A stretch of 64,000 nucleotides of DNA from an uncultured Roseobacter sp. Its GTDB lineage: Bacteria; Pseudomonadota; Alphaproteobacteria; Rhodobacterales; Rhodobacteraceae. The notes under the pieces were generated by a model. It saw only the letters and a list, made by a program, of their open reading frames with translations. It searched no databases and had not been told where the DNA came from. Each line of letters starts with the position of its first letter. Position 1 is the stretch's first letter. Location: positions 124,001-188,000 of the forward strand of contig CANKZM010000001.1 of NCBI GenBank assembly GCA_947488305.1, given 5' to 3'. Shown here one piece after another: positions 1 to 64,000 of this stretch. Made by a program: the position numbers and the translations under genes.

Positions 1-658
1 TCTGGCCCTCTTCCATAAAGACCATCGTGTCAGCTACTTTGCGGGCGAACCCCATCTCGTGGGTGACCACGACCATCGTCATGCCGGTGTCTGCAAGCCC
101 CACCATCACGTCAAGCACCTCATTGATCATCTCGGGATCGAGGGCCGAGGTTGGCTCGTCAAACAACATGATTCGGGTTTCCATGCAAAGCGATCGGGCG
201 ATGGCGACCCGCTGCTGTTGGCCCCCGGACAATTGCGCGGGGTATTTTTCTGCCTGTTCGGGGATGTGCACGCGTTCGAGGTATTTGCGCGCGGTCTTTT
301 CGGCCTCAGATTGGCTGATCTTGCGAACTTTCATTGGCCCGATGGTCAGGTTTTCCAGCACGGTCAGGTGTGGAAACAGGTTGAACTGCTGAAATACCAT
401 CCCCACTTCCTGTCGCAGATCCCGGATCTGTTTGGAGTTCTGGTGCACTTCGATACCGTCGATGATCAGCGTACCGGAATTGTGCCACTCCAGCCCGTTA
501 AAGCAGCGGATCAGCGTCGATTTGCCGGACCCGGACGGTCCGCAAATCACCATTTTCTCGCCCTGCTGCACCTCCAGGTTCACATCTTTCAATGCGTGAA
601 AAGACCCGTAGAACTTGTCTAGATTCGTGACGCGGATCATGGGGTCTGACGTGGTCAC
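1..658 (-). CDS. Polar amino-acid ABC transporter ATPase (GlnQ type), 3' end cut by window edge
   Basis: ATP-binding subunit that would energise uptake of a polar amino acid at the inner membrane. Reading the minus strand shows Walker [11 protein letters not shown]-loop QQFNLFPH, signature [14 protein letters not shown], Walker [16 protein letters not shown] and the switch histidine in [10 protein letters not shown], in canonical GlnQ/HisP order. The chosen start is the GTG at 658, because GAGAGG sits six bases before it; an ATG at 640 is the alternative. The last part of the protein lies beyond base 1. The permease and binding-protein genes must be outside the window, so the substrate is unknown. 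The gene is divergent from the AhpD-like gene at 894. Confidence 0.93.
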
Positions 659-785
659 GGCGGGCCTCTCATCGAATTGCGTGAAACGGGGCAAAGCCCT
701 GCGTTTGCTCTTCGAAGCGACCTCGGGACCGCCACCATTGCATCGGTGGTACGATCAGACAGCTTCTCGGTGCACGGCATCAAAG

Positions 786-820
786 TTGCATATTAATTAA
801 CATGGTTGCTTAATGTGCAA
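786..820. promoter_or_regulatory. Large imperfect inverted repeat, candidate operator
   Basis: Left arm TTGCATATTAA (786-796) and right arm TTAATGTGCAA (810-820) match at 10 of 11 positions when paired, with a 13-base spacer. It lies in the divergent gap between the GlnQ-type gene and the AhpD/XRE-cupin/MATE unit. Similar TTGCAYAT sequences followed by AACA occur upstream of the MttB-like gene (13524) and of the peptide-binding protein (21949). An operator for an XRE-cupin regulator is the natural guess, but this is inference. Confidence 0.4.
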
Positions 821-893
821 TACTCGTCAATATAAAATTAACCATGCGGGATTTGGCTCGCGTAGTTCTGCCGCCAGCATGAAAGGGTTCAAG

Positions 894-1472
894 ATGTCTG
901 CATGGATCAAAATGATCTCTGATGAGGACGCTGACGCGCCGTTGCAGGCCGCTTTGGATCTGGCAAGAACGCCACATGGGACTGTCGACAATGTGATGCG
1001 GGTGCACTCGCTGCGACCCAGCACGATGAATGGCCATGTAATCCTTTATCGCGCCTGTCTGCACGATCAGACCAACACGGTGCCAATGTGGTTTCAGGAA
1101 GTCATCAGTTCCTATGTGTCCGTCCTGAATGAATGTCCCTACTCATACGCCAACCATTGGAGCAACGCGCGGCATCTGATCGGTGATGAGCGACGCGCCG
1201 ATGACGTCGAGGCAGCACTGCAAGACCGTGCGCCGGAAAAAGCATTTGAAGGTAAGCAGTTGGAGGCACTACGCTACGCTGAAAAGCTGACCTGCGCGCC
1301 CGGAAAAATGGCAGAAACTGACATTACGCCGATGCGCGGTGCCGGCTGGGATGACGGCGAAATCCTCGAGATCAACCAGATCATCTGTTACTTCAACTAT
1401 GCCAACCGCCTGCTGAACGGGCTTGGGGTGACAACTGCGGGCGATGTTGTCGGGTATTACAAGAAAGACTGA
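894..1472 (+). CDS. AhpD-like / carboxymuconolactone decarboxylase-family protein with CPYS motif
   Basis: A 192-residue all-helical protein of the alkylhydroperoxidase D-like fold. The family site normally reads E-x-x-CxxC-x-x-x-H. Here it reads NECPYSYANH, so the resolving cysteine is replaced by serine and a classical disulfide cycle is not possible. The start at 894 (MSAWIKM) follows AAAGGG at a good distance; an in-frame ATG at 813 has no ribosome site. The XRE-cupin gene begins six bases after its stop, so the two are co-transcribed with the MATE pump. Family placement is fairly sure; function (peroxidase-like, decarboxylase or other) is not. Confidence 0.8.
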   Translation: MSAWIKMISDEDADAPLQAALDLARTPHGTVDNVMRVHSLRPSTMNGHVILYRACLHDQTNTVPMWFQEVISSYVSVLNECPYSYANHWSNARHLIGDERRADDVEAALQDRAPEKAFEGKQLEALRYAEKLTCAPGKMAETDITPMRGAGWDDGEILEINQIICYFNYANRLLNGLGVTTAGDVVGYYKKD

Positions 1473-1478
1473 CAGATC

Positions 1479-2066
1479 ATGCTGAACGACGCTCCGGGAA
1501 AGAGAATCGACGAGGCGATCGGAGCATCACTAAAGGAATTGCGGCAGCAGCGTTCCCACTCTGCCCGATGGTTGGCGGATCAGTCGGGGATATCGGCAGC
1601 CATGGTCAGTCGCATCGAAAATGGGTTGGTCTCTCCATCCATCGGGACTCTGGCCGCCCTTGCTGAGGCCTTGGAAGTGCCCATCGCTTCCTTGTTCCGC
1701 ACAGCCCGCACCGAACACACGGATTTCACATTGGTGCGCAACGGTGAAGGTCTCCGCTCAACGCGGATCGCAGATGAGCACAAACACGAATACGTCAACC
1801 TCGCGACCCACTCGCGCAGGGACCTCCATTTTATCGCTCGAAAGGTGACTTTGCTTCGGGATGACGGAAAACCGCCGACCTATGTGGGACATGGCGTTGT
1901 TTTCATTCAGGTCATCGAAGGCGAGGCCGTCTATCTTTATGGGCGCACGCGCCACACCCTGCGGACCGGCGACTCGATCAGCGTGGATGCGGAATTGAAT
2001 CACGGATTTGCCGAGGTACTGAGTCCAAAGTTCGAATTTCTGTCGGTTCAGGCAGAAAGGCTCTAG
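1479..2066 (+). CDS. XRE-family regulator with C-terminal cupin
   Basis: A 195-residue DNA-binding regulator. Residues about 15-70 form an HTH_3 domain with recognition region SGISAAMVSRIENGLVSPS. Residues about 115-190 form a cupin sensor (HGVVFIQVIEGEAVYLY, then HTLRTGDSISVDAELNHGF). Regulators of this type (SutR/PuuR-like architecture) usually bind a small pathway metabolite. It lies six bases after the AhpD-like gene and six bases before the MATE gene. A paralogue with near-identical recognition helix sequence lies at 15121-15726, so the two may read related operators. Confidence 0.9.
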   Translation: MLNDAPGKRIDEAIGASLKELRQQRSHSARWLADQSGISAAMVSRIENGLVSPSIGTLAALAEALEVPIASLFRTARTEHTDFTLVRNGEGLRSTRIADEHKHEYVNLATHSRRDLHFIARKVTLLRDDGKPPTYVGHGVVFIQVIEGEAVYLYGRTRHTLRTGDSISVDAELNHGFAEVLSPKFEFLSVQAERL

Positions 2067-2072
2067 CACTAC

Positions 2073-3452
2073 ATGGCAGCCCCCATCGACCTCGACCTTA
2101 CACAGGGATCAATTGCGACCCATTTCCGGGTGCTTGCCGTGCCCGCCGCTTTGGGCATGTTGTTCAACACGCTTTATAACGTCGTCGACATGTTCTTTGC
2201 CGGCATGCTGTCAACCAGTGCGCAGGCGGGGTTGGCGCTGGGGTATCAGGCGTTCTACATCGCTTTGTCGGTTGGTGTCGGGTTGGGCGCGGCCATGGGG
2301 GCGCTGGTCGGCAATGCTTTGGGTGCGGGTAACAGAAAAGGCGCCCGAAGGCTCGCTGCGCAGGGGATGAGCTTTGGTCTGGTTGCGGCGGGGCTGCTTG
2401 CCATCGCGGGGTTCTGGTATGGCCCTTTTGCGATCAAACTGGTGAGCGAACCCGGCCCATACCGGGAGGCCGGTATCAGGTACTTTCAGGTCCTTTCCTT
2501 TGCCTTACCCGCATTTCTGATGGCTTTTGCATGTAACGGCATCTTGCAGGCGCACGGGGACAGCAAATCGTTCCAGCGCGCGTTGCTGGTCGCTTTTCTC
2601 GCCAACATCGGCCTGAACCCTTTGATGATCTTTGGCATTCCAGGGTTGGTGCCCGGCATGGGCTTTGATGGTCTGGCAGCTTCTACCGTGCTCAGCCAGT
2701 CCGGTGTGATGACATATATGATCGTCCAGGTTCTGCGCCGACGCAACATGGCGCGCATCAGGGCTGCGCATTTCCTGCCGCGGATCGGTCCGTTCGGAAC
2801 CATAGGGCTGCAAACCATGCCTACCGCTGTGGCGATGCTTGTGATGTTTCTATCGGGCTTTGTCATGCAATACGCGTTGAAAGGATTTGGAGAGCATGCG
2901 GTGGCGGCTTACGGCGTCGCCATCAGGCTCGAGCAGATCCTCTTGCTGCCCATTCTCGGGGTGACCGGGGCCCTGCTGCCCATTGCGGCGCAGAATTTTG
3001 GCGCAAAAAAATATGAGCGTGTGCGAGGCTCAACGCATTTCTGCTGGAAGGTGGGGCTGGTCATGGCCGCTATCTCCTGCCCGGTTTTGTGGATATTCGC
3101 ACCCCATTTCCTCAGCCTGTTTTCCGATGATCCAGAGGTGATCCGTGTGGGCGTTGCCTATCTACGCGTGGATAGTCTGCTATTGCCTGCCTATATGATG
3201 CTGTTTTCGATCAACTCCCTGTTGCAGGCGCTGAAACGGCCCATTTGGACGGTATGGATCAGCCTTTACCGGCAGGGATTTGGCATCGCGTTCTTTGTTT
3301 GGGTCTTCGTCGGGCTATGGGGCTTTGATGAATACGGGGTTTGGTATGGTGTCGCCTGTGCCGTCCTCAGCGGGTTGGGCGTTGGGCTGTGGATTGCGAC
3401 GGTGATTGCCCGCACTGAGATTGGCGGGTTGTGGCGGCCGGTTACGGCTTAG
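2073..3452 (+). CDS. MATE-family multidrug/metabolite efflux transporter
   Basis: A 459-residue inner-membrane protein with about 12 hydrophobic segments in two similar halves, typical of MATE antiporters. The N-terminal LGMLFNTLYNVVDMFFAGML matches the conserved first-helix region of the family (P..l..l...vD...vG). It is co-transcribed with the XRE-cupin and AhpD-like genes, six bases downstream of the regulator, so export of a compound sensed by that regulator is a reasonable inference. It ends by overlapping the convergent amidase gene by four bases; no terminator hairpin separates them. Confidence 0.92.
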   Translation: MAAPIDLDLTQGSIATHFRVLAVPAALGMLFNTLYNVVDMFFAGMLSTSAQAGLALGYQAFYIALSVGVGLGAAMGALVGNALGAGNRKGARRLAAQGMSFGLVAAGLLAIAGFWYGPFAIKLVSEPGPYREAGIRYFQVLSFALPAFLMAFACNGILQAHGDSKSFQRALLVAFLANIGLNPLMIFGIPGLVPGMGFDGLAASTVLSQSGVMTYMIVQVLRRRNMARIRAAHFLPRIGPFGTIGLQTMPTAVAMLVMFLSGFVMQYALKGFGEHAVAAYGVAIRLEQILLLPILGVTGALLPIAAQNFGAKKYERVRGSTHFCWKVGLVMAAISCPVLWIFAPHFLSLFSDDPEVIRVGVAYLRVDSLLLPAYMMLFSINSLLQALKRPIWTVWISLYRQGFGIAFFVWVFVGLWGFDEYGVWYGVACAVLSGLGVGLWIATVIARTEIGGLWRPVTA

Positions 3453-4753
3453 GCCGTAGTTTGGAACGGATGCGCCTCGAATGCCTGCTCGACCCATTTG
3501 GCGGTGGTCAGAAGATGAGCGTCATCCCCGCGTCTGGCGATTAGCTGGATGCCCAAGGGCAAGCCATCTCTGGTCTTTCCATAGGGCAGCGCCACGGCAG
3601 GAAGCTGTAGCAGGTTCCACATCCGCGAATAGAGCGGATCACCTGTGGCATTCAATCCTTGCGGTGCGCCCCCGGGGGCCGAGGGTACCAACAGGGCGTC
3701 CACATCCCCCATCAGCGCATCCAGCAGCACATTTGCACGGTCGCGGGTCTGCAGGGCCAGCTCGTAGCTGCGGGCATCTACCTGCTGGCCCGCCCGGATC
3801 AGGTCCGCGAATTGAGAGCTGATCTGTTCTGGATACAGATCGAACTCTGCCATCCGGCTCTGCGCGGCTTCATATTCCATCACGGTGATCTGGGCGTCGG
3901 TCAAAGCTGCGAACACCTCAGGGTGGGCAATCTCTCCGGTTTCAGCGCCCTGTGCCGCCAACGCAGTCATGGCTTTGGAACAGACATCCCGCATCTCAAG
4001 ACCGCCATCCTGCCAATGCGGTCCGCGCATCAGGCTGATCCGGGGCGGGGTGTCTTCAAACGCAGGGGCGGGGGGCAGGCTCTGGCCGCTCAAGGCTTCT
4101 GTGGCGAGCATCAGATCCATGACGCTGCGCGCCAGAACTCCCAATGTGTCCAGCGAAGGTGAGAGGCACATCACGCCCTCCAAAGGAAACCCGCCGGTCG
4201 TTGGACGAAACGCCGCCAGACCGCAAAAGGCGGCGGGCCGGATCAACGACGCGGCAGTTTGCGAACCCAGACCAAGCGGCGCCATGTGGTCAGCCACAGC
4301 GGCCGCAGAGCCAGAGGAAGATCCCCCGGGGGTGTGCGTCAGCGCGTGTGGATTGGCAGTCTTGCCCGGATGGAAGTAAGCAAACTCAGTGGTCACGGTT
4401 TTGCCAATCGGGATCGCACCTGCGGCGATCAACGCGTCCACGCAGGCTGCGTTTTTTTCAGGGTGCCGGGTGTCATAGGGCGCGAACCCCCAGCCGGTTG
4501 GCATGTCGTTGGTGTCAATGATGTCCTTGATCACAAAGGGCACGCCGTGAAGTGGGCCTTTTGGTGCGATGCTGTCGGCATGCTCGGCAAGTGCCAAGGC
4601 AGCATCTTTATCGAGATAATGAAACGCACCCACCTGCGTTTCCCGCGTGGCGATCCGGTCCAGATGCGAGGCCATAACTTCGCTGGGTTTTGTGAGGCCC
4701 TCACGGATGAGCTCTGCGATCTTGGTCGCGCTGAGTTTATTCAACGCGGTCAT
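3449..4753 (-). CDS. Amidase-signature-family amidohydrolase
   Basis: A 434-residue cytoplasmic enzyme hydrolysing a carboxamide or related C-N bond. The Ser-cisSer-Lys triad is visible: Lys75 in PFVIKDIID, Ser145 in the TPGGSSSGSAAAVA loop, and nucleophile Ser169 in LGSQTAASLIRPAAFCG. The last motif departs from the usual GSQTGGSIRxPAA: two alanines replace two glycines. The final gene of the 11079-3449 operon, it overlaps DUF1116 by ATGA. It could be an allophanate-, glutamyl- or aryl-amide hydrolase; the substrate cannot be assigned. Confidence 0.92.
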   Translation of the reverse strand: MTALNKLSATKIAELIREGLTKPSEVMASHLDRIATRETQVGAFHYLDKDAALALAEHADSIAPKGPLHGVPFVIKDIIDTNDMPTGWGFAPYDTRHPEKNAACVDALIAAGAIPIGKTVTTEFAYFHPGKTANPHALTHTPGGSSSGSAAAVADHMAPLGLGSQTAASLIRPAAFCGLAAFRPTTGGFPLEGVMCLSPSLDTLGVLARSVMDLMLATEALSGQSLPPAPAFEDTPPRISLMRGPHWQDGGLEMRDVCSKAMTALAAQGAETGEIAHPEVFAALTDAQITVMEYEAAQSRMAEFDLYPEQISSQFADLIRAGQQVDARSYELALQTRDRANVLLDALMGDVDALLVPSAPGGAPQGLNATGDPLYSRMWNLLQLPAVALPYGKTRDGLPLGIQLIARRGDDAHLLTTAKWVEQAFEAHPFQTTA

Positions 4754-5943
4754 GCGGATAACGCGGCAAGCGCATCGGCAAAGGGGGTGACAGGCATATC
4801 ATAAATCCCGCCGCCCAGCCGCCCGGCAAGGCCTTCACGGTCAAGGATGCCCAAGCCGATGACTGGTCCTGCGCCCTGTGTCACGGCGCCGCGTGCCGTA
4901 CTGCCCAGACGAACATCCAGAGCACGGAAGTAGGGGTGCGCACCAACCGATAATCCGGATGTGCGTGCCTTGGCGTCGTCGGGCAGAAACGCCCCCAACC
5001 CGGCCTTTTGTTCGGGGCTCAGTTCAATCGCCATCGCGCCAAGTCCAAAGGCTTCGACAACAGCGCTGTCGCCGATTGCGCCCAAGGCACGACCCAGAGG
5101 CAGATCTACATCGAACCTTCCCTTTGGTGGCGTGGCGGGAGTGGTGAACCACTGGCCCGGCAGGCCCGCGACCTGAATGCCGACTTCACGGCCGTTGCCA
5201 CCGGCAGCGGTGACAAAGCTCGACCCTTCAATGCCTTCTGCCAGTTTCATCATGCATTTGGTGGCCGCCATCCAAAGGTTCAGAAACAGCGAGGGCGAGG
5301 TGGCCATGAATTCGAGCACATCCTCATCCGTGATCCCGCCCGGTGTGCGGTCCTTTAACTCGTGGATCAGCGCCTGTGCTGCAACGGGTGTGCGCCCGTG
5401 GCAATCGTCCCCGCCCATCAGGCCGACAACGGCCAGTGGCACCAGCGCAATGCCTTCGGCCAACCCAGCTTGCAGCACGTCCAGAAACCGTGTGTTGAGC
5501 CAGCGGATATGCTCCAGGACCGCTTCGGACCGCAGGCCCAGGCGCATCGCGGGGCGAGAGCCGCCATTGATCGGCGCGAAAACGCGCTGCGTCCCGCGCC
5601 AGGCATCATACACGCTGTGCAGCGGCATTGAGGCGGAAACAACGGCGGCCAGCGGCGTGACAATGTCATGATCTTGCGCCGGTTGCAGCAGGATCTCTTC
5701 GGACAGGATCATCGCCTCAGCCTGATCAAATTCTTTCGCCAGCCCTTCAAATACCGCGGCCACGCAGGCGGAATTGAGTATCGGTTCAGTGATCCTGTCG
5801 GTGGCATCAAAGGCTGGACCTGCATGCAAAAGCACGTTCTCAGGAAGGTTCACCGCATCTGCAGCGGTGTTGAAACGGTTCCATACTGGTTGAGTGACCA
5901 TTGCCTTATCGAAGGCCAGTTGGTCTGCGGGGTGCAGTGTCAT
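4750..5943 (-). CDS. DUF1116 protein (YlbE/AllG-like)
   Basis: A 397-residue protein with the conserved DUF1116 blocks, for example NGGSRPAMRLGLR, VVGLMGGDDCHGRT and TAAGGNGREVGIQV. The Escherichia coli relative YlbE belongs to the fdrA-ylbE-ylbF group linked to oxamate carbamoyl transfer in allantoin breakdown; I recall that assignment and apply it only by family. No fdrA-like partner is present here. The start at 5943 is preferred over 5967 because GGAGG lies four bases before it and it forms an ATGA overlap with the preceding stop. Its position next to an amidase suggests carbamoyl or amide chemistry in this pathway. Confidence 0.82.
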   Translation of the reverse strand: MTLHPADQLAFDKAMVTQPVWNRFNTAADAVNLPENVLLHAGPAFDATDRITEPILNSACVAAVFEGLAKEFDQAEAMILSEEILLQPAQDHDIVTPLAAVVSASMPLHSVYDAWRGTQRVFAPINGGSRPAMRLGLRSEAVLEHIRWLNTRFLDVLQAGLAEGIALVPLAVVGLMGGDDCHGRTPVAAQALIHELKDRTPGGITDEDVLEFMATSPSLFLNLWMAATKCMMKLAEGIEGSSFVTAAGGNGREVGIQVAGLPGQWFTTPATPPKGRFDVDLPLGRALGAIGDSAVVEAFGLGAMAIELSPEQKAGLGAFLPDDAKARTSGLSVGAHPYFRALDVRLGSTARGAVTQGAGPVIGLGILDREGLAGRLGGGIYDMPVTPFADALAALSA

Positions 5944-6566
5944 GACGCCTCCGGTGGGATGACCCATGTTTCACAGAAGTACAGAAATGCCGTTGTCGTC
6001 TCGTATCCAGCCTGAACGCGCTGGCCAATCTTCCCCGGCAAGCTTTGACCGTTGACGATGATCTGTGCCGAATGTGCGGGCACCAACAGCGTGAACATTG
6101 TGTGCTCGCCGGTGCCAACCTGATCCGGGGTCAGCTCCAGCGCGCGGGGTGGTTCGAGGTCCTCCCAGACCAGTTCCACAGTCAGGCTCGGCGCACTGAT
6201 GGTTTCGCAATACCGATGGCCCATCGGATCGCCGGAACTCCGCACGACCTGAGCGGTGATTTCCGGCAAAGTGGCAAATGCCGGGGCATTTGCAAATGCT
6301 GCCAGTTTGCCGATGAAGTTCTCTTTGAGATAGGCCGTCAGCGCAGCATTGTCGCTCAGGATCACATTGGGAGCATGCGGGGTTCCTTCTACAGCATCAG
6401 GCATGCCATAGAGCAGCAACACTTGTCCCTGACCTACGGGCGACCACGCGACACGAAAAAACAGTGCCATGGCTGAGAAGTTTCCATGCGCGTCCTTCAG
6501 CAGGATGCCCGGGTTTTCACCGGTCCAATCGACTACACCCGGTGTAACCGGTTCGTTCAATGGCAT
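5940..6566 (-). CDS. Protein of unknown family, paralogue 2 of a tandem pair
   Basis: A 208-residue soluble protein with no signal peptide or membrane segment, and I recognise no family. It is clearly related to the next gene upstream (6566-7201): both share WxGENPGIxLK near the N-terminus, LFFRVAxSPxGxG, a GxPD...PNxIxxDN block, YxET at mid-length, a NGxxLPG block and a C-terminal TxAFLxFxETWVxP. It overlaps its neighbours on both sides, so it is translationally coupled to the Rieske oxygenase operon. A heteromeric partner or accessory role is possible. No catalytic Cys/His/Asp cluster stands out. Confidence 0.85.
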   Translation of the reverse strand: MPLNEPVTPGVVDWTGENPGILLKDAHGNFSAMALFFRVAWSPVGQGQVLLLYGMPDAVEGTPHAPNVILSDNAALTAYLKENFIGKLAAFANAPAFATLPEITAQVVRSSGDPMGHRYCETISAPSLTVELVWEDLEPPRALELTPDQVGTGEHTMFTLLVPAHSAQIIVNGQSLPGKIGQRVQAGYETTTAFLYFCETWVIPPEAS

Positions 6567-7201
6567 CAGGCGGCTCCTCTTTTGGATGGGGACACCCAGG
6601 TCTCTGAGAATGCCAGAAAGGCCGTCGACATCGTACGCCCAAAGAACTGCCGGTCTGCGACCTGACCAGGCAAAGCTGTGCCGTTTATCTTGATCTCTGC
6701 TGTTTTGGCCTCAAGGAAGACGGAATACATCTCGTGCTCCTTGGTGGCGGAGTTCTCGGCAGTGACCTCAACAGGAAGAGGCGGGCCCATGTCCTGCCAG
6801 ATCATCTCCACCGTCACGCCCGACCCGCGCAGCGTTTCTGAATAGCGGGCCTTGAGGTCGCCTGGGCGCTTTTCAACGGCATCGCAATCGAGCCACGTCA
6901 TGGCGTTCAGACCTGCTTTGCCAATAAAGGTTGGCATCTTGGTGACCCAGCCGTCTATGATCCAGCGCATCATGCGCTGGTTGTCGGTCATGATCAGATT
7001 AGGCATATGCGGCCAGCCGCGAGCGTCGTCCGGTGCGCCAAGTACAATCGCAGCATGGCCCCGCCCGTAGGGCGACAGGGCCACGCGAAAGAACAGAGCC
7101 AGTGTGTCATATGTTGCGCTGCCCGGATCAGTCTTGAGGTAGATGCCGGGATTCTCACCCGCCCATTCGACCCGGCCCGGATTGTGAGAAATGCGTTTCA
7201 T
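6566..7201 (-). CDS. Protein of unknown family, paralogue 1 of a tandem pair
   Basis: A 211-residue protein beginning MKRISHNPGRVEWAGENPG, homologous over its full length to the 5940-6566 product. The start overlaps the Rieske gene stop as ATGA and the stop overlaps the sibling start as TGATG, so three genes are read as one coupled block. It is rich in aromatic residues and conserved Trp (WAGENPG, MIWQDMGPP, ETWV), which fits a ligand-binding beta fold, but that is inference. The sequence alone does not show whether the two copies are subunits of one complex or paralogues with different ligands. Confidence 0.85.
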   Translation of the reverse strand: MKRISHNPGRVEWAGENPGIYLKTDPGSATYDTLALFFRVALSPYGRGHAAIVLGAPDDARGWPHMPNLIMTDNQRMMRWIIDGWVTKMPTFIGKAGLNAMTWLDCDAVEKRPGDLKARYSETLRGSGVTVEMIWQDMGPPLPVEVTAENSATKEHEMYSVFLEAKTAEIKINGTALPGQVADRQFFGRTMSTAFLAFSETWVSPSKRGAA

Positions 7202-8556
7202 GTCCAGTTTGCCTCATATGTTTTGAGTGCATCGATGATAAAGCCCTTGCGCGCTTCGATGGGCTGCGCATCTCCCTTTTTGAAAATCTCAGCCACGGCA
7301 AAGGAGATCTCCTTGAGCACCGCACCGTCATCGCGGCCTTCCTGAAGGGGGATCCGCATGATCGAGTCGCCTGCATAGGTGGGCAGAATGCCTTTCCAAT
7401 TATCAGTCGGATGTTTGACCGGATTGCCCGCCGCGAGCGAACGGATTTCCTTGCGCAGCATGCGGCGCACTTTGGCTACCCCGCGGTCGGTAAAGCTGAG
7501 GTTTTCGCGGCTGTGGATGTTGCACGGCCCTTGGCTGACCCATGCGTCATAGTCGCCCGGATCACGCTGGCGCATCTCATAGGGGCGGTCGGGGTCCTGC
7601 CCGTAAAAGTCCGTCGATCCGTAGCCGACTTTTGATTTGTCGGTCAGCCCCTTGGGATCGTCGCCTTCACGGAAGTGCCGCCATGTCACGACCTGGGTAT
7701 GCGTGTCATCAATCGGAACGACCCAGCGGCTCAACCCGCAGCGCCCGAAATAGCGCGACCTGTCCGGCACAGGAAAATGCGCTCCGTTCTGGGTGAAAGA
7801 GGGCATCATGTGATCATGCACCCTGATCCAGACAAATTCATCCACCCGGCGCACATTGGTGTAGAACTCTCCGAACTCCGCCTCGTGAAATTCGATCATT
7901 GGCATTTCGGCAAAAGCATCGATGAACTGCGAACGCACCGCCAGAGTATGCAGATAGACCACATGGAACGGGTCCCACGCGTTCTCCATCACCTGCAACC
8001 AGTTACAGGGTGATTTGATCAGGGAGGGCAACATCTCATCGCCCTCTTCGTCGAAAGTGTCCATCACCGGGAAGGGCGGCTGTTCAGCGCGTGGACCCAT
8101 ATAGGTGAACGCCAGACCATTGTATTCGATCACCGGGTAGGCGCCCAGACAGGCCTTTTTCTTCACTTGTGAGGCGGGGGGCTCACACGGGGTTTCCAGC
8201 ACCGTGCCATCCAGCCCGTATTTCCACCCGTGATAGGAACAGCGAATGCCTCCCGGTTCGATAATGCCAAATTCAAGGCTCATGTTGCGATGCGCGCAGT
8301 GCAAATGGGTCAGCCCCAGCTTGCCTTCGCCGGGTTCGCGGAACAGCACCAGATCTTCGCCCAGGATGCGAATACGGTAAGGCAGGTCGCTGACCTGATC
8401 GGTCATCGCCACAGGCAGCCAGAACCGGCGCTGAAATTCGCCGCAGGGGGTGCCGGGGCCGACCTCGGTCAGCTCCGGGTCCGGAGACTGGCTCCAGACC
8501 GATTGGCGATCATGACCGCGAAAGTCGCCGTCTGGGGCTTTGAATGTTTCGCTCAT
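7198..8556 (-). CDS. Rieske non-heme iron oxygenase, phthalate-dioxygenase type
   Basis: A 452-residue oxygenase component. The N-terminal TPCGEFQRRFWLPVAM is typical of the phthalate 4,5-dioxygenase/phenoxybenzoate group. The Rieske [2Fe-2S] ligands are Cys87-x-His89 and Cys106-x-x-His109 (CAHRNMS ... CSYHGWK). The mononuclear iron site is in ENAWDPFHVVYLH, with His198 and His203 and the bridging Asp195. Enzymes of this group hydroxylate rings or demethylate/dealkylate amines and ethers. No reductase or ferredoxin gene is nearby, so electrons must come from a protein encoded elsewhere. Start ATG with GGAG upstream, 12 bases after the aldehyde dehydrogenase stop. Confidence 0.93.
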   Translation of the reverse strand: MSETFKAPDGDFRGHDRQSVWSQSPDPELTEVGPGTPCGEFQRRFWLPVAMTDQVSDLPYRIRILGEDLVLFREPGEGKLGLTHLHCAHRNMSLEFGIIEPGGIRCSYHGWKYGLDGTVLETPCEPPASQVKKKACLGAYPVIEYNGLAFTYMGPRAEQPPFPVMDTFDEEGDEMLPSLIKSPCNWLQVMENAWDPFHVVYLHTLAVRSQFIDAFAEMPMIEFHEAEFGEFYTNVRRVDEFVWIRVHDHMMPSFTQNGAHFPVPDRSRYFGRCGLSRWVVPIDDTHTQVVTWRHFREGDDPKGLTDKSKVGYGSTDFYGQDPDRPYEMRQRDPGDYDAWVSQGPCNIHSRENLSFTDRGVAKVRRMLRKEIRSLAAGNPVKHPTDNWKGILPTYAGDSIMRIPLQEGRDDGAVLKEISFAVAEIFKKGDAQPIEARKGFIIDALKTYEANWT

Positions 8557-8568
8557 GGCGTGCTCCGT

Positions 8569-10053
8569 TCAATCGTGATGTGGATGCTGCGGCGCAGGGA
8601 AGGGATCGGGAACCGGGTGGGTACCGGTCCAGATGGATTTGGTTTGCAGGAATTCTTTGATCGCCTCGGGCCCCAGTTCGCGCCCGTATCCCGATCGTTT
8701 CATACCTCCGATCGGGCTGCCGGGATCAACGCTGCGATAGTGATTGATATAGACTGTGCCGCTGTGCATGGCCGCTGCCACGCGCTGGCCCTTTTCGGGG
8801 TCACTGGTCCAGATACCGCCTGCCAGCCCATAGTCCGTGTCATTGGCCAATCGGATCGCGTCTGCCTCTTGCTCGAATGATGTTATTGCGAGCACTGGCC
8901 CGAACACCTCTTTGTGCCAAAGCTGCATCTCCGCAGTCACGTTATCAAAAATCGTCGGACCCACGTAGTAGCCAGCCTGTCCTTGCACGGTTTCAAGACC
9001 ATCCAGCAGACAGGTTGCGCCTTCTTGTTTGGCCCGTGCGATTATTTCTATGACCTTCTGATAATGCGGCGCATTGGCAAGCGGCCCGATTTCCGTGTCC
9101 GGGTCCATCGGGTTTCCGGGCCTCAGCGCCCTGCTTCTTTCCAGCAATCTGTCAGTCAGGGCGTCTTTGATGGAGGATTGCACAATCAAGCGAGAGCCTG
9201 CCACGCAGGTCTGGCCGTTTGACAGGAAAATTCCGGACAGAACCCCGTTCACGGTGTTCTCCAGATCACAATCCGCGAAGACTACCTGAGCCGATTTTCC
9301 GCCGAGTTCGAGCGTCGTTGGGATCACACTGGCAGATGCGGCCTCTGCCACCTTTTGCCCGCCCGCATCGGAGCCGGTAAATGTCACCTTGCGGGTCAGC
9401 GGATGACGGACCAGCGCCTCGCCCGCTTCGTGGCCCAGACCTGTGACAACGTTCAACACGCCTTTTGGCAACCCTGCATCAAACGCCATTTTGGCAAATG
9501 CAACGGTCGAGGCTGTCGCCATTTCAGATGGTTTTACCACAACCGTGTTGCCTGCCGCGAGCGCTGGGGCAAGTTTCCAAGCCAGGATCATCAGCGGCGA
9601 GTTCCAAGGGGTTATCGCGACAACCACCCCAAAGGGCACGTGATATCCGGTGCTTTTGACACCCGGTATGGAGTTGGACTGTGGCTCCGGCGCAAGGTCG
9701 CGCGCGGCCCTCGCAAAATGTCTGTACCATGTGTGAAGACCGGCAAACTGACTTCGGACCTCGCTGATCCGCTTTCCATTGTCCCGCACCTCAGGCTCGA
9801 CCAGCTCTTCCCATCGAGCTTGGAGCACGTCGGCCAGCCGTTCCAGCTTTGCTGCGCGGGCGTTTGCGTCCGCTTCTGCCCACGGGCCGCTTCGAAAGGC
9901 GCAGTCAGCTGACAGGATCGCAGCATCCGCTTCGGCGTGACCACAGCGGGCGAGTCTGCTCCAGACCTTTCCAGTGGCCGGATCAATGCTGTCGATCGTC
10001 GAACCCTTCCAATCGCGGCTGACGCCATCAATAAAAGGTTTGAAGACCTGCAT
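8569..10053 (-). CDS. NAD(P)-dependent aldehyde dehydrogenase
   Basis: A 494-residue enzyme oxidising an aldehyde to a carboxylate. Visible family residues are Asn151 (ITPWNSPL), Lys174 (VVVKPSE), general base Glu249 (LELGGKS) and catalytic Cys283 (NGQTCVAGS). Length is normal for the betaine/aminobutyraldehyde/semialdehyde group. It starts directly after the deacylase stop (adjacent bases), inside the 11079-3449 operon. The divergent ThDP decarboxylase would make an aldehyde from a 2-oxo acid, and this enzyme is the obvious next step, though that link is inference. Confidence 0.95.
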   Translation of the reverse strand: MQVFKPFIDGVSRDWKGSTIDSIDPATGKVWSRLARCGHAEADAAILSADCAFRSGPWAEADANARAAKLERLADVLQARWEELVEPEVRDNGKRISEVRSQFAGLHTWYRHFARAARDLAPEPQSNSIPGVKSTGYHVPFGVVVAITPWNSPLMILAWKLAPALAAGNTVVVKPSEMATASTVAFAKMAFDAGLPKGVLNVVTGLGHEAGEALVRHPLTRKVTFTGSDAGGQKVAEAASASVIPTTLELGGKSAQVVFADCDLENTVNGVLSGIFLSNGQTCVAGSRLIVQSSIKDALTDRLLERSRALRPGNPMDPDTEIGPLANAPHYQKVIEIIARAKQEGATCLLDGLETVQGQAGYYVGPTIFDNVTAEMQLWHKEVFGPVLAITSFEQEADAIRLANDTDYGLAGGIWTSDPEKGQRVAAAMHSGTVYINHYRSVDPGSPIGGMKRSGYGRELGPEAIKEFLQTKSIWTGTHPVPDPFPAPQHPHHD

Positions 10054-11079
10054 TCAGCTTTCCTTTGAATCCAGGGAAGGATCAGTTACGTCCTGCGCGA
10101 TCAGCGCCAGCAATTCGTCACGGCGCACCATGCCCCGGTTGCCATGAGCCAGCACAAATCCACTTGTTGAAAAGCGCAACGGTAAGGGCGTTCGCGAAGG
10201 TTCCAGCGGAAAGTGCAACAGGCCTGCCGACTGGTTGCGCGCAACGTCCTGCCCGGCTGATATCTGGCGATCAAAGAGACCGTCCGCAGGCGCATAGACC
10301 GAGTGCAAAGGTGACGCAATACTGACCCGGCGTGTGATTTCGCTGCCCGGTTTGGTACCTTTCAGAATACTGAGGTGAACCAGACAATTGCGCAGTCCCG
10401 TCTCCGCCATGTTTGTGATTTCAGGATGTACACCCCCGCCGCCGCCAAGTTCCGTTGCAATCATGGGTACGCCCGCCCGTTCAGCGGCTGCATTGACCGA
10501 GCGATTGTCATTGTGTTTGCCCAGCATCCAAACCAGCGGTAGTCCAAAAGCCCGCGCCAGATCGTCAGAGGCGGCAGCGAGGGCGGTATCCGACATCTCT
10601 GAAATCAACGTGCTAGGCTGAAAAAAGGATGCCTTGCCGCCGGAGTGCAGATCAATCACGGCGTCACAGTCTGCTAGCAGATGCTCGACAAAATTGGCCA
10701 GCATCGCCGTAGGGCCGCCCAGCCCGTCGCCCGGGAAGGCTCGGTTGAGGTTCTCTCCATCCAAGGGGGAGACACGCGAAGACGCCGCGACCGCTGGGGC
10801 ATTGAAGGCGGGCAGGAAGATGATCTGTCCCGAGATTTCGTCAAGGTCCAGCGTCGCCACCAATCTCATGATGGCAGAGGGGCCTTCAAACTCGTCCCCA
10901 TGGGTGCCGCCGATGATCAGAAGCGTCGGGCCTGTTCCGTTTTTCAGACTGATGATTGGGATCGGATGATAGCCCAAGGGGTTGGTGTTGTCCGACCATT
11001 TGAGCATCGCATCCCCGACCTGTCGGCCCGGTGCCGTCAGGTCGATCGTCAGGGTCAGGGTATCCGTTTTGTCGGCCAA
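10054..11079 (-). CDS. Succinylglutamate desuccinylase/aspartoacylase-family deacylase (DoeB-like)
   Basis: A 341-residue zinc hydrolase that would remove an N-acyl group from an amino acid. Zinc ligands are visible as His60 and Glu63 (GGTHGDEFEGP) and His145 (VIDLHSGG); SPLDGENLNRAFPG is the substrate-arginine region. Length and motifs resemble N-acetyl-diaminobutyrate deacetylase (DoeB) of ectoine breakdown, but the other ectoine gene, doeA, is absent. It begins with TTG at 11079; GAGAG lies eleven bases upstream and no better in-frame start was found. First gene of the seven-gene minus-strand operon, divergent from the aminotransferase. Confidence 0.9.
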   Translation of the reverse strand: MADKTDTLTLTIDLTAPGRQVGDAMLKWSDNTNPLGYHPIPIISLKNGTGPTLLIIGGTHGDEFEGPSAIMRLVATLDLDEISGQIIFLPAFNAPAVAASSRVSPLDGENLNRAFPGDGLGGPTAMLANFVEHLLADCDAVIDLHSGGKASFFQPSTLISEMSDTALAAASDDLARAFGLPLVWMLGKHNDNRSVNAAAERAGVPMIATELGGGGGVHPEITNMAETGLRNCLVHLSILKGTKPGSEITRRVSIASPLHSVYAPADGLFDRQISAGQDVARNQSAGLLHFPLEPSRTPLPLRFSTSGFVLAHGNRGMVRRDELLALIAQDVTDPSLDSKES

Positions 11080-11193
11080 GGATATACGACTCTCTTTTGC
11101 AGGTGCATTTCTTTTATCATAATATTTTTGGAAGTGAATTGATTGTTTTTGTTATTCATGTGATATTTTGGGAATTGCGATCCGGAGACAATG

Positions 11194-12288
11194 ATGGCCG
11201 TTCAGCGCGCAAAGCAGGGGATAGAGCGGATCAAGCCGCATATGCTTGTAGGGCAGACTGACGGTGTGCCGCCGGCCTCTGTTCTGCTGAACTCGAACGA
11301 GAGCGCTTTCGGAGCCAGTCCGCTGGCCCGTCAAGCCGCGCGCGCCGCTATGGCGGGTATCGAAAGGTATCTGGAAAACGTTGATAATGTTCTTGTACCT
11401 GCACTCGCTTGCCATTTCGGCCTGGACCCAGCACGGATCACCACGGGGCAGGGCTCGGACGATCTGCTAGCCCGACTGGCCCGGGGATATTTGGGTCCGG
11501 GAACTGAGTTGCTGCGCAGTGCCAACAGCTATCTCAAGGTACCCAACTACGCCCATGCGAACGACGCCGATGTGGTGTCGGTTGCGGACGATAACTTCAA
11601 ACCGTCGGTTGATGCGCTGATTGCGGGCCTGACAGAGCGCACTCGGATTGTCTATCTGGCCAACCCTGAAAACCCTGCGGGCACTTATCTGGGCGGTGCC
11701 GAGGTCAGAAAACTGCATGCCGCCATGCCGGTGTCCGCTCTATTGGTTCTTGATTGCGCCTATGAGGAATATGTGGATGCCCCGGATTATGAAGCTGGAC
11801 ATGTGCTGGTTGAGGAAGCCGACAACGTGGTCATGTGCCGAACTTTTTCAAAGATTTACGGCTTGGCGGGCGCACGGGTTGGCTGGTTGTACGGACCGGA
11901 AGATGTTGTGGACACGGTGCGCAGGCTCGCGCTGACCTTTCCGATTGCGACGCCCTCTGTGGCTGCGGTTATCGCCGCGATGGAGGACACGGCGCATGTG
12001 CGAGCCACCTATGCCGCCAACCTCGAAGGGCGCACCTGGCTGACGCGTCAACTTACTGATCTTGGGCTCGAGGTGATCCCCAGTCAGACCAATTTTGTCC
12101 TGGTCCACATGCCCGATCCCGCCATTTCTGCCAAAGCCTGTGAGGCAGCGCTGCGTCAGCAGGGTATCGCGATCCGGCGCATGGCGGCACCCGCCTACGA
12201 GGATTATATCCGCATCACGATCGGACATGCTGCTGACATGACACTGGTGCGCGATGCGATTGCACGTTTTCTGGAAGGAAACGCCTGA
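11194..12288 (+). CDS. PLP-dependent aminotransferase, HisC-like
   Basis: A fold-type I class I/II aminotransferase of 364 residues. Landmarks, counting from this start, are LLNSNESAFG near residues 32-41 (as in HisC), NPENPAGTY at 158-166, Asp187 in LLVLDCAYEEY, the PLP lysine Lys220 in RTFSKIYGLAG, and Arg228 in RVGW. Two adjacent ATGs exist; the one at 11194 gives a six-base gap from CGGAG, the one at 11191 only three. It overlaps the next gene by TGATG. It sits next to a 2-oxo-acid decarboxylase, so a catabolic transaminase producing that oxo acid is more likely than histidine biosynthesis. Confidence 0.92.
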   Translation: MAVQRAKQGIERIKPHMLVGQTDGVPPASVLLNSNESAFGASPLARQAARAAMAGIERYLENVDNVLVPALACHFGLDPARITTGQGSDDLLARLARGYLGPGTELLRSANSYLKVPNYAHANDADVVSVADDNFKPSVDALIAGLTERTRIVYLANPENPAGTYLGGAEVRKLHAAMPVSALLVLDCAYEEYVDAPDYEAGHVLVEEADNVVMCRTFSKIYGLAGARVGWLYGPEDVVDTVRRLALTFPIATPSVAAVIAAMEDTAHVRATYAANLEGRTWLTRQLTDLGLEVIPSQTNFVLVHMPDPAISAKACEAALRQQGIAIRRMAAPAYEDYIRITIGHAADMTLVRDAIARFLEGNA

Positions 12289-12836
12289 TGGTTGCCACTG
12301 CCCCCTCTGATGGGGATGCCCCGCAGGTCGCACATCCATCTGGTGCTGAAATCATACGCCAGATCAAAGCCGCAAACGTCAGAGAGATTGTTGCTTTGCC
12401 CGACATTGTCACCAGTGACGGGTTGCTCTGGCCGATCTCGAAGGACCCGGAGTTTCGCCTGACCCGCATCTGCAAGGAGGACGAGGGCGTCAGCATCTGT
12501 GGTGCGATGTCCTATAATGGTACGCGGGCCGTTTTGATGATGCAGCAGACCGGGTTGATGGATTCCCTCAATGCCATTCGTGCCATCGGTGTGGATTATG
12601 AACTGCCGATCGTGATGTTGGTCGGCCTGCAAGGCAAGGAACCCCATCTGCTACCCGATGCCTCGGCTTCATATGGTGTTCGCATCGTCCGCCCTGTTCT
12701 GGATGCGATGGGTCTTTCACACTCTCTGATCGAAGAGCCGCAAGATGTGGCGCATATCCCAACGGCTATTGACGCAGCATATGCCAACTCCCGCCCCCAT
12801 ATCTTTTTGGTCGGTCGCGCGCCGGTGGTATCATGA
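12288..12836 (+). CDS. ThDP-dependent decarboxylase, alpha (PYR-domain) subunit, ComD-like
   Basis: A 182-residue protein equal to the N-terminal half of a thiamine-diphosphate decarboxylase. The activating glutamate is in RICKEDEGVSICG, followed by a glutamine-rich MMQQTGLMDSLNAIRAI region as in sulfopyruvate and phosphonopyruvate decarboxylases. The ThDP-binding GDG motif is absent here and present in the next gene, so the enzyme is split into two subunits. It overlaps the aminotransferase by one base and the beta subunit by four. The sulfopyruvate/phosphonopyruvate family name does not fix the substrate; any 3-substituted 2-oxo acid is possible. Confidence 0.88.
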   Translation: MVATAPSDGDAPQVAHPSGAEIIRQIKAANVREIVALPDIVTSDGLLWPISKDPEFRLTRICKEDEGVSICGAMSYNGTRAVLMMQQTGLMDSLNAIRAIGVDYELPIVMLVGLQGKEPHLLPDASASYGVRIVRPVLDAMGLSHSLIEEPQDVAHIPTAIDAAYANSRPHIFLVGRAPVVS

Positions 12837-13414
12837 GCTTCAAAAGAGACGACGCCCTGCGCGTTCTCATCCCGCATGTGGCCGAAACTGACATTGTCGT
12901 GGCCGTGTATCAAAGCTGCTTTGACTGGTTGGTGCTGAACCCTCGGGATCTGAACTATGTCGCGGTTGGTGCAATGGGGCAGGCATCTTCCCACGGGTTG
13001 GGGCTTGCACTGGCCAACCCTGAACGTCGGGTGATTGTACTGGACGGGGATGGCAGCTTGCTGATGAACCTTGGATCACTTGTCACTGTGGCAAATGCGG
13101 GCGTGACCAACTTTTATCACTTTCTGTCAGCAAACCGGGTTTATGAGGTCAATGGCGCACATCCTCTGCCGGGCGCCGAAACGGTCGATTTCGCAGGCAT
13201 AGCAGCGGCAGCGGGGTATGTCGGGTCGCGCAGCATCTCGACTTTGGAGGGTTTTTCGGGCCAGTTGCCGGAAATCTTCGCTCAGCCGGGCCCGCAGTTC
13301 ACCGGGCTCGAATGGAGCGCCGGGGAAGATTATCCGCGAGACTATCACTACATCCATAGCGCCGAGGCCCGCAGCCGCTTTCGTCAGGCACTTGCGCGCC
13401 AGTCAACAGATTAA
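12833..13414 (+). CDS. ThDP-dependent decarboxylase, beta (ThDP-binding) subunit, ComE-like
   Basis: A 193-residue partner of the alpha subunit. It holds the cofactor motif GDGSLLMNLGSLVTV with the closing asparagine in LSANRVYEVNG about 27 residues on, and the GAMGQASSHGLGLALA block before it. A usual second Asn/Asp of the magnesium site is changed: most relatives read DNGVY here, this one reads ANRVY. ATGA overlap couples it to the alpha subunit. The product of the pair would be an aldehyde, and an aldehyde dehydrogenase is encoded on the divergent operon. Confidence 0.88.
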   Translation: MSFKRDDALRVLIPHVAETDIVVAVYQSCFDWLVLNPRDLNYVAVGAMGQASSHGLGLALANPERRVIVLDGDGSLLMNLGSLVTVANAGVTNFYHFLSANRVYEVNGAHPLPGAETVDFAGIAAAAGYVGSRSISTLEGFSGQLPEIFAQPGPQFTGLEWSAGEDYPRDYHYIHSAEARSRFRQALARQSTD

Positions 13415-13523
13415 AGTACGGACCCCTACCGTTGTTCAGGCCGCTCCGATCATTCGCGATCAGTCAACATTGCTCACGGGTGATGAGGACGGTTGACACG
13501 CGGTTCATCGTGCGCGCCCTTTT

Positions 13524-13562
13524 GTTGCACATAAAGAAACATGTTGCGGGAAAGGCAACGTG
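13524..13562. promoter_or_regulatory. Candidate operator and hairpin before the MttB-like gene
   Basis: Bases 13524-13547 start with GTTGCACATAAAG and continue AACATGTTGC, resembling the 785-809 region. Bases 13540-13562 form an inverted repeat, CATGTTGC with GCAACGTG, seven of eight paired, spacer seven. It sits 35-75 bases before the GTG start of the MttB-like gene and after the decarboxylase beta subunit, so it may set a separate promoter. It could equally be an mRNA hairpin. Confidence 0.3.
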
Positions 13563-13597
13563 CACGTAGGCTGCCCGGAGCAAATCGGAGACCCAAA

Positions 13598-15124
13598 GTG
13601 GCACGACGTTCAGCACGAAAACGCAGAGATCAGAATGCCGCACTGGAACAGACGCCTTGGCAGCGGTTCAAAAACCCTTACCCGCCGATTGAGATTCTGA
13701 CGCCAGATCAACTGCAACTGATTCATGACAATTCCATGCGCATCCTGAGCGACATTGGCATCAAAGTGCTGTGCGCGCGCGCGCGCAGTTATCTGGCAAA
13801 GGCCGGATGCAAAGTGGATGAGGCCAGCGAGATGGTTCGGTTTGATCCCGATGCGGTCATGGAACTGATAGCACAGGCCCCCGCATCAGTTGACCTGCAC
13901 GCCCGTAATCCGGACTACAATCTGACGCTGGGCGGGAACGAGATCGTCTTTTCCTCTGTCATGTGCCCGCCATTTGCCAATGACCTTGACCGTGGCCGTC
14001 GTGCGGGAACGTTTGAGGAAATGTGCGAATATGTGAAACTGGTCCACGCCATCAACGCGGTGCATCAAGCCGGAGGAGGCGGATTTGAACCGCTTGATCT
14101 GCCGGCCGAAACGCGGCATCTGGATGTGGCTTTTGCCCATGCCACGCTCACTGACAAATCCTGGAAGTTCTGGAGCAACGGGAAGATCCGAGCGCTGGAT
14201 GCCATCGAGATCGCCAAGATCATCATGGAGTGTGACGAAGATGGCCTTGTCGCACGGCCCGCCGTGACTGCCCCGATTAACACCAATTCCCCGCTCATGA
14301 TCGACACGGCCATGGCCGAGGGCATTGTCGAAATGGCGCGTGTTGGGCAACCGCTGATCATCGCCCCCTTCACCATGGCGGGTGCGATGAGCCCGGCCAC
14401 CGAGGCCGGTGCGCTGTCCGTCCAGAACGCAGAAGCCTTGGCAGGTTGCGCGCTTGCGCAGGCCGTGCGCCCCGGTGCGCCGGTGGTATACGGCTCCTAT
14501 CTGACCAATGTGGACATGCGCAGCGGCTCACCCGTGTTTGGCACGCCAGTCTTTGCGAAAACGACCTGGGCCTCTGGCCAGCTTGCCCGCCGCTATGGTT
14601 TGCCGTTTCGCTCGTCTCTGAATACGGGCTCAAACTCGGTCGATGCGCAAGCCGCTTATGAAACAGAAATGTGCCTGTGGTCCGCCGTGATGGGGCACGC
14701 CAATATCATCTTTGCCGCCGCGGGCTGGCTGGAGGGAGGACTGTCAGGATCGTTTGAAAAGCTGATCCTCGACGCCGAGATTTTGCAACTGATGACCGAA
14801 AGCATGAAACCCATGACGGTCAACGCGGATACGTTAGGTTTCGACGCTATCAAAGAGGTCGGTCCGGGCGGGCATTTCTTTGGCTCACCCCATACGCTGG
14901 AACGATATGAACATGCGTTCTACCATCCAATACTCACCGACACGCGCAACTATGAGACCTGGGCAGAACAAGGTGCCGAGTCAGCAGAGGTGCGCGCCAA
15001 TCGCATCTGGAAGCAAATGCTGGCTGAATACGAAAAGCCGCCGATGGATGCAGGCGTTGAAGAACAGCTGAAGGATTTTATCGCGCGTCGCAAGCACGAG
15101 ATCACGGCGGAAAACGCGGCCTAG
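13598..15124 (+). CDS. MttB-superfamily (trimethylamine methyltransferase-like) protein, non-pyrrolysine
   Basis: A 508-residue TIM-barrel protein of the MttB superfamily, with HQAGGGGFEPLDLPAETRHLD, PLIIAPFTMAGAMSPAT and GGHFFGSPHTLERYEHAFYHP as family-style blocks. The frame is open without any internal amber codon, so it is a non-pyrrolysine member like the glycine-betaine methyltransferases. The GTG at 13598 is chosen because GGAG lies seven bases upstream; an in-frame ATG at 13541 has no clear site. No corrinoid protein or its activator is encoded in the window. The first 25 residues are very basic (RRSARKRR). Activity and methyl acceptor are unknown. Confidence 0.88.
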   Translation: MARRSARKRRDQNAALEQTPWQRFKNPYPPIEILTPDQLQLIHDNSMRILSDIGIKVLCARARSYLAKAGCKVDEASEMVRFDPDAVMELIAQAPASVDLHARNPDYNLTLGGNEIVFSSVMCPPFANDLDRGRRAGTFEEMCEYVKLVHAINAVHQAGGGGFEPLDLPAETRHLDVAFAHATLTDKSWKFWSNGKIRALDAIEIAKIIMECDEDGLVARPAVTAPINTNSPLMIDTAMAEGIVEMARVGQPLIIAPFTMAGAMSPATEAGALSVQNAEALAGCALAQAVRPGAPVVYGSYLTNVDMRSGSPVFGTPVFAKTTWASGQLARRYGLPFRSSLNTGSNSVDAQAAYETEMCLWSAVMGHANIIFAAAGWLEGGLSGSFEKLILDAEILQLMTESMKPMTVNADTLGFDAIKEVGPGGHFFGSPHTLERYEHAFYHPILTDTRNYETWAEQGAESAEVRANRIWKQMLAEYEKPPMDAGVEEQLKDFIARRKHEITAENAA

Positions 15125-15726
15125 GTGATCTTTGCAGCGATTGACGTGAAGGTAACCGACTTGGTGATTACCTCTTTGACTCCGTGCAACAGTTCCGCGT
15201 CAAAGCTGAGTGAATCCCCCAGAGCCATGGGAAAATCCTTGTCTCCGCACTGGTAAATGCACTCCCCCCTGGTGACTGTCAAAAAGACGTAACCGCGGTT
15301 GATGTACTTGGGATGGTTGTCATCCTTGCGCCGCTTGATGGTGATGGAGGCGGCCTCAAACTCAAGCGGGTTTTTGCGGTGCCGACCCAGAATGCGAAAT
15401 TCATGCTGATGATCGGTAAAGATGCGGGTTGCGGGCAGGCCTTGGCCGGCTTTGACATGGGTCACATCCGCGGTTTGGACACTGTCTGCGAAGAAGGTGA
15501 TCACGGACAGCGAAAGCGCACTCGCGAGCGCCTCAAGCGTGCTCAGCGAGGGGGATACCTGGCCGTTTTCGATGCGTGAGACCATCGCAGAGGATATCCC
15601 TGAAAGCTCAGCCAGTTTGCGCAGGGAAATATGCGCGATTTCCCTTTGCCGTTTGACCGCAAGGCCTACCGTGACAGAGAGATCAACCTTGTCGGGTGGG
15701 ATGTCTGTTGGGTTTGGCTGATCCAA
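15121..15726 (-). CDS. XRE-family regulator with C-terminal cupin (second copy)
   Basis: A 201-residue regulator with HTH_3 at about residues 20-75 (ELSGISSAMVSRIENGQVSPSLSTL) and a cupin at about 125-195 (YINRGYVFLTVTRGECIYQC, then DSLSFDAELLHGV). It is a clear paralogue of the 1479-2066 protein, and 18 of about 20 residues around the recognition helix are the same or similar. It is the last gene of the minus-strand peptide-importer operon, 39 bases after the aminopeptidase-like gene, and overlaps the convergent MttB-like gene by four bases at the 3' ends. It is the best candidate to control the 3.4-22 kb genes. Confidence 0.9.
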   Translation of the reverse strand: MDQPNPTDIPPDKVDLSVTVGLAVKRQREIAHISLRKLAELSGISSAMVSRIENGQVSPSLSTLEALASALSLSVITFFADSVQTADVTHVKAGQGLPATRIFTDHQHEFRILGRHRKNPLEFEAASITIKRRKDDNHPKYINRGYVFLTVTRGECIYQCGDKDFPMALGDSLSFDAELLHGVKEVITKSVTFTSIAAKIT

Positions 15727-15765
15727 GGGCTTTTCCTATCTGTGCCGCACTCCACGGCGATCCGT

Positions 15766-16842
15766 TCAGTCGATCCCGATGTCTCGCATAAACGCGAGCA
15801 TTTCAAGGCCGTTGCGGGCCAAAATTTCCCGAACTTCCGGGCCATTCAGGAACAGTAATTCACCCTTTTTCCACATCGACTTATCTCCGAAGGTAACGTC
15901 GGCATCAAACATGGACCAGGCAATCTCTCCCGGTGCGTAGCCACCACAGGTGTGAAAATGCAGATAGCGCGGGTTGGCAAAGGCGACCTTGCCCCAGCGT
16001 TCGATATTATGCGCGCCGTTGATCGGATAGCTGCACCCCGGGTTGATCCCTGCATGCCAACTGTGGACGATCCAAGGATCCAAGTTCAGCGTGTCGCCCA
16101 CTCGCGTGTAATGCTGCTCAATCCGGGCTACGAGATCAGCAGGACCATCAAACCCGGCGATGCGACCGTTCTCCACATGGCCCAGCACGGGTTCGGGCAG
16201 CAGCACGACGTCATCCTGGTATTGCTGATTGCCCGACGCCATCAGCCAATGGGTCAGTGCGACCACACCGTTGGCTGTATCGCAGGGCAGGGGGCGCGGG
16301 GCGCAGACGGGGTAGCGGGTGACGGTAAAATCCTCCGCCTCGCCGCGGGCCACGCGGGCGATATCCTGCGTGCCCGATATGTCCGTGCCATTGGCGCAGG
16401 TGATCCGCCATGTCTCGGCGGTATCAGCGACCTTGTCATAGGCGGCGCGGATTTCCTCCATCACCCTGTGCGGAACCGTACAGGACGGCCCGCCAAGGAT
16501 CGACAGATCCAACGCGTAACTCATCGTTTTGCTGGCCTGCCCGGGGATATCCGAAAACCGCAGCGTATCGCCGAGGCGGGAATGAAACAGCACATGGTCG
16601 AATTGATCGAGCGCGATTGAAACATCAGAGGGGACATTCTCAAGCCCCGCGTGATCACCCACGGGAATGATCTTTGTTGTGATCCCGAGGGTGCTTGCAA
16701 CCTCTGCTACGCATTCGGGGACCATGGCATCATAGATGCCCAGACGGGGGTCTTCGGCCACAATGGCCAATGTCTCTCCGGAACGCGCACCGATTGCATC
16801 TTCGATCAATGATTTTGCGCCTGCGCGTGGGTTGAATTCCAT
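15766..16842 (-). CDS. Aminopeptidase T (M29)/NicX-like metalloenzyme
   Basis: A 358-residue protein of the leucyl-aminopeptidase-like family that includes 2,5-dihydroxypyridine 5,6-dioxygenase (NicX). Likely metal ligands are in the C-terminal half: HSWHAGINPGC, YLHFHTCGG and SMFDADVTF. The presence of both a His-x-x-His and a His-Thr-Cys-Gly segment fits the NicX/M29 group, but which reaction (peptide hydrolysis or ring opening) cannot be told by eye. It follows the fused ABC ATPase by four bases and precedes the XRE-cupin gene, so it acts on or downstream of the imported compound. Confidence 0.72.
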   Translation of the reverse strand: MEFNPRAGAKSLIEDAIGARSGETLAIVAEDPRLGIYDAMVPECVAEVASTLGITTKIIPVGDHAGLENVPSDVSIALDQFDHVLFHSRLGDTLRFSDIPGQASKTMSYALDLSILGGPSCTVPHRVMEEIRAAYDKVADTAETWRITCANGTDISGTQDIARVARGEAEDFTVTRYPVCAPRPLPCDTANGVVALTHWLMASGNQQYQDDVVLLPEPVLGHVENGRIAGFDGPADLVARIEQHYTRVGDTLNLDPWIVHSWHAGINPGCSYPINGAHNIERWGKVAFANPRYLHFHTCGGYAPGEIAWSMFDADVTFGDKSMWKKGELLFLNGPEVREILARNGLEMLAFMRDIGID

Positions 16843-16846
16843 AACG

Positions 16847-18481
16847 TCAGTTCCCGGCGGCTTCCATCCGACGCTCCTGCAGGACTTGTTCCAGCCAGCC
16901 TATTCTCATCTCCGGTGTCGAGGAAATCAACAGATGTGTGTAATCTGCATAAGGGGGGTCAAAGATGCTGTCTTTGGGGCCCTGCTCGACCACTCGGCCG
17001 TTTCGCATGACCACCACATCATCCGCAATGGCGCGCACCATGGCCATGTCATGTGTGATGAAAATATAGGATACGCCCAGCTTGCGCTGCAGGCGGAGCA
17101 GCAGTTCCGTAATTCCTTCCGCAACCAAGGGATCAAGGGCTGAGGTCACCTCATCGCAGATCACTGTCTCCGGCTCGGCGGCGAGCGCGCGGGCGATGCA
17201 GACTCTCTGTTTTTGCCCTCCAGAAAGCTGGTTTGGAAAGCGGGTGATCATGTCGGTTGGCAGATCGACCATGTCGAGCAGTTTTTTAGCACGGGTGTAA
17301 GCGGCGGATTTTGACAGGCCCAGAAACACCTGTGCGGGGCGGCCAATGATCTCGCCTATGGTCTGGCGCGGGTTCATGGCGACGTCAGGCAATTGATAGA
17401 CCATCTGGACTGCTTTGCGTGAGGCCGCCGAGCGGCCCGCCAGCGCCGCCGAGATTGCCTTTCCCTGATAGGTGATCTGTCCTTTTGAGGGGGGAAGCAG
17501 CCCCATGATCACGCGCGCCAAAGTGGATTTACCGCTGCCGGATTCACCGACAATTGCCAGACAGGTCCCACGCCGCAGGGCGACCGAGACATCCCACAAG
17601 ACCTGCGCCTTGCCATAGGCGGCATCAATGCGGTCAAGCGACAGGATCATCTCGTCTCTGTCCGCATCTTCCGCCTGAGCAGAGGCACGGCGCACGTTCA
17701 GCAGGTCACGTGTATAGTCTTCGCGCGGGTTTGCGAGCAGGGCGGAGGTTTCTTGTTCTTCAACTTCCTGCCCATGGCGCAGCACCTTGATGCGATCGGC
17801 CACCTGCGCCACCACGCCCAGGTCGTGGGTAATATAAAGCGCCGCACTTCCAAGATCGCGGATCACTTCCTTGATGATGGCCAGCACGTCGATCTGCGTG
17901 GTCACATCGAGCGCCGTGGTTGGTTCATCGAAAACCAGCAGATCAGGTTCCCCCGCCAGCGCCATCGCTGTCATTGCCCGCTGCAACTGGCCGCCTGAAA
18001 CCTCGTGCGGATAACGCGTGCCGAACTCTTCGGGGTTGGGCAGGCCCATGCGGTCAAACAGCTCTATGGCGCGTTTGGCTGCCTTGGCAGGGTCGATGTG
18101 GTCGTGGATGTTGGTCACCTCAAGCACCTGAGACAGAAGCCGATGGGCGGGATTAAAGGCCGCTGCGGCACTCTGGGCCACATAAGCCACCTTTTTCCCC
18201 CGGATCTGGCAAAGCACCTCTTCTGAAGCGCTGCGCAACTCTTCGCCGTCCAGCCAAACCTCGCCCCCTGACAGGCGCAAGCCCCGGCGGGCATAGCCCA
18301 TCGCGGCAAGCCCGATGGTGGATTTACCTGCGCCGGATTCACCGATCAGACCGAGCACCTGGCTCCGGTGCAGGGTCAGATCAATGCCTTTCAAAATCTC
18401 GACCGGCTTGACATGTTTCTTGCCCGGATTGACCTCCGTTTCGATCCTCAAGCCACGCATTTGCAACAGCGGTTCGCTCAT
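16847..18481 (-). CDS. Dipeptide/nickel-type ABC transporter, fused double ATPase (DppD-DppF)
   Basis: A 544-residue protein with two complete nucleotide-binding domains. The first has Walker A GESGAGKST, signature VSGGQLQRAM and Walker B LLVFDEPTTALD. The second has [24 protein letters not shown] and VICDEVTSALD. In most operons these are separate dppD and dppF genes; here one polypeptide serves both. It overlaps the DppC-like permease by four bases. Together with 18478-21793 it forms a complete importer for peptides or a similar small substrate. Confidence 0.94.
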   Translation of the reverse strand: MSEPLLQMRGLRIETEVNPGKKHVKPVEILKGIDLTLHRSQVLGLIGESGAGKSTIGLAAMGYARRGLRLSGGEVWLDGEELRSASEEVLCQIRGKKVAYVAQSAAAAFNPAHRLLSQVLEVTNIHDHIDPAKAAKRAIELFDRMGLPNPEEFGTRYPHEVSGGQLQRAMTAMALAGEPDLLVFDEPTTALDVTTQIDVLAIIKEVIRDLGSAALYITHDLGVVAQVADRIKVLRHGQEVEEQETSALLANPREDYTRDLLNVRRASAQAEDADRDEMILSLDRIDAAYGKAQVLWDVSVALRRGTCLAIVGESGSGKSTLARVIMGLLPPSKGQITYQGKAISAALAGRSAASRKAVQMVYQLPDVAMNPRQTIGEIIGRPAQVFLGLSKSAAYTRAKKLLDMVDLPTDMITRFPNQLSGGQKQRVCIARALAAEPETVICDEVTSALDPLVAEGITELLLRLQRKLGVSYIFITHDMAMVRAIADDVVVMRNGRVVEQGPKDSIFDPPYADYTHLLISSTPEMRIGWLEQVLQERRMEAAGN

Positions 18482-19302
18482 TTGTGCAAGTCCAGATCAG
18501 CGTTGCGTTTCAACAGACCGTCGACCACCAGATTGATCCCGATGGCGAGGATCGCCAGCGCAAGCGCGGGCAGGATGGGGGCCATGCGACCAAAGGTGAT
18601 CGCTAGGGAGTTCTCTTTGACCATCCCGCCCAGATCGGCATGGGGCGGCTGCACCCCGATCCCCAGAAACGATAGCGAAGATATCAGGATCGCCGCGTAG
18701 ACAAAGCGCAGTCCGAATTCTGTCAGCAAGGTCGGCACCACATTGGGCAACACTTCCTTGAACAGGAACCAGCGCATGTTTTCGCCGCGCAGGCGGGCGA
18801 TTTCAATGTATTCCATTGCCGCCACATCTGCCGCCACCGCGCGGGTCAGGCGAAACACGATTGTTGAGGACAGCACCGACATGACCAACAGCAGCGCAGG
18901 CAATGAGGTGCCCAGGGCAGAGAGCATGATCAGCGCAAGGATCAGCCCCGGAAAGGCCATCAGGGCATCAACGATCCGCGTGACGATCAGATCGAACCAT
19001 CCTCCCATAATGGCTGAGACGATCCCCAACGGCACACCAATTGCAAATGCGCCGCAAGTAGCGAGGAAAGAAATGATCACCGTCATTTGCCCCCCTGCAA
19101 GAATGCGGGCCAACAAATCGCGCCCAACGTTGTCCGTGCCCAGCCAATGATCTAAACTGGGAGGGGAAAAGACAGAGCCGACAATCTCAACTTCGGAGTA
19201 GGGTATAATGAAGGGGCCGACAAAGACCGCCGCCAGAAATCCCAGAACGATCAGCAGGCCCAGCCGTGCCGCGACATCAAGTTCGCTCAGAAACCGGCTC
19301 AT
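18478..19302 (-). CDS. Peptide/nickel-type ABC permease, DppC-like
   Basis: A 274-residue inner-membrane permease with about six hydrophobic segments. The N-terminal segment LLIVLGFLAAVFVGPFIIPY and the phrase LGTDNVGRDLLARILAGGQ are hallmark DppC/OppC sequence. The coupling helix region (EYIEIARLRGENMRWFLFKEVLPN) contacts the ATPase. It overlaps its neighbours on both sides by four bases. Confidence 0.94.
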   Translation of the reverse strand: MSRFLSELDVAARLGLLIVLGFLAAVFVGPFIIPYSEVEIVGSVFSPPSLDHWLGTDNVGRDLLARILAGGQMTVIISFLATCGAFAIGVPLGIVSAIMGGWFDLIVTRIVDALMAFPGLILALIMLSALGTSLPALLLVMSVLSSTIVFRLTRAVAADVAAMEYIEIARLRGENMRWFLFKEVLPNVVPTLLTEFGLRFVYAAILISSLSFLGIGVQPPHADLGGMVKENSLAITFGRMAPILPALALAILAIGINLVVDGLLKRNADLDLHK

Positions 19303-20261
19303 TTTGGCCTCCTGCGGCGGGGGTTGGTCAGCAAGGATAAAATGTCGGCAGTCAGGTTCAGCAAGACATAGACCGACGCAAAGATTAACCCGCAGGCCTG
19401 TACCAGCGGCATATCGCGTTTGGAGACTGCATCAATCATCAACCGCCCCATGCCCGCGTAGTTGAAGACTGCCTCTACCACAACGACGCCGACAACCAGA
19501 AAGGCGAGAGTCAGCATGACGATGTTCAGGATGGGTGACAGCGCGTTGGGTAAGGCGTGACGCAGGATGATGCGCTTGCGAGAGGCCCCTTTCAGAGCGG
19601 CCATTTCAACGTAGGGCTGATGCATCACTGACAAAACCGCGGCCCGGGTCAAGCGCATGGTATGCGAGGATGTGACCAAGGCCAGCGTGAGACAGGGCAG
19701 GGCAACGGCATTCAGCTGCTGCCAGAACGTCATGGAGTCTGACAGTTTCGACAGGGCTGGGAACCAGCCAAGAACGACAGCACCCAACAACAACAGGATG
19801 TAGCCCAGCAGGAAGTCGGGCAGAGACACAAAGATCAGTGTCAAAATACTGATCCCCTTGTCAGTTGGTCGCCCTTCATAAAGCGCGGCGAGCAGGCCCA
19901 ATCCGACAGAGAGCGGGATCGCGATCACCGCAGCCACGGCGGCAAGAAAGAATGTATTGCTCAGCCGTTGACCGATCATCTCGGAAATCTCGCGGCCACT
20001 GACCAGTGACGTGCCCAGATCACCCAGCGCAAAATCAGCCAACCATTCGAGGTATCTCACCGCCGCCGGACGCTCCAGCCCAAGCTGATCGCGGATCGCC
20101 TGGACCGCTTCGGGAGTGGCCTGCTGACCCAGAACGGCCTGCGCAACATCTCCGGGTAAAATTTCGGTACCTACAAAAACCAGCAGCGATACAATCAGCA
20201 AAGTCACCAACCCCGAAGCCAACCGCTTCAGGACCAGTGCTTGAATCGAATTGTCAGCCAC
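19299..20261 (-). CDS. Peptide/nickel-type ABC permease, DppB-like
   Basis: A 320-residue inner-membrane permease. It begins with the usual DppB arrangement (short cytoplasmic start, then GLVTLLIVSLLVFVGTEILPGD) and carries the LGLERPAAVRYLEWLADFALGDLGTS periplasmic region. The EAA-like coupling loop is VEMAALKGASRKRIILRHALPN. Two bases separate it from the binding-protein gene, and it overlaps DppC by four. Confidence 0.94.
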   Translation of the reverse strand: MADNSIQALVLKRLASGLVTLLIVSLLVFVGTEILPGDVAQAVLGQQATPEAVQAIRDQLGLERPAAVRYLEWLADFALGDLGTSLVSGREISEMIGQRLSNTFFLAAVAAVIAIPLSVGLGLLAALYEGRPTDKGISILTLIFVSLPDFLLGYILLLLGAVVLGWFPALSKLSDSMTFWQQLNAVALPCLTLALVTSSHTMRLTRAAVLSVMHQPYVEMAALKGASRKRIILRHALPNALSPILNIVMLTLAFLVVGVVVVEAVFNYAGMGRLMIDAVSKRDMPLVQACGLIFASVYVLLNLTADILSLLTNPRRRRPK

Positions 20262-20263
20262 TA

Positions 20264-21793
20264 TTAGCTTTCAAGCCACGTTCGCTCTGCTACGCGCATT
20301 CCTGACAGTTCGAATGACCCGGCGGGGTAGAAGCCTTTTACTTCGTCGCGCACGCCGTCCACGTTGTTGACAAAGAACGGAATGCCCGCACCGCCGTCTT
20401 CATGGATCATAAGTTGCAGATCGTGATAATGCGCCTTGCGGGTGTCAAAGTTCGTCTCGGCTCGGGCCAGCGCCAGTTTCTGATCGAAATCAGCGCGCCG
20501 CCACATGGTGTCATTCCAGGATGCCTCAGATGAATATGCCGTGGTCAGCATGATATCCGCGGTGGGTCGTCCACCCCATGCACCGCTGACGAAGGGCTTT
20601 TGCATCCAGACATTGGACCAGAACCCATCTGCTGGCTCGCGCTTGATGTCAACTTTCAGCCCTGCTGCTGCCGCCGATTGCTGGAACAAGGCCGCCATCG
20701 CTTCAGCACCAGAGAAAGTTGTGTTTGAGGTATGCAGTTCCAGCGCACCTTCAAAGCCGGATTTCTTGAGATGATGCGCAGCCTTGTCGGGATCATATGC
20801 GCGCTGCGGGATGTCAGCAGCATGAAAGGGATCAGACGGCGGGATCGGGTGGTCATTCCCCAGGGAACCAAATCCGGCCATCACATTTTCGAGGATTTGC
20901 GGGCGATCCAGCGCGTATTTGACCGCCAACCGCAGATCGAGGTTGTCAAAGGGTGCGCGATCGCAGGCCATCAGCAGCGGGCGATGCCCGGCAGCCGGAT
21001 GGTTTTCCGTGTGCACGCCCGGGGCGCCATCAATCAACGCGGCTGATTGTGGATCGACGCGGCCTGCGATGTGAATTTCACCGGTGATCAACCCGCTGAT
21101 GCGGGCGGTGGTGTCATCGACAAACAGAACGTCGACGGACTCCACGTGTGCGCGGTCAGACTTCCAGTAGTTGGGGTTGCGGGTCGCACTCAGGCGTTCA
21201 CCGGGCACGAATTCTTTCAGCATGTATGGCCCTGTGAATATCCCGGCCGCGAAATTTTCGGTGCCGGCAGGCACGATCAGCAGATGATAGTCGGCCATCA
21301 GATAAGGTACGTCTGCATTTCCCGCGTTCATTGTTACCACGATGGCATGATCGCCATCCGCCGCAATATCCGCGATATTGGATAGCAGCCCCTTGGCGCC
21401 GGAGGTCGAATCTTCACCCCGGTGCAGATTGATGGAATGAATTACATCTGCCGAGGTCATCGCCTGACCATTGTGGAACGTCACGCCCTTACGCAGTTCG
21501 AATTTCCACGTCACAGCATCCTCAGAAGACTCCCAGCTTTCAGCCAGTTCCCCGACCAGCTCACCGCCCTCTTCTATCTCAGTCAGGCAGTTGCCCAGCG
21601 TATATCCCATGACACCATGGCCGACGGATGTCAGCTTGGTCGGGTCGAGCGTATCGCCCGCGCTGCCTCCGGTCGTGCCGATTACCAAATGCCCGCCCTT
21701 ATTTGCCGCCGCTCGGGCAGGTAGGGCCGCGCTCAGGCCAATCAACCCGGCAGTCGCAGCCGAGGATTTCAGAAAGTCTCTGCGTTTGATCAT
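20264..21793 (-). CDS. Tat-exported peptide/nickel-type substrate-binding protein (SBP family 5)
   Basis: A 509-residue periplasmic receptor for the adjacent importer. The N-terminus MIKRRDFLKSSAATAGLIGL ending ALPARAAA is a twin-arginine signal, so the protein is probably exported folded. The mature part has family 5 landmarks: WKFELRKGVTFHNGQAMTSADV, FVPGERLSATRNPNYW and DLRLAVKYALDRPQIL. The start at 21793 is preceded by GGAGG five bases upstream; the frame stays open to 21937 but without support. First gene of the 21793-15121 operon. The ligand is unknown; family 5 members bind peptides, nickel chelates, opines and sugars. Confidence 0.93.
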   Translation of the reverse strand: MIKRRDFLKSSAATAGLIGLSAALPARAAANKGGHLVIGTTGGSAGDTLDPTKLTSVGHGVMGYTLGNCLTEIEEGGELVGELAESWESSEDAVTWKFELRKGVTFHNGQAMTSADVIHSINLHRGEDSTSGAKGLLSNIADIAADGDHAIVVTMNAGNADVPYLMADYHLLIVPAGTENFAAGIFTGPYMLKEFVPGERLSATRNPNYWKSDRAHVESVDVLFVDDTTARISGLITGEIHIAGRVDPQSAALIDGAPGVHTENHPAAGHRPLLMACDRAPFDNLDLRLAVKYALDRPQILENVMAGFGSLGNDHPIPPSDPFHAADIPQRAYDPDKAAHHLKKSGFEGALELHTSNTTFSGAEAMAALFQQSAAAAGLKVDIKREPADGFWSNVWMQKPFVSGAWGGRPTADIMLTTAYSSEASWNDTMWRRADFDQKLALARAETNFDTRKAHYHDLQLMIHEDGGAGIPFFVNNVDGVRDEVKGFYPAGSFELSGMRVAERTWLES

Positions 21794-22198
21794 GATGTCC
21801 TCCCGTTCATTTTGTTGCCTGCGCTGGTATGGAGACGGTGCAGGATTTGGTTTTCTTGGTTGGGGGGCGTCGGCCATAACCAGCCCCAAAATTTTTAAAG
21901 GGTTGGCGCTTGCCACGCAGCAGTTGTAGTTCCCCATTAGTCAATTTTTTGCATAAGAGTTAACAAAAGTCCACCGATTTGATGCAGCGTGTCGCAGTGG
22001 GATTGGCCAGTTTAGGGCATTGTTTTGAAGCTGTGCCTGAGGTGCTGTTCGAGCTCATTGAATTCGGATGGTATTGTCAGAGATTATGTGGTTGAGGCGA
22101 AAGGTGCTTCCTTCTTGGAGGCCTCGGGCATTTCCGGTGTATAGACTACCTTTGGGAATACGCGCAGATCCGAACGGACTGTGCAAAGGAGAACGGAT
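21794..22198. other. Intergenic region with divergent promoters; TTGCATA motif at 21949-21965
   Basis: A 405-base gap between the divergent peptide-receptor and pcaC genes. No gene is supported. At 21949-21965 TTGCATAAGAG is followed by TTAACA, resembling the inverted-repeat arm at 786-803 (TTGCATATTAATTAACA), which suggests a shared regulator site for the peptide-importer operon. The half nearest pcaC contains an AAGGAG ribosome site at about 22186-22191 but no clear -35/-10 pair. Confidence 0.4.
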
Positions 22199-22576
22199 AT
22201 GTCTGAACGATTTGAACAGGGGATGCGGATACGCCGCGAAGTTTTGGGTGATGCTCATGTCGACCGCGCCGAAGCTGAAAAAACCGAATTTGATCTTCCG
22301 TTTCAGTCGCTGATTACCGAAGCGGCATGGGGCACGGTCTGGGCAAGTGATGGCATACCTGCGCGCGAACGATCGATGTTGACCCTTGCTCTGTTGGCAG
22401 CACTTGGAAACTTCGAGGAAATTCCGATGCATATTCGCGCCACGGCGCGAACCGGCGCCAGCAAGAAAGATGTCTTGGAAGTATTCCAGCACGTTGCGAT
22501 TTACGCTGGCGTACCGCGCGCAAATCATGCGCTAAAACTGGCTAAGCAGACATATGCTGAAATGGAGCGGGAATAA
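22199..22576 (+). CDS. pcaC: 4-carboxymuconolactone decarboxylase
   Basis: A 125-residue enzyme that decarboxylates 4-carboxymuconolactone in the protocatechuate branch of the beta-ketoadipate pathway. It has the PcaC blocks RREVLGDAHVDRAEA, TEAAWGTVWAS and the core FEEIPMHIRATARTGASKKDVLEVFQHVAIYAGVPRA split over mid-to-C-terminal residues. It starts at 22199 with AAGGAG seven bases upstream, which rules out the in-frame ATG at 22181. pcaH follows after 44 bases. pcaB, pcaD and a pcaQ-type regulator are not in the window. Confidence 0.95.
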   Translation: MSERFEQGMRIRREVLGDAHVDRAEAEKTEFDLPFQSLITEAAWGTVWASDGIPARERSMLTLALLAALGNFEEIPMHIRATARTGASKKDVLEVFQHVAIYAGVPRANHALKLAKQTYAEMERE

Positions 22577-22620
22577 CCCGACAACTGGCAAATGCCCGCG
22601 ATCGATAAGGAGAGCCGCCC

Positions 22621-23349
22621 ATGAAATCAAAAGGTGAGTATTATCAGAGGGACAGAGAATGGCAGCCACCGGCATTAACGCCAGATTACAAAACGTCAGT
22701 TTCACGGTCGCCTCGGTATGCCATGATCTCCCTTCAGAACTCGATCAGTGAGATTACCGGTCCAACATTCGGGCATAACGACGTTGATCCGATCGATAAC
22801 GATCTGCTTCGGAACTATGCCTATTCGGAACAAAGCCCGATCGGCGAACGCATTATCGTGCATGGGCGCGTGCTGGACGAAAACGCCCGCCCGGTTCCGA
22901 ACACGCTTGTCGAGGTCTGGCAAGCCAATGCTGGCGGGCGCTATCGGCACAAGAAAGATACCTATCTTGCGCCAATCGATCCGAATTTCGGTGGTTGCGG
23001 AAGAACGCTTACGGACGAGAATGGCTATTACTTTTTTCGAACGGTGAAGCCAGGGGCCTATCCATGGCGCAACTGGGTGAACAACTGGCGTCCTGCTCAT
23101 ATTCACGTGTCCGTCTTTGGAGTAGCTTTTGCTCAGCGGCTGATTACACAGCTCTATTTCGAGGGCGACCCGCTTTTGGACAAATGCCCGATCGTCAAGG
23201 CTCTGCCAACGCAGGACGCACGCGACAGCCTCATTGCGGCGTTGGACCTGAACGCAACCGTGCCGTTGGACAGTATCGCCTACAAATTTGACATCATCCT
23301 GCGGGGTCGCCGGTCGACACTTTTCGAGAACCGGCTGGAGGGCAATTGA
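22621..23349 (+). CDS. pcaH: Protocatechuate 3,4-dioxygenase beta subunit
   Basis: A 242-residue iron(III)-binding subunit of the intradiol enzyme that opens protocatechuate to 3-carboxymuconate. The four iron ligands can be read in order: Tyr in GGRYRHKKD, Tyr in GAYPWRNW, and the two His of RPAHIHVS. The N-terminal [19 protein letters not shown] is typical of PcaH. GGAG lies eight bases before the ATG. The alpha-subunit gene follows one base after the stop. Confidence 0.97.
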
Positions 23350-23350
23350 G

Positions 23351-23971
23351 ATGGTACAAAAGCTGGATTACCTCAAGGAAACACCTTCCCAGACCGCTGG
23401 TCCCTACGTACATATAGGGTTGGCGCCCGGTGCCGCCGGATTTGAGATTTACGATCATGAACTTGGTCAGGATATCGCCGGTCCAAATGCCAAGGGAGAG
23501 CGCATTCGTGTCGAGGGGACGGTGATTGACGGCACGGGATCTCCCGTCAAGGATGCTCTGATCGAAGTATGGCAGGCCAATTCAGAAGGGTATTATTCCC
23601 ATCCAGAAGGCGGTGGCCCGGTCGAAGAGGGATTTCGCGGCTGGGGCCGGGTCATAACGGATTTCGACACCGGCGAATGGGCTTTTGACACGGTCAAGCC
23701 GGGGCGGGCGCAAGGCCGCGACGTCGGCATTCAAGCGCCCCATATCAATCTGTGGATCGTTGCTCGTGGTATCAACATCGGCTTGAATACGCGGCTCTAT
23801 TTTGACGATGAAGATGAGGCAAATGCGGCTGATCCGGTTCTGAATATCATCGAGTGGGAGTGTCGCCGCGCGACGCTGATTGCGAAACGAAGCGAAGGAA
23901 CCAGCCCGCAGGTCTACAGATTTGACATCAGGCTGCAGGGCGAGGACGAAACCGTTTTTTTCGATATCTAG
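23351..23971 (+). CDS. pcaG: Protocatechuate 3,4-dioxygenase alpha subunit
   Basis: A 206-residue subunit starting MVQKLDYLKETPSQTAGPYVHIGL, as in PcaG. It repeats the beta-subunit fold (VEGTVIDGTGSPVKDALIEVWQANSEG) but lacks the tyrosine and histidine iron ligands: the second pair reads QAPHINLW. It forms the alpha-beta heteromer with PcaH. The start at 23351 is backed by GGAGGG eight bases upstream within the end of pcaH; the open frame reaches 23288 without support. Confidence 0.96.
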   Translation: MVQKLDYLKETPSQTAGPYVHIGLAPGAAGFEIYDHELGQDIAGPNAKGERIRVEGTVIDGTGSPVKDALIEVWQANSEGYYSHPEGGGPVEEGFRGWGRVITDFDTGEWAFDTVKPGRAQGRDVGIQAPHINLWIVARGINIGLNTRLYFDDEDEANAADPVLNIIEWECRRATLIAKRSEGTSPQVYRFDIRLQGEDETVFFDI

Positions 23972-24159
23972 GCACGTCGCTCTCTGATATTGCGGCGTTC
24001 TCGTACTGAAATGTCACGACGTCCCGCATTGTCTGCTGCGCTGCCACTGGATCACTGCCTGGTATACGAAATGACCCGGTGGTTCTTTTTGACGTTCGCC
24101 TTGTCAGGCTCAATCAGCTTGGCAATGATGTGAACGGATAATCGTAAGGAGGGTGTTTG

Positions 24160-24798
24160 ATGGTATCAATCTACGCATTGACTTGGCTGGGTGTTCTTGC
24201 GGCCCAGATTTCGCCCGGTCCAAATCTTGCCGCCGTTGCAGCGGTGGGATTGGCGCAGGGCCGGCGACAAGCATTTTTTGTCGTAACCGGTATTTCCTCG
24301 GGAATGCTGGTCTGGTCAGTGGCAACGGCACTGGGGCTCGGTGCCCTGATTGAAATGTTTCCGATGTCACTCCTGCTGCTGAAATTTGTCGGCGGCGGCT
24401 ATCTCCTTTTCCTAGGCGTCAAGGCCGCCAAAGCGATCCATAAAGGAAGCAAAAGTGTGACTTTTGCTCCTGAAGCCCGTCCGCTCGGGGATTTTCAGGC
24501 CTGGCGTCGGGGCGTCCTTGTTCTGCTCACCAATCCGAAAGCGGCACTCATGTGGGCCGCGGTCGCATCTTTTCTCTTTGGCCTGGGTCTAAGTGCGTGG
24601 CATGTGCTCGCCTTTGGCCCAATGGGAGCATTCTCGGGGCTCGTCATCTACGGAAGCTATGCATGGCTGTTTTCGACCGGAGTGGCCATGCGAGGTTACA
24701 TGCGTTTCTCAAGATGGTTCGAAGGAGTGTTTGCCGCGGCTTTTGGAGCGATGGGTGCCAGCTTGATTTGGGCTGGATTGCGCGAGGTTCGAAACTGA
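24160..24798 (+). CDS. LysE/RhtB-family exporter
   Basis: A 212-residue inner-membrane exporter of amino acids or related metabolites with about six hydrophobic segments. The N-terminal AAQISPGPNLAAVAAVGLAQG is the family hallmark, and the VLLTNPKAALMWAA block marks the later conserved loop. AAGGAGGG lies six bases before the ATG at 24160. It stands alone, 188 bases after pcaG, with no obvious operon partner. Confidence 0.93.
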   Translation: MVSIYALTWLGVLAAQISPGPNLAAVAAVGLAQGRRQAFFVVTGISSGMLVWSVATALGLGALIEMFPMSLLLLKFVGGGYLLFLGVKAAKAIHKGSKSVTFAPEARPLGDFQAWRRGVLVLLTNPKAALMWAAVASFLFGLGLSAWHVLAFGPMGAFSGLVIYGSYAWLFSTGVAMRGYMRFSRWFEGVFAAAFGAMGASLIWAGLREVRN

Positions 24799-25062
24799 GG
24801 CCCCAGCGTGCTTGTTCGTTTTTGGAGCTTTGGTTGCGGTCTCTGAGCGGGCGACCCATAACACCCGATTGCGAATGCTGCGGAATGGCACATATGGCCG
24901 AGTTCCCGTGGGACCGTCAGACGACATGCCGGCCTATTGCGTGCGCTGGAAAACAAGACGGCAATGCAGTGATCCGCTATGGAGTAGGGGAAACGAATGA
25001 CGTAAATTGACAAGATATTCGAACAGTTACTCTTCATTCTTCAACGCTCGGAACAATCAAAC

Positions 25063-25608
25063 GTGGCAATTTATCTTATTCGACACGCCCAGTCGGCGTT
25101 CAATGCGGTTTACGATCCCGATGCGCCGGATCCGATGATTTTCGACGCGCCGATTACGTCCCTTGGGGAAGAGCAGGCCCTGCAGGCGCGGAATGAAATC
25201 GAGCAACTTGAACTTGCAAACGTCATCGTTTCCCCTTTCACCCGAACCCTGCAAACAGCAAGTCTGATCTTTGGAAGCAGGCTTCCTTTCCAGATCAATG
25301 CCATGGTGCGGGAGCAACTTTGCAATAGCTGTGATGTGGGAAGCCCGCCTCATGAACTCGCGCGGGATTACCCTCATTTAGATTTTGACCATCTGGATGA
25401 TTGCTGGTGGCACAATGGAGAAAAGGATCACAGAGGAATTCCCGTTGAGCCTCATGAGGTCTTGCAGGATAGAGCGGACAATTTTGCCGAATTTCTCAAG
25501 CGCGAGCGTGTCCATTCCACTGCGATTGTAACTCACGGGAACTTCATCCGCGCATTGACGGGCATTCAGCCCCAGAATTGCGAAGTGATAAAATTCGATC
25601 CTCGCTGA
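25063..25608 (+). CDS. Histidine phosphatase (phosphoglycerate-mutase-like)
   Basis: A 181-residue protein of the histidine phosphatase superfamily. The catalytic RHAQS (RHG-type motif with Ala for Gly) is at residues 7-11, the arginine of SPFTRTLQTA near 60, and the second histidine in VTHGNF near 157. It begins with GTG at 25063. Substrate is unknown; small members dephosphorylate sugars, nucleotides or proteins (SixA type). It is a single gene between the LysE exporter and the convergent SDR. Confidence 0.88.
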   Translation: MAIYLIRHAQSAFNAVYDPDAPDPMIFDAPITSLGEEQALQARNEIEQLELANVIVSPFTRTLQTASLIFGSRLPFQINAMVREQLCNSCDVGSPPHELARDYPHLDFDHLDDCWWHNGEKDHRGIPVEPHEVLQDRADNFAEFLKRERVHSTAIVTHGNFIRALTGIQPQNCEVIKFDPR

Positions 25609-25786
25609 GGCTATTTATAGGGCGCGGCGATGCTCGGTGATCAATCTCACAGCTCGCTAGATGGCGTTGAAACCGAAGCCGCTCGATAGGCGTCTTGCCA
25701 CCCCGATGATTGCCTCATTCATATGATGCGACCGCGCGGACTGTCTGCCATCTTCACTCGTGCTATGTCCGAAAATTGCCCATGAG

Positions 25787-26575
25787 TTAGCCATACTCTC
25801 GGATCAGGGACTGGATGGTTTTCATCACGTCATTGGCATGCGGTTCATCCAAAGCAGCGGAATGGGGATTGGAAAAACTGCCGCTGTCATTGTCGAAATA
25901 GGCACCGGACGCCTCGGCGAACTTTTGACCGAGACCAGCCTCGATCAGTACATCAGCGCCTTTGTTCAGATCACTACCCGCGACGCCAAACCCTTCCTTG
26001 ACCATCTTGGACGCGAGCAGTGATCCAGGGTTTACCGCGATCATTGCAGGTCCGTCAGGCAGTTGTCTGGCCCATTCGCGGGTCCAGATCGTGAGTGCAA
26101 GTTTGCTTTGCGCATAGGCTTCCATATCGGATAAGCGGGTCTTGCCAGCCATCGCATCCAGGTTGACCGGCGCCTGCGCAGCGGAGGAAAGGTTGATGAC
26201 CCGACCATCGACAGGAACGATGGGTAGAAGCAATTCAGTAAGCAGATATGGCGCCAGCGTATTCACGACAAAACGGACGTCGAGACCAGATTCAAGGATG
26301 GGTTGAGGGGTCTTCAGAACACCGGCGTTGTTGATCAGCACGTCGAGCTTTTTGTGTCCGGCTCGGATTTGCGCGGCAAGCGATTTGACGTCTGTCATAT
26401 TCGACAAATCAGCGTTGAAAGTTTCGGTAGGGCCATCGATCTCGGCGGCGGCGGTTTCCAGTTTTGCCGTGCTGCGACCGTGCAAGAGTACCAGGTGCCC
26501 TTCTGCAGCTAGTTTTCTAGCGGTGAGAAGGCCTATTCCGTCAGTCGAGCCAGTAATGAGGATAGTTTTGGTCAT
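25787..26575 (-). CDS. Short-chain dehydrogenase/reductase
   Basis: A 262-residue NAD(P)-dependent oxidoreductase. The cofactor motif is TGSTDGIG at residues 8-15, then NNAG, the catalytic Ser in VINLSSAAQ and the YAQSK motif. Last gene of the LysR-linked CmcJ/luciferase/SDR operon, 12 bases after the luciferase-like gene, with AAAGGA upstream of its ATG. It could oxidise or reduce an intermediate produced by the two oxygenases. Confidence 0.93.
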   Translation of the reverse strand: MTKTILITGSTDGIGLLTARKLAAEGHLVLLHGRSTAKLETAAAEIDGPTETFNADLSNMTDVKSLAAQIRAGHKKLDVLINNAGVLKTPQPILESGLDVRFVVNTLAPYLLTELLLPIVPVDGRVINLSSAAQAPVNLDAMAGKTRLSDMEAYAQSKLALTIWTREWARQLPDGPAMIAVNPGSLLASKMVKEGFGVAGSDLNKGADVLIEAGLGQKFAEASGAYFDNDSGSFSNPHSAALDEPHANDVMKTIQSLIREYG

Positions 26576-26587
26576 GGGAGTGATCCT

Positions 26588-27553
26588 TTAGGTGAATTCG
26601 GGCAGCAGGTCATTTGCCAACCGCCGGAGTGTTGTGTCTATGGGGGCGTCGTTGAAGCGGAGGTTCAGCGCGACGTGGTTCACGCCCAGCTCTTCAACCT
26701 CGCGCAGATAGCGATGCAGAAAGGTTGTTCCGGACCGAAAACCGAGATGGATAGGCTGCGCTGGTGCATCTGCAGTGTCGAGCAGGTCGACATATAGCGA
26801 TTGCATAATAGGTTTGTCCGGTTGATCCGCCGCAATCAATCGCTGGCGATAGTCTGCAATAACACGCCCTTGTGCGGCTGCATTCCGGGGGTAGGTCATC
26901 CAGCCGTCGCCATTTCTTGCGAGCCAATCCGGCGATTGCTGGCTGCCACCCGTGATCAACAGTGGAAGACGTGGGCCCGCAGGCTTGGGTAAGAGATCGA
27001 TATCACCCGATATCTTTCCCTCGGTGCTAACGTGCTGCGGATAAGGCTGGCCCACTGCACGAATGTAGTCGACGCAGTCGCGAAACTTTGCCCCACGGTC
27101 CGGATAGCTTCGGGCCATTGCGGGGTATTCTTCCGGCCTGTCGCCCGATGCTGCACCGAGCAGCAAGCGTCCGTCCGACAGGACATCAGCGGTTGCAGCT
27201 GATTTGGCTACATGCGCCGGGTGGCGCAATGGCAAGATGATGCTGGATGTGCCAAGCGCGATGCGATCAGTCGCGTAAGCCAAAGCGCCAAGATAAACGA
27301 ATGGATCAAAGACCTGGCCGGGGTCGCCAAAATTTGGCACGTTGAAGGGGACATCCCGCAGCCAAAGCGCCGCGAAACCCAGTTCTTCAGCAAGTCGTGC
27401 TGCTTCGATGTGGTCTCGCATCTTCGGCGCTGCGCCAACTGCATAGGCTTCGAGCGGGAGCACAAGGCCAATGCTCAAGCGACCCGGCTTGAAGACCTCA
27501 TTGTATGCAGTATTGATGCGCGGGAACGCGTTTTTCTCTATGATGTCGAGCAC
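26588..27553 (-). CDS. Luciferase-like (LLM) flavin-dependent monooxygenase
   Basis: A 321-residue TIM-barrel protein of the bacterial luciferase/F420-flavin group. Family blocks are IEAARLAEELGFAALWLRDVPF, TDRIALGTSSIILPLRHP and LSDGRLLLGAASGDRPEEY. Members oxidise substrates with reduced flavin supplied by a separate reductase, which is not encoded here. It starts with GTG at 27553, with AGGA eight bases upstream and 13 bases after the CmcJ-like stop. Confidence 0.92.
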   Translation of the reverse strand: MLDIIEKNAFPRINTAYNEVFKPGRLSIGLVLPLEAYAVGAAPKMRDHIEAARLAEELGFAALWLRDVPFNVPNFGDPGQVFDPFVYLGALAYATDRIALGTSSIILPLRHPAHVAKSAATADVLSDGRLLLGAASGDRPEEYPAMARSYPDRGAKFRDCVDYIRAVGQPYPQHVSTEGKISGDIDLLPKPAGPRLPLLITGGSQQSPDWLARNGDGWMTYPRNAAAQGRVIADYRQRLIAADQPDKPIMQSLYVDLLDTADAPAQPIHLGFRSGTTFLHRYLREVEELGVNHVALNLRFNDAPIDTTLRRLANDLLPEFT

Positions 27554-27566
27554 GGTCGTTTCCTAA

Positions 27567-28343
27567 TCAGTAGCGCACCAAGGTGCGGCTTTCGATGCTT
27601 TCGCGAATAGTCGCGACGCTGGGATCTTCGACAATATCAAGCGCACTATGTGCGACCGATGGAAGACCGCAATTGTCATAAATATTGAAGAACGCGACCT
27701 CGTCCGGTGTCATGGTCGAGCAATACAACCATTCATGGCGCGGGTTGCCAACAAGCCCCATGATCTGGCCTTTCCGATCCGGATAGATCAGGTCCAGCAG
27801 AATCCAGTCCTCGGGATCGACACTCGACGGGCGCACAAAGCCAAGCGGCGCGCTATTGATCGGATGTTCAACGGGGCGCCAGACATTGATGAAGGCAAAG
27901 TGACCTTCGCGCCATTCAGCCGCCCTTTCGGCGCCCAGCAAGTCGATGAGCCGTTGTGTCGCACCCATTTCACTGTAGTCGCTGTGGACATTTCGTGCTG
28001 GCTTGCGCGTTGCGTCAGGATCATCCACCCTCAACGTGTGGTCGAAGATGATAACTTCCTGAGCGCTCAGCTTGGTGGTCAGAAGTCGGATCAATTCGCT
28101 GTCATATGTCTCTTTCCAGCCATCCCTGGAAAATTCGTGAACGGAACTGGGCACGTTGGCAAACCCGACGGCATCCTGTTCAAAGCTTACCGATTGGGGA
28201 GAGATGCGCATATCGTTCAACTGCACCTCTGTTGGTGCCAGTTCAGGCGCAATCAGATTGCCCTTGATGCCATTTGCGTCCAGCTCAAAGGCCTGTCGGC
28301 TGTCCTTGTGAACATGATAATTGACCGTTGCCGTGCGTGCCAT
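27567..28343 (-). CDS. CmcJ/NvfI-family Fe(II)/2-oxoglutarate-type oxygenase
   Basis: A 258-residue protein of the CmcJ/NvfI group. A His-x-Asp motif (NVHSDYSEMGA) gives the first two iron ligands, and NVWRPVEHPINSAPLGF is the characteristic central block. The third ligand His is not assigned with certainty; EWLYCSTMTPDEVAFFN covers that area. Relatives act in cephamycin and fungal meroterpenoid pathways. Start at 28343 (MARTATVNYHVHK) follows AGGAG; first gene of its operon, divergent from LysR with 108 bases between. Confidence 0.82.
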   Translation of the reverse strand: MARTATVNYHVHKDSRQAFELDANGIKGNLIAPELAPTEVQLNDMRISPQSVSFEQDAVGFANVPSSVHEFSRDGWKETYDSELIRLLTTKLSAQEVIIFDHTLRVDDPDATRKPARNVHSDYSEMGATQRLIDLLGAERAAEWREGHFAFINVWRPVEHPINSAPLGFVRPSSVDPEDWILLDLIYPDRKGQIMGLVGNPRHEWLYCSTMTPDEVAFFNIYDNCGLPSVAHSALDIVEDPSVATIRESIESRTLVRY

Positions 28344-28401
28344 CGAAGTACGCTCCTGTGGATTTCTCTTTGTCATGAGTGTGCATATAGCTTATGAAAT
28401 T

Positions 28402-28420
28402 TTGCGTATAAACGCTGCAA
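28402..28420. promoter_or_regulatory. LysR-type T-N11-A box between CmcJ-like gene and LysR gene
   Basis: TTGC at 28402-28405 and GCAA at 28417-28420 are separated by eleven bases, giving the T-N11-A palindrome typical of LysR-type binding sites. Inside it GCGT and ACGC form a second inverted repeat with a four-base spacer. It lies 31 bases before the LysR ATG and 59 bases before the start of the divergent operon, the classical place for autoregulation and activation. Confidence 0.55.
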
Positions 28421-28451
28421 TTTAGTAATCATAATTCGGAAAATAGATATA

Positions 28452-29378
28452 ATGAGCATCGATACCGCCGCATTGCGTCTCTTTGTCTTGGCGGCAGAAT
28501 TGCTGAATATCAGCGCTGCTGGCCGACGAATGGGCATGGCACCAGCTGTTTCAAGCGCCAGGCTTGCAAAACTGGAACATGGTGTCGGTGCGGAACTGCT
28601 TCACCGCACGACGCGAAAAGTCTCGCTTTCTTTGGAAGGCGCAGATTTTTTGCCTTTTGCCCGCGAGATCATCGCGCAGGAAGACGCGGCAATGGCTGCA
28701 CTGGGCAAGGGGGCGGCACATCTCAGCGGCACGTTGCGGTTTGCCGCCCCCAGCACCTTTGCCCAACACTATATCGCACCCATTCTGCCAACGTTTCTGA
28801 ACGCCCATCCAGACCTGACGCTGGATCTGCGCTTGTCCGATTTGCAATTGGACATGATCGACGGCAGCTTTGACCTTGCTTTGCGTAACGCGCCACTCGT
28901 CGACACCAGTCTAAAAGGGCGTAAACTGGCAGATGACAAGCGCATTTTATGTGCAGCACCTGCCTACCTGGATGCGCATGGCACCCCCGAAACACCGGCT
29001 GCTTTGACTAAACACAGGCTCATCGCTTTTCAGCACTCTGGGGCAAGATCGCTAAAGACACCGCAGGGCAACACCGCCAAATTCGACCCCGGAGCGGCAA
29101 CAAGCCGGTTGATCGTGGATGACGGGTTGAACCAAAAACAGGCGACGTTGGCGGGTGCCGGTATTTCTTTGAATTCACTGTGGAGCGTGCACGAAGAACT
29201 GGCCTCTGGCCGCCTGAAACAGGTGCTGCCCGCATACGAAGCGGCGGAAGGCAATGTCCTTTGGCTCATCTATCCCAAGTCCAACGTGCTTTCTCCCAAA
29301 GTGAGGGTATTCATGGATTTCCTGCTCGCGGAAATTGGCAACAATCCCCCTTGGAAAAAGTCCGATACCAGCTTGTGA
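28452..29378 (+). CDS. LysR-family transcriptional regulator
   Basis: A 308-residue regulator. The N-terminal winged helix (residues about 5-62) reads ALRLFVLAAELLNISAAGRRMGMAPAVSS in two stretches, followed by LEHGVGAELLHRTTRKVSLSLEG. The C-terminal effector domain spans about 90-295 (GTLRFAAPSTFAQHYIAPIL at its start). The helix-turn-helix has MAPAVSSARLAKLE where many relatives have SQPAVSxxIxxLE. It diverges from the CmcJ-luciferase-SDR operon and probably controls it. Confidence 0.93.
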   Translation: MSIDTAALRLFVLAAELLNISAAGRRMGMAPAVSSARLAKLEHGVGAELLHRTTRKVSLSLEGADFLPFAREIIAQEDAAMAALGKGAAHLSGTLRFAAPSTFAQHYIAPILPTFLNAHPDLTLDLRLSDLQLDMIDGSFDLALRNAPLVDTSLKGRKLADDKRILCAAPAYLDAHGTPETPAALTKHRLIAFQHSGARSLKTPQGNTAKFDPGAATSRLIVDDGLNQKQATLAGAGISLNSLWSVHEELASGRLKQVLPAYEAAEGNVLWLIYPKSNVLSPKVRVFMDFLLAEIGNNPPWKKSDTSL

Positions 29379-29414
29379 GGTCACTTGCGCCGAAAGTTCA
29401 GGTTGCCGGAAGGT

Positions 29415-29431
29415 TCGCGCGGACCGCGCGA
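29415..29431. repeat. Perfect 17-bp palindrome after the LysR gene
   Basis: Arm TCGCGCGG pairs exactly with CCGCGCGA around a single central A. It begins 37 bases after the LysR stop. No T-run follows it, so it is not a standard intrinsic terminator. It could be a protein-binding site upstream of the GNAT-like gene or part of an mRNA structure. Confidence 0.45.
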
Positions 29432-29570
29432 GGGGCCGTGAAGTCCCTCAATGCGTACGAAAAACATCGGTTTTCGGTTTTCGGCAAGACAGATCACAAA
29501 TGACGTGTTTCTGACTGCGTGGAGAAATAGACTTAGCGGGTATGCCTATGGTCAGATCGACAGAGACAAA

Positions 29571-30326
29571 ATGGAAAGCGGCTTATGTACCCGATTGGAG
29601 AAAGACCCCTTGGTTAACAGCAGAACAATTGTTGCCGCGCGGAACAACGCTGACTGGTACGAGGTCATGTTTCAAGCGCATGGTCTTCGGTACCGGCGTT
29701 CGGCTTTCGCTTTTGTCGCTGAGGACGAGCCGCCGCCTTATTACTCCAAGCTGACGGTGCTTTCGCCGGACCACAATACGGAGGTCTTGAGGGAGTTGGC
29801 CGATCTCGCATCTCGTTTAGACGGGATCGTGGGGCTCAAGGACAGTTTTCGCAGCTTTGACCTTGGGTCGCACGGGTTTCAGACACTTTTTGATGCAACC
29901 TGGATATGGCGAGAGCCTCAGCCAGCTTGTTTCCCAACCGGTTGGGAGGTTGTTGAGGGCAGCCATGATTTGTCAATGTGGGAGGCGGCATGGAAAAGAA
30001 ACGGTTCCCCTACCGATCAGCGCATGTTTCCCGACGCCCTTCTTTCTCGTCGTGATGTCATCTTCCTGGGGCGAAAAACGAGTTCGGGGTTCGTTGCCGG
30101 GTGCATCGCGAGCCTGTCCAGCGACTGTGTGGGTCTTTCGAACGTCTTTGCCGATAACCCGTCGGAAAACACCTTTGCCGAAGCCGCAAATGCCGTGAAT
30201 GCCGCTGGCATCAGTCGACCCATTGTTGGATACGAAGCTGGAACAGAACTTCAGCATGCTATCCAAGCTGGTTTCGTCAAAGTGGGCGACTTGCGTATTC
30301 TGGAGGCACGTCACGCGACATTCTGA
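29571..30326 (+). CDS. Uncharacterised protein with GNAT-like C-terminal region
   Basis: A protein of about 251 residues that I do not recognise as a named family. The C-terminal half (SGFVAGCIASLSSDCVGLSN, then YEAGTELQHAIQAGFVKVGDLRIL) resembles the late strands of a GNAT acetyltransferase, where a residue at the end of an alpha helix precedes a GF motif. The acetyl-CoA loop is not clear. The start at 29571 (MESGLCTRLEKD) has GAGA nearby; the frame is open from 29451 without a ribosome site. It has no co-directional neighbour at operon distance. Confidence 0.6.
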   Translation: MESGLCTRLEKDPLVNSRTIVAARNNADWYEVMFQAHGLRYRRSAFAFVAEDEPPPYYSKLTVLSPDHNTEVLRELADLASRLDGIVGLKDSFRSFDLGSHGFQTLFDATWIWREPQPACFPTGWEVVEGSHDLSMWEAAWKRNGSPTDQRMFPDALLSRRDVIFLGRKTSSGFVAGCIASLSSDCVGLSNVFADNPSENTFAEAANAVNAAGISRPIVGYEAGTELQHAIQAGFVKVGDLRILEARHATF

Positions 30327-30539
30327 TCGTTCCACAACGGTGACATGCAACGTAGCTGCCTGGCTTGAGCGCGCAGGCGCGCGTGTCGGCAAGATGTGGC
30401 ATGTTTAATCGCTCGGTCAGGTGCCCAAGCCGACGCTAAATTTATCATGCGCCGATCATTCCACTTTTCCTAAAAACCGGCATTCAAAATAGTGTAGCTT
30501 AAACGTTCCTATTCGTTTGGGTGCCATACCTATCCGGGA

Positions 30540-32423
30540 GTGGAACTATGTAGAACCTGGCCCGTGATACCGCCTCAGATATTCAGTCAAATCAACGACA
30601 AATGCTCAGAGGGTCTTGCCCTTGCTTTGGCGTCGGATGAAGACGGGGCGATCATGGAATTCCAATGGTGCAATAAAGCCTTCTCCAAGATCACTGGGTA
30701 CGCAGCTTCGGAGGCGATTGGTCAACGCGGGACCATTCTTATCGGCGCCGACATGGAGCAGGGCGTTCACCTGTATATCATTGAGAAATTGATGAAATGG
30801 GAGAATTTTTCAACCAAAACCCTCAATAACCGAAAGAACGGGGAGACCTATTGGCAGCGGATGAGTTGGACTCATCTCTCCGATCCTGAGACGGGAGATC
30901 ATTGGTGGCTTTGCTCGATCATCGAGTTGGAGGATGATCGCCCCGAACCTGCTACCATTGACGCAAAGGATCTCGCCGCGTCGGATCACGAAAGTTTCGT
31001 CAGAGCCGTGGAACAGGTTCACCTTCTGGAAAAAGAAAACGCGCGCTTGCATCAACTTGCAAGGTCAGTGGCAAAGGACGCGAATGAAGACGCATTGACC
31101 GGGCTGTCGAACCGGCGGCATTTTGAGGTCGAGTTGAAGACCTGGATCGAGAACCTGAAAAAACATGGTACGGAATTTGCCGTACTTTATATCGATTTGG
31201 ACCGTTTCAAATTCGTGAACGACTCTCTCGGTCATGACGCGGGCGATCGGTTGTTGGTCTCAGTCGCCGATATGTTGCGAGACCTGACCGACACATCTGA
31301 TCTGGTTGCGCGGCTTGGCGGAGATGAATTTGTTATCTTGAAGCCACTGGGCGACACAGCCCTCAATATCAGCAGTCTGGCGGACGAAATTGTTAAAAGA
31401 ACGCAAACGCCGTTTACCTGCGATGGCAAGTCGGCGGCTTGCAGTGCGAGCGTGGGTGTGGCGATTGCCAAAACGAAAATGGACAATCCACAGCAGGTTG
31501 TGACCGACGCCGATGAGGCCTTGTATCACGCGAAATCGCAAGGAAAGGGGCGGTGGTCCTTCTTTACTGAAGAGATGCACGCCAAGTCGATCGCAACCAA
31601 ACAACTGTCGTCGGACCTGCTTCTTGCGTGCGAAAGACGTGAGTTCATACCCTATTTTCAACCGCTTATTGACGCGACGACAGGCAGAATTTCCAGCGCT
31701 GAAATGCTGGTAAGGTGGGACCACCCGACAAGGGGGATCCTTGCGCCAGCAGCGTTTCTGGAAACCGCCGCAAATATGGGGATCTTGAAAAGGATCGATG
31801 AAATCATTTTTGCCAGTCTGAGTGAGGCGCTCGCCTATCTTGACGAGGCAAACATCGACCTTCCTCGCGTAGCTGTGAATGTTTCTGCGGGGCGATTGGC
31901 CGATCCGAGTTTTATCCATGATATCAGAAGCTCTGGCATTGATCCCGCAAGACTGACGATCGAAATCCTCGAGTCGGTCTATTTGGACCGAATGGGAGAC
32001 GTCGTTCGGTGGACGATTGATGAGCTTGATGAGCTGGGCGTAACGATCGCGCTCGACGACTTTGGGACAGGGCATGCGTCGGTTTCCGGACTGCTCGAAA
32101 TCAGGCCCGACATTCTGAAGATTGACCGCCACTTCATCCAGCCGATCTTTGATGAAGCAAGTGCCACGCCGCTTGTGGAGTCGATCATCAGCATCGGCAA
32201 GGGACTTGGCATGCTTGTCGTGGCAGAGGGCGTCGAGACGGAAGAGCACGCGCGATTGCTAAGAGAAATGGGCTGCGACTATCTTCAAGGCTTTTATTTC
32301 GGAAGGCCAATGAGCAAGGAAGATTTGCGCGCTATGCTTATCGAGACCGAGGGTCAGTTCTGGCCTCAACAATCAGCCGATAGTGAAAGTGGAAATATCC
32401 GGGCACTGGGTCAGGCGGTTTGA
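30540..32423 (+). CDS. PAS-GGDEF-EAL cyclic-di-GMP turnover protein
   Basis: A protein of up to 627 residues with PAS (about 22-132), a coiled segment (about 155-180), GGDEF (about 183-345) and EAL (about 352-610) domains. It has no membrane helix, so it is cytosolic. The GGDEF motif is intact at 260-264, but the RxxD inhibitory site upstream is DTSD, so product inhibition is probably lost. The EAL signature reads EML (388-390); the catalytic Glu is kept, and DDFGTGHAS and AEGVETEEH are present. The start is unsure: a GTG at 30540 overlaps GGGAG, and a GTG at 30564 is the alternative. Confidence 0.92.
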   Translation: MELCRTWPVIPPQIFSQINDKCSEGLALALASDEDGAIMEFQWCNKAFSKITGYAASEAIGQRGTILIGADMEQGVHLYIIEKLMKWENFSTKTLNNRKNGETYWQRMSWTHLSDPETGDHWWLCSIIELEDDRPEPATIDAKDLAASDHESFVRAVEQVHLLEKENARLHQLARSVAKDANEDALTGLSNRRHFEVELKTWIENLKKHGTEFAVLYIDLDRFKFVNDSLGHDAGDRLLVSVADMLRDLTDTSDLVARLGGDEFVILKPLGDTALNISSLADEIVKRTQTPFTCDGKSAACSASVGVAIAKTKMDNPQQVVTDADEALYHAKSQGKGRWSFFTEEMHAKSIATKQLSSDLLLACERREFIPYFQPLIDATTGRISSAEMLVRWDHPTRGILAPAAFLETAANMGILKRIDEIIFASLSEALAYLDEANIDLPRVAVNVSAGRLADPSFIHDIRSSGIDPARLTIEILESVYLDRMGDVVRWTIDELDELGVTIALDDFGTGHASVSGLLEIRPDILKIDRHFIQPIFDEASATPLVESIISIGKGLGMLVVAEGVETEEHARLLREMGCDYLQGFYFGRPMSKEDLRAMLIETEGQFWPQQSADSESGNIRALGQAV

Positions 32424-32565
32424 TGGCTGGGCCATTGGTGAAGGCGAAGGCGGATAGCCAGTTCGCTCTTTTTGAGGCGCTGTCAGATTCAAAGGTGACT
32501 TACGGCCTGCCGTGTAATGGTCATTTCAACCAGTTGAGAAATGTCAGATCCTTCTTCCGACTGAC

Positions 32566-32832
32566 CTAAGCAGCGGCGGTACCAGCGAGTTCAACGGCGC
32601 GTGAAAGTGCTTGTTCCTCGCAGCCAAATGGCGGGGTAGCCGCACAAACTTGTCTGCGCCCAGGCCCGATCTCGTAGATGCAGGACACAAACCCTCCGCT
32701 CTCAATTGCAGATGCACAAGGGATCCAACGGCCGCCAGGACCTTCAACCGGAGTCCCCATGCGTACATTTATTGATCCGGGTGGCGGACTAGAAATCGAC
32801 GAAGAAATATCCAATAGCGTACCAAGATTCAT
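32566..32832 (-). CDS. Small hypothetical protein with four cysteines
   Basis: An 88-residue protein starting MNLGTLLDISSSISS at 32832, where AAGGA lies six bases upstream. It is rich in Gly and Pro and has four cysteines (IPCASA, FVSCIY, QVCAAT, FGCEEQ). No signal peptide, membrane helix or known family is visible. The frame continues upstream to 33045, but that part looks non-coding. It stands alone on this strand and may not be real. Confidence 0.4.
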   Translation of the reverse strand: MNLGTLLDISSSISSPPPGSINVRMGTPVEGPGGRWIPCASAIESGGFVSCIYEIGPGRRQVCAATPPFGCEEQALSRAVELAGTAAA

Positions 32833-33327
32833 CGCCCTTCCTTTCGCCTTACAATTATCCCGCTCAGAATTGGCCAAATTATGACTATTGGTGGGTCTCT
32901 GCCCCTTGTGTGCCGTATTCCGAATTCTCGAGGCGGCGAGGTCGCCGGTGGTATTCGTCATCCGTTCAGCGCAATGACTCTTTGGGAAGTATATCTGTTG
33001 TAAAACAGTACCTTGTGTGTCGTAGTTAATTTTTGAATTCGCCAAAAATTTTCGCTGTTATTCACAATTTTGCCATCTTTTTTCCGGCTCCCTTAAAACA
33101 GATCTAGCTTCGCGGACGCGGTCAGGCTGATGGCCTGATGTCCGTTGCACGTTTGCACGAGACCCGATGCTGAGAGTTCGCTTTGGCATCATTCGGTTTA
33201 GCATCAGGACTCTAACCGTCGGATGGCTACCGGACGCAAAAAACTTCAGATTGCTAAACATGCCTAACCCATCATTAACCATATGATGAGACCTTGCATT
33301 CGCAACAGGGAGTGGAGGGAGGATTGA
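32833..33327. other. Intergenic region, 495 bases, with inverted repeat near 33270
   Basis: No gene is supported here. The region is AT-richer than its surroundings. A CATCAT-N7-ATGATG inverted repeat at 33270-33288 lies about 40 bases before the start of the gene at 33328 and could be an operator. A short TCAGGC-N5-GCCTGA hairpin at 33122-33138 is present; no T-run follows. Nothing else stands out. Confidence 0.4.
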
Positions 33328-34116
33328 ATGGGTATGCTACCTGGAAAGCTGTTTGAGATGACAAGGCATTTGTCCTGCATTCTTCACGATCTTGAAGAGG
33401 CGGGCATTCGGGTCGAAATCGGTGACGACTTTGCCAAATATCGTGCCTACCGGGGGCAGAACCCGGATCGCGGCGCGATCTATCCAATGTTTGATGTGAC
33501 GCGCTCGTATGTCGATCAATCCAATGGGTTTTGGGTTTGCGGATTCAATCCCGATGGCGAAGTGATCCACACCCAGGCGGTACGTCTTCTTGACCTATCG
33601 GGCGTATCGCTCGCAAAACACTTGAACGACCATCGCCACAAGTACATCACCCCTGACACGACCCCGGATCCGGATCTTACTCATTATTCGGGGCCGGAAG
33701 CGCTCCACGTCATCTCAGGTCGGGTCTGCTATCAAGGCGATTTCTGGCTTCGCGCCCGCGGTCTCGGCGGCCCACGTAGCCAGGGTGCGACGGCGCTTTT
33801 GTCGCGCGTCCTGCTGGAGATCATGGTTGGTGCCTGGAACCCAGCGTTTGTCTTTGCTCTCGTACCCAAGCAACTCGCTGCAAAGGGGGCCCACCTTCGC
33901 TACGGGTACTGTCATTGTGAGCCCGGCCGATGGCTGGGCCCTGATCAACAGGTAACCGAGGAAGACTACCTGATCTGGATGAAAGAAAACGACATGGCCA
34001 ATCTGCTCTCGCTTGCGCCACACAGGCTTGAGTGCGCGCCCAAGGTTTCCGCTGTCCGATCCACGCCCCCTGCTGTTGAAAGACAAGTCGCACTCGACAA
34101 CAGCAGCAGTGTTTGA
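33328..34116 (+). CDS. Uncharacterised protein, possibly acyltransferase-like
   Basis: A 262-residue protein whose family I cannot name. The middle part has a segment LGGPRSQGATALLSRVLLEI followed by FVFALVPKQLAAKGAHLRYGY that resembles the acetyl-CoA loop, helix and beta-bulge of a GNAT enzyme, but the match is only by eye. A cysteine pair sits in YGYCHCEPG. GGAGG lies five bases before the ATG at 33328. The MFS gene follows after 16 bases, so modification plus export of one compound is a reasonable guess. Confidence 0.75.
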   Translation: MGMLPGKLFEMTRHLSCILHDLEEAGIRVEIGDDFAKYRAYRGQNPDRGAIYPMFDVTRSYVDQSNGFWVCGFNPDGEVIHTQAVRLLDLSGVSLAKHLNDHRHKYITPDTTPDPDLTHYSGPEALHVISGRVCYQGDFWLRARGLGGPRSQGATALLSRVLLEIMVGAWNPAFVFALVPKQLAAKGAHLRYGYCHCEPGRWLGPDQQVTEEDYLIWMKENDMANLLSLAPHRLECAPKVSAVRSTPPAVERQVALDNSSSV

Positions 34117-34132
34117 CTGACCGTGTTGCAGC

Positions 34133-35317
34133 ATGAAACCTGATACACCCGAGATCGAAAAGGCTGACCCGGTAGCCGTGCCAGCGCGCATGGCAATAAT
34201 CGCACCAGTCGCCGCCAATATCGCCTTTGTAATGGAACTCACGCTGGTTCCGCTGCTTTTACCGGCGATCCAGGCGAGTTTCAGCCTTTCGCTCAGCAGC
34301 CTCGTCTGGGTGTTCAATTCGTATGGTTTCGCTGTGGCCGTCGGCGTCTTCCTCGGCGGGTGGTTCGGAGATGCATTTAATACAAGAAAAGTGTTTGGTT
34401 ACGGGGTTGCACTCTTTGCCATCGGGTCTCTTATGGTGGCGGTCGCGGGTGGTTTTGAGATGCTCATCCTCGGGCGCGTGTTGCAAGGCTTGGGAGGCGG
34501 CGCCTTTTCTCCGCTTGTGCCTTTGCTCCTGACGCAGGCGTCGCCACAAAGGCCGGGCCGGGCCTTGATCTTCTGGGGGAGCATCGCTGGCTATATTGCT
34601 GCTTTCGCACCGCTTTTCTATGGCAGCGTCCTCGGGCACTACAATTGGAATATTGCCTTCTTTTTCATAGCGATCGCTGCGCTGATCGCTCTGGCGATCC
34701 AGAGTGGCACAAACGTCACGAATAGCAACATGCGCAAAGCGCGCACCACTTCGGCCTATTCTGCGCTTTTTCGGTCCCGCGATCTTTGGGTGACATTTGG
34801 CTATGTTTTCTGCACCTACGGCGCCATAACGTATTACCTGTTTCAACTCCCGGTCCGGCTATCTGAGAATGACATTACGGCTGGTAGCGTGGGAGTTGTT
34901 TTGTCGATCATGTGGCTGACATTTTCGGGGCTGAGCACGCTTTTGCGTAACATGGTCGACAGACATCATGTTCGGAATATCATGCTTGTGGCGCCAGTCT
35001 TAATTGCCGCTGGATTACCGCTGTCATACTTCAACGAGAGCCTCATTCTATTGGTTCTGTCATCTGTGCTTGTTGGATCCGGGCTTGCATGCAGCAACGC
35101 GCCGTCAACGCAAATGATACTGAGGTTCGCGCCAAATGGGATGAGCGGGCTGTCAACAAGTCTGGACATCACGTTCGCGCGGCTTGGTGGCATTGCAACT
35201 GTCGCTATTCTGGCTGGAAAAGACATGGTTTTTGCCGCACCTGCGGTGGGATTTTTATCGGCAATGGCGCTCTATTGCGCGTTTACTGTAAGCAAGAGTT
35301 TAGGCGACAGCCAATGA
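34133..35317 (+). CDS. MFS transporter
   Basis: A 394-residue inner-membrane protein with about 12 hydrophobic segments. The loop 2-3 motif is GVFLGGWFGDAFNTRKVFGYG and the fourth helix has GRVLQGLGGGAFSPLVPLLL, both as in drug/H+ antiporters. A short central loop (NMRKARTTSAYSAL) separates two six-helix halves. It is probably co-transcribed with the unknown protein 16 bases upstream. Confidence 0.9.
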   Translation: MKPDTPEIEKADPVAVPARMAIIAPVAANIAFVMELTLVPLLLPAIQASFSLSLSSLVWVFNSYGFAVAVGVFLGGWFGDAFNTRKVFGYGVALFAIGSLMVAVAGGFEMLILGRVLQGLGGGAFSPLVPLLLTQASPQRPGRALIFWGSIAGYIAAFAPLFYGSVLGHYNWNIAFFFIAIAALIALAIQSGTNVTNSNMRKARTTSAYSALFRSRDLWVTFGYVFCTYGAITYYLFQLPVRLSENDITAGSVGVVLSIMWLTFSGLSTLLRNMVDRHHVRNIMLVAPVLIAAGLPLSYFNESLILLVLSSVLVGSGLACSNAPSTQMILRFAPNGMSGLSTSLDITFARLGGIATVAILAGKDMVFAAPAVGFLSAMALYCAFTVSKSLGDSQ

Positions 35318-35376
35318 CAGGGTCGCGCTAATTCCGAAGCATGCACTGTTAATGCGGCGACACCGATCTATCGTGT

Positions 35377-36135
35377 TCAGCTCTTTGCGGTGGCGATTGC
35401 CAGTTTCATCGCGTCCATTAGCTGATTGAAGTCATTTCCAAGCGTGACGAGATCGAAACCCTCCCTCAGTCGCTGCTGGGCCAGCTTGCCATCGGCACAG
35501 AATATTCCTGTCGCAATGCCAGCACTCCTTGCGCGGCTCAGAATGTGGGCAATCGCCTTTGACGTTGCACCATCCATCGTCTCTGCACCGGGCTGCTCAC
35601 CAAGATCCAAGGCCAGATCGTTTGGTCCGATGTAGATCATATCAACACCTTGGACCCCCAATATCTGATCGATGTTTTCAAGCGCCTCCGCGGTTTCAAT
35701 CATTGGAACGGCCAGAATCTCATCATTTGCGGCTTGGAAGTAGTCGGGACCTCCATAGAGCTTCCCTCGCGCTGGCCCGAAAGACCGAGTGCCACGGGGG
35801 GGATATCTGCAAGCAGCGACAAAACGCTCGGTCTGCTCCTTGGTCGATATCATTGGGCAAATCACACCATATGCACCCGCATCGAGTAGGTGCATGATCT
35901 TTTCAGCGCTGTTTGAGGGCGCGCGAACCAAGGGAACCGATGGGGTGGCAGAGATGGCCTGAAGCATGGCGATGGCCGTTTCAAACCCAATCATGCCGTG
36001 CTGCAGGTCGACGGTGATGCAATCGAAACCCTGGTGTCCTGCGCCTTCGGCCAGATAGCTGGACGCAATAGAGAGCCACGCATTGGTGATTGGTTCGCCC
36101 TTTGCAAGGAGGCTCTTCAGTTCATTGCGTCTCAT
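35377..36135 (-). CDS. HpcH/HpaI-family aldolase
   Basis: A 252-residue class II (metal-dependent) aldolase of the 2-oxo-3-deoxy acid type. Family residues include the FDCITVDLQHGMIG segment, RAPSN near the substrate Arg, GAYGVICPMIST, PRGTRSFGPAR, the metal ligand Glu in PMIETAEALEN and Asp in IYIGPNDLALDLG. GGAG lies five bases before the ATG at 36135. It diverges from the carbohydrate ABC importer, and the promoter region between them has two LacI-type palindromes, so it is probably part of the same sugar-acid pathway. Confidence 0.93.
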   Translation of the reverse strand: MRRNELKSLLAKGEPITNAWLSIASSYLAEGAGHQGFDCITVDLQHGMIGFETAIAMLQAISATPSVPLVRAPSNSAEKIMHLLDAGAYGVICPMISTKEQTERFVAACRYPPRGTRSFGPARGKLYGGPDYFQAANDEILAVPMIETAEALENIDQILGVQGVDMIYIGPNDLALDLGEQPGAETMDGATSKAIAHILSRARSAGIATGIFCADGKLAQQRLREGFDLVTLGNDFNQLMDAMKLAIATAKS

Positions 36136-36190
36136 TTCTTCTCCTTCCTTGGATGTGTGCATGCCGCTGTTCATGCAAGAATGCTATCTT

Positions 36191-36204
36191 TGAATGCGCA
36201 TTCA
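36191..36204. promoter_or_regulatory. LacI-type operator palindrome 1
   Basis: A perfect 14-bp palindrome, TGAATGCGCATTCA, centred on CG as in most LacI-family operators. Its centre is 21 bases from that of the second palindrome, two helical turns, so two dimers could bind one DNA face. It lies between the aldolase (start 36135) and the binding-protein gene (start 36273). Confidence 0.7.
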
Positions 36205-36210
36205 TAACTG

Positions 36211-36239
36211 TTGAATACGTATTCTTAGTTGTCTATAGT
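36211..36239 (+). promoter_or_regulatory. Promoter with overlapping LacI-type operator 2
   Basis: TTGAAT (36211-36216) and TATAGT (36234-36239) are separated by 17 bases, a sound sigma-70-like promoter for the importer operon, ending 33 bases before the ATG. The perfect 12-bp palindrome GAATACGTATTC at 36213-36224 covers most of the -35 element. It differs from operator 1 at only one position per half, so repression by the LacI protein at 40539-41570 is the likely control. Confidence 0.65.
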
Positions 36240-36272
36240 CGACGGAATGAGTTGTCGCAATGGGAGGAACAC

Positions 36273-37598
36273 ATGCGCAAACGGACTTTTTTGGCATCGG
36301 CGGCTATAGTTGCAACAATGGCATTGTCATCGGGTGCGGCGCTCGCCGACGGGCATTTTGAGAAGTATAATCTGCTGCCCGGCAAACCCTTCGCGGGCAC
36401 CAAGCTGAACATCCTGAGCGTTGTGACGCCTCAGTTCGACGGGCTGATGCTGCGCGACGACGAATTTACTGAAATGACAGGCATCGAAACCGAGTGGACG
36501 TTTATTCCCTTTGGGTCGCTGCAGGAAAAGATCAATGCGGAAGGCGTGGCGGCCAACGGCACCTTCGACGTGGTCAATTTCCTCGACAGCTGGGGGCCGC
36601 CGAATGCGCACTGGCTGAAACCTATCGACGAATTGATGGCCCGGGATGGGATTTCGATGGATCGTTATCCGGCGGCTTTCGCGCGGTCGGCTCAATTTGA
36701 AGACCAAACGCTGGGCTTTCCGCTGCGCGCGCACCCGCAGCTGATGTTCTACCGCAAAGATCTCATTTCTGAACCACCGGAGACATGGGACGATGTTGTG
36801 CGGATCGGTAAGGAGCTCAAGGAATCGAACCCGGACATCGCGCCGCTTGCGCTTTATTACAACAATGATGGAAACCGGCAGAACCTGTTTATCTGGATTA
36901 ATTTCCTTTGGGCCGCTGGGGCTGACATCTTCAACGAAGACGGCAGTGCGGCGTGGGCATCACCAGAGGGCATTCAAGCCACAAAAGACTACATCGGACT
37001 GCACACAGAGCATCAGGTGACGAATCCGAATTCACTAGCTTTCGTGGAGCAGGACGCGCGCCAATCCTTTATGCAGGGCAAGTCCGCGATGATCCCTGTG
37101 TGGTGGTGGGCTTATTCCGGTTTCTATAACCCGGATTCGTCGACCTTGACGAAAGATCAGGTCGGTTTCACGGGTATGCCGTCCTACAACGGGACGACCA
37201 AGACCTACGCCATTTCGATGCCGTTCTCGATTTCTGAATACTCCGAGAACCAGGATGCCGCTTGGGAGTTCCTGAAGTGGCTGTCCAATCCGGAAATGGA
37301 CAAGGCGAATGCAATCGAACGCAAAGTTGGGGACAAAGATATCGTCAACAACGTTGTGACGCATATTTCGTCGCTGCAAGACCCTGATGTGAATGCCGCC
37401 AATGATGGTATTCAGGCCGCTGCTTGGGAAAGCCTCAAACAGTCCGACATCATGCCCCAGATCCCGGAATGGCCCGAAATCGGTGACATTCTGTCAGCCG
37501 CTATTGCTGAGGCTGCGGCCGGTGGGGATGTGGAAACCTTGATGACCGAAGCGGCGGAACGTGCTGACAAGGTCCTGCGTCGGGCAGGGCGTCTCTAA
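36273..37598 (+). CDS. Carbohydrate ABC substrate-binding protein (SBP family 1)
   Basis: A 441-residue periplasmic receptor. The N-terminal MRKRTFLASAAIVATMALSS followed by GAALADGHF is a Sec signal with a likely cut after ALA. Family 1 features include LNILSVVTPQFDG, GTFDVVNFLDSWGPPNA and GKSAMIPVWWWAY. GGGAGG lies five bases before the ATG. It heads a four-gene importer operon with two permeases and an ATPase. The ligand is probably a sugar, sugar acid or polyol; the aldolase and bicupin neighbours favour a uronate-like compound, which is inference. Confidence 0.93.
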   Translation: MRKRTFLASAAIVATMALSSGAALADGHFEKYNLLPGKPFAGTKLNILSVVTPQFDGLMLRDDEFTEMTGIETEWTFIPFGSLQEKINAEGVAANGTFDVVNFLDSWGPPNAHWLKPIDELMARDGISMDRYPAAFARSAQFEDQTLGFPLRAHPQLMFYRKDLISEPPETWDDVVRIGKELKESNPDIAPLALYYNNDGNRQNLFIWINFLWAAGADIFNEDGSAAWASPEGIQATKDYIGLHTEHQVTNPNSLAFVEQDARQSFMQGKSAMIPVWWWAYSGFYNPDSSTLTKDQVGFTGMPSYNGTTKTYAISMPFSISEYSENQDAAWEFLKWLSNPEMDKANAIERKVGDKDIVNNVVTHISSLQDPDVNAANDGIQAAAWESLKQSDIMPQIPEWPEIGDILSAAIAEAAAGGDVETLMTEAAERADKVLRRAGRL

Positions 37599-37695
37599 CA
37601 GCAGCAGCTGTTTAACCAAGGGGCGCGCGCCCGTTGTGCGCGTCCCGGCCCGCAGCGACCAATACAATCACAACAGGACATCATGGTGGTTCATC

Positions 37696-38568
37696 ATGCG
37701 CGATAACACACTGAAATACCTCCTGGTTTTGCCAGCTGTTGTGGTCGTCTTTGCAACCGCGATCTGGCCCTTGATCGAAGCGGCACGGCTTTCTTTTACG
37801 GTGGGTCGGTTGAACCGCCCCGGCTCACTTGACCAGTATATTGGCTGGGAGAACTACACATGGGCATTCTTCGAAGAGCCTGCGTTCTGGAACTCGGTTT
37901 ATGTCACGGCACTCTATACGTTCCTGACGGTCGGGCTGACGACGCTTCTTGCGCTTGGGCTTGCGATGCTTCTCGCACCGGGGGGCAAGCTGAGGAGCGC
38001 CGCGCAAACCCTTTTGATCCTGCCTTTTGCAATGAGCCCCGCGCTGATCGGTGTCTCTTTTCGTTTCATGTTCAATCCGGAGTTCGGGCTCTTTGACGCG
38101 TTCTTCGGCGCGGTCTTCCCACCACTGGCAGATGTGAGTTGGTTGGCTAATCCAAACCTTGCTTTTGCAGTGGTGGTCATGGCCGACGTCTGGGGCTGGA
38201 TACCCTTTTTGACACTAGTGCTGATCGGGGGGCTGGCCAGCGTTCCTCGTGATACGGTCGAGGCCGCGCAAGTAGATGGCGCCAGTGGCTGGCGGGTGTT
38301 TCGTGATGTGACACTGCCGCAACTTGGCCCCGTCCTCGCTGTCGTGATCATACTGAAGTCCATTTTTAGCCTGAAGACCTTTGATCAGGTATTCATGCTG
38401 ACCAACGGCGGGCCTGGAACGGCCACTCAGACCCTCAGCCATTACATCTACTTCAACGGTATGAAATACGGGCAGATCGGGTATTCCGCATCCGTTGCAT
38501 GGCTGATGGTGATCCCGATGATCTTTCTGACCTACGCCTATGCAAAATTCGTGTTTCGGAAAGGGTGA
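37696..38568 (+). CDS. Carbohydrate ABC permease, MalF/UgpA-like
   Basis: A 290-residue permease with about six membrane segments; the first reads YLLVLPAVVVVFATAIWPLI. The coupling loop is VEAAQVDGASGWRVFRDVTLPQLGP, a good EAA motif. It starts at 37696 (MRDNTLKY); the frame is open further upstream, but that stretch reads as non-coding. The gap after the binding-protein gene is 97 bases. The second permease follows after three bases. Confidence 0.92.
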   Translation: MRDNTLKYLLVLPAVVVVFATAIWPLIEAARLSFTVGRLNRPGSLDQYIGWENYTWAFFEEPAFWNSVYVTALYTFLTVGLTTLLALGLAMLLAPGGKLRSAAQTLLILPFAMSPALIGVSFRFMFNPEFGLFDAFFGAVFPPLADVSWLANPNLAFAVVVMADVWGWIPFLTLVLIGGLASVPRDTVEAAQVDGASGWRVFRDVTLPQLGPVLAVVIILKSIFSLKTFDQVFMLTNGGPGTATQTLSHYIYFNGMKYGQIGYSASVAWLMVIPMIFLTYAYAKFVFRKG

Positions 38569-38571
38569 GCC

Positions 38572-39399
38572 GTGACGGGGAAGCAGAAAAAACAATTCTG
38601 GAACCTTATCCAGACGACACTGATCCTGATTGCCATGTTCATCATGCTGGTGCCGATCATCTGGATTTTTCTTGCCGCCTTCAAAACCCACGTAGACGTT
38701 TACCAGTTGAAACTGTTTTTCACCCCAACGCTGGAGAATTTCGCGACAGTCTTTGATGATCCTTATCGGCTTGGCGAGAAGCTTGTGAACTCAACAATTG
38801 TCGCGCTGGTCTCTGTGGTTATCGCGATCCCGATTGCGACCCTGGCAGCTTATTCCTTCAGCCGTTTCAGCATGAGGGGCGAGACCATGATGCTGGTCAT
38901 TATTCTGGCGACGCAATTTGTCCCGGCGGTCGTGATCATCCTGCCCTTTTTCGTGATGTTTCGCGATATCGGCCTGCTGGACACACGGCTCGGCCTGATC
39001 TTGGTCAACCTCGCAATCGTCATGCCGTTCGCTATCTGGATGATAAAAGGTTTCATCGATGGCATTCCGATGGACACCGAAGAGGCCGCCATGGTCGACG
39101 GCTCATCCCGGTTACAGGTCATTCGCAACATCGTATTGCCTATGGCGGCTCCCGGCCTCGTTACGTCGGCCATCTTCTGTTTCATCATCGCATGGAACGA
39201 ATTTCTCTTTGCACTGATCCTGACCAACAAGAACGCGGTGACACTGCCCATCGGACTGGCGCTCTTCAAGGGCGAAGAGGGCGATTTATGGAACCTGCTC
39301 TCCGCTGCTGGCATTATCATCATGGCACCGATGTTCGTGCTGGCCCTGATGATCCGCAAATACTTCGTACAAGGCATGACAATGGGGGCGGTGCGCTGA
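38572..39399 (+). CDS. Carbohydrate ABC permease, MalG/UgpE-like
   Basis: A 275-residue permease with about six membrane segments and the coupling loop EEAAMVDGSSRLQVIRNIVLPMAAPG in two parts. It starts with GTG at 38572, with AAAGGG six bases before. FIIAWNEFLFALILTN is the typical last-helix region of MalG-type proteins. It ends one base before the ATPase gene. Confidence 0.93.
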   Translation: MTGKQKKQFWNLIQTTLILIAMFIMLVPIIWIFLAAFKTHVDVYQLKLFFTPTLENFATVFDDPYRLGEKLVNSTIVALVSVVIAIPIATLAAYSFSRFSMRGETMMLVIILATQFVPAVVIILPFFVMFRDIGLLDTRLGLILVNLAIVMPFAIWMIKGFIDGIPMDTEEAAMVDGSSRLQVIRNIVLPMAAPGLVTSAIFCFIIAWNEFLFALILTNKNAVTLPIGLALFKGEEGDLWNLLSAAGIIIMAPMFVLALMIRKYFVQGMTMGAVR

Positions 39400-39400
39400 A

Positions 39401-40459
39401 ATGGCTGAGATCAAGCTCAAGAACCTGACAAAGCGCTGGGGTGATTTCGTCGGGGTCGACGACCAGTCTCTGGATATCGCCGACAAGGAGTTTCTGGTGC
39501 TTCTTGGCCCATCGGGCTGCGGTAAAACCACGACGATGCGCATGATTGCCGGATTGGAAGAGCCGACCGGCGGCGAGATCTGGATCGGTGACCGGATGGT
39601 CAACGATGACCTGCCCAAAGATCGAGATGTGGCGATGGTCTTCCAGAACTATGGCCTTTACCCCCATATGACGATCTTTGAAAATATCGCTTACCCGCTT
39701 CGGGTGCGCGGCGTGGATAAGGCCGATATTCCAGAACGTGTGCAGAAGGCCGCCGAGCAGGTCGAACTGACGCAATTTCTTGATCGCAAGCCTAAGGCAC
39801 TATCGGGTGGACAACGGCAGCGTGTCGCTCTGGCACGGGCTATTGTGCGCACTCCCAAAGTCTTCTTGATGGATGAACCACTTTCCAATCTGGATGCCAA
39901 ACTTCGAGTCACGATGCGGGCGGAATTGAAACACCTGTCGCGCGAATTGCAGATCACAACCGTCTATGTGACCCACGACCAGATCGAGGCGATGACGCTG
40001 GCGGATCGTGTCGCCATCATGAAGCACGGGGTAATCCAGCAACTCGGCACACCAGACGACATCTATAATGATCCTGCCAATCTCTTCGTCGCCGGTTTCA
40101 TTGGGTCACCGGCGATGAACCTGATCAACGGGTCCGTCCAGGACGGCATGTTCGTTACAACCGGTGGCACACGCCTTGTCAAAGTGAACACACCAGACCG
40201 TGCCGCCGCCATCCTGGGGGTGCGTGCGGATGACATGCAGGTTCATGAGCAAGGGCAGGGGGATATCGACGTAACAATCTACGCCTTTGAAAACACGGGC
40301 GAGAGTACGCTTTTGACAGTGCAATGGGGAAAACAGCGCGTGATCGCAAGAGGCGATCGTCATCTGCGCAAAGATCAGGGTGACGTCGTTGGGATCAGCC
40401 TCAATTCCGACCATTTGTACCTTTTCGACCCCGAAACCGAAAACCGGATCGGGATGTAG
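39401..40459 (+). CDS. Carbohydrate ABC ATPase, MalK/UgpC-like
   Basis: A 352-residue ATPase. Walker A is GPSGCGKTT, signature LSGGQRQRVALARAI, Walker B VFLMDEPLSNLDA, and the switch region VTHDQIEAMTLADRVAIM. A C-terminal TOBE-like regulatory domain spans about 235-350. It completes a binding protein, two permease, one ATPase importer. The LacI gene follows after 79 bases. Confidence 0.95.
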   Translation: MAEIKLKNLTKRWGDFVGVDDQSLDIADKEFLVLLGPSGCGKTTTMRMIAGLEEPTGGEIWIGDRMVNDDLPKDRDVAMVFQNYGLYPHMTIFENIAYPLRVRGVDKADIPERVQKAAEQVELTQFLDRKPKALSGGQRQRVALARAIVRTPKVFLMDEPLSNLDAKLRVTMRAELKHLSRELQITTVYVTHDQIEAMTLADRVAIMKHGVIQQLGTPDDIYNDPANLFVAGFIGSPAMNLINGSVQDGMFVTTGGTRLVKVNTPDRAAAILGVRADDMQVHEQGQGDIDVTIYAFENTGESTLLTVQWGKQRVIARGDRHLRKDQGDVVGISLNSDHLYLFDPETENRIGM

Positions 40460-40538
40460 TGAGAGCGTGGTGATGCGATTACAGAGCGAAATTCCCTCGG
40501 GAGCCAGCCGCCACGGCACAAGGCGATAGGCGAAACAC

Positions 40539-41570
40539 GTGGGATCGACACGGATAACAGCAAGTGACGTTGCCAAGGCGGCAGGTGTCAGCCAGCCGAC
40601 GGTAAGCCGTGTGTTCAACCGGTCGACCTCAGTTGACCCCGTCAAGGCTGAACGGGTACGCGCAGTCGCTCGCGAGCTTGGCTACATCCCGAACCTTGTG
40701 GCGCGATCCCTTAACTCCGGGAACTCGTTCCGGATCGGCATCGTGCTGGCATACCTCAAGAACGGTTTTTTTGGGGAGACGCTTCAAGATCTCGCCCGTA
40801 CGCTGAATGCGCGCGGGTATTCCGTGACAGTCTATTTTGCCGGAAACAGCTCTGGTGAGGTTGACGCGATCATTGACGATCTGCTGGCAGATCAGGTGGA
40901 TGGAATTGTCCTCGCGTCGGTGAGTCTTTCGAACGCTCTGGTTTCGAGGGTTCGAAAGTCCGGAATCCCTTGCGTCCTGTTCAATCGCGGCCAATCCGAC
41001 CCGGATGTATCGATGGTAACGGCGTCGAATTTCGAAGGCGGGAAAACGGCGGCTGAATTCCTGATTGAGGCCGGGCACACACGGATCGGCCATCTGGCGG
41101 GGTGGCGCAAAGCGTTAAACGGGGTGGAACGGCGTGATGGTTTTTTGACGGCCATGGATGCTGCTGGTTTAGAGCCGATTGCCTGTATTGACTGTCATTT
41201 CCGCCGAAATGTCGCGATGGAAGAAACGCGAAATCTCTTTGCGCAAAAGGAAGTGCCGGACGCCTTGTTTGTCGCAAATGATCATATGGCGTTCGGGGTG
41301 CTTGAGGTCTTGAGGCATGAACTTGGTCTGCGCGTCCCAGAAGATGTTTCGGTCGTCGGCTACGATGACGCACCGATGGCGCGTTGGAAAACTTTCGATT
41401 TGACCACCGTCAGTCAGCCTCTTGGAGAAATGGTTCAGGCGACCGCGAAGATGCTTTTGGACGAGATTGCTGACAGCACAAGAGCACCAGAAAAAATCCA
41501 ATTGCCGGGAGAGCTCATCGTGCGCGGCACAGCGCGCATTCCCGCCGGTTGGAGCCGCGGAAATGACTAA
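40539..41570 (+). CDS. LacI-family transcriptional regulator
   Basis: A 343-residue repressor. The helix-turn-helix at about residues 6-27 reads ITASDVAKAAGVSQPTVSRVFN, here given in family order as DVAKAAGVS then QPTVSRVF, and the hinge helix YIPNLVARSLNSG follows. The C-terminal ligand-binding domain (about 65-335) includes VDGIVLASVSLSN and PEDVSVVGYDDAPMA. It begins with GTG at 40539. Located in the importer operon, it most likely binds the paired CG-centred palindromes at 36191-36224. Confidence 0.93.
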   Translation: MGSTRITASDVAKAAGVSQPTVSRVFNRSTSVDPVKAERVRAVARELGYIPNLVARSLNSGNSFRIGIVLAYLKNGFFGETLQDLARTLNARGYSVTVYFAGNSSGEVDAIIDDLLADQVDGIVLASVSLSNALVSRVRKSGIPCVLFNRGQSDPDVSMVTASNFEGGKTAAEFLIEAGHTRIGHLAGWRKALNGVERRDGFLTAMDAAGLEPIACIDCHFRRNVAMEETRNLFAQKEVPDALFVANDHMAFGVLEVLRHELGLRVPEDVSVVGYDDAPMARWKTFDLTTVSQPLGEMVQATAKMLLDEIADSTRAPEKIQLPGELIVRGTARIPAGWSRGND

Positions 41571-41585
41571 CGTAGGAATGGCGAT

Positions 41586-42716
41586 ATGACCTATCTTTCC
41601 CAATCGGATGCCGAGGCGAGGCATATCAGACGCAGCGACTACACGTCCTGCACCGTTGCTTTCATCGACTGCAAGAAGCCAGGATCGCACCTGAAGCAAA
41701 ACTATTCGATCATTGGCCCGGGTGTCACCTCCTCGACAGAGCAGGTCATCAACCTTCCCGAGCCACATGGTTTCAATATCGGCGCGGCTGCGATGCCAAC
41801 AGGGATCACCAACAATCTCCATATTCATTTCACCGCCGAAGTCTTCATGGTCTATGACGGCGAATACACATTCCGATGGGGTTCCAACGGCGAAAACGAG
41901 TTTGTCGCGCGTGCGGGCGATATCCTGTCTTTGCCAACCTGGATTTTCAGAGGCTTCACAAATACGGGCGAAGGTGAGGGTTGGGTATTCACAACGCTGG
42001 GCGGAGATAACACCGGCGGTGTAATTTTCCACCCTGACATCATCCGGGAAGCGGCTGGCTTCGGACTGTATCTCTCGAAAAACAACGTTCTGATCGATAC
42101 CGGCAAGGGTGATCCAAAGCCGGATGAGAACGCGTGTATTTCGCCCATGTCGAGCGATGACGTAGCCAGGCTACGCGACTATAGCCCCGAAGAAATGCGC
42201 CAACGTGTTGTGACGACGCAAGACAGGGATTTCCGCCCGGCATTCATCGATATGGCTTTGGAAGACTGTGGAGCGGAAATCGCGCCTGTGATTGGTTATG
42301 GTCTTTCGCAGAACCGCGATCACGCCGCAATGATTCTGAATCCGCACGGGTTTTCGATGGAATGGCTGCGACTAACGCCGGGACAACGGGTATCAGCGTT
42401 TGAGCTGTCAGACAAAATGGTAATTATCCCCCGCGACGATGGCATTTGCGTCACCATGAATGATGATGAAGATGTCCGCGTAGAACTGGGGGCATGGGAT
42501 ACATTCTCGATCCCGCCACAGACTGTTCGCGCTTTTGAGAATACAGGTGACACCGTGGTCGAGGCGTTGGTCATCGTATCAGGTGATCATCAAAAGCGAC
42601 CACGTTTCGCCAGCCATGTGCTGGAAAAAGCTTTTGCGGAAGGGGTCGCGTTGGATGCTCAGGGCTATGTCGCCGCGGCCCATCTGATCCCAAACTACGG
42701 CATGGTAGCAGAGTAA
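41586..42716 (+). CDS. Two-cupin (bicupin) protein
   Basis: A 376-residue protein with two cupin domains. The first (about 80-150) has a HIHFTAEVFMVYDGEYTFRW-type histidine and glutamate metal site; the second (about 260-330) has no full His set (LTPGQRVSAFELSDKMVIIP), so only the N-terminal site looks able to bind metal. It lies 15 bases after LacI and is the last gene of the operon. It could be an isomerase, oxygenase or lyase for the imported compound; the exact family is not recognised. Confidence 0.8.
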   Translation: MTYLSQSDAEARHIRRSDYTSCTVAFIDCKKPGSHLKQNYSIIGPGVTSSTEQVINLPEPHGFNIGAAAMPTGITNNLHIHFTAEVFMVYDGEYTFRWGSNGENEFVARAGDILSLPTWIFRGFTNTGEGEGWVFTTLGGDNTGGVIFHPDIIREAAGFGLYLSKNNVLIDTGKGDPKPDENACISPMSSDDVARLRDYSPEEMRQRVVTTQDRDFRPAFIDMALEDCGAEIAPVIGYGLSQNRDHAAMILNPHGFSMEWLRLTPGQRVSAFELSDKMVIIPRDDGICVTMNDDEDVRVELGAWDTFSIPPQTVRAFENTGDTVVEALVIVSGDHQKRPRFASHVLEKAFAEGVALDAQGYVAAAHLIPNYGMVAE

Positions 42717-42753
42717 TCTGACGCGAACACGGACCACGTGTGACCTGATGGTT

Positions 42754-44433
42754 TTAGCGTTCCCGCTGCGTATTGGGCTGGAGCCACCCCTTGTAGTGAA
42801 CGATCAAACCGATCAGAGGGGCGGAGAGCCTGACATCAAACCGAAAGCGTCCTTGATCGTCCATGAATTCGCGCGCATCGGAAATTGGCGCGAAGATTTT
42901 TGGCAATTTCCATTTGCCAAGACGCCACCCTGAAACTGGCATTCGAAGACCATCGTTCTTTGCCTCAACCGGTAGGTCGAAGGTGAACGGTTCGAACTGC
43001 TCGCTTAACTCTCCCTTGTGGTCCACTTTTAGAATGGAAGACATCCGCTTGCCCGAAAAGCTGCGTGTCCATCGTTCAAATGGTGTGCCACATGGCAATA
43101 TCGCGCGGTCAATGACAACCTTGACGTCAGCGTCTTGGCTGGTTTTGGGGAAGCCAAAGATCGTCGCAAGTAACCTTGGTACAAACCATTGAGCGCCAAC
43201 GATTTCCGATTTTCCTGACCACACTAAGGGACCGCTGTGATCATGAAAGGCAGTTAAGGCACTGGGAAGGCTTTTGTACCTCGTATCCCCCAGGGCCATT
43301 TCGAAAACACTACGGTCGGTCTTGGTCTCTGACGTTTCGGTTGTGATGTCATATGGTATCATCTGTTCGCAAATGTCTTCTAATGTGACGCTCGTATGGG
43401 CGAGGCGCGCGCCCGGGGCCACACATCCTCGCAACAGCTTCTTGATCGCCGCAGCGGCAGGCAAAATCGGAACGAATGGACCATGGTCCTTCTTGGCGAG
43501 CAGCGACCATCGTGCATGGCAACATGTGCCTCTTTCATTGATCCCGCAGACGTCCACCACCATACCGCCTGTGTCTGAAGTGGGTATGCGGGTGAGTTTT
43601 CGTGCTCTGAGCAGGACAGGGATGAGTGAACTTAGCCGCCCTACAAGACCTCGCTTTTTCAATGCACTAAGTGTCTCGATGCCCCATTGCTCGATCTTTG
43701 ATTCCAATCCGGCTGCGAAAGAGACACGTGAGTGCACGTTCAATCGTGGTCCAAGATGTTCAGCATCATAAGTTTCAACCGCCGCGACACGCCGACGCCC
43801 AAGACCCGGAATGTCAACGGTTCGTGCATCGCCCCAGCCCGTGGTTTGGGTGAGCTGACCTGCCGACCAGATCGGAATGGAGCGACCTGCGTAGCTTAGA
43901 ATTGCTTCGATCACGGATCGCCCAACCTCGCTCCGCCCCCCCGGCGTGATGCAAATGTCGATGGTGTCGACGCGCCTCCAGCCTGCGGTCAGACTATCCG
44001 TGACGCAGGTTGACAATGTCGGGGTGGAACTCGCACCTGCCAGGGCAGTGACACCCTTTTCGCAGGCCAGTTCGTCAAGCGCATCGCTGAAGTTTGCAAG
44101 GTAGTCACGCGCATCCGCGAGATCTATGAAGTGGGCACCGTTGCGCAGAACGCAACTTGCAGTGTCGTATCCCGCACCCTGAAAAGGACCCGAACAATCA
44201 ACCACGATAAAGGGCAGAATTTCGGTGAGCCGGGTATCGAGGTTTTCCGCGCAGTTTAATGAGACCGCATGCAATGGCGCGACGCAATTTGGCAGAGTTT
44301 TGATAAAGGCAAGAGCTTTCGCCGCGTTACGCGATGACACAAAAAGCTCTATCCCTTCGAACTTTGCCAAATGTCGCACCAGCCGTTTGCCAAAAACACC
44401 TGTGCCACCAATGATGAGAACGGGCTTCAGCAT
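42754..44433 (-). CDS. Saccharopine-dehydrogenase-like protein fused to DUF4166
   Basis: A 559-residue protein. The N-terminal part (about 1-370) has a Rossmann motif, IIGGTGVFGKRLVRHLA, and the saccharopine dehydrogenase-type block VVDCSGPFQGAGYDTASCVL. The C-terminal 170 residues (VWSGKSEIVGAQWFVPRLLA onward, with RSFSGKRMSS) look like a DUF4166 domain, related to the separate protein at 44840-45487. ATG overlap (TGATG) couples it to the DCC gene. The reaction is unknown; lipid or amino-acid chemistry are both possible. Confidence 0.82.
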   Translation of the reverse strand: MLKPVLIIGGTGVFGKRLVRHLAKFEGIELFVSSRNAAKALAFIKTLPNCVAPLHAVSLNCAENLDTRLTEILPFIVVDCSGPFQGAGYDTASCVLRNGAHFIDLADARDYLANFSDALDELACEKGVTALAGASSTPTLSTCVTDSLTAGWRRVDTIDICITPGGRSEVGRSVIEAILSYAGRSIPIWSAGQLTQTTGWGDARTVDIPGLGRRRVAAVETYDAEHLGPRLNVHSRVSFAAGLESKIEQWGIETLSALKKRGLVGRLSSLIPVLLRARKLTRIPTSDTGGMVVDVCGINERGTCCHARWSLLAKKDHGPFVPILPAAAAIKKLLRGCVAPGARLAHTSVTLEDICEQMIPYDITTETSETKTDRSVFEMALGDTRYKSLPSALTAFHDHSGPLVWSGKSEIVGAQWFVPRLLATIFGFPKTSQDADVKVVIDRAILPCGTPFERWTRSFSGKRMSSILKVDHKGELSEQFEPFTFDLPVEAKNDGLRMPVSGWRLGKWKLPKIFAPISDAREFMDDQGRFRFDVRLSAPLIGLIVHYKGWLQPNTQRER

Positions 44434-44840
44434 CACAAGACGAACCGGTTCCGCATGGCCGGGGTCGGGATCATGCAGGTCTCAATCTTGCCAAAGATCC
44501 TGTACCTGTTGCGTGCGACAACATCATAAATCGCGTCACGGAGGCGCTTGGGGAGGAAGCGAAACAGCGGCAGTACTCTGGCCGGACCCTTCAGGTGATG
44601 GGATAGTGCTATGACCGCGTCTGACCTTTCCAAAGCCTGTTCGCTTTCGATTAAAAGGAAAGTTGCAGGGTCATCCGGATCAAGCCCATGGCGCTTTGCC
44701 AATGCGCGCCCGTCGTTGGATTGGATCGCAATGAACTGGATGCGCGGCGCTTTCTCATGCCGTAAGGTGTATTGCACGCCGCGACTGCAAAGCACGCAGT
44801 GGCTGTCAAAGAGCCAAATGGGATCCTGAGCCATGGCCAT
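44433..44840 (-). CDS. DCC-family thiol-disulfide oxidoreductase-like protein (DUF393)
   Basis: A 135-residue thioredoxin-fold protein of the DCC family. The motif is FDSHCVLCSRGV, giving the CxxC pair, followed by RIQFIAIQSNDGRALAKRHG. RFLPKRLRDAIYDVVARNRY is the usual C-terminal block. It overlaps genes on both sides by one base (TGATG each), so all three are made together. The conserved DxxCxxC spacing fits; the partner substrate is unknown. Confidence 0.9.
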   Translation of the reverse strand: MAMAQDPIWLFDSHCVLCSRGVQYTLRHEKAPRIQFIAIQSNDGRALAKRHGLDPDDPATFLLIESEQALERSDAVIALSHHLKGPARVLPLFRFLPKRLRDAIYDVVARNRYRIFGKIETCMIPTPAMRNRFVL

Positions 44841-45487
44841 CACACCTGCGCGTCTTCAAATACAGCATCCTGGCTCAAGACATGGCCAAGCAACCGATGA
44901 TCCAGACGCAAGGAAAACAGAAATTTCCCATCACCCAAATCATGATGCCCGATCACCAGAACGCCGGGTGCGATCAGGCGCGGAATGCGTATGCGCCGCC
45001 CGAAAACAGACAGGAAATAGTGGTCGCTTCGGAAAATAAGCGCGCCCTTTTCAACAGAGACGTTGAGCGCCATGCCGATGCCGTAACCGATGTACTCTTC
45101 CAGCCCGGTGGCCCCGGAAAACCGTTTGGAACTGTGAACCATCTGGGGGAATCCAGAATCCCGCCCATATTGCCTGATCCAGAATTGACCGCCTCCCGCG
45201 ATGTCTTCGGTGACTGTGACGACCGCCGGTTTGCCCACGCAGCTCAGGTCATAGGGCAATGGCGCGCCAATCAGACGCGCCGCATGCGCCAATAGTGTTC
45301 CCGCCCAGCTGATCTTCATACTTGTCACGACGCCCTGATAGGCGACACTTGCGCCACCACGGACGCGTTTGCCAAAACGTTGCCGAGTTGCCGGTGGGAG
45401 TTTGAGCCAGTCCGCGGACCCCAGAAGGTTGCTGAAGCGGTGGTCTGGACAGGGAAGGTCGCGATGGGGAATATCTTTTAACTGCAT
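44840..45487 (-). CDS. DUF4166 protein
   Basis: A 215-residue protein with the DUF4166 pattern: WLKLPPATRQRFGKRVRGG near the N-terminus, GAPLPYDLSCVGKPAVVTV in the middle and SSKRFSGATGLEEYIGYGIGM later. The start at 45487 (MQLKDIPH) has AAAGG upstream; the frame is open to 45508. The saccharopine-dehydrogenase-like protein downstream carries a second DUF4166 domain, so the operon makes both a free and a fused form. Confidence 0.85.
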   Translation of the reverse strand: MQLKDIPHRDLPCPDHRFSNLLGSADWLKLPPATRQRFGKRVRGGASVAYQGVVTSMKISWAGTLLAHAARLIGAPLPYDLSCVGKPAVVTVTEDIAGGGQFWIRQYGRDSGFPQMVHSSKRFSGATGLEEYIGYGIGMALNVSVEKGALIFRSDHYFLSVFGRRIRIPRLIAPGVLVIGHHDLGDGKFLFSLRLDHRLLGHVLSQDAVFEDAQV

Positions 45488-45533
45488 AACGAATACCTTT
45501 GGAAACAACTGAATTTGGAGCGAAAATCCTAGT

Positions 45534-46094
45534 CTATTCTGTTTTCTTCCCAGTGAGGGAGAGCAGGGACGTTACCTTGTTGCCCATCTTCATGAGCATG
45601 TTCAGCTTGCTTTTGGGGACGCTCAGCATCTGGTTGTACCAGCCATCCATGGTCTCAAGGAAACTCTGCATGTCCTTCATGCGCTCAAGCGCGACGGCAT
45701 CAAGATTGCTGTCCTTTTCAGCGGCGGCGATACAATCCGCGAGGACTTGGCGAGCCGGGTCTATCTCACGCTCTTTTCGACCCTGAGCGATACGCATTGC
45801 GATTTCCCAAACGTCGCTTTCGGCTTCGAAATATTCACGCCGATCGCCGGGGATTGGCACGCGCCGGATGAGTTTCCAAGTGACCAACTCTTTGAGGGAG
45901 TTCGAGACATTGGAGCGCGCGATCCCAAGCTGATCTGAGATTTGCTCTGCATTCAAAGGCGTGGCGCTTAGGAACAACAGGGCCTGTATCTGCGCGACTG
46001 AGCGGTTGACGCCCCATTGCCCACCCATGTCACCCCAATACAGGATAAATTGAGCTTTTGCTGTCGAATCTGTTATGTCATTAATTTCAGTCAT
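45534..46094 (-). CDS. GbsR/MarR-type transcriptional regulator
   Basis: A 186-residue winged-helix regulator. The DNA-binding part is LNAEQISDQLGIARSNVSNSLKEL (given as two helices, ISDQLGIARS and NVSNSLKEL) and the wing RRVPIPGDRREYFEAE. YWGDMGGQWGVNRSVAQIQALL before it is typical of GbsR. It heads the DUF4166-DCC-saccharopine-dehydrogenase operon, 46 bases before the next start. No ribosome site precedes its ATG, and the promoter -10 is only six bases away, so the transcript may be leaderless. Confidence 0.9.
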   Translation of the reverse strand: MTEINDITDSTAKAQFILYWGDMGGQWGVNRSVAQIQALLFLSATPLNAEQISDQLGIARSNVSNSLKELVTWKLIRRVPIPGDRREYFEAESDVWEIAMRIAQGRKEREIDPARQVLADCIAAAEKDSNLDAVALERMKDMQSFLETMDGWYNQMLSVPKSKLNMLMKMGNKVTSLLSLTGKKTE

Positions 46095-46100
46095 GACAGA

Positions 46101-46129
46101 AATATCTATAATTACTGGTTAGAAGTCAA
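46101..46129 (-). promoter_or_regulatory. Promoter for the GbsR operon, possible leaderless transcript
   Basis: On the minus strand TTGACT (46129-46124) and GATATT (46106-46101) are 17 bases apart. Only six bases separate the -10 from the GbsR ATG at 46094, so transcription would begin at or next to the start codon. A shifted reading with TATAGA as -10 would give a spacer of 13, which is too short. Confidence 0.45.
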
Positions 46130-46389
46130 GGAAACTCTGCGTAGCGGAATACGCAACAATTCACGAAATAGCGGAAAGTGGAGGGGACTCATCCGTCCGG
46201 TGCAACAGTGGTGCTACTTCCAGCAAGGTAAGACCAGCGGCTGCTGGCGCGAATTGACGCCATTTGTGAATGTGCAAGCAGACCGCAAATGCGATTTTCT
46301 TTCCTGCCTGTTTGATTGAGGCGCAGCTTCAGATATCTGCGGAACGTTGCTTGCCAAAGTTAGCGTATCGCAAACGGTTCTTGCGCGGA

Positions 46390-47475
46390 TCAGTCCCGCA
46401 ACACGGCCATGCTATCACTGTCCCAGCCAACCCAGATTGGGTCAGAGCCCATATTTTGACCTCTGCCTGAATCAACAAATGCGCGGAGTGTCGCACCTTG
46501 CGCTGCTTCAACTTCCAGATCCACGACCATCCGACTGCCCAGGAAGGTCTTTCCAATGACCTTCCCCAATACCGCGTTTTCCACGTCTGGACGTTCGGCA
46601 TGAAAGCCAAGCTTCTCCAGACGCACTGACGCCGTGATGGACCGTCCCGCTTCTGGGGCTCCACCGGGTGCATGACCACTCAAGACCTGACCAAACCAAT
46701 CCATCTTGACGATATCCCCCTCGCGACCCCGCATTTTTCCCGACAGCAGGTTCGTGTCGCCTATGAACTCGGCCACAAATCGTGTGGCGGGGTGAAAGTA
46801 TAACTGTTCCGGTGTGCCGTCTTGTTCCACGCGACCGTCGTTCATGACCACGATGCGATCTGACATGGTCAAGGCCTCTTCCTGATCGTGTGTCACAAAA
46901 AAGAAGGTTTTGTGAGTGCGCCGCTGGATCGACTTCAACTCCTGCTGGACTTGACCACGCAATTTGGCGTCGAGCGCGCCTAGTGGTTCGTCCAGCAGCA
47001 AAAGCGCAGGATCAGGCGCGAGGGCCCGCGCAAGGGCCACCCTTTGTCGCTGCCCGCCGGACAGTTGACCGGGGTAGCGGTCACCATACCCGCCAAGCTC
47101 AAGAAACGTCATGATCTCTTCACTGCGGGCGCGAATGTCTGCGATCTTCATTCCCTTGAGTTCAAGCCCAAAGGAGATGTTCTGCTGCACGGTCATATGG
47201 GGAAAAAGCGCGTAGTCCTGGAACACCATGTTCACATGCCGCTTTTCCGGCGGCTGCAGGGTGACGTCTTCACCCTCCAGAATGACGCGTCCAGTCGTCG
47301 GGCGTTCAAACCCGCCGAGAATACGGAGGGTCGTGGACTTGCCGCAGCCGGAAGGACCCAGAAATGTGACGAACTCACCGGCTGCAATATCAAGGGTCAG
47401 ATTGTCCAGTGCGACCGTATCGCCAAAATGTTTCGATACGCCTTCGATACGCACCAGGGGCGATGGGTCGGTCAT
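46390..47475 (-). CDS. Spermidine/putrescine-type ABC ATPase (PotA-like)
   Basis: A 361-residue ATPase. Walker A is GPSGCGKST, signature LSGGQRQRVALARAL, Walker B LLLLDEPLGALDA, switch FFVTHDQEEALTMSDRIVVM, and the C-terminal TOBE domain runs from about 280. It is the last gene of the long run that begins upstream at 55486 or earlier, and overlaps PotC by four bases. The 295 bases between it and the GbsR gene hold no gene. Confidence 0.95.
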   Translation of the reverse strand: MTDPSPLVRIEGVSKHFGDTVALDNLTLDIAAGEFVTFLGPSGCGKSTTLRILGGFERPTTGRVILEGEDVTLQPPEKRHVNMVFQDYALFPHMTVQQNISFGLELKGMKIADIRARSEEIMTFLELGGYGDRYPGQLSGGQRQRVALARALAPDPALLLLDEPLGALDAKLRGQVQQELKSIQRRTHKTFFFVTHDQEEALTMSDRIVVMNDGRVEQDGTPEQLYFHPATRFVAEFIGDTNLLSGKMRGREGDIVKMDWFGQVLSGHAPGGAPEAGRSITASVRLEKLGFHAERPDVENAVLGKVIGKTFLGSRMVVDLEVEAAQGATLRAFVDSGRGQNMGSDPIWVGWDSDSMAVLRD

Positions 47476-48263
47476 GAGTTAACATCCTTGTTCATGCGGC
47501 GCGTGAACCGTTCGGCCCAGATGCCAATGGCAGCAGTGAGGACAAGCGCGACGGTTGCGATGGCATTGATCTCGGGAGACATGCCGGACCGAAGTTTGGC
47601 GAAGATCAGCACGGGCAAGGTCGGGTCATACCCACCGAGGAAGAAGGACCGGACAAAATCATCAAAACTGAGAAGCAGACAGAAGATGCTTGCGCCGAGA
47701 ATGGCAGGGATCAGGTAGGGCAGGGTGATGCGCACGAAGGCGACGATCGGGTCGGCCCCAAGATCCCGGGCTGCTTCGATTTGGCTTTTGGGCAGGGTCG
47801 AGAGGCGCGCCATGACCACCAACCCCACGAAGGGCACATTATGGACAGCATGGGCCCAGATGATCGCGCCCATACCGGGTTCGATCCCAAGCAGTCTTGC
47901 ATAGATGCGAAACGCGATTGCCGAGATGATACCGGGCACAAGGGCGGGCAGGATAGTTAGCCCGAACATGGCCGCGCGTCCGAGAAAACGACGCCCCTCC
48001 AGCAAGACGGCGATCCATGTACCAACCAAAATCGAGATCAGCGTGGAGAGCACCGCAATGGTGATTGAATACCCGAGCGTCGACAGGACTTCCGCATCCG
48101 CGAAGACGCCCGTGTACCAGTCCAGCGTCCAGGACCGGATGGGAAAACCGATGAATTTGCTGTCCTTAAAGCCCATCAGGATCATCAGGAACAGGGGCAC
48201 GAAGACGTAGAGGACAAACGACCAATAGACGCAGGACAAAAACACTCGGTTTCCACGGTTCAC
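47472..48263 (-). CDS. Spermidine/putrescine-type ABC permease (PotC-like)
   Basis: A 263-residue permease with about six membrane segments. The coupling loop is IEAARDLGADPIVAFVRITLPYLIP, split here as IEAARDLGADP and FVRITLPYL. Four-base overlaps link it to PotB and PotA. Confidence 0.94.
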   Translation of the reverse strand: MNRGNRVFLSCVYWSFVLYVFVPLFLMILMGFKDSKFIGFPIRSWTLDWYTGVFADAEVLSTLGYSITIAVLSTLISILVGTWIAVLLEGRRFLGRAAMFGLTILPALVPGIISAIAFRIYARLLGIEPGMGAIIWAHAVHNVPFVGLVVMARLSTLPKSQIEAARDLGADPIVAFVRITLPYLIPAILGASIFCLLLSFDDFVRSFFLGGYDPTLPVLIFAKLRSGMSPEINAIATVALVLTAAIGIWAERFTRRMNKDVNS

Positions 48264-49240
48264 TTCGTGTCTCCCTTACGCATGGCGTACATAAGCCTCT
48301 GGAAAATGCCGGTCAGGAGCATTGCGGTGACGAACATGATTGTCGCGAATGCTGCGCCCGTGGGCCATTCATCTCCCGCAACATGGAAAAAGCCCGCGAT
48401 GGTTTCCGCAAAAACAGTCGTTGACGGGCCGCCCAGCAACACGGGGGTCGCATAGAAGCCGGTGGAAATCAGGAAGACGAGGATGCATCCGGAAGAGACG
48501 CCCTCCAGCGTCAACGGCATTGTGACACGCCGGAACCTTGTCCACGCGCCAGCACCCAGATCCGCGGCAGCTTCATTGTAGCTTTTGGGCAGTTTTTCCA
48601 AGGCGGAGTAAAGCGGTAACAGCATGTAAAGCGCGGTCAGATATACAATCCCGATACCCATGGAAAAACTTGTGTACATGAACGGAATAGGTCGGTCGAT
48701 CAGACCGAACCATTTCAACACGAGGTTCACGGCCCCGGTATTGCCCAGCAGGATCATGATCGCGTAGGTCCGTACGATTTCGCCAACCCAGAATGGGATC
48801 AACAACAACAACAGCATGAGCATCTGGTTCTTGCGGCTGACATGGCAGGCTAGAAAATAAGCCACCGGGTACGTCAGGATGAGCGTACAGAATGTCAGCA
48901 CGCTCGCGAAAATCAGCGTTCGAAAGAACGGCTGCCAGAAGATGCGGTCGCCAAAGAAACGTGCATAATTGTCAAAGGTGAAATGCTGCTCGACACCGGG
49001 TGCGACGGGATAGGCATCTGTTAGGCTCACACGAAGCATTTGCAACATGGGCCCAAGATGCTGCGTCAGAAGCCATAGAACCGGAAATGCTGCAAGGATC
49101 AGGAATTGGCGCCTTGGCGAGGCTGTGACAATCCCCATGAGCAAGCGGTACGGGGTCCAATTGATCAAGCGCCCCCAAAACGTGCGGCGGCTTGCTTCGT
49201 GCGTACCGGGGCTGTTGGCAGCACCTGCCTTAAGGCTCAT
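48260..49240 (-). CDS. Spermidine/putrescine-type ABC permease (PotB-like)
   Basis: A 326-residue permease with about six membrane segments. It contains the typical MLMLLLLLIPFWVGEIVRTY region and the coupling loop YNEAAADLGAGAWTRFRRVTMP. The start at 49240 (MSLKAGAAN) has GAGA six bases upstream; the frame is open to 49306 without support. It follows the binding-protein gene by 80 bases. Confidence 0.93.
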   Translation of the reverse strand: MSLKAGAANSPGTHEASRRTFWGRLINWTPYRLLMGIVTASPRRQFLILAAFPVLWLLTQHLGPMLQMLRVSLTDAYPVAPGVEQHFTFDNYARFFGDRIFWQPFFRTLIFASVLTFCTLILTYPVAYFLACHVSRKNQMLMLLLLLIPFWVGEIVRTYAIMILLGNTGAVNLVLKWFGLIDRPIPFMYTSFSMGIGIVYLTALYMLLPLYSALEKLPKSYNEAAADLGAGAWTRFRRVTMPLTLEGVSSGCILVFLISTGFYATPVLLGGPSTTVFAETIAGFFHVAGDEWPTGAAFATIMFVTAMLLTGIFQRLMYAMRKGDTK

Positions 49241-49320
49241 ACGACATCTCTTTCCGCGGAAGATTGGAATGTCCTGGCCCGCTAGGATCGCGGGCCAGGG
49301 CGTCACTCAAAATCTGGCGG

Positions 49321-50427
49321 TCACGCCGCCTTGATGGCTTCGACCGCGGGATCGACGAGACCATATTTCATCTCATTCGCTTCGGCGCGGAAGAACTGCA
49401 AATTTGCCAGTTGCTCCTCTGGGAAGGACGTCGATGCTTTTTCGAGATCCGTCAGGTAGTTGGACGCATCCTTGTAGGTCGAAATGAAGCCCGATGCCTT
49501 GGTCATCGAAGCGCCGATCTCAGGTGATGCCAGAATGGCGTTGAGGAAAGTGTAGGCATTGTCCACGTTGGGCGCGTTGTTCGCGATGTTGTAGGTGTAG
49601 ACAAAGCCGTAGGACCCTTCTTGCGGGATCGACATGGCGAGTGGGAAGCCATCGTTGATGAGAGCCGCCGCCGGGCCGTTCCAACTGTGGCCAAGCGCGA
49701 TGTCCTGGTTGACGAACATCTGCTGCACCTCGGCACCGCTGTCATAGTACTTGCGGACCATTGGTTTCTTTTCGATCAGGAATTGCTTGGCCTCCTCCAC
49801 GATGGCGGCCGCTTTGTCCGGGTCATCCATGTAGGCGACCATGTTTCCGTCATAGCCTTTCATCAGCATGACAATCGACATCATGTCCTGGATGATATAG
49901 GCCGTTTGGCCACTGTATTTTTCCGAGAACAGCGTGTCCCAGGTCTGCGCTTCTTCGGCGCTGACAAGCTCGGTGTTGTAGGACAGAACTTCCATCCCCG
50001 ACAGGATCGGCGCGCCCCATTTGTTGCCGTTGATCGTTGCCCAGTCGCTTTCCGAGAAAGTCGGGTTGATGTTGCCCCAGTTACTCAGCCTGCTGGTATC
50101 AAGCGGTGCCAAAAGCTCGCTGTCGATGAATTGCAAAAATCGGTGACCGGCAACTGTCATGATATCGACGGTGGGGTTGGGGGCTTCAGCAGCCAGCAGG
50201 TTGAACTGCTTGCCCTGGTCATCCACCAGCCGGACATTGACCTTGATACCAGTCTCAGACTCGAACTGCTCCTTGAATGCTTTTGGAACAAAGTCGTTGT
50301 AGGTCCAGATGTTGACCTCGCCACCTGCGGCATGGGCGCGGCGCAGGTATGCCGGGCTTGCCAGGACGGCACTGGACATTGCGGCGGTTCCAAGAAAACG
50401 GCGGCGGTTAAAAGTAGATCGGCTCAT
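49321..50427 (-). CDS. Tat-exported spermidine/putrescine-type substrate-binding protein (PotD-like)
   Basis: A 368-residue periplasmic receptor. The N-terminus MSRSTFNRRRFLGTAAMSSA ending RRAHAAGG is a twin-arginine signal. The mature part has VNIWTYNDFVPKAF, FEQFESETGIKVNV-type and AADIMTVAGHRFL-type blocks. AAGGAG lies 11 bases before the ATG. It is 21 bases after the opine-dehydrogenase-like gene, so it is in the same operon. The ligand may be a polyamine, an opine or a related cation. Confidence 0.93.
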   Translation of the reverse strand: MSRSTFNRRRFLGTAAMSSAVLASPAYLRRAHAAGGEVNIWTYNDFVPKAFKEQFESETGIKVNVRLVDDQGKQFNLLAAEAPNPTVDIMTVAGHRFLQFIDSELLAPLDTSRLSNWGNINPTFSESDWATINGNKWGAPILSGMEVLSYNTELVSAEEAQTWDTLFSEKYSGQTAYIIQDMMSIVMLMKGYDGNMVAYMDDPDKAAAIVEEAKQFLIEKKPMVRKYYDSGAEVQQMFVNQDIALGHSWNGPAAALINDGFPLAMSIPQEGSYGFVYTYNIANNAPNVDNAYTFLNAILASPEIGASMTKASGFISTYKDASNYLTDLEKASTSFPEEQLANLQFFRAEANEMKYGLVDPAVEAIKAA

Positions 50428-50448
50428 AATAAGTCTCTCCTTGTCGGT

Positions 50449-51585
50449 TCAGGTCAATTCCGTATCATTTTCGGCGTCGAGCACCTCTCGAGGTGCATTG
50501 TGCAACAAACCGGTACGGGCGGCCTGTTGCAGGTCGTCAAGGCTGAAACCTTCGAGCTTCAGCGCATTCAAAATATCATTCTCTTTGGAAAAATCCCTGC
50601 CATACATGGCAGAAAAAATCGCGATACCTGCTTCGTGCAGGGGTGCGGGTCTGCCAACGAGGCGCCCTAACACTGCGGTGAGTTGCAATCCGTAAGGCAC
50701 GTCTTCAGTGACATAGCGACTGTCTGCCGTTGCCGGACCGGTGCCCCCATTACCCTGCGCATGCATCTGTTGGTTCATCTCTGAGATTGACGCAATCGGC
50801 ACGTGAAAGCTGAGGTGAAAATGCTCAAAGATGGTTTTGACGTCGAGGTCTAAAGCCTCGGCAATTGCCAAACGCTCCAGATCCAGTCGTTCCAGCAACC
50901 TTCCCACCTTTGGCGTCACATTCTGCCCTTGGCTCCAGTCCTCCCCCCGTTCCATGCGGGTGATGTTTCCCAGAGCAATTCCAAGGTGGTTTTGTGGGTT
51001 GAGGTTCGAAAGAGATATCGCCAACAACCCGTCCCTTGGTTGAAAACGGTCCCCAAAAAGCCGTTCGCAAAGCGCAATCGCCGAAGCCGTTTCATGCGCG
51101 GGTACCGTGCAAAGATCGACACGGCTGCGCACGGTATTGACCTTGACAGTGTTCGCATCTTGCTGACGCCCCGTGACAATTGTCGTCCCCCAGGCCGTGA
51201 TGGGCGCGGTGACACCTCGTTCGGCCAGCTTTTGCATCAGGTAAATTGCACCGAGCGAGGCATGGGATGAGATAATGATACGTTGTGCATCCCGGATATG
51301 AGGCGCTAATGCATCCATGATCATCTTGTGGCCATAGGCGGGCAAGGCGATGATCAGGACGTCGCTCAGCGTGGCCAACTCTTCGGCGGATGCGGCGATC
51401 CGGGGGGTAAATTGCGTCTCTAAGGCACCGGTTGCGGTCAAAGGAGCGCTTTTGAGCGCATTGGTGCCCGTGCCCGACGGTGACCACAAGATCGGTGCAT
51501 GACCCTGAGAGTGCAGCATCGCGGCTGTACCAAAGGCAATCGAGCCCGCGCCCGCTATCCCAACGTTTACTGCAGCGGCGGTCAT
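50449..51585 (-). CDS. NAD/NADP octopine/nopaline dehydrogenase-family protein
   Basis: A 378-residue dehydrogenase. The N-terminal Rossmann motif is VGIAGAGSIAFGTAAMLHS, and the C-terminal opine-dehydrogenase domain has NPQNHLGIALGNITRMERGEDW, with the family NPxxH pattern, and FHLSFHVPIASISEMN. Members oxidise or form opines (N-carboxyalkyl amino acids). ATGA overlap couples it to the CMD gene before it. Oxidation of an imported opine-like compound would fit the neighbouring importers; this is inference. Confidence 0.9.
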   Translation of the reverse strand: MTAAAVNVGIAGAGSIAFGTAAMLHSQGHAPILWSPSGTGTNALKSAPLTATGALETQFTPRIAASAEELATLSDVLIIALPAYGHKMIMDALAPHIRDAQRIIISSHASLGAIYLMQKLAERGVTAPITAWGTTIVTGRQQDANTVKVNTVRSRVDLCTVPAHETASAIALCERLFGDRFQPRDGLLAISLSNLNPQNHLGIALGNITRMERGEDWSQGQNVTPKVGRLLERLDLERLAIAEALDLDVKTIFEHFHLSFHVPIASISEMNQQMHAQGNGGTGPATADSRYVTEDVPYGLQLTAVLGRLVGRPAPLHEAGIAIFSAMYGRDFSKENDILNALKLEGFSLDDLQQAARTGLLHNAPREVLDAENDTELT

Positions 51586-52166
51586 TCCACGCCCTCCCGC
51601 ACCGGATCACCCAACACATGCATCAGCCTGTTGGCCCAGCCAAAAAGCGCAGAGGACAGGATCAAATCAAGGATTTCTTCTTCCGATAGCCCCGCCGCTC
51701 TGAGCGCTTGCATGTCCTCAGCCGTTGCTTCCGAAGGTGCCTTGGCAGATTTGAAGGCGAAATTGAAAATGGCCTGATCCCGGGGGGAGAGCGTCGCCTT
51801 TTCGCCTCGCGCGAAAAGCGCGTCGGTGACCGACGTATCACCTTCCAGTTTGGCATGGCGGTCGGCATGCACGGCGGCGCAATAGATGCAGCGGTTGACA
51901 ATGGATGGCCCCAAGGCACCCAATTCTCGTTCTGCCCGCGACATGCCGCCTTCATCGTACATGATCGCATTGAAAAGGGGCGACCGCACTGCAAGGCTCT
52001 CAACGTCATGGGCGAGCGTCAACACGTAGTCCGAGACCTTGGTGTTTGAAGGTGTCACCTGAAGCGCCGCAAGCTGTTCTTGTGTCGCGTCTTCCAACCG
52101 GACAGGGGTAACCCTCGGGCGCCACTGCGGCACGCTTCGTGTGAATTTATGCAAGACGCGGGTCAA
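51582..52166 (-). CDS. CMD/AhpD-family protein with CIYC motif (Avi_7169-like)
   Basis: A 194-residue alkylhydroperoxidase-like protein. The redox motif is intact: NRCIYCAAVHADRHAKL with CxxC and the downstream His. It resembles the partner family seen beside another CMD protein (Avi_7169/Avi_7170 type), as here. Coupled by four-base overlaps to both neighbours. A peroxidase- or decarboxylase-like role is possible. Confidence 0.85.
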   Translation of the reverse strand: MTRVLHKFTRSVPQWRPRVTPVRLEDATQEQLAALQVTPSNTKVSDYVLTLAHDVESLAVRSPLFNAIMYDEGGMSRAERELGALGPSIVNRCIYCAAVHADRHAKLEGDTSVTDALFARGEKATLSPRDQAIFNFAFKSAKAPSEATAEDMQALRAAGLSEEEILDLILSSALFGWANRLMHVLGDPVREGVE

Positions 52167-52639
52167 CGTGCCTGTCCCTGCATCAACCGCAGACCAGAGA
52201 CGACGCGGATCTGATAGGCAAGGAAGGCGACGAGTTCACACAGACGCACGATATCCGCGTCTGAGACGCCAGCAGCCTTCAGCTTTTCGATGTCTTCCGC
52301 CGCCACATGGCGTGGGTCCTGCGCGACCTTGTCGACGAAGGTGAGCACGTGACGTTTCCCTTGCGCCTCACCGGTCACCGCCGGATCTGCAATCTTTTCG
52401 TGATCGCCCGCACCCTCAAGATAATGTTCTGCCAGAACGCCATCACCGGCCAGGCGCGCGATCCTGGCGGCCAATGCCGCGCGAAAACTGTGGGGAAACG
52501 CGCCAAAATCCCGCGGTCGCAACACGGCCTGTTCTGCATCCTGTGTCATCGCAAAGATGTTTTCCCGCGCCCAAACCGCCGGTATACTGTCGGAGGTGGC
52601 CGAAGCCGCGCGCAAAGCCGTTGTCTCGAAAAGGTTCAT
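52163..52639 (-). CDS. CMD-domain protein (Avi_7170-like)
   Basis: A 158-residue protein with the CMD fold but without the CxxC pair of its neighbour: the redox region is absent and the FPHSFRAALAARIARLAGD helix is its clearest block. It ends ELVAFLAYQIRVVSGLRLMQG, typical of this group. Such proteins occur as a pair, catalytic and non-catalytic. Overlaps the flavoprotein gene by ATGA. Confidence 0.83.
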   Translation of the reverse strand: MNLFETTALRAASATSDSIPAVWARENIFAMTQDAEQAVLRPRDFGAFPHSFRAALAARIARLAGDGVLAEHYLEGAGDHEKIADPAVTGEAQGKRHVLTFVDKVAQDPRHVAAEDIEKLKAAGVSDADIVRLCELVAFLAYQIRVVSGLRLMQGQAR

Positions 52640-54108
52640 GCCACCTGACCTTCTTGCGAGGTCGCGCTTGTTTCAAGCTCCGTCGCCGTCCACTCATTCC
52701 CGAGAAGTTCGGGCTTGTCATAGTCCTTCATGCCTTGCCAGTGGGTCTCGATGTCTTCGCGGTAGAGCGTCGAGGCCAATGCACGCGCCAGCCATCCTGC
52801 GCCATCGCTGATCCCAGGAATATCGCCGCTGACCTTGCCCAGGCTGGCGGAGGCGCCGTAGTTGAAGCAGTAGACATTTTTAAGCCAAGGGGCTGTGCCC
52901 GGCGCCTTTTCGCGGAAGGTGAAATCTTCGTTCAAGTAAGGAAACCGACCCAGGTCGGCGGATTCTTCCTCTTGCGGAGGTGTGTAGACATCGCGCCAGA
53001 GTAAAATGTCGCCGGCTGTTTTGCCAAACTCCGTCCGGGCCATGGGGTCGATTACGAAACCCGTGCCCAGGATTACAAAATCCGCCAGATAACTGGTTCC
53101 ATCGGAGAAATGAATTTGCGCGCCGTCGCCCTGTTGCACGATGCGCGTTGTGGCTTTGCCAAAGTGAAAATACGCGTTGGGGTGCCGGCTCACCCGAAGC
53201 GTGGAGCCACGCGGTGACGGTGTTTGCGTCGCAAAGCTGTATTGCATGAACCGCCAGCGCCATTCATCCGGAAGATCGGCAAAACCGGCGGTAAACCCAA
53301 AGCTGCCGATGCCCATCATCTTGTTGATTGTCGGCATCTGTTTGCGCCGGACCAGATGGCGTACCTCCGCTGCCCCATGCTCCAAAGCCTCTGCGGCATT
53401 GTCCACTGCTGACGCGCCGACGCCGATCACGGCGACGCGTTTGCCTTTGAGAGCGGGGAAATCGATCTCATCTGCGCTATGGGCCCAGAGGTGATCTGGC
53501 AGATCACCAACGAAATCGGGGATGTTCGGCCCCCCCGTGCCGTCGCGGCCTGTCGCGAAGATGAGTTTTCTCGTCAAGATCGTGTCCGATCCCGCCCCGG
53601 AGACAGTCAACCGAAGTAAATCGCCTTCGGGCTCGACATGATCGACGGAGATGCCGTTTTCGATCGGAATGCTCAGCGTCTCCCGATACCAACGCAAATA
53701 ATCCATCCACATCGGGCGCGGAATTTTGTCCAAGGCGTCCCAGTCCTGCCTCCCAAACTGCGCGCGAAACCAGGCCTGAAACGTCAACGCGCCGTGGCCA
53801 AACGCCGGGCCCGTCAACTCTTTCGGAGAGCGGAGCGTTTCCATGCGGGCGTAGCTGAGCCAAGGGCCTTCCCGCCCCTTCGCCTCGCGGTCAAGCACCC
53901 GGACATTGTGCATGCCACCGGTCTTCAATGCCAACCAGGCTACCATGCCACACATCCCACCACCGATGATGACGATGTCTGTCACACCCGCGCGCTGCAG
54001 CACCCAATCCTTTCCCGGATAACACAGATGCTGCAGGTCTTCGGCTATTCTGGTTTCAAGTGCCGGCAGACCCTGGCCATCGATCAACACCGGATTTTTT
54101 AATGTCAT
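52636..54108 (-). CDS. FAD/NAD(P)-binding flavoprotein monooxygenase
   Basis: A 490-residue flavoprotein. FAD motif GGGMCG at about 49-54 (VIIGGGMCGMVAW), and a second nucleotide motif VIGVGASAVDNAAEA at about 218-232, the arrangement of flavin monooxygenases and Baeyer-Villiger-type enzymes. The typical FxGxxxHxxxW signature of Baeyer-Villiger enzymes is not seen. ATGA overlap with the CMD gene, 37 bases after the MFS gene. It may oxygenate the amine or opine taken up. Confidence 0.9.
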   Translation of the reverse strand: MTLKNPVLIDGQGLPALETRIAEDLQHLCYPGKDWVLQRAGVTDIVIIGGGMCGMVAWLALKTGGMHNVRVLDREAKGREGPWLSYARMETLRSPKELTGPAFGHGALTFQAWFRAQFGRQDWDALDKIPRPMWMDYLRWYRETLSIPIENGISVDHVEPEGDLLRLTVSGAGSDTILTRKLIFATGRDGTGGPNIPDFVGDLPDHLWAHSADEIDFPALKGKRVAVIGVGASAVDNAAEALEHGAAEVRHLVRRKQMPTINKMMGIGSFGFTAGFADLPDEWRWRFMQYSFATQTPSPRGSTLRVSRHPNAYFHFGKATTRIVQQGDGAQIHFSDGTSYLADFVILGTGFVIDPMARTEFGKTAGDILLWRDVYTPPQEEESADLGRFPYLNEDFTFREKAPGTAPWLKNVYCFNYGASASLGKVSGDIPGISDGAGWLARALASTLYREDIETHWQGMKDYDKPELLGNEWTATELETSATSQEGQVA

Positions 54109-54145
54109 AGGTTACCTTACCAATGGCTTTCGAGAGTGTTCAACA

Positions 54146-55486
54146 TCAAATCGACTTGCCGCTCCAAGTCGGATGCAGGTCGTCTATATGGTAGGCGTGA
54201 ACGTGAATGTGTCGCTGCCCTTTGGCCGGGATTTCGCTGAGGTGGGGGTGATCGTCTGGCAAGTCAGGGTGTGCATGTGGACGTTCCAATGGATCTTCGG
54301 CCGGCCAAACCCACATGGCAAGAACAGCCACGATCGCGCTTGTGCCCGCCAGAATGAGCAAAGCCATTTCCAACGAGAGGACACTCGCGAGCCAACCCGC
54401 AAGAGGGTAGGCCACTAACCAACCGGCGTGGCTGAGCGAGAACTGCGCCGCAAAGACCGATGCTCTGTCACGTTGTTCTGCCGAACGGGTGACGACCAAA
54501 CCTCCCGGCGTCAAAACCAGGGAGGACGTGACACCGAAGCCAATCCAGACGGCCGCCAGCACAGGCAGTGCTGGCGACGTCAGGACAGCGAAACCGGCGC
54601 AAATGGCGGCAAACCCCAAGCTGCCACATGCAATTGCACTGCGTTCACTGAACACCCGGAGGATTGAGGGCATGGCCAATGCGCCGATCATGGCGCCGAG
54701 CCCGTAGAAGGCCATGAGAATGGGGAAGTATTGCTCTGCGTCCCCCAATCGAACACCTGCGTAGACGACGGTGTTTACCAGAACCCAGGCCATTGCCAGC
54801 GAAAGTGACAGGTTCAACAGGAACAACCCGCGCAGTCGGGGGGTCTGCCGGTAAATCCACAGGCCTCGTCCTGCGCGTCGTAGGAAGGGTCCTTTGCTGT
54901 CTGGTTGTGCGGCGGCGGGAAAACGGGTGATCAGCAGCGCAATCACTGACCCCACAAAGGCGAGCGCGGCTGCAAGAAAAAGGGTCTCACTGCTGATGAC
55001 ATTCAGCAGCGCCGCCGCAATCACCGGGCTGAGAACTGCTTCCAGCGTGTAGGCGACACGCGACCACGATAGGGCCTTGGTATAGGTCGCTTCTTTGGGA
55101 AGGATGTCCGGGATTGCCGACTGGAAAAGGGGGGTGAATCCCGCTGCCAGAACAAAAAATGCAAAGGCCAGGATGCCGATGTGCCAAGTCTGCGAAGCGA
55201 GCGCCATGGGCACCAACAAGAGCATACGACCCAGGTCGAGCACGACCATAGCGCGCTTGCGCGGGACGGCCGAGAGTGCTGTCTCGGCCAAGGGGGCACA
55301 AAACACGTAAGCAACCATCTTGAGCGCAAAAAGGAGGCCCAGTATTTGCCCCCCGGCAGCCGCGCCGCCAATCCGGTAGGCGGCCAGCGACAAGGCCACT
55401 GTCAGCAAGCCAACCCCCACCAAAGAGCAGATCTGTGCTGCAAAAAGCCTACGGAAAGATGTGTTGGACAGGGGGCTCTCGCTCAT
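54146..55486 (-). CDS. MFS transporter
   Basis: A 446-residue inner-membrane protein with about 12 hydrophobic segments. The C-terminal tail (HAHPDLPDDHPHLSEIPAKG and HIHVHAYHIDD) is rich in His and Asp, which could bind metal. 178 bases separate it from the SDR gene upstream, so it may have its own promoter. Specificity is unknown. Confidence 0.9.
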   Translation of the reverse strand: MSESPLSNTSFRRLFAAQICSLVGVGLLTVALSLAAYRIGGAAAGGQILGLLFALKMVAYVFCAPLAETALSAVPRKRAMVVLDLGRMLLLVPMALASQTWHIGILAFAFFVLAAGFTPLFQSAIPDILPKEATYTKALSWSRVAYTLEAVLSPVIAAALLNVISSETLFLAAALAFVGSVIALLITRFPAAAQPDSKGPFLRRAGRGLWIYRQTPRLRGLFLLNLSLSLAMAWVLVNTVVYAGVRLGDAEQYFPILMAFYGLGAMIGALAMPSILRVFSERSAIACGSLGFAAICAGFAVLTSPALPVLAAVWIGFGVTSSLVLTPGGLVVTRSAEQRDRASVFAAQFSLSHAGWLVAYPLAGWLASVLSLEMALLILAGTSAIVAVLAMWVWPAEDPLERPHAHPDLPDDHPHLSEIPAKGQRHIHVHAYHIDDLHPTWSGKSI

Positions 55487-55664
55487 GACTGAAGGCCTTT
55501 GTCGCCAAAGAGCGACGAGATGGCCCCACTGACAAGTTGACGTGCAATCGAAGGACCCGGACCGCGCCTGTTCTCGCGACAGCGTTTCCGCAGCAGCGGT
55601 GCAACGTTTTCTGGTCCACGGTGGTGCATCTGCAGCGGGGAAACCCTCCTCCCTGGGTTAGTTG

Positions 55665-56426
55665 TTATACTTGAACGCCTTTCGTCAACGCGCCGTCGAT
55701 CACCAGATTTGTCCCGGTTGTGAATCCTGACGCCGGGCTGGCCAGAAACACGACGCCGCGGGCGATTTCATAGGGCCCAGCCATGCGGCCCATTGGATTC
55801 AGGCTCATCGCTTCTGCAAACAGATCTGGCATATTGTTTTCGATGTTGTGCCAGATTCCGCCCTCAAAATACGTATTCCCGGGAGAGACGGTGTTGGCGC
55901 GAATGTGTTTCGGCGCCAATTTCACAGCCTGGCCTTGAGCGTAGTGCACGAGTGCCGCCTTGAACGCCCCATAAGCAGGGCCTGTGAAGTCGATTTCACG
56001 CCCTGAAACAGACGAAACCAGGGTAATCGACGCCGCATCCGATGCTTCAAGGTAGGGCATGGCCGCATTGACCAAACGTACCGAATGCATCAGGTCAACG
56101 TCGAAGCCTGCTTGCCACGCCTCTTCGTCATCTGTCACTGCAAGGGCCGAGACATTTGCCACGACAATATCGATCCCGCCCAAAGCGTCTGCCGACGCCT
56201 TTACCCAGTCTTCCAGTGCGGCCTTGTCAGCCACATCGACGGCGGCTCCAAAGCCTTTCACCCCTTTTGCCTTCAAGGCTTCGACTGTTTGATCAACCGC
56301 CGCCGCATTGCGAGCGCAGACAGCGACATCTGCCCCTTCCGAAGCGAAGACTTCGGCGCAACTGCGTCCGATGCCCTTTGTTGCACCGGTGATCAAAACG
56401 CGGCGTCCTTTTAATCCCAAATCCAT
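55665..56426 (-). CDS. Short-chain dehydrogenase/reductase
   Basis: A 253-residue NAD(P)-dependent oxidoreductase: cofactor motif TGATKGIG, the NNAG position reads NVSA, catalytic Ser in LVSSVSG, and Tyr-x-x-x-Lys in PAYGAFKAAL. The C-terminal GFTTGTNLVIDGALTKGVQV is typical of the classical family. It follows the formamidase gene by 12 bases. Confidence 0.93.
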   Translation of the reverse strand: MDLGLKGRRVLITGATKGIGRSCAEVFASEGADVAVCARNAAAVDQTVEALKAKGVKGFGAAVDVADKAALEDWVKASADALGGIDIVVANVSALAVTDDEEAWQAGFDVDLMHSVRLVNAAMPYLEASDAASITLVSSVSGREIDFTGPAYGAFKAALVHYAQGQAVKLAPKHIRANTVSPGNTYFEGGIWHNIENNMPDLFAEAMSLNPMGRMAGPYEIARGVVFLASPASGFTTGTNLVIDGALTKGVQV

Positions 56427-56438
56427 GTCTGTTCCCCC

Positions 56439-57422
56439 TCAGGTCAGGTATTCTTTGCGCATGGATGCGCCCAATGTGTATTTTGGATCGACCATATTGC
56501 CGACACGCATTTTGCCAGCTTGCGTCGCGAGAAAATACGCCTCGCTTTCTTCAAATCCGTAGTCGTCGACCATCCAGCGCACGAGGTCGCGGTAGGCCAT
56601 GCGGGCGGCATCCTCCATCGGACGGGCCGAGCCTACGGACATGATGAATTCTTCGGTTTCCAACCGAACGCCCGGAATAGACCAGCCTTTGATCAGGTCG
56701 ATATGCAATACGACCGTCGCAGGGATTTCTACCGCAACGCCACACAACTCGCCATCGCCCTGTCGTCCATGGCAATCGCCAACAAAGAAATGGGCGTCCT
56801 CCCGGTGGACCGGGAAATAAATCACTGACCCGGGCGCAACATCCGGCAAGTCCATGTTGCCGCCCCAATAGTCCGGTTGAAGCGATGAAACTGCTTCGAT
56901 CTCGGGGCTGACCCCCATGGTACCGATAAAGGGTTCAAACGGCAGGGTGATCCGGTCTGAAAACTTCACGCCTGCTTCGGTCACCTCCATTTTCTTGACG
57001 CGCTCGGGCAGCCCTTGGTTCAGCATGAGGTTTGCATCCGCCACCAAGGCGCCAAAGCTGGGGATGAGAGCTGTCGTTCCGGCTGGCTGCGGACCGCGAG
57101 GCAACACGCTATGTATGTGTACCGCCAGCACGTCGCCCTTTTGCGCGCCTTCCACAGCGATCGGACCATTCTGTGGATTGACAAACGGCATGTTCAGCAC
57201 TTCTGAAGGCAGATTGTTCTCGGTCTTGATGACCCCACCAAACGCATCCAGCGTTTCCACCTCCACCACATCTCCGGGCGCGATGCGGAGCACCGGATCA
57301 GCGTATGGTCCGTACACGTAATGAAACGTACCTTGCTCGTCTTCGCTCAATCGGTGCCTATCGCCAATCTGTCCTTTGCTGACAGCTTTTTGGCCCATGA
57401 TAGAGTGAGGTATCCATGACAT
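56439..57422 (-). CDS. Acetamidase/formamidase-family amidohydrolase
   Basis: A 327-residue enzyme of the FmdA/AmdA family, hydrolysing a small amide to acid and ammonia. Family blocks are PGDVVEVETLDAFGG, NGPIAVEGAQKGDVLAVHIH and HFFVGDCHGRQGDGELCGVAVE, which holds the metal-site residues. It ends with VGNMVDPKYTLGASMRK. It is 138 bases downstream of the glutamine-synthetase-like gene. Confidence 0.93.
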   Translation of the reverse strand: MSWIPHSIMGQKAVSKGQIGDRHRLSEDEQGTFHYVYGPYADPVLRIAPGDVVEVETLDAFGGVIKTENNLPSEVLNMPFVNPQNGPIAVEGAQKGDVLAVHIHSVLPRGPQPAGTTALIPSFGALVADANLMLNQGLPERVKKMEVTEAGVKFSDRITLPFEPFIGTMGVSPEIEAVSSLQPDYWGGNMDLPDVAPGSVIYFPVHREDAHFFVGDCHGRQGDGELCGVAVEIPATVVLHIDLIKGWSIPGVRLETEEFIMSVGSARPMEDAARMAYRDLVRWMVDDYGFEESEAYFLATQAGKMRVGNMVDPKYTLGASMRKEYLT

Positions 57423-57560
57423 GTGACGAAACTCCGTTTGCTATCGAGGTATAAAAACGACCTAGCCCGGAAGGGAAGCAAGGCGAGAGACGGGCAAGAT
57501 CAGGTTGAAGTCCGGGTTTTACATTCTCCCTTCGCAGGACGATCTCTCAATGAAAAATCA

Positions 57561-58871
57561 TTAATAAGTGGCTTCATAGGCCGCACAACGTGTGGGAACA
57601 TCCATATCCGCGACATGGGCCATTTCCGCCTTTTTATGAGCGACGTAGACATCTGCAAATGGTTCCGGGAACCACTGCCTAGCGACAGGTTGAGCGGCAA
57701 AGGCATCCAGTGCGGTCTGGAGCGTTTCAGGAAGGCGGACAAATCCTCTGGCCTGAAGCGCCTCCGGGCTGAGCAGCGACAGGTCTTCTTCCGTCGGTGC
57801 ACCCGCAGAAAGCCCATCCTCTATGCCTTGAGTCCCCGCGTGCACAATCGCTGCCAGGGCGAGGTAAGGGGAAGCAGCAGCATCTGCGGCGCGATATTCG
57901 ATGTTGAATTGCTGCGCGACAGAGGCCGGGTCCTTGGCAGTGACAGGGCAGACCCTCAGGGACGCTTCACGATCTCGAAATCCGAGATTGTTGTAGGCCG
58001 CCGACCACCTGTGCGGAGTAAGCCGCTCATAAGAGACGACCGAAGGCGCTGTTAATGCCAGGATATCGGGCAGGTATTTCAAGACACCCCCGGCAAAGGC
58101 GTCTGTGAGCTTGGACATGCCGCAATTCCCGTTGGGATCATACGTCACCGGATCACTGTCGTTATCGACAAAGCTCATGTGAATATGCACGCCATTGCCG
58201 ACGCTAGCGATGTCGCGGATAGGGGTAAAGGTCGCGGTTTCTCCCAAAGAGCGAGCGGCAGATCGCGTCAGTTCCCGAAGGATAACGGCGTCATCTGCGG
58301 AGCGGATGCCTTTCGATGGGCCAACAACGACCTCGTATTGATTGGGCCCGTATTCCTTCATGATACTGTCAGGCTTTAACCCTGCCGTTTCCAATGCGGC
58401 CATCAGGGTTTCACATAATGCGCGTTGCAGCTCGAAGCCCTCGCGCCCATATGCCTGATTGTCGAGCGCTGGGGGAGATCTGAGCTGAAACTCATGTTCA
58501 AAAGCGCTGATCAGATGGACACCTGCCACGTCATGCAATCTCTTGAGAGCCTGCTTTAGAATGGACCGCATGCAAAGTTCCCAAGGCGTGCCGTCCAGCT
58601 TTGTGATGTCGCCGAGAATGAAGTGCTCCCTTGTGCCGTTGCCAAAGGTGACGTCGGCCCCGGCTTGCGCATCGGGGATCAAAAGCAAATCGCCCAAGGC
58701 ACCGAATGGGCTTTCTGCGATGCTGTCAAAGCAGGTGATCTGGACGTTGGTTGGCGTCCATCCCACCCCGCGCTGCAATCGCTTTTCCAGCTGTTCCGCA
58801 GGGAACGCCTTGCCGCGCACCTTCCCGGCAATATCACTGGTGGCGGCAAAAATCAGGTGTTTGGGGGTCAT
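57561..58871 (-). CDS. Glutamine-synthetase-like ligase (GlnA/PuuA type)
   Basis: A 436-residue ATP-dependent ligase of the glutamine synthetase fold. Landmarks are EHEFQL and NQYEVVVGPSKG (metal-site Glu), VGNGVHIHMSF, and SYERLTPHRWSAAYNNLGFRD. Clear differences from true GlnA (which would have NGSGMHTHQSL-like and YKRLVP) point to a gamma-glutamyl-amine ligase such as PuuA or a gamma-glutamylanilide-type enzyme. The start at 58871 overlaps the RpiR stop as ATGA; the frame runs on to 59123 without support. Confidence 0.9.
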   Translation of the reverse strand: MTPKHLIFAATSDIAGKVRGKAFPAEQLEKRLQRGVGWTPTNVQITCFDSIAESPFGALGDLLLIPDAQAGADVTFGNGTREHFILGDITKLDGTPWELCMRSILKQALKRLHDVAGVHLISAFEHEFQLRSPPALDNQAYGREGFELQRALCETLMAALETAGLKPDSIMKEYGPNQYEVVVGPSKGIRSADDAVILRELTRSAARSLGETATFTPIRDIASVGNGVHIHMSFVDNDSDPVTYDPNGNCGMSKLTDAFAGGVLKYLPDILALTAPSVVSYERLTPHRWSAAYNNLGFRDREASLRVCPVTAKDPASVAQQFNIEYRAADAAASPYLALAAIVHAGTQGIEDGLSAGAPTEEDLSLLSPEALQARGFVRLPETLQTALDAFAAQPVARQWFPEPFADVYVAHKKAEMAHVADMDVPTRCAAYEATY

Positions 58872-59716
58872 GTCTGGCGATCCTTTGGTGAGATTCTGAG
58901 CGCATCCCAGGCTTCCATGCGGGAGCGTGTCTTTTCCCAATTGTGTTCGGCAATACGAGTGACAATCGCCTCTGTAACAGCAAGGGCTGCCGAATAAGTA
59001 TCCCAAAGGGTGCCGCTGTCGATCGGCACGGGCAGCACTTCGCGAGCGTGTTTCGAGATTGGCGAGATCCATTTGTCTGTCATCAACACAATGCGCGCAT
59101 TTCGGGTCTGTGCGGCTTTGCAAGCCAGCTGTTCCAGCAAAGGATCATAGCGGCGAAAATCGACAAGATAGAGGATGTCGCCCTGCCGCATGCGCAGCAA
59201 GTAGTCGGGCCATTCCTCCACATTGTTCGGCAATTGAAAGACGTCCTTGCGGATCAATTGCAAATGGAAGGTCAGGTGTTTGGCGATTGTATCACTGATC
59301 CGTCCGCCCAGAACATAGATGCGGCGTTTCGGGTCAGTCAGTAGCGTGCAAATCTGGAGGAACTGATCCTCGGTAATAGCATCCGCTGCAATGGCCATTT
59401 GCGACGTTGATTTCGCAATGAAATCCTTCAGAAAGCTTCCTTCTACCCGCCGGTCGGGCGCGTGCAGATCAATAGGTGAACGCATGCCCTCTTTGAGCTC
59501 CGAGATCAGTTCGCGCTGAAATTCCTGATACCCCTCAAGCCCGATCTTGGTCACGAAACGGGAGATGGACGGGGCGGAAACTTCAGAGTGCTTTGCAAGC
59601 TCGTGAATAGGCGACAGTCCTGCGAAGGGATAGTCTGACAGGATTGCAGCGGCGAGCTTTCGCTCGCCGGTCGTCAGATTTTCTGCGGCTTTTTCAATAC
59701 GATCGCGGATCATCAT
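58868..59716 (-). CDS. MurR/RpiR-family transcriptional regulator
   Basis: A 282-residue regulator. The N-terminal HTH (about 1-75, HELAKHSEVSAPSISRFVTKIG) is followed by a SIS sugar-phosphate-binding domain (about 110-250, RRIYVLGGRISDTIAKHL). Two ATGs at 59716 and 59713 are the likely starts; the frame reaches a TTG at 59746. It probably binds the perfect palindrome at 59776-59798 and controls both the GS-led operon and the divergent Liv operon. Confidence 0.9.
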   Translation of the reverse strand: MMIRDRIEKAAENLTTGERKLAAAILSDYPFAGLSPIHELAKHSEVSAPSISRFVTKIGLEGYQEFQRELISELKEGMRSPIDLHAPDRRVEGSFLKDFIAKSTSQMAIAADAITEDQFLQICTLLTDPKRRIYVLGGRISDTIAKHLTFHLQLIRKDVFQLPNNVEEWPDYLLRMRQGDILYLVDFRRYDPLLEQLACKAAQTRNARIVLMTDKWISPISKHAREVLPVPIDSGTLWDTYSAALAVTEAIVTRIAEHNWEKTRSRMEAWDALRISPKDRQT

Positions 59717-59775
59717 GGGGCAGGGGAGTGCCTCTCTTTTCAGCAAGGTTCTTCGAATTATAATTTCACGTCAAC

Positions 59776-59798
59776 AATTTTCATTGACAATGAAAATT
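59776..59798. promoter_or_regulatory. Perfect 23-bp palindrome, probable RpiR operator
   Basis: Arm AATTTTCATTG is matched exactly by its complement around one central A. It lies in the 196-base gap between the RpiR and isochorismatase genes. A TTGACA -35-like hexamer (59784-59789, + strand) overlaps it. A self-complementary AATTATAATT at 59756-59765 could give a -10 for either strand. The TTTTCATTG half-site is of the kind expected for RpiR proteins. Confidence 0.65.
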
Positions 59799-59912
59799 TA
59801 GTTTCGTTTGCTTTACGCAGGGTGAAGAGACGCCGGGGGGTCGTCTGTGCTGCGGGGGACCGTTTCTCAAGCGGCGTTTATTTTATGCCAGCGCAAACTT
59901 GAAAGTGACCAA

Positions 59913-60575
59913 ATGATTGCCGACGTCGACAAAACCCTTACGCGTGAAGTGGCTCTGGTTCCGGAACAATCGGCACTACTCTTCATTGACGTGCAGAACT
60001 TCAGCGCAAAGCGTGAGGGGGCAGAATTCAATCACCTGTCAGATGCCGAGTTCGAAGAAACCTATGGGTGGTTTTTTTCCGAACTCTACGACCGCGTTGT
60101 ACCAAACATGCAGGCCATGCAGACGGGGTGTCGGGAGGCGGGCGTCGAAGTCATGTATACGACGATTGAGAGCCTGACCCTCGATGGTCGTGATCGTAGC
60201 CTCGACTACAAGATTACCGGTTTCAACGTGCCAAAAGGGTCTTGGGACGGAAAAGTGATTGATGAGATCGCGGCCGGCACGGACGAGATCATCCTTCCCA
60301 AAACCTCGTCTTCGGTCTTTGTGTCCACACATATCGATTACATTTTGCGCAATTTGGGCGTCAGGCAGTTGGTGCTTTGCGGGTTGATCACGGATCAATG
60401 CGTGGAAAGCGCGATCAGAGATGCATGTGATCTGGGGTATCTGGTCACGCAAGTCACGGATGCTTGTCTGACCTATTCCATGGATCGCCATGAAACGTCT
60501 TTGCGCGCGATCAAAGGGTATTGTCGTCAGGTCACGACTCAGCAATTGCTGGACGAGTTGTCACGTGGCCCGTGA
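59913..60575 (+). CDS. Isochorismatase-like cysteine hydrolase (amidase)
   Basis: A 220-residue hydrolase. The catalytic triad is visible: Asp26 in LLFIDVQNF, Lys130 in ILPKTSSS, and Cys163 in LITDQCVES. The cis-peptide region is GLITDQCV. Relatives include biuret and ureidoacrylate amidohydrolases, N-carbamoylsarcosine amidase and nicotinamidase. The start at 59913 (MIADVDKT) is preferred; the frame is open to 59847. It is 27 bases before the LivMG gene. Confidence 0.92.
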   Translation: MIADVDKTLTREVALVPEQSALLFIDVQNFSAKREGAEFNHLSDAEFEETYGWFFSELYDRVVPNMQAMQTGCREAGVEVMYTTIESLTLDGRDRSLDYKITGFNVPKGSWDGKVIDEIAAGTDEIILPKTSSSVFVSTHIDYILRNLGVRQLVLCGLITDQCVESAIRDACDLGYLVTQVTDACLTYSMDRHETSLRAIKGYCRQVTTQQLLDELSRGP

Positions 60576-60602
60576 AACGGCACATCAAAGCTGGTGTGCA
60601 AG

Positions 60603-62480
60603 ATGAGCGACGTGGCGCTGCTTGCCCATCCGGCTCGGCTAAGGGCTGCGAATGCCGCAAGAACGTTGATTTGTCTGATACTTCTTGGGGTGGTTGTTGC
60701 AGTTCTGGCGGTCGTTTTTGGCCGCTCCGGCGAGCGCATAGCCGTTCAGATGTGCATCAATGTCGCCGCCGTCGTGGCACTTTGTGTGTATTGCGGGAAC
60801 ACCGGGATCGTTTCCTTTGGGCACGGAGCGTTCATGGCCATCGGGGCTTATCTTTCCGGGATTCTCACGATGCCCGCCGGCATTCAGCGCACGGCTTTGC
60901 CTGAACTACCAGGTTTTATGGCTGGATATGAGTTGTCGCTCTGGGGTGCCTTGCCCATCGTCGCGATAGCGGGTCTCGTTTTTGCAGCCGTAAGCGGCAG
61001 TGCGATCGCAAGATTGATGGGTGCTTCAGCAGCGATCGCGTCATTGGGGTTGCTGATTATTACCCATGGTGTGGCGGTGGGCGCGCGTGAGATTACCCGC
61101 GGGAGCCAAACGTTTTTTGGCGTCCCTAGGGTTGTTGATCTAAGCCTCGCCTTTGGTGCCGCAGTTGTTTTTATCCTCCTCGCACGCCTTTATCGCGAAA
61201 GCGCTGCCGGGCTTTTTGCGCGGGCGGCGCGAGACGACGCAGATGCGGCTGCCGCGCTGGGCATCAACCCGCAACGAACCCGGTTCGTCAGCTGGTGTTT
61301 GTCCGGGATGATGTGTGCTGTGGCAGGCGCGCTTTACGGGCACATGCTTGGCGCGTTTTCGCCAGCCTCTTTTTATCTGTCGCTGGTATTTGCACATGTT
61401 GCGATGATGATCGTCGGTGGCATGGCGTCCGTCGGCGGTGCGGTCACGGGCGTTATTGGCGTAACTCTTTTGCAAGACAGCGTTCGGCAATTCGAGGGGG
61501 GTGTTGACCTTTTAGGCATCGCCATCCCGGAAGTCTTCGGCCTGACGACGGTTTCGTTGGGGCTTGCGATCCTGCTTGTGATCTGGTTGCGGCCGACAGG
61601 GCTTGTCGGCAGTTTCGAACTCGGTCCTGGGGCAGGTACGCGGCTCTTCGACCGTATCACCACCCAAGCGAGCCCAGCACCAGCTCCAGCGCGTGTGGCT
61701 GAAGCTGTTCTGAGCGCCGAAGGGTTGTCCAAGAGTTTCGCCGGTGTCAAAGCGGTGACAGATATGAGCTTTGAAGCCCCTACGGGACGTGTGACCGGGC
61801 TGATTGGTCCCAATGGTGCGGGCAAGTCGACGTTGGTCAACCTCATCACGCGGCAGTACCATGCGGATGCGGGCAAAACGCGACTGTCACAAACAGACCT
61901 CAGCACATTGTCGCGCGAGAGTATTGCCAAGGCCGGGATATCCCGCAGTTTTCAGAACCTGCGGCTGTTTCAAGGGTTGACCGTCTATGAGAATGTTCTC
62001 GTGGCGGCACTAGCTGCCGGACACAAACGCCATCATGCGGCGGCTGTTGCTCTGCGCGAGTTGCAGGCATTTGATCTGGCAGAGTTGGCAGCGACCCCTG
62101 CCCATTCACTTCCATATGGCGCGCGCAAGCGGCTGGAGGTTGCGCGCGCCTTGGCGCAAGAGCCTGTCATTCTGCTGCTGGATGAGCCTGCGGCGGGAAT
62201 GAACCCGGCTGAGACCGATGATCTGGCAGACCGGCTGACACGAATTCGCCACGAACGCGGCATTGGGATTTTGCTGATCGACCACGACTTGCGGTTCGTT
62301 AATCGTCTGTCTAGCTGGACCGTCGTGATGAACCGAGGCACGCTGATCGCGCAGGGCACGCCGGAAGATGTCCGTGCCGATCCCGCTGTCATCGAAGCTT
62401 ACATCGGACGGGGCCGCACCGCAGCGGCCGTTACACATTCACAAGAAGAAACCACGTTAAAACAAGGAGTAAGACCATGA
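60603..62480 (+). CDS. Branched-chain amino-acid-type ABC transporter, LivM-LivG fusion
   Basis: A 625-residue protein: permease domain about 1-350 (LivM, with the FGHGAFMAIGAYLSG segment), then a linker (PGAGTRLFDRITTQ and PAPAPARVA), then an ATPase domain about 375-610 (LivG, Walker A GPNGAGKST, signature YGARKRLEVARAL, Walker B LLLDEPAAGMNP). These are separate genes in most bacteria. No LivH permease gene is present up to the right edge. A GTG nine bases earlier is an alternative start. The binding-protein gene overlaps by four bases (ATGA). Confidence 0.9.
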   Translation: MSDVALLAHPARLRAANAARTLICLILLGVVVAVLAVVFGRSGERIAVQMCINVAAVVALCVYCGNTGIVSFGHGAFMAIGAYLSGILTMPAGIQRTALPELPGFMAGYELSLWGALPIVAIAGLVFAAVSGSAIARLMGASAAIASLGLLIITHGVAVGAREITRGSQTFFGVPRVVDLSLAFGAAVVFILLARLYRESAAGLFARAARDDADAAAALGINPQRTRFVSWCLSGMMCAVAGALYGHMLGAFSPASFYLSLVFAHVAMMIVGGMASVGGAVTGVIGVTLLQDSVRQFEGGVDLLGIAIPEVFGLTTVSLGLAILLVIWLRPTGLVGSFELGPGAGTRLFDRITTQASPAPAPARVAEAVLSAEGLSKSFAGVKAVTDMSFEAPTGRVTGLIGPNGAGKSTLVNLITRQYHADAGKTRLSQTDLSTLSRESIAKAGISRSFQNLRLFQGLTVYENVLVAALAAGHKRHHAAAVALRELQAFDLAELAATPAHSLPYGARKRLEVARALAQEPVILLLDEPAAGMNPAETDDLADRLTRIRHERGIGILLIDHDLRFVNRLSSWTVVMNRGTLIAQGTPEDVRADPAVIEAYIGRGRTAAAVTHSQEETTLKQGVRP

Positions 62481-63628
62481 TTATGAGAAAGTTGCTATTG
62501 ACCACCACCAGCGCGCTCGTCGTTGCGGGTGCCGTGCAGGCCGAAGACTACGTGATCGGTGTGATGTCCGCCCAGTCCGGGTATCTCGCCCCCTATGATG
62601 GACCTGCCTATGCAGGGTTTCAGTTTTGCATTGACCAGAAGAACGCGGGTGGTGGGCTGAATGGTGAGTTAATGGTCAAGACTATCGTCAAGGACACAAG
62701 GTCTGACATCGCCGAGGGCGTCAAGGTCGTGCAGGAAATGATCGACGACGGCGCACAGTTCATCGTTTCTTCTGCCGATGCAGACCCGACGATTGCTGCG
62801 GCGCAGATTACCATGGCGGATGGGATTCCCACCATGACCTTCGCCGGGACCGCACCTGTCCTGACCCAGGTTGGTCCCCATGTGTTCGGTAGCTACCCGG
62901 CTGACAACCAGCAAGGGGCCGTGCTTGCGGCTTATGCGCGGGAGCAGGGGTTGGAAAACGTCTACCTCGTGAAATCACCTGACAGTGCCTATACGCTCGG
63001 CGGTCCAGAATACTTCGGAGAAGTGTTTGAGAGCCTGGGCGGCAATATCGTCGGCACCTCGAACTATTCGCTGAACCAACCTGACTTTTCTGCGATTGTG
63101 ACAACAATCAAAGCGGCAGAGCCCACGCCTGACGTGATCGTCACATGGGCTTGGGAGCCTGATTTCCCTGCTTTCATCAAGGCGTTGCGCGGTGCGGGGC
63201 TCGACACGCAGGTCATGGGAGGCGATGTGCTTGATACCCCAACGGTGCGTGGCCTGGGGGATGTTGTCGATGGTGTCGTGCACACCTCAGGCGGCTTCCC
63301 TGACGAAGGGTCAGACTACGCCAAGTTCATCGACGACTTCAAAGCGGCCACTGGTACGACGCCTGATAACAACTACTACGTCAATGGCTGCGACATCGCG
63401 AACATGATCGAGCAGGCCGTGGCTGCGGCCGGCTCAACCGACCCAGCTGCGGTAGCGGAGGCAATGGCCGAAATCGAGAACGGCAAAGGCATCATGTCCG
63501 ATTTCACGTTCAAAGGGACAGACAGGATGCCATTGCGTGATGTTGTGGTGGCGCGGATCACAGGTGCGGGTGAGAAAGAGTTTGTCTTGCGCACAACTGC
63601 GGATCCGGACCTGTTGCCGCAACCGTAA
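62477..63628 (+). CDS. Branched-chain amino-acid-type ABC substrate-binding protein
   Basis: A 383-residue periplasmic receptor. The N-terminus MIMRKLLLTTTSALVVAGAV then QAEDYVIG is a Sec signal, probably cut after VQA. The mature part is of the LivJ/amide-binding group: IGVMSAQSGYLAPYDGPAYA, then FIVSSADADPTIAAAQI. AAGGAG lies seven bases before the ATG. The neighbouring amidase and ligase suggest an amide, urea or polyamine-like ligand. Confidence 0.93.
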   Translation: MIMRKLLLTTTSALVVAGAVQAEDYVIGVMSAQSGYLAPYDGPAYAGFQFCIDQKNAGGGLNGELMVKTIVKDTRSDIAEGVKVVQEMIDDGAQFIVSSADADPTIAAAQITMADGIPTMTFAGTAPVLTQVGPHVFGSYPADNQQGAVLAAYAREQGLENVYLVKSPDSAYTLGGPEYFGEVFESLGGNIVGTSNYSLNQPDFSAIVTTIKAAEPTPDVIVTWAWEPDFPAFIKALRGAGLDTQVMGGDVLDTPTVRGLGDVVDGVVHTSGGFPDEGSDYAKFIDDFKAATGTTPDNNYYVNGCDIANMIEQAVAAAGSTDPAAVAEAMAEIENGKGIMSDFTFKGTDRMPLRDVVVARITGAGEKEFVLRTTADPDLLPQP

Positions 63629-63641
63629 AGGGTCTCCGGGG

Positions 63642-64000
63642 ATGGAAACTGCACTCCAAATCAAAGGGCTGGATGTCCGCTACGGTCCCGTTCAGGCCGT
63701 GCGGGGCATTGATCTGATCGCAGCTAAAAGCGGCGTGACGGCTCTTTTGGGGGCAAATGGCGCAGGCAAGACGTCAACCGTCATGGCGATTGCCGGTGCG
63801 CGAAAGATCTCTGCCGGATCGGTTTCCATCTTTGGGCAAGATATGACAGGGGCTGCACCCGACGCGATTGTGCGGGCGGGTGTGGCCATTTCGCCGGAAG
63901 GACGGCGCGTATTTGCCGCTCTTTCGGTCGAAGACAACCTGACACTCGCCGGGTCCGTTCTGGGGGATGCCGCCCGGGCAAATGCACAAAAAACCGCAAT
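63642..64000 (+). CDS. Branched-chain amino-acid-type ABC ATPase (LivF-like), cut by window edge
   Basis: The first 119 residues of an ATPase: METALQIKGLDVRYGPVQAV, Walker A GANGAGKTS, then ISPEGRRVFAALSVEDNLTL, which is the LivF Q-loop region. It starts 13 bases after the binding-protein stop. The rest, and probably a LivH gene, lie to the right of base 64000. Confidence 0.92.
   Translation, partial: METALQIKGLDVRYGPVQAVRGIDLIAAKSGVTALLGANGAGKTSTVMAIAGARKISAGSVSIFGQDMTGAAPDAIVRAGVAISPEGRRVFAALSVEDNLTLAGSVLGDAARANAQKTA

Follow-up and report, generated by a model that had tools for sequence, protein, structure and literature searches.

The window, a 64,000-nucleotide stretch of DNA from an uncultured Roseobacter sp., carries near its beginning a group of ten core genes in two divergent units. 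The first-pass annotation had placed eleven open reading frames between positions 3449 and 15124, and 11 of 11 were recovered at the same coordinates in the ORF map of the window. The features at this end of the window are listed below; the names ParA and ParB were coined in this analysis for a paralogue pair.

1..694, minus: ATPase of a polar amino-acid ABC importer, truncated by the window start (ABC_tran)
813..1472, plus: AhpD/peroxidase-related protein, accessory island member (TIGR01926, 83.8 bits, cut-off 81.8)
1479..2066, plus: PuuR-like regulator 1, scoring far under the PuuR-like cut-off; travels with the peroxidase-related gene and MATE
2073..3452, plus: MATE exporter (TIGR00797, above cut-off)
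3449..4753, minus: amidase-signature hydrolase, core (PF01425)
4750..5967, minus: AllG-family protein (DUF1116), core, candidate for a carbamoyl-transfer/ureido-acid step (PF06545, E 8e-60)
5940..6566, minus: ParB, member of the paralogue pair, family unknown (no Pfam/NCBIfam match; 37% identical to ParA)
6566..7201, minus: ParA, member of the paralogue pair, mostly beta, family unknown (AlphaFold model; no PDB match)
7198..8556, minus: Rieske non-haem iron oxygenase of phthalate-dioxygenase type, core (PF00355; best PDB match 7fhr)
8569..10053, minus: aldehyde dehydrogenase (ALDH), core (PF00171)
10054..11079, minus: DoeB/AspA-family N-deacylase (AstE_AspA), core (PF24827; TIGR02994, 197.1 bits, cut-off 402.7)
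11080..11190, no strand: divergent intergenic region, presumed promoter between both core operons (ORF map)
11191..12288, plus: HisC-like class I/II aminotransferase (AT), core (PF00155; TIGR01141, 241 bits, cut-off 276.55)
12288..12836, plus: ComD-like half of a ThDP 2-oxo-acid decarboxylase, core (TIGR03845, 83.8 bits, cut-off 147.95)
12833..13414, plus: ComE-like half of the same decarboxylase, core (TPP_enzyme_C; TIGR03846, 93.8 bits, cut-off 221.5)
13541-15124: MttB, not an island member, starting 126 bases after the plus unit
15121..15726, minus: PuuR-like regulator 2, membership tentative (genome G270 has an 80% identical copy immediately next to soxB)

The proposed arrangement of the ten genes, two divergent units linked by overlaps and short gaps, was confirmed in its coordinates, gaps and overlaps. 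Read 5′ to 3′, the minus unit runs 10054-11079, 8569-10053, 7198-8556, 6566-7201, 5940-6566, 4750-5967 and 3449-4753, and its successive junctions are gaps of 0 and 12 bases followed by overlaps of 4, 1, 28 and 4 bases. The plus unit (11191-12288, 12288-12836, 12833-13414) has overlaps of 1 and 4 bases, and 111 bases separate the start codons of the two units.

Several core enzymes score under the curated cut-offs of their nearest families: the deacylase lies below the DoeB equivalog, the aminotransferase below the HisC equivalog, and both ComD and ComE below the NCBIfam sulfopyruvate decarboxylase models. The ComE half possesses the ThDP-binding C-terminal domain PF02775 (54.4 bits), which places it among the ThDP 2-oxo-acid decarboxylases in the broad sense; characterised ComDE relatives use sulfo- or phosphonopyruvate, not imidazole pyruvate. 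The core oxygenase contains the Rieske domain at 56.2 bits, and its closest solved structure, 7fhr (E 4.5e-46), is titled putative phthalate 4,5-dioxygenase. No cognate reductase for it lies within the core in the window. Among related loci, the Variovorax locus L134 holds an FNR/Fer2 protein as a reductase candidate, a relative of which spans two reading frames in L135, and L136 stops short; a 36% identical relative occurs at the SAR116 locus L072, and a Pyr_redox/Reductase_C protein at locus L085.

Neither ParA nor ParB has a match in Pfam or NCBIfam at E 0.001. The AlphaFold model of ParA shows a mean pLDDT of 91.8, and a fold search of this model against the PDB returned nothing at E 0.001. 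The hit with the best E value (0.0032), a phosphosteroid lyase, and the one with the top probability (0.72), an AttH-like protein, were both set aside as too weak. The AllG-family protein is matched well above threshold (PF06545, the former DUF1116; 202.5 bits, cut-off 27). The AllG subunit family is shared with the oxamate transcarbamylase AllFGH (PMC11326118). The island differs from that system in that AllH (PF11392) is missing in 6/6 island genomes tested, out of 8 such genomes known in the family sample, and in that AllG has two small neighbours belonging to no known family; the same AllH search was positive in the E. coli control and in G242, whose AllG is of the ordinary kind. At the SAR116 loci, no AllG relative adjoins ParAB. 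Every catalytic role given here to ParA/ParB and AllG is putative.

Related loci were taken as the best 80 of 214 ranked by likeness to ParA, 37 of these 80 being less than 19 kb long; loci titled Ruegeria, SAR116, Arenicellales, Variovorax and others are among those listed, L041 and L043 being those of the culturable Ruegeria conchae and R. atlantica. At least six of the ten core families, the level of co-occurrence that the first-pass annotation had named as a check, occur in 38 of the best 80 of 214 loci. This supports a conserved catabolic set with no assigned pathway, and no description of this gene set was found among the matches listed in the open-access literature. Across the best 80 of 214, ParB was found in 59 loci, Rieske in 57, AllG in 52, ALDH in 32, amidase in 30 and deacylase in 27, with AllG, amidase, ALDH and deacylase each absent from some; within the same best 80, the 37 ComD-bearing loci carry ComE without exception (37/37) and AT in 35 cases, and 13 loci carry just one of the ten core families. 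The paralogue pair is present in 8/295 genomes of the family. ComD at 60% identity or more is found in 9/295 of them, namely the 8 ParA genomes and G014 (next best 34%), and AllG at 51% or more is confined to the same 8 of 295 (next best 41%). The core gene order is mostly preserved amid differing surroundings, and for seven core proteins compared across 33 loci the pairwise distances are correlated at 0.81-0.93 (rows retained at 40% identity and 85% coverage).

MttB, which had been included in the island, was dropped as a member because it occurs in 0/80 of the related loci at 40% identity (best 80 of 214). It scores 316.8 bits against a TIGR02369 cut-off of 525, its reading frame has no internal stop, and the genome contains seven MttB-family genes. 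The proposed extent of 3449-15124 held for the ten core genes but not for MttB, and the unit continues past that range with a polar amino-acid ABC importer, a soxBDAG paralogue, a second Rieske gene, MATE and regulators. The importer permease, binding protein (L115:18220-19032) and second permease lie directly upstream of the window ATPase at L115:17284-19887; the gene caller was a simple codon model, and its start positions may be inexact. Profile matches give the importer neighbours of EhuD/GlnP/cystine and ArgT type, and the presence of this polar amino-acid importer in the island points to an amino-acid substrate. Copies of its ATPase (65-85% identical) lie inside the G200, G228 and G201 islands; copies of the peroxidase-related gene (67-86%) lie near the core or importer in G228, G201, L040, L044, L049, L050, L052, L054, L055 and G510; and MATE is found in 7/80 related loci (best 80 of 214) as well as in the G200, G201 and G228 islands. 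A dipeptide ABC system at 16847-21937 was rejected as core, as its permease B (at 40%) and binding protein (at 42%) occur in 0/80 loci (best 80 of 214). Weaker dipeptide-ABC matches were seen in L103 and L114. Dipeptide-type ABC genes near AT-ComD or ComDE in G1038, G1039 and G420 make a peptide-linked substrate possible.

SoxB, SoxD, SoxA and SoxG all lie just upstream of the window, so that all four subunits of a heterotetrameric sarcosine oxidase are represented. SoxA (1170.5 bits, cut-off 1164), SoxD (97.4, cut-off 27) and SoxG (21.2, cut-off 21) are side by side, and SoxB is under the TIGR01373 cut-off (477.6 vs 529.45 bits). In the SoxA tree, 25 island-side SoxA proteins split from 13 others with support 1.0. 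When the full-length SoxA proteins of a genome are ranked by score, the island copy comes last in G000, G014, G201, G510 and G1036 and second to last in G200 and G270, and this distinct Sox clade accompanies AT-ComDE across lineages. Both the separate clade and the low scores suggest an N-methyl substrate.

In SAR116-type genomes, AT-ComDE (module 1) and Rieske-ALDH-paralogue pair (module 2) are found at distant loci. For the module test 25 genomes were chosen: every comD-positive genome of the SAR116-type family (six), 14 comD-negative genomes selected chiefly by their completeness (41 further comD-negative genomes were left out) and five others (G426, G420, G014, G507 and G596, with a ParA match in G420 only). 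Modules 1 and 2 occur together in 6/6 comD-positive vs 0/14 comD-negative SAR116-type genomes tested, the six being drawn from three genera and hence not independent; the Fisher values computed take no account of relatedness. Degradation is evident in G1077, one of these six, where a stop interrupts ParA, ParB is reduced to a fragment and part of ComD lies at the end of a contig; the ComD match of G420 contains an internal stop. The second module holds Rieske (69-71%) and ALDH (52%), and ALDH adjoins the Rieske orthologue at both SAR116 loci examined. The deacylase is also present in G014, G510, G1036 and G1037. Partial sets occur as well: AT-ComDE is found without the paralogue pair in G014 and G426, whose aminotransferase is just 31% like that of G014; in G014 AT and ComDE remain with Sox and deacylase although the ring module is absent; and in G507, G596 and G673 ComDE adjoins a flavoprotein-like gene with the other island genes absent. 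Free separation of the two divergent units had been named in advance as evidence against a common pathway. This is borne out in part: AT-ComDE lies apart from the other module in the SAR116 genomes and lacks the paralogue pair in G014 and G426, but the SAR116 modules still co-occur. The matching genome distributions, kept gene order, correlated distances and co-occurrence of distant modules make it well supported that the ten core genes are a conserved catabolic unit serving one pathway.

Module 1 stands beside hutU in 4/4 genomes with contig cover, and in all three Variovorax (3/3) a second urocanase is in line with Rieske-ParA-AllG, both links having been spotted post hoc among many possible neighbours. 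In three of the four hutU-linked genomes hutH, hutI-like and hutF-like genes then follow, and each of the three Variovorax has another urocanase elsewhere. The hut-linked island of G510 harbours a ParB relic, and in G426 creatininase-family and hydantoinase A/B genes lie within ~15 kb of AT-ComDE-Sox. The hutU adjacency, the second urocanase of Variovorax and the creatininase/hydantoinase genes point to an imidazole substrate. At the Rhodobacterales loci, the genes called include no relative of hutI, hutH, hutG or hutU. A histidine-ammonia-lyase-family gene is present in G000 and 5/6 other genomes tested, which argues that plain histidine needs no second route.

The island resembles several known systems in part. 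The hut system adjoins module 1 in SAR116-type genomes and contributes a urocanase paralogue to the Variovorax version, whereas the core lacks ammonia-lyase, urocanase and imidazolonepropionase and encodes aminotransferase, decarboxylase and oxygenase enzymes instead. Ectoine degradation (doe) shares with the island a DoeB-like deacylase (the island copy reaching less than half of the equivalog cut-off), an aminotransferase, ALDH and an Ehu-like importer; we know of no doe counterpart of ComDE, Rieske, ParAB, AllG or Sox. Sulfopyruvate/phosphonopyruvate decarboxylase is, like island ComDE, a split two-subunit ThDP enzyme, but the island halves are far below its curated cut-offs. In the hin route (histamine/imidazoleacetate) of Pseudomonas putida U, an aminotransferase and ALDH lead to imidazole-4-acetate and later aspartate, similar to the plan of the island, according to a review in which the term "Rieske" is absent (PMC8231116). 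As compared by enzyme descriptions, hin begins at the amine and needs no ComDE.

From these observed gene identities, co-occurrences, modules and the Sox clade, we infer a substrate and an order of steps. The reading tentatively preferred, at somewhat less than an even chance, is that the island serves the aerobic breakdown of an amino acid that is N-methylated and probably derives from histidine (imidazole type); a histidine betaine, or a ring-methylated histidine released from anserine-type peptides, would be examples. After uptake via the polar amino-acid importer, the HisC-like AT would convert the amino acid to a 2-oxo acid, ComDE would decarboxylate it to an aldehyde, and ALDH would yield a (methyl)imidazole-acetate-type acid; transamination, decarboxylation and oxidation, as the first-pass annotation had suggested, are what AT, ComDE and ALDH most likely carry out. 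The phthalate-dioxygenase-type Rieske enzyme would then attack the ring, and ParA/ParB with AllG and the amidase may open it and remove an N-carbonyl fragment. The DoeB-type deacylase could act last rather than first, releasing an N-methylated amino acid (N-methylaspartate, for instance), which the island SoxBDAG paralogue would demethylate, with the second Rieske possibly serving further demethylation. Counting against this reading are the lack of hut relatives at the Rhodobacterales loci, the substrates of characterised ComDE relatives, the core families missing from some loci and AllG from beside ParAB in SAR116, the histidine-ammonia-lyase-family genes, the dissimilar aminotransferase of G426, the ComDE of G507, G596 and G673 outside any such island, and a NicX-like protein in the wider island that would equally suit a pyridine ring.

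Other readings account for parts of the same evidence. The modules could belong to separate neighbouring pathways for nitrogen compounds (betaine demethylation, a 2-oxo-acid branch and an aromatic branch), co-regulated or co-travelling, given that they lie apart in SAR116, that G014 and G426 have AT-ComDE but no ParAB, and that some loci hold one core family alone; this is unlikely, however, as unlinked modules co-occur and the distinct Sox clade tracks AT-ComDE. Slightly less probable is a route of the same architecture for a histidine betaine (hercynine/ergothioneine) in which the second Rieske and SoxBDAG strip the alpha-N-methyls first and AT-ComDE-ALDH-Rieske then degrade (thio)histidine. 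The SoxBDAG paralogue and the DdmC-like second Rieske near the importer would fit, the adjoining hut genes in SAR116 would absorb freed histidine, and ergothioneine, whose ring C2 is already at the urea level, would suit AllG; but were histidine released, AT-ComDE and the ring module would be superfluous for hercynine. Degradation of tryptophan to indoleacetate was rejected, since it leaves Sox and AllG without a role and does not go with a polar-type importer.

An N-methylated pyridine-type compound (homarine/trigonelline class) might be hydroxylated by Rieske and undergo NicX-like cleavage, deformylation, amide hydrolysis and N-methylglutamate oxidation. The model of u358/u370 in the wider island matches 2,5-dihydroxypyridine dioxygenase (NicX-like) at E 1.5e-16, phthalate-type Rieske enzymes suit carboxylated rings, and such a route could make use of Sox and of an N-formyl-type deacylase. 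Yet u370 is outside the core and its fold is common to M29 peptidases, AT and ComDE, kept with Sox and deacylase in G014, would have no use, and Ruegeria pomeroyi, in which a homarine catabolism operon has reportedly been described and which is the model homarine degrader, is absent among the loci listed (best 80 of 214), which leaves this reading quite improbable. Transamination of a cysteate- or phosphonoalanine-like amino acid, followed by a true sulfopyruvate/phosphonopyruvate decarboxylase and oxidation, would agree with the families closest to ComD/ComE, but is very improbable in view of their scores far under the cut-offs and of Rieske, ParAB, AllG, amidase and Sox, which it leaves without explanation. 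Just as remote is a biosynthetic cluster for a small MATE-exported natural product: MATE, HisC-like AT, ComDE-like and Rieske enzymes are generally known from such clusters, but importer, SoxBDAG, ALDH, deacylase and LysR/PuuR regulators typify catabolism, and no assembly-line or carrier-protein families are among the genes scanned.

If catabolism of an N-methylated, histidine-derived amino acid is taken further, the island might be a second histidine-type route in which a ParA-ParB heterodimer and an AllG recruited from allantoin catabolism form a new ring-opening complex, a ring carbon ends in carbamoyl phosphate, and the N-methyl amino acid is left for a dedicated SoxBDAG, so that Rhodobacterales and SAR116 would live on methylhistidines or histidine betaines; this extension is speculative and on balance doubtful.

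The core set of ten recurs in many other bacteria and represents a conserved catabolic system with a ParA/ParB family outside Pfam/NCBIfam and an AllG without its known partner AllH. Proteins otherwise annotated as unknown, amidase or sulfopyruvate decarboxylase thereby become parts of one pathway. Should an N-methyl histidine derivative prove to be the substrate, the system would give access to nitrogen compounds that stem from animal tissue, fungi or cyanobacteria, and would be testable in culturable Ruegeria species.

The ORF map bore out the positions of the eleven open reading frames that the first-pass annotation had placed in a catabolic island, which lie in two divergent units, with 111 bases between their starts, and one further gene:

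11079 down to 3449, minus strand, seven genes, overlapping or nearly touching
11191-13414, plus strand, three genes, overlapping or nearly touching
13541-15124, after the plus unit, MttB

The families assigned are a DoeB/AspA-type deacylase, ALDH, a Rieske oxygenase, AllG (formerly DUF1116), an amidase, a HisC-like aminotransferase (AT), ComD-like and ComE-like halves and MttB. The paralogue pair, named ParA and ParB in this analysis (37% identical to each other), has no Pfam or NCBIfam match. The structure predicted for ParA is mostly-beta and confident (pLDDT 91.8), with no clear relative among solved structures.

ParA was found in 8/295 genomes of the family, including the window's own genome (G000), and ParB is present in each of those eight. 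ComD relatives of at least 60% identity occur in exactly these eight genomes and G014 (next best 34%), and AllG of at least 51% identity only in the eight (next 41%, same family sample). The synteny of the ten-family core is kept in G200, G228, G201, G270 and G059, apart from single absent genes, i.e., the amidase in G228, ALDH and the amidase in G201, and ALDH and the deacylase in G059; the core is scattered across contigs in G079 and G233, and in the latter it is also rearranged. ParA/ParB relatives in named genomes number 214, and among the best 80 of these, 38 loci contain six or more of the ten core families, in keeping with the linkage proposed at first pass, and 13 hold a single one. 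The 37 loci with ComD among the same best 80 of 214 contain ComE (37), Rieske, AllG and ParB (36 each), AT (35), deacylase (26), amidase (23) and ALDH (21). MttB, which had been counted with the island, was found in none of the best 80 of 214 loci and is not retained as a member; it is one of seven MttB-family genes in G000 and is without an in-frame stop. For seven core proteins across 33 loci, pairwise distances correlate at 0.81 to 0.93, as expected if the core proteins travel together, a pattern in which shared ancestry alone also gives correlation. Some ParA-like genes have no nearby Rieske or AllG gene (L099, L100, L103, L104, L106-L110, L112, L113; loci labelled, among other names, Elioraea, Neoroseomonas, Stella, Siccirubricoccus, Caldovatus, Belnapia, Rokubacteria and SAR324), and the role of the ParA family may be wider.

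The conserved unit is larger than the ten-gene core. The 20-kilobase stretch just upstream of the window (L115) carries soxBDAG, a LysR gene and a polar amino-acid importer, the ATPase gene of which extends into the window (1-694). It also encodes a second, DdmC-like Rieske enzyme, a NicX-like protein, a protein of fatty-acid-desaturase type and a Rieske ferredoxin. Most of these genes and the core lie inside about 28 kb in G228, in a different order, and G200 and G201 have similar gene sets; perox, a PuuR-like regulator and MATE (window 813-3452) are part of the same conserved set. The desaturase-type gene, followed by the small ferredoxin (L115:10098-11354), is kept near soxBDAG in G200, G228 and G201. 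A further paralogue pair without a Pfam match (35% identical) consists of window 15766-16842, adjoining a dipeptide ABC system, and L115:8834-9946, inside the island.

Outside Rhodobacteraceae, ComD relatives are uncommon: at E 1e-30 they were found in 6/384 other genomes of the class and 0/397 other genomes of the phylum, though several gammaproteobacterial MAG loci among the best 80 of 214 ParA loci also carry one. The family of G510 (ComD relative in 6/61 genomes) is SAR116, since its member G1036 is 100% identical to the SAR116 locus L072. In SAR116-type module 1, AT-ComDE, the deacylase, Rieske2 (the second Rieske gene), Sox, LysR and the importer are grouped; in G1038, AT is separated from Rieske2 by dipeptide-type ABC genes and a deacylase relative of just 31-32%, and in G1039 and G1037 the contig stops inside the cluster. 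Module 2 of G510 lies over 1.2 Mb from module 1 (1.55 Mb as measured on the record) and comprises a 71% identical Rieske gene, ALDH, an FNR-like protein, another Rieske gene, ParA, ParB, a Pot-type importer (judged from its sequence) and an FmdA-like amidase. ParA matched in 6/6 comD-positive SAR116-type genomes versus 0/14 comD-negative ones tested, the pair being degraded in one positive genome (G1077), and a relic of the ParB C-terminus lies in the hut-linked module 1 of G510 (L142:9108-9230), more than 1.2 Mb from its two full-length relatives. The modules thus belong together even when unlinked. In L147, L149 and L151, all from one genus, ComDE relatives (47-50% identical) lie beside a flavoprotein-like gene without other island genes.

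A SoxA tree (one quick FastTree run) placed 25 island SoxA (Rhodobacterales, G014, SAR116, five other proteobacterial MAG loci and G426) opposite 13 others, 12 of them other copies from the same genomes, with a split support of 1.0; the SoxA of L030 (G233) groups with the non-island side. The island copy scores lowest of four full-length SoxA in G000 and is also lowest in G014, G201, G510 and G1036, and one non-island SoxA scores below it in G200 and G270. The separate clade and low scores argue for a special N-methyl compound as the Sox substrate, not plain sarcosine.

Four sets of neighbours together point to a putative N-methylated substrate with an imidazole or hydantoin ring. hutU adjoins module 1 in 4/4 SAR116-type genomes with contigs reaching that far; it directly follows the importer in G1036, G1038 and G1039, whereas in G510 three more genes and the relic of ParB stand in between. 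hutH, hutI-like and hutF-like genes follow in three of the four, and the G1039 contig stops within hutU (HutF verified by Pfam in G510; hutU, hutH and hutI assigned by likeness to G000 hut genes, of which hutH is PF00221). Three Variovorax share the order Rieske-ParA-importer-AllG-binding protein, after which come an opposite-strand gene that resembles LysR at about 25% and genes for an alcohol dehydrogenase, a second urocanase, a CoA-transferase (CoA-transferase III) and an amidase, with an aldolase-like gene in 2/3 loci and another urocanase elsewhere in each genome; each family comes from a scan of one strain and was traced to the others by identity. This version may be a pathway of related type that acts on a urocanate-like compound. 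In these loci (L098, L101, L102 with L134-L136), the reductase-like gene of L135 spans two frames. In G426, creatininase-family and hydantoinase A/B genes lie no more than about 15 kb from ComDE and Sox. G014 has no ring module, and the neighbours of its AT-ComDE, deacylase and Sox include genes resembling Mo hydroxylases and a Rieske enzyme of two subunits, both read from sequence. Against an imidazole, however, no hut relatives occur among the genes called in Rhodobacterales loci, and the known substrates of ComDE also count against it. So does the NicX-like protein of the wider island (L115:8834-9946): the predicted fold of its paralogue at window 15766-16842 (mean pLDDT 70.3) best matches the 2,5-dihydroxypyridine dioxygenase NicX, a fold shared with M29 aminopeptidases, which match more weakly.

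For an N-methylated imidazole-type amino acid, the substrate would be imported, transaminated by AT and decarboxylated by ComDE, and the product oxidised by ALDH. The Rieske enzyme would then oxidise the ring, and ParA/ParB, AllG and the amidase (FmdA-type in SAR116) might open it and take off the N-carbonyl carbon, before N-deacylation and N-demethylation by SoxBDAG. Should the ring C2 end up in a carbamoyl group, its transfer to phosphate could fall to AllG, by analogy with AllFGH, which passes the carbamoyl group of oxalurate to phosphate (PMC11326118). Although the AllG family is common to both, AllH is absent from 6/6 island genomes tested, so that the island AllG is not claimed as an AllFGH member. 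A literature search, which covered few subscription papers and no preprints, found no published pathway with this gene set. All the enzyme families are already known, except ParA/ParB, which is an undescribed protein family in a catabolic island.
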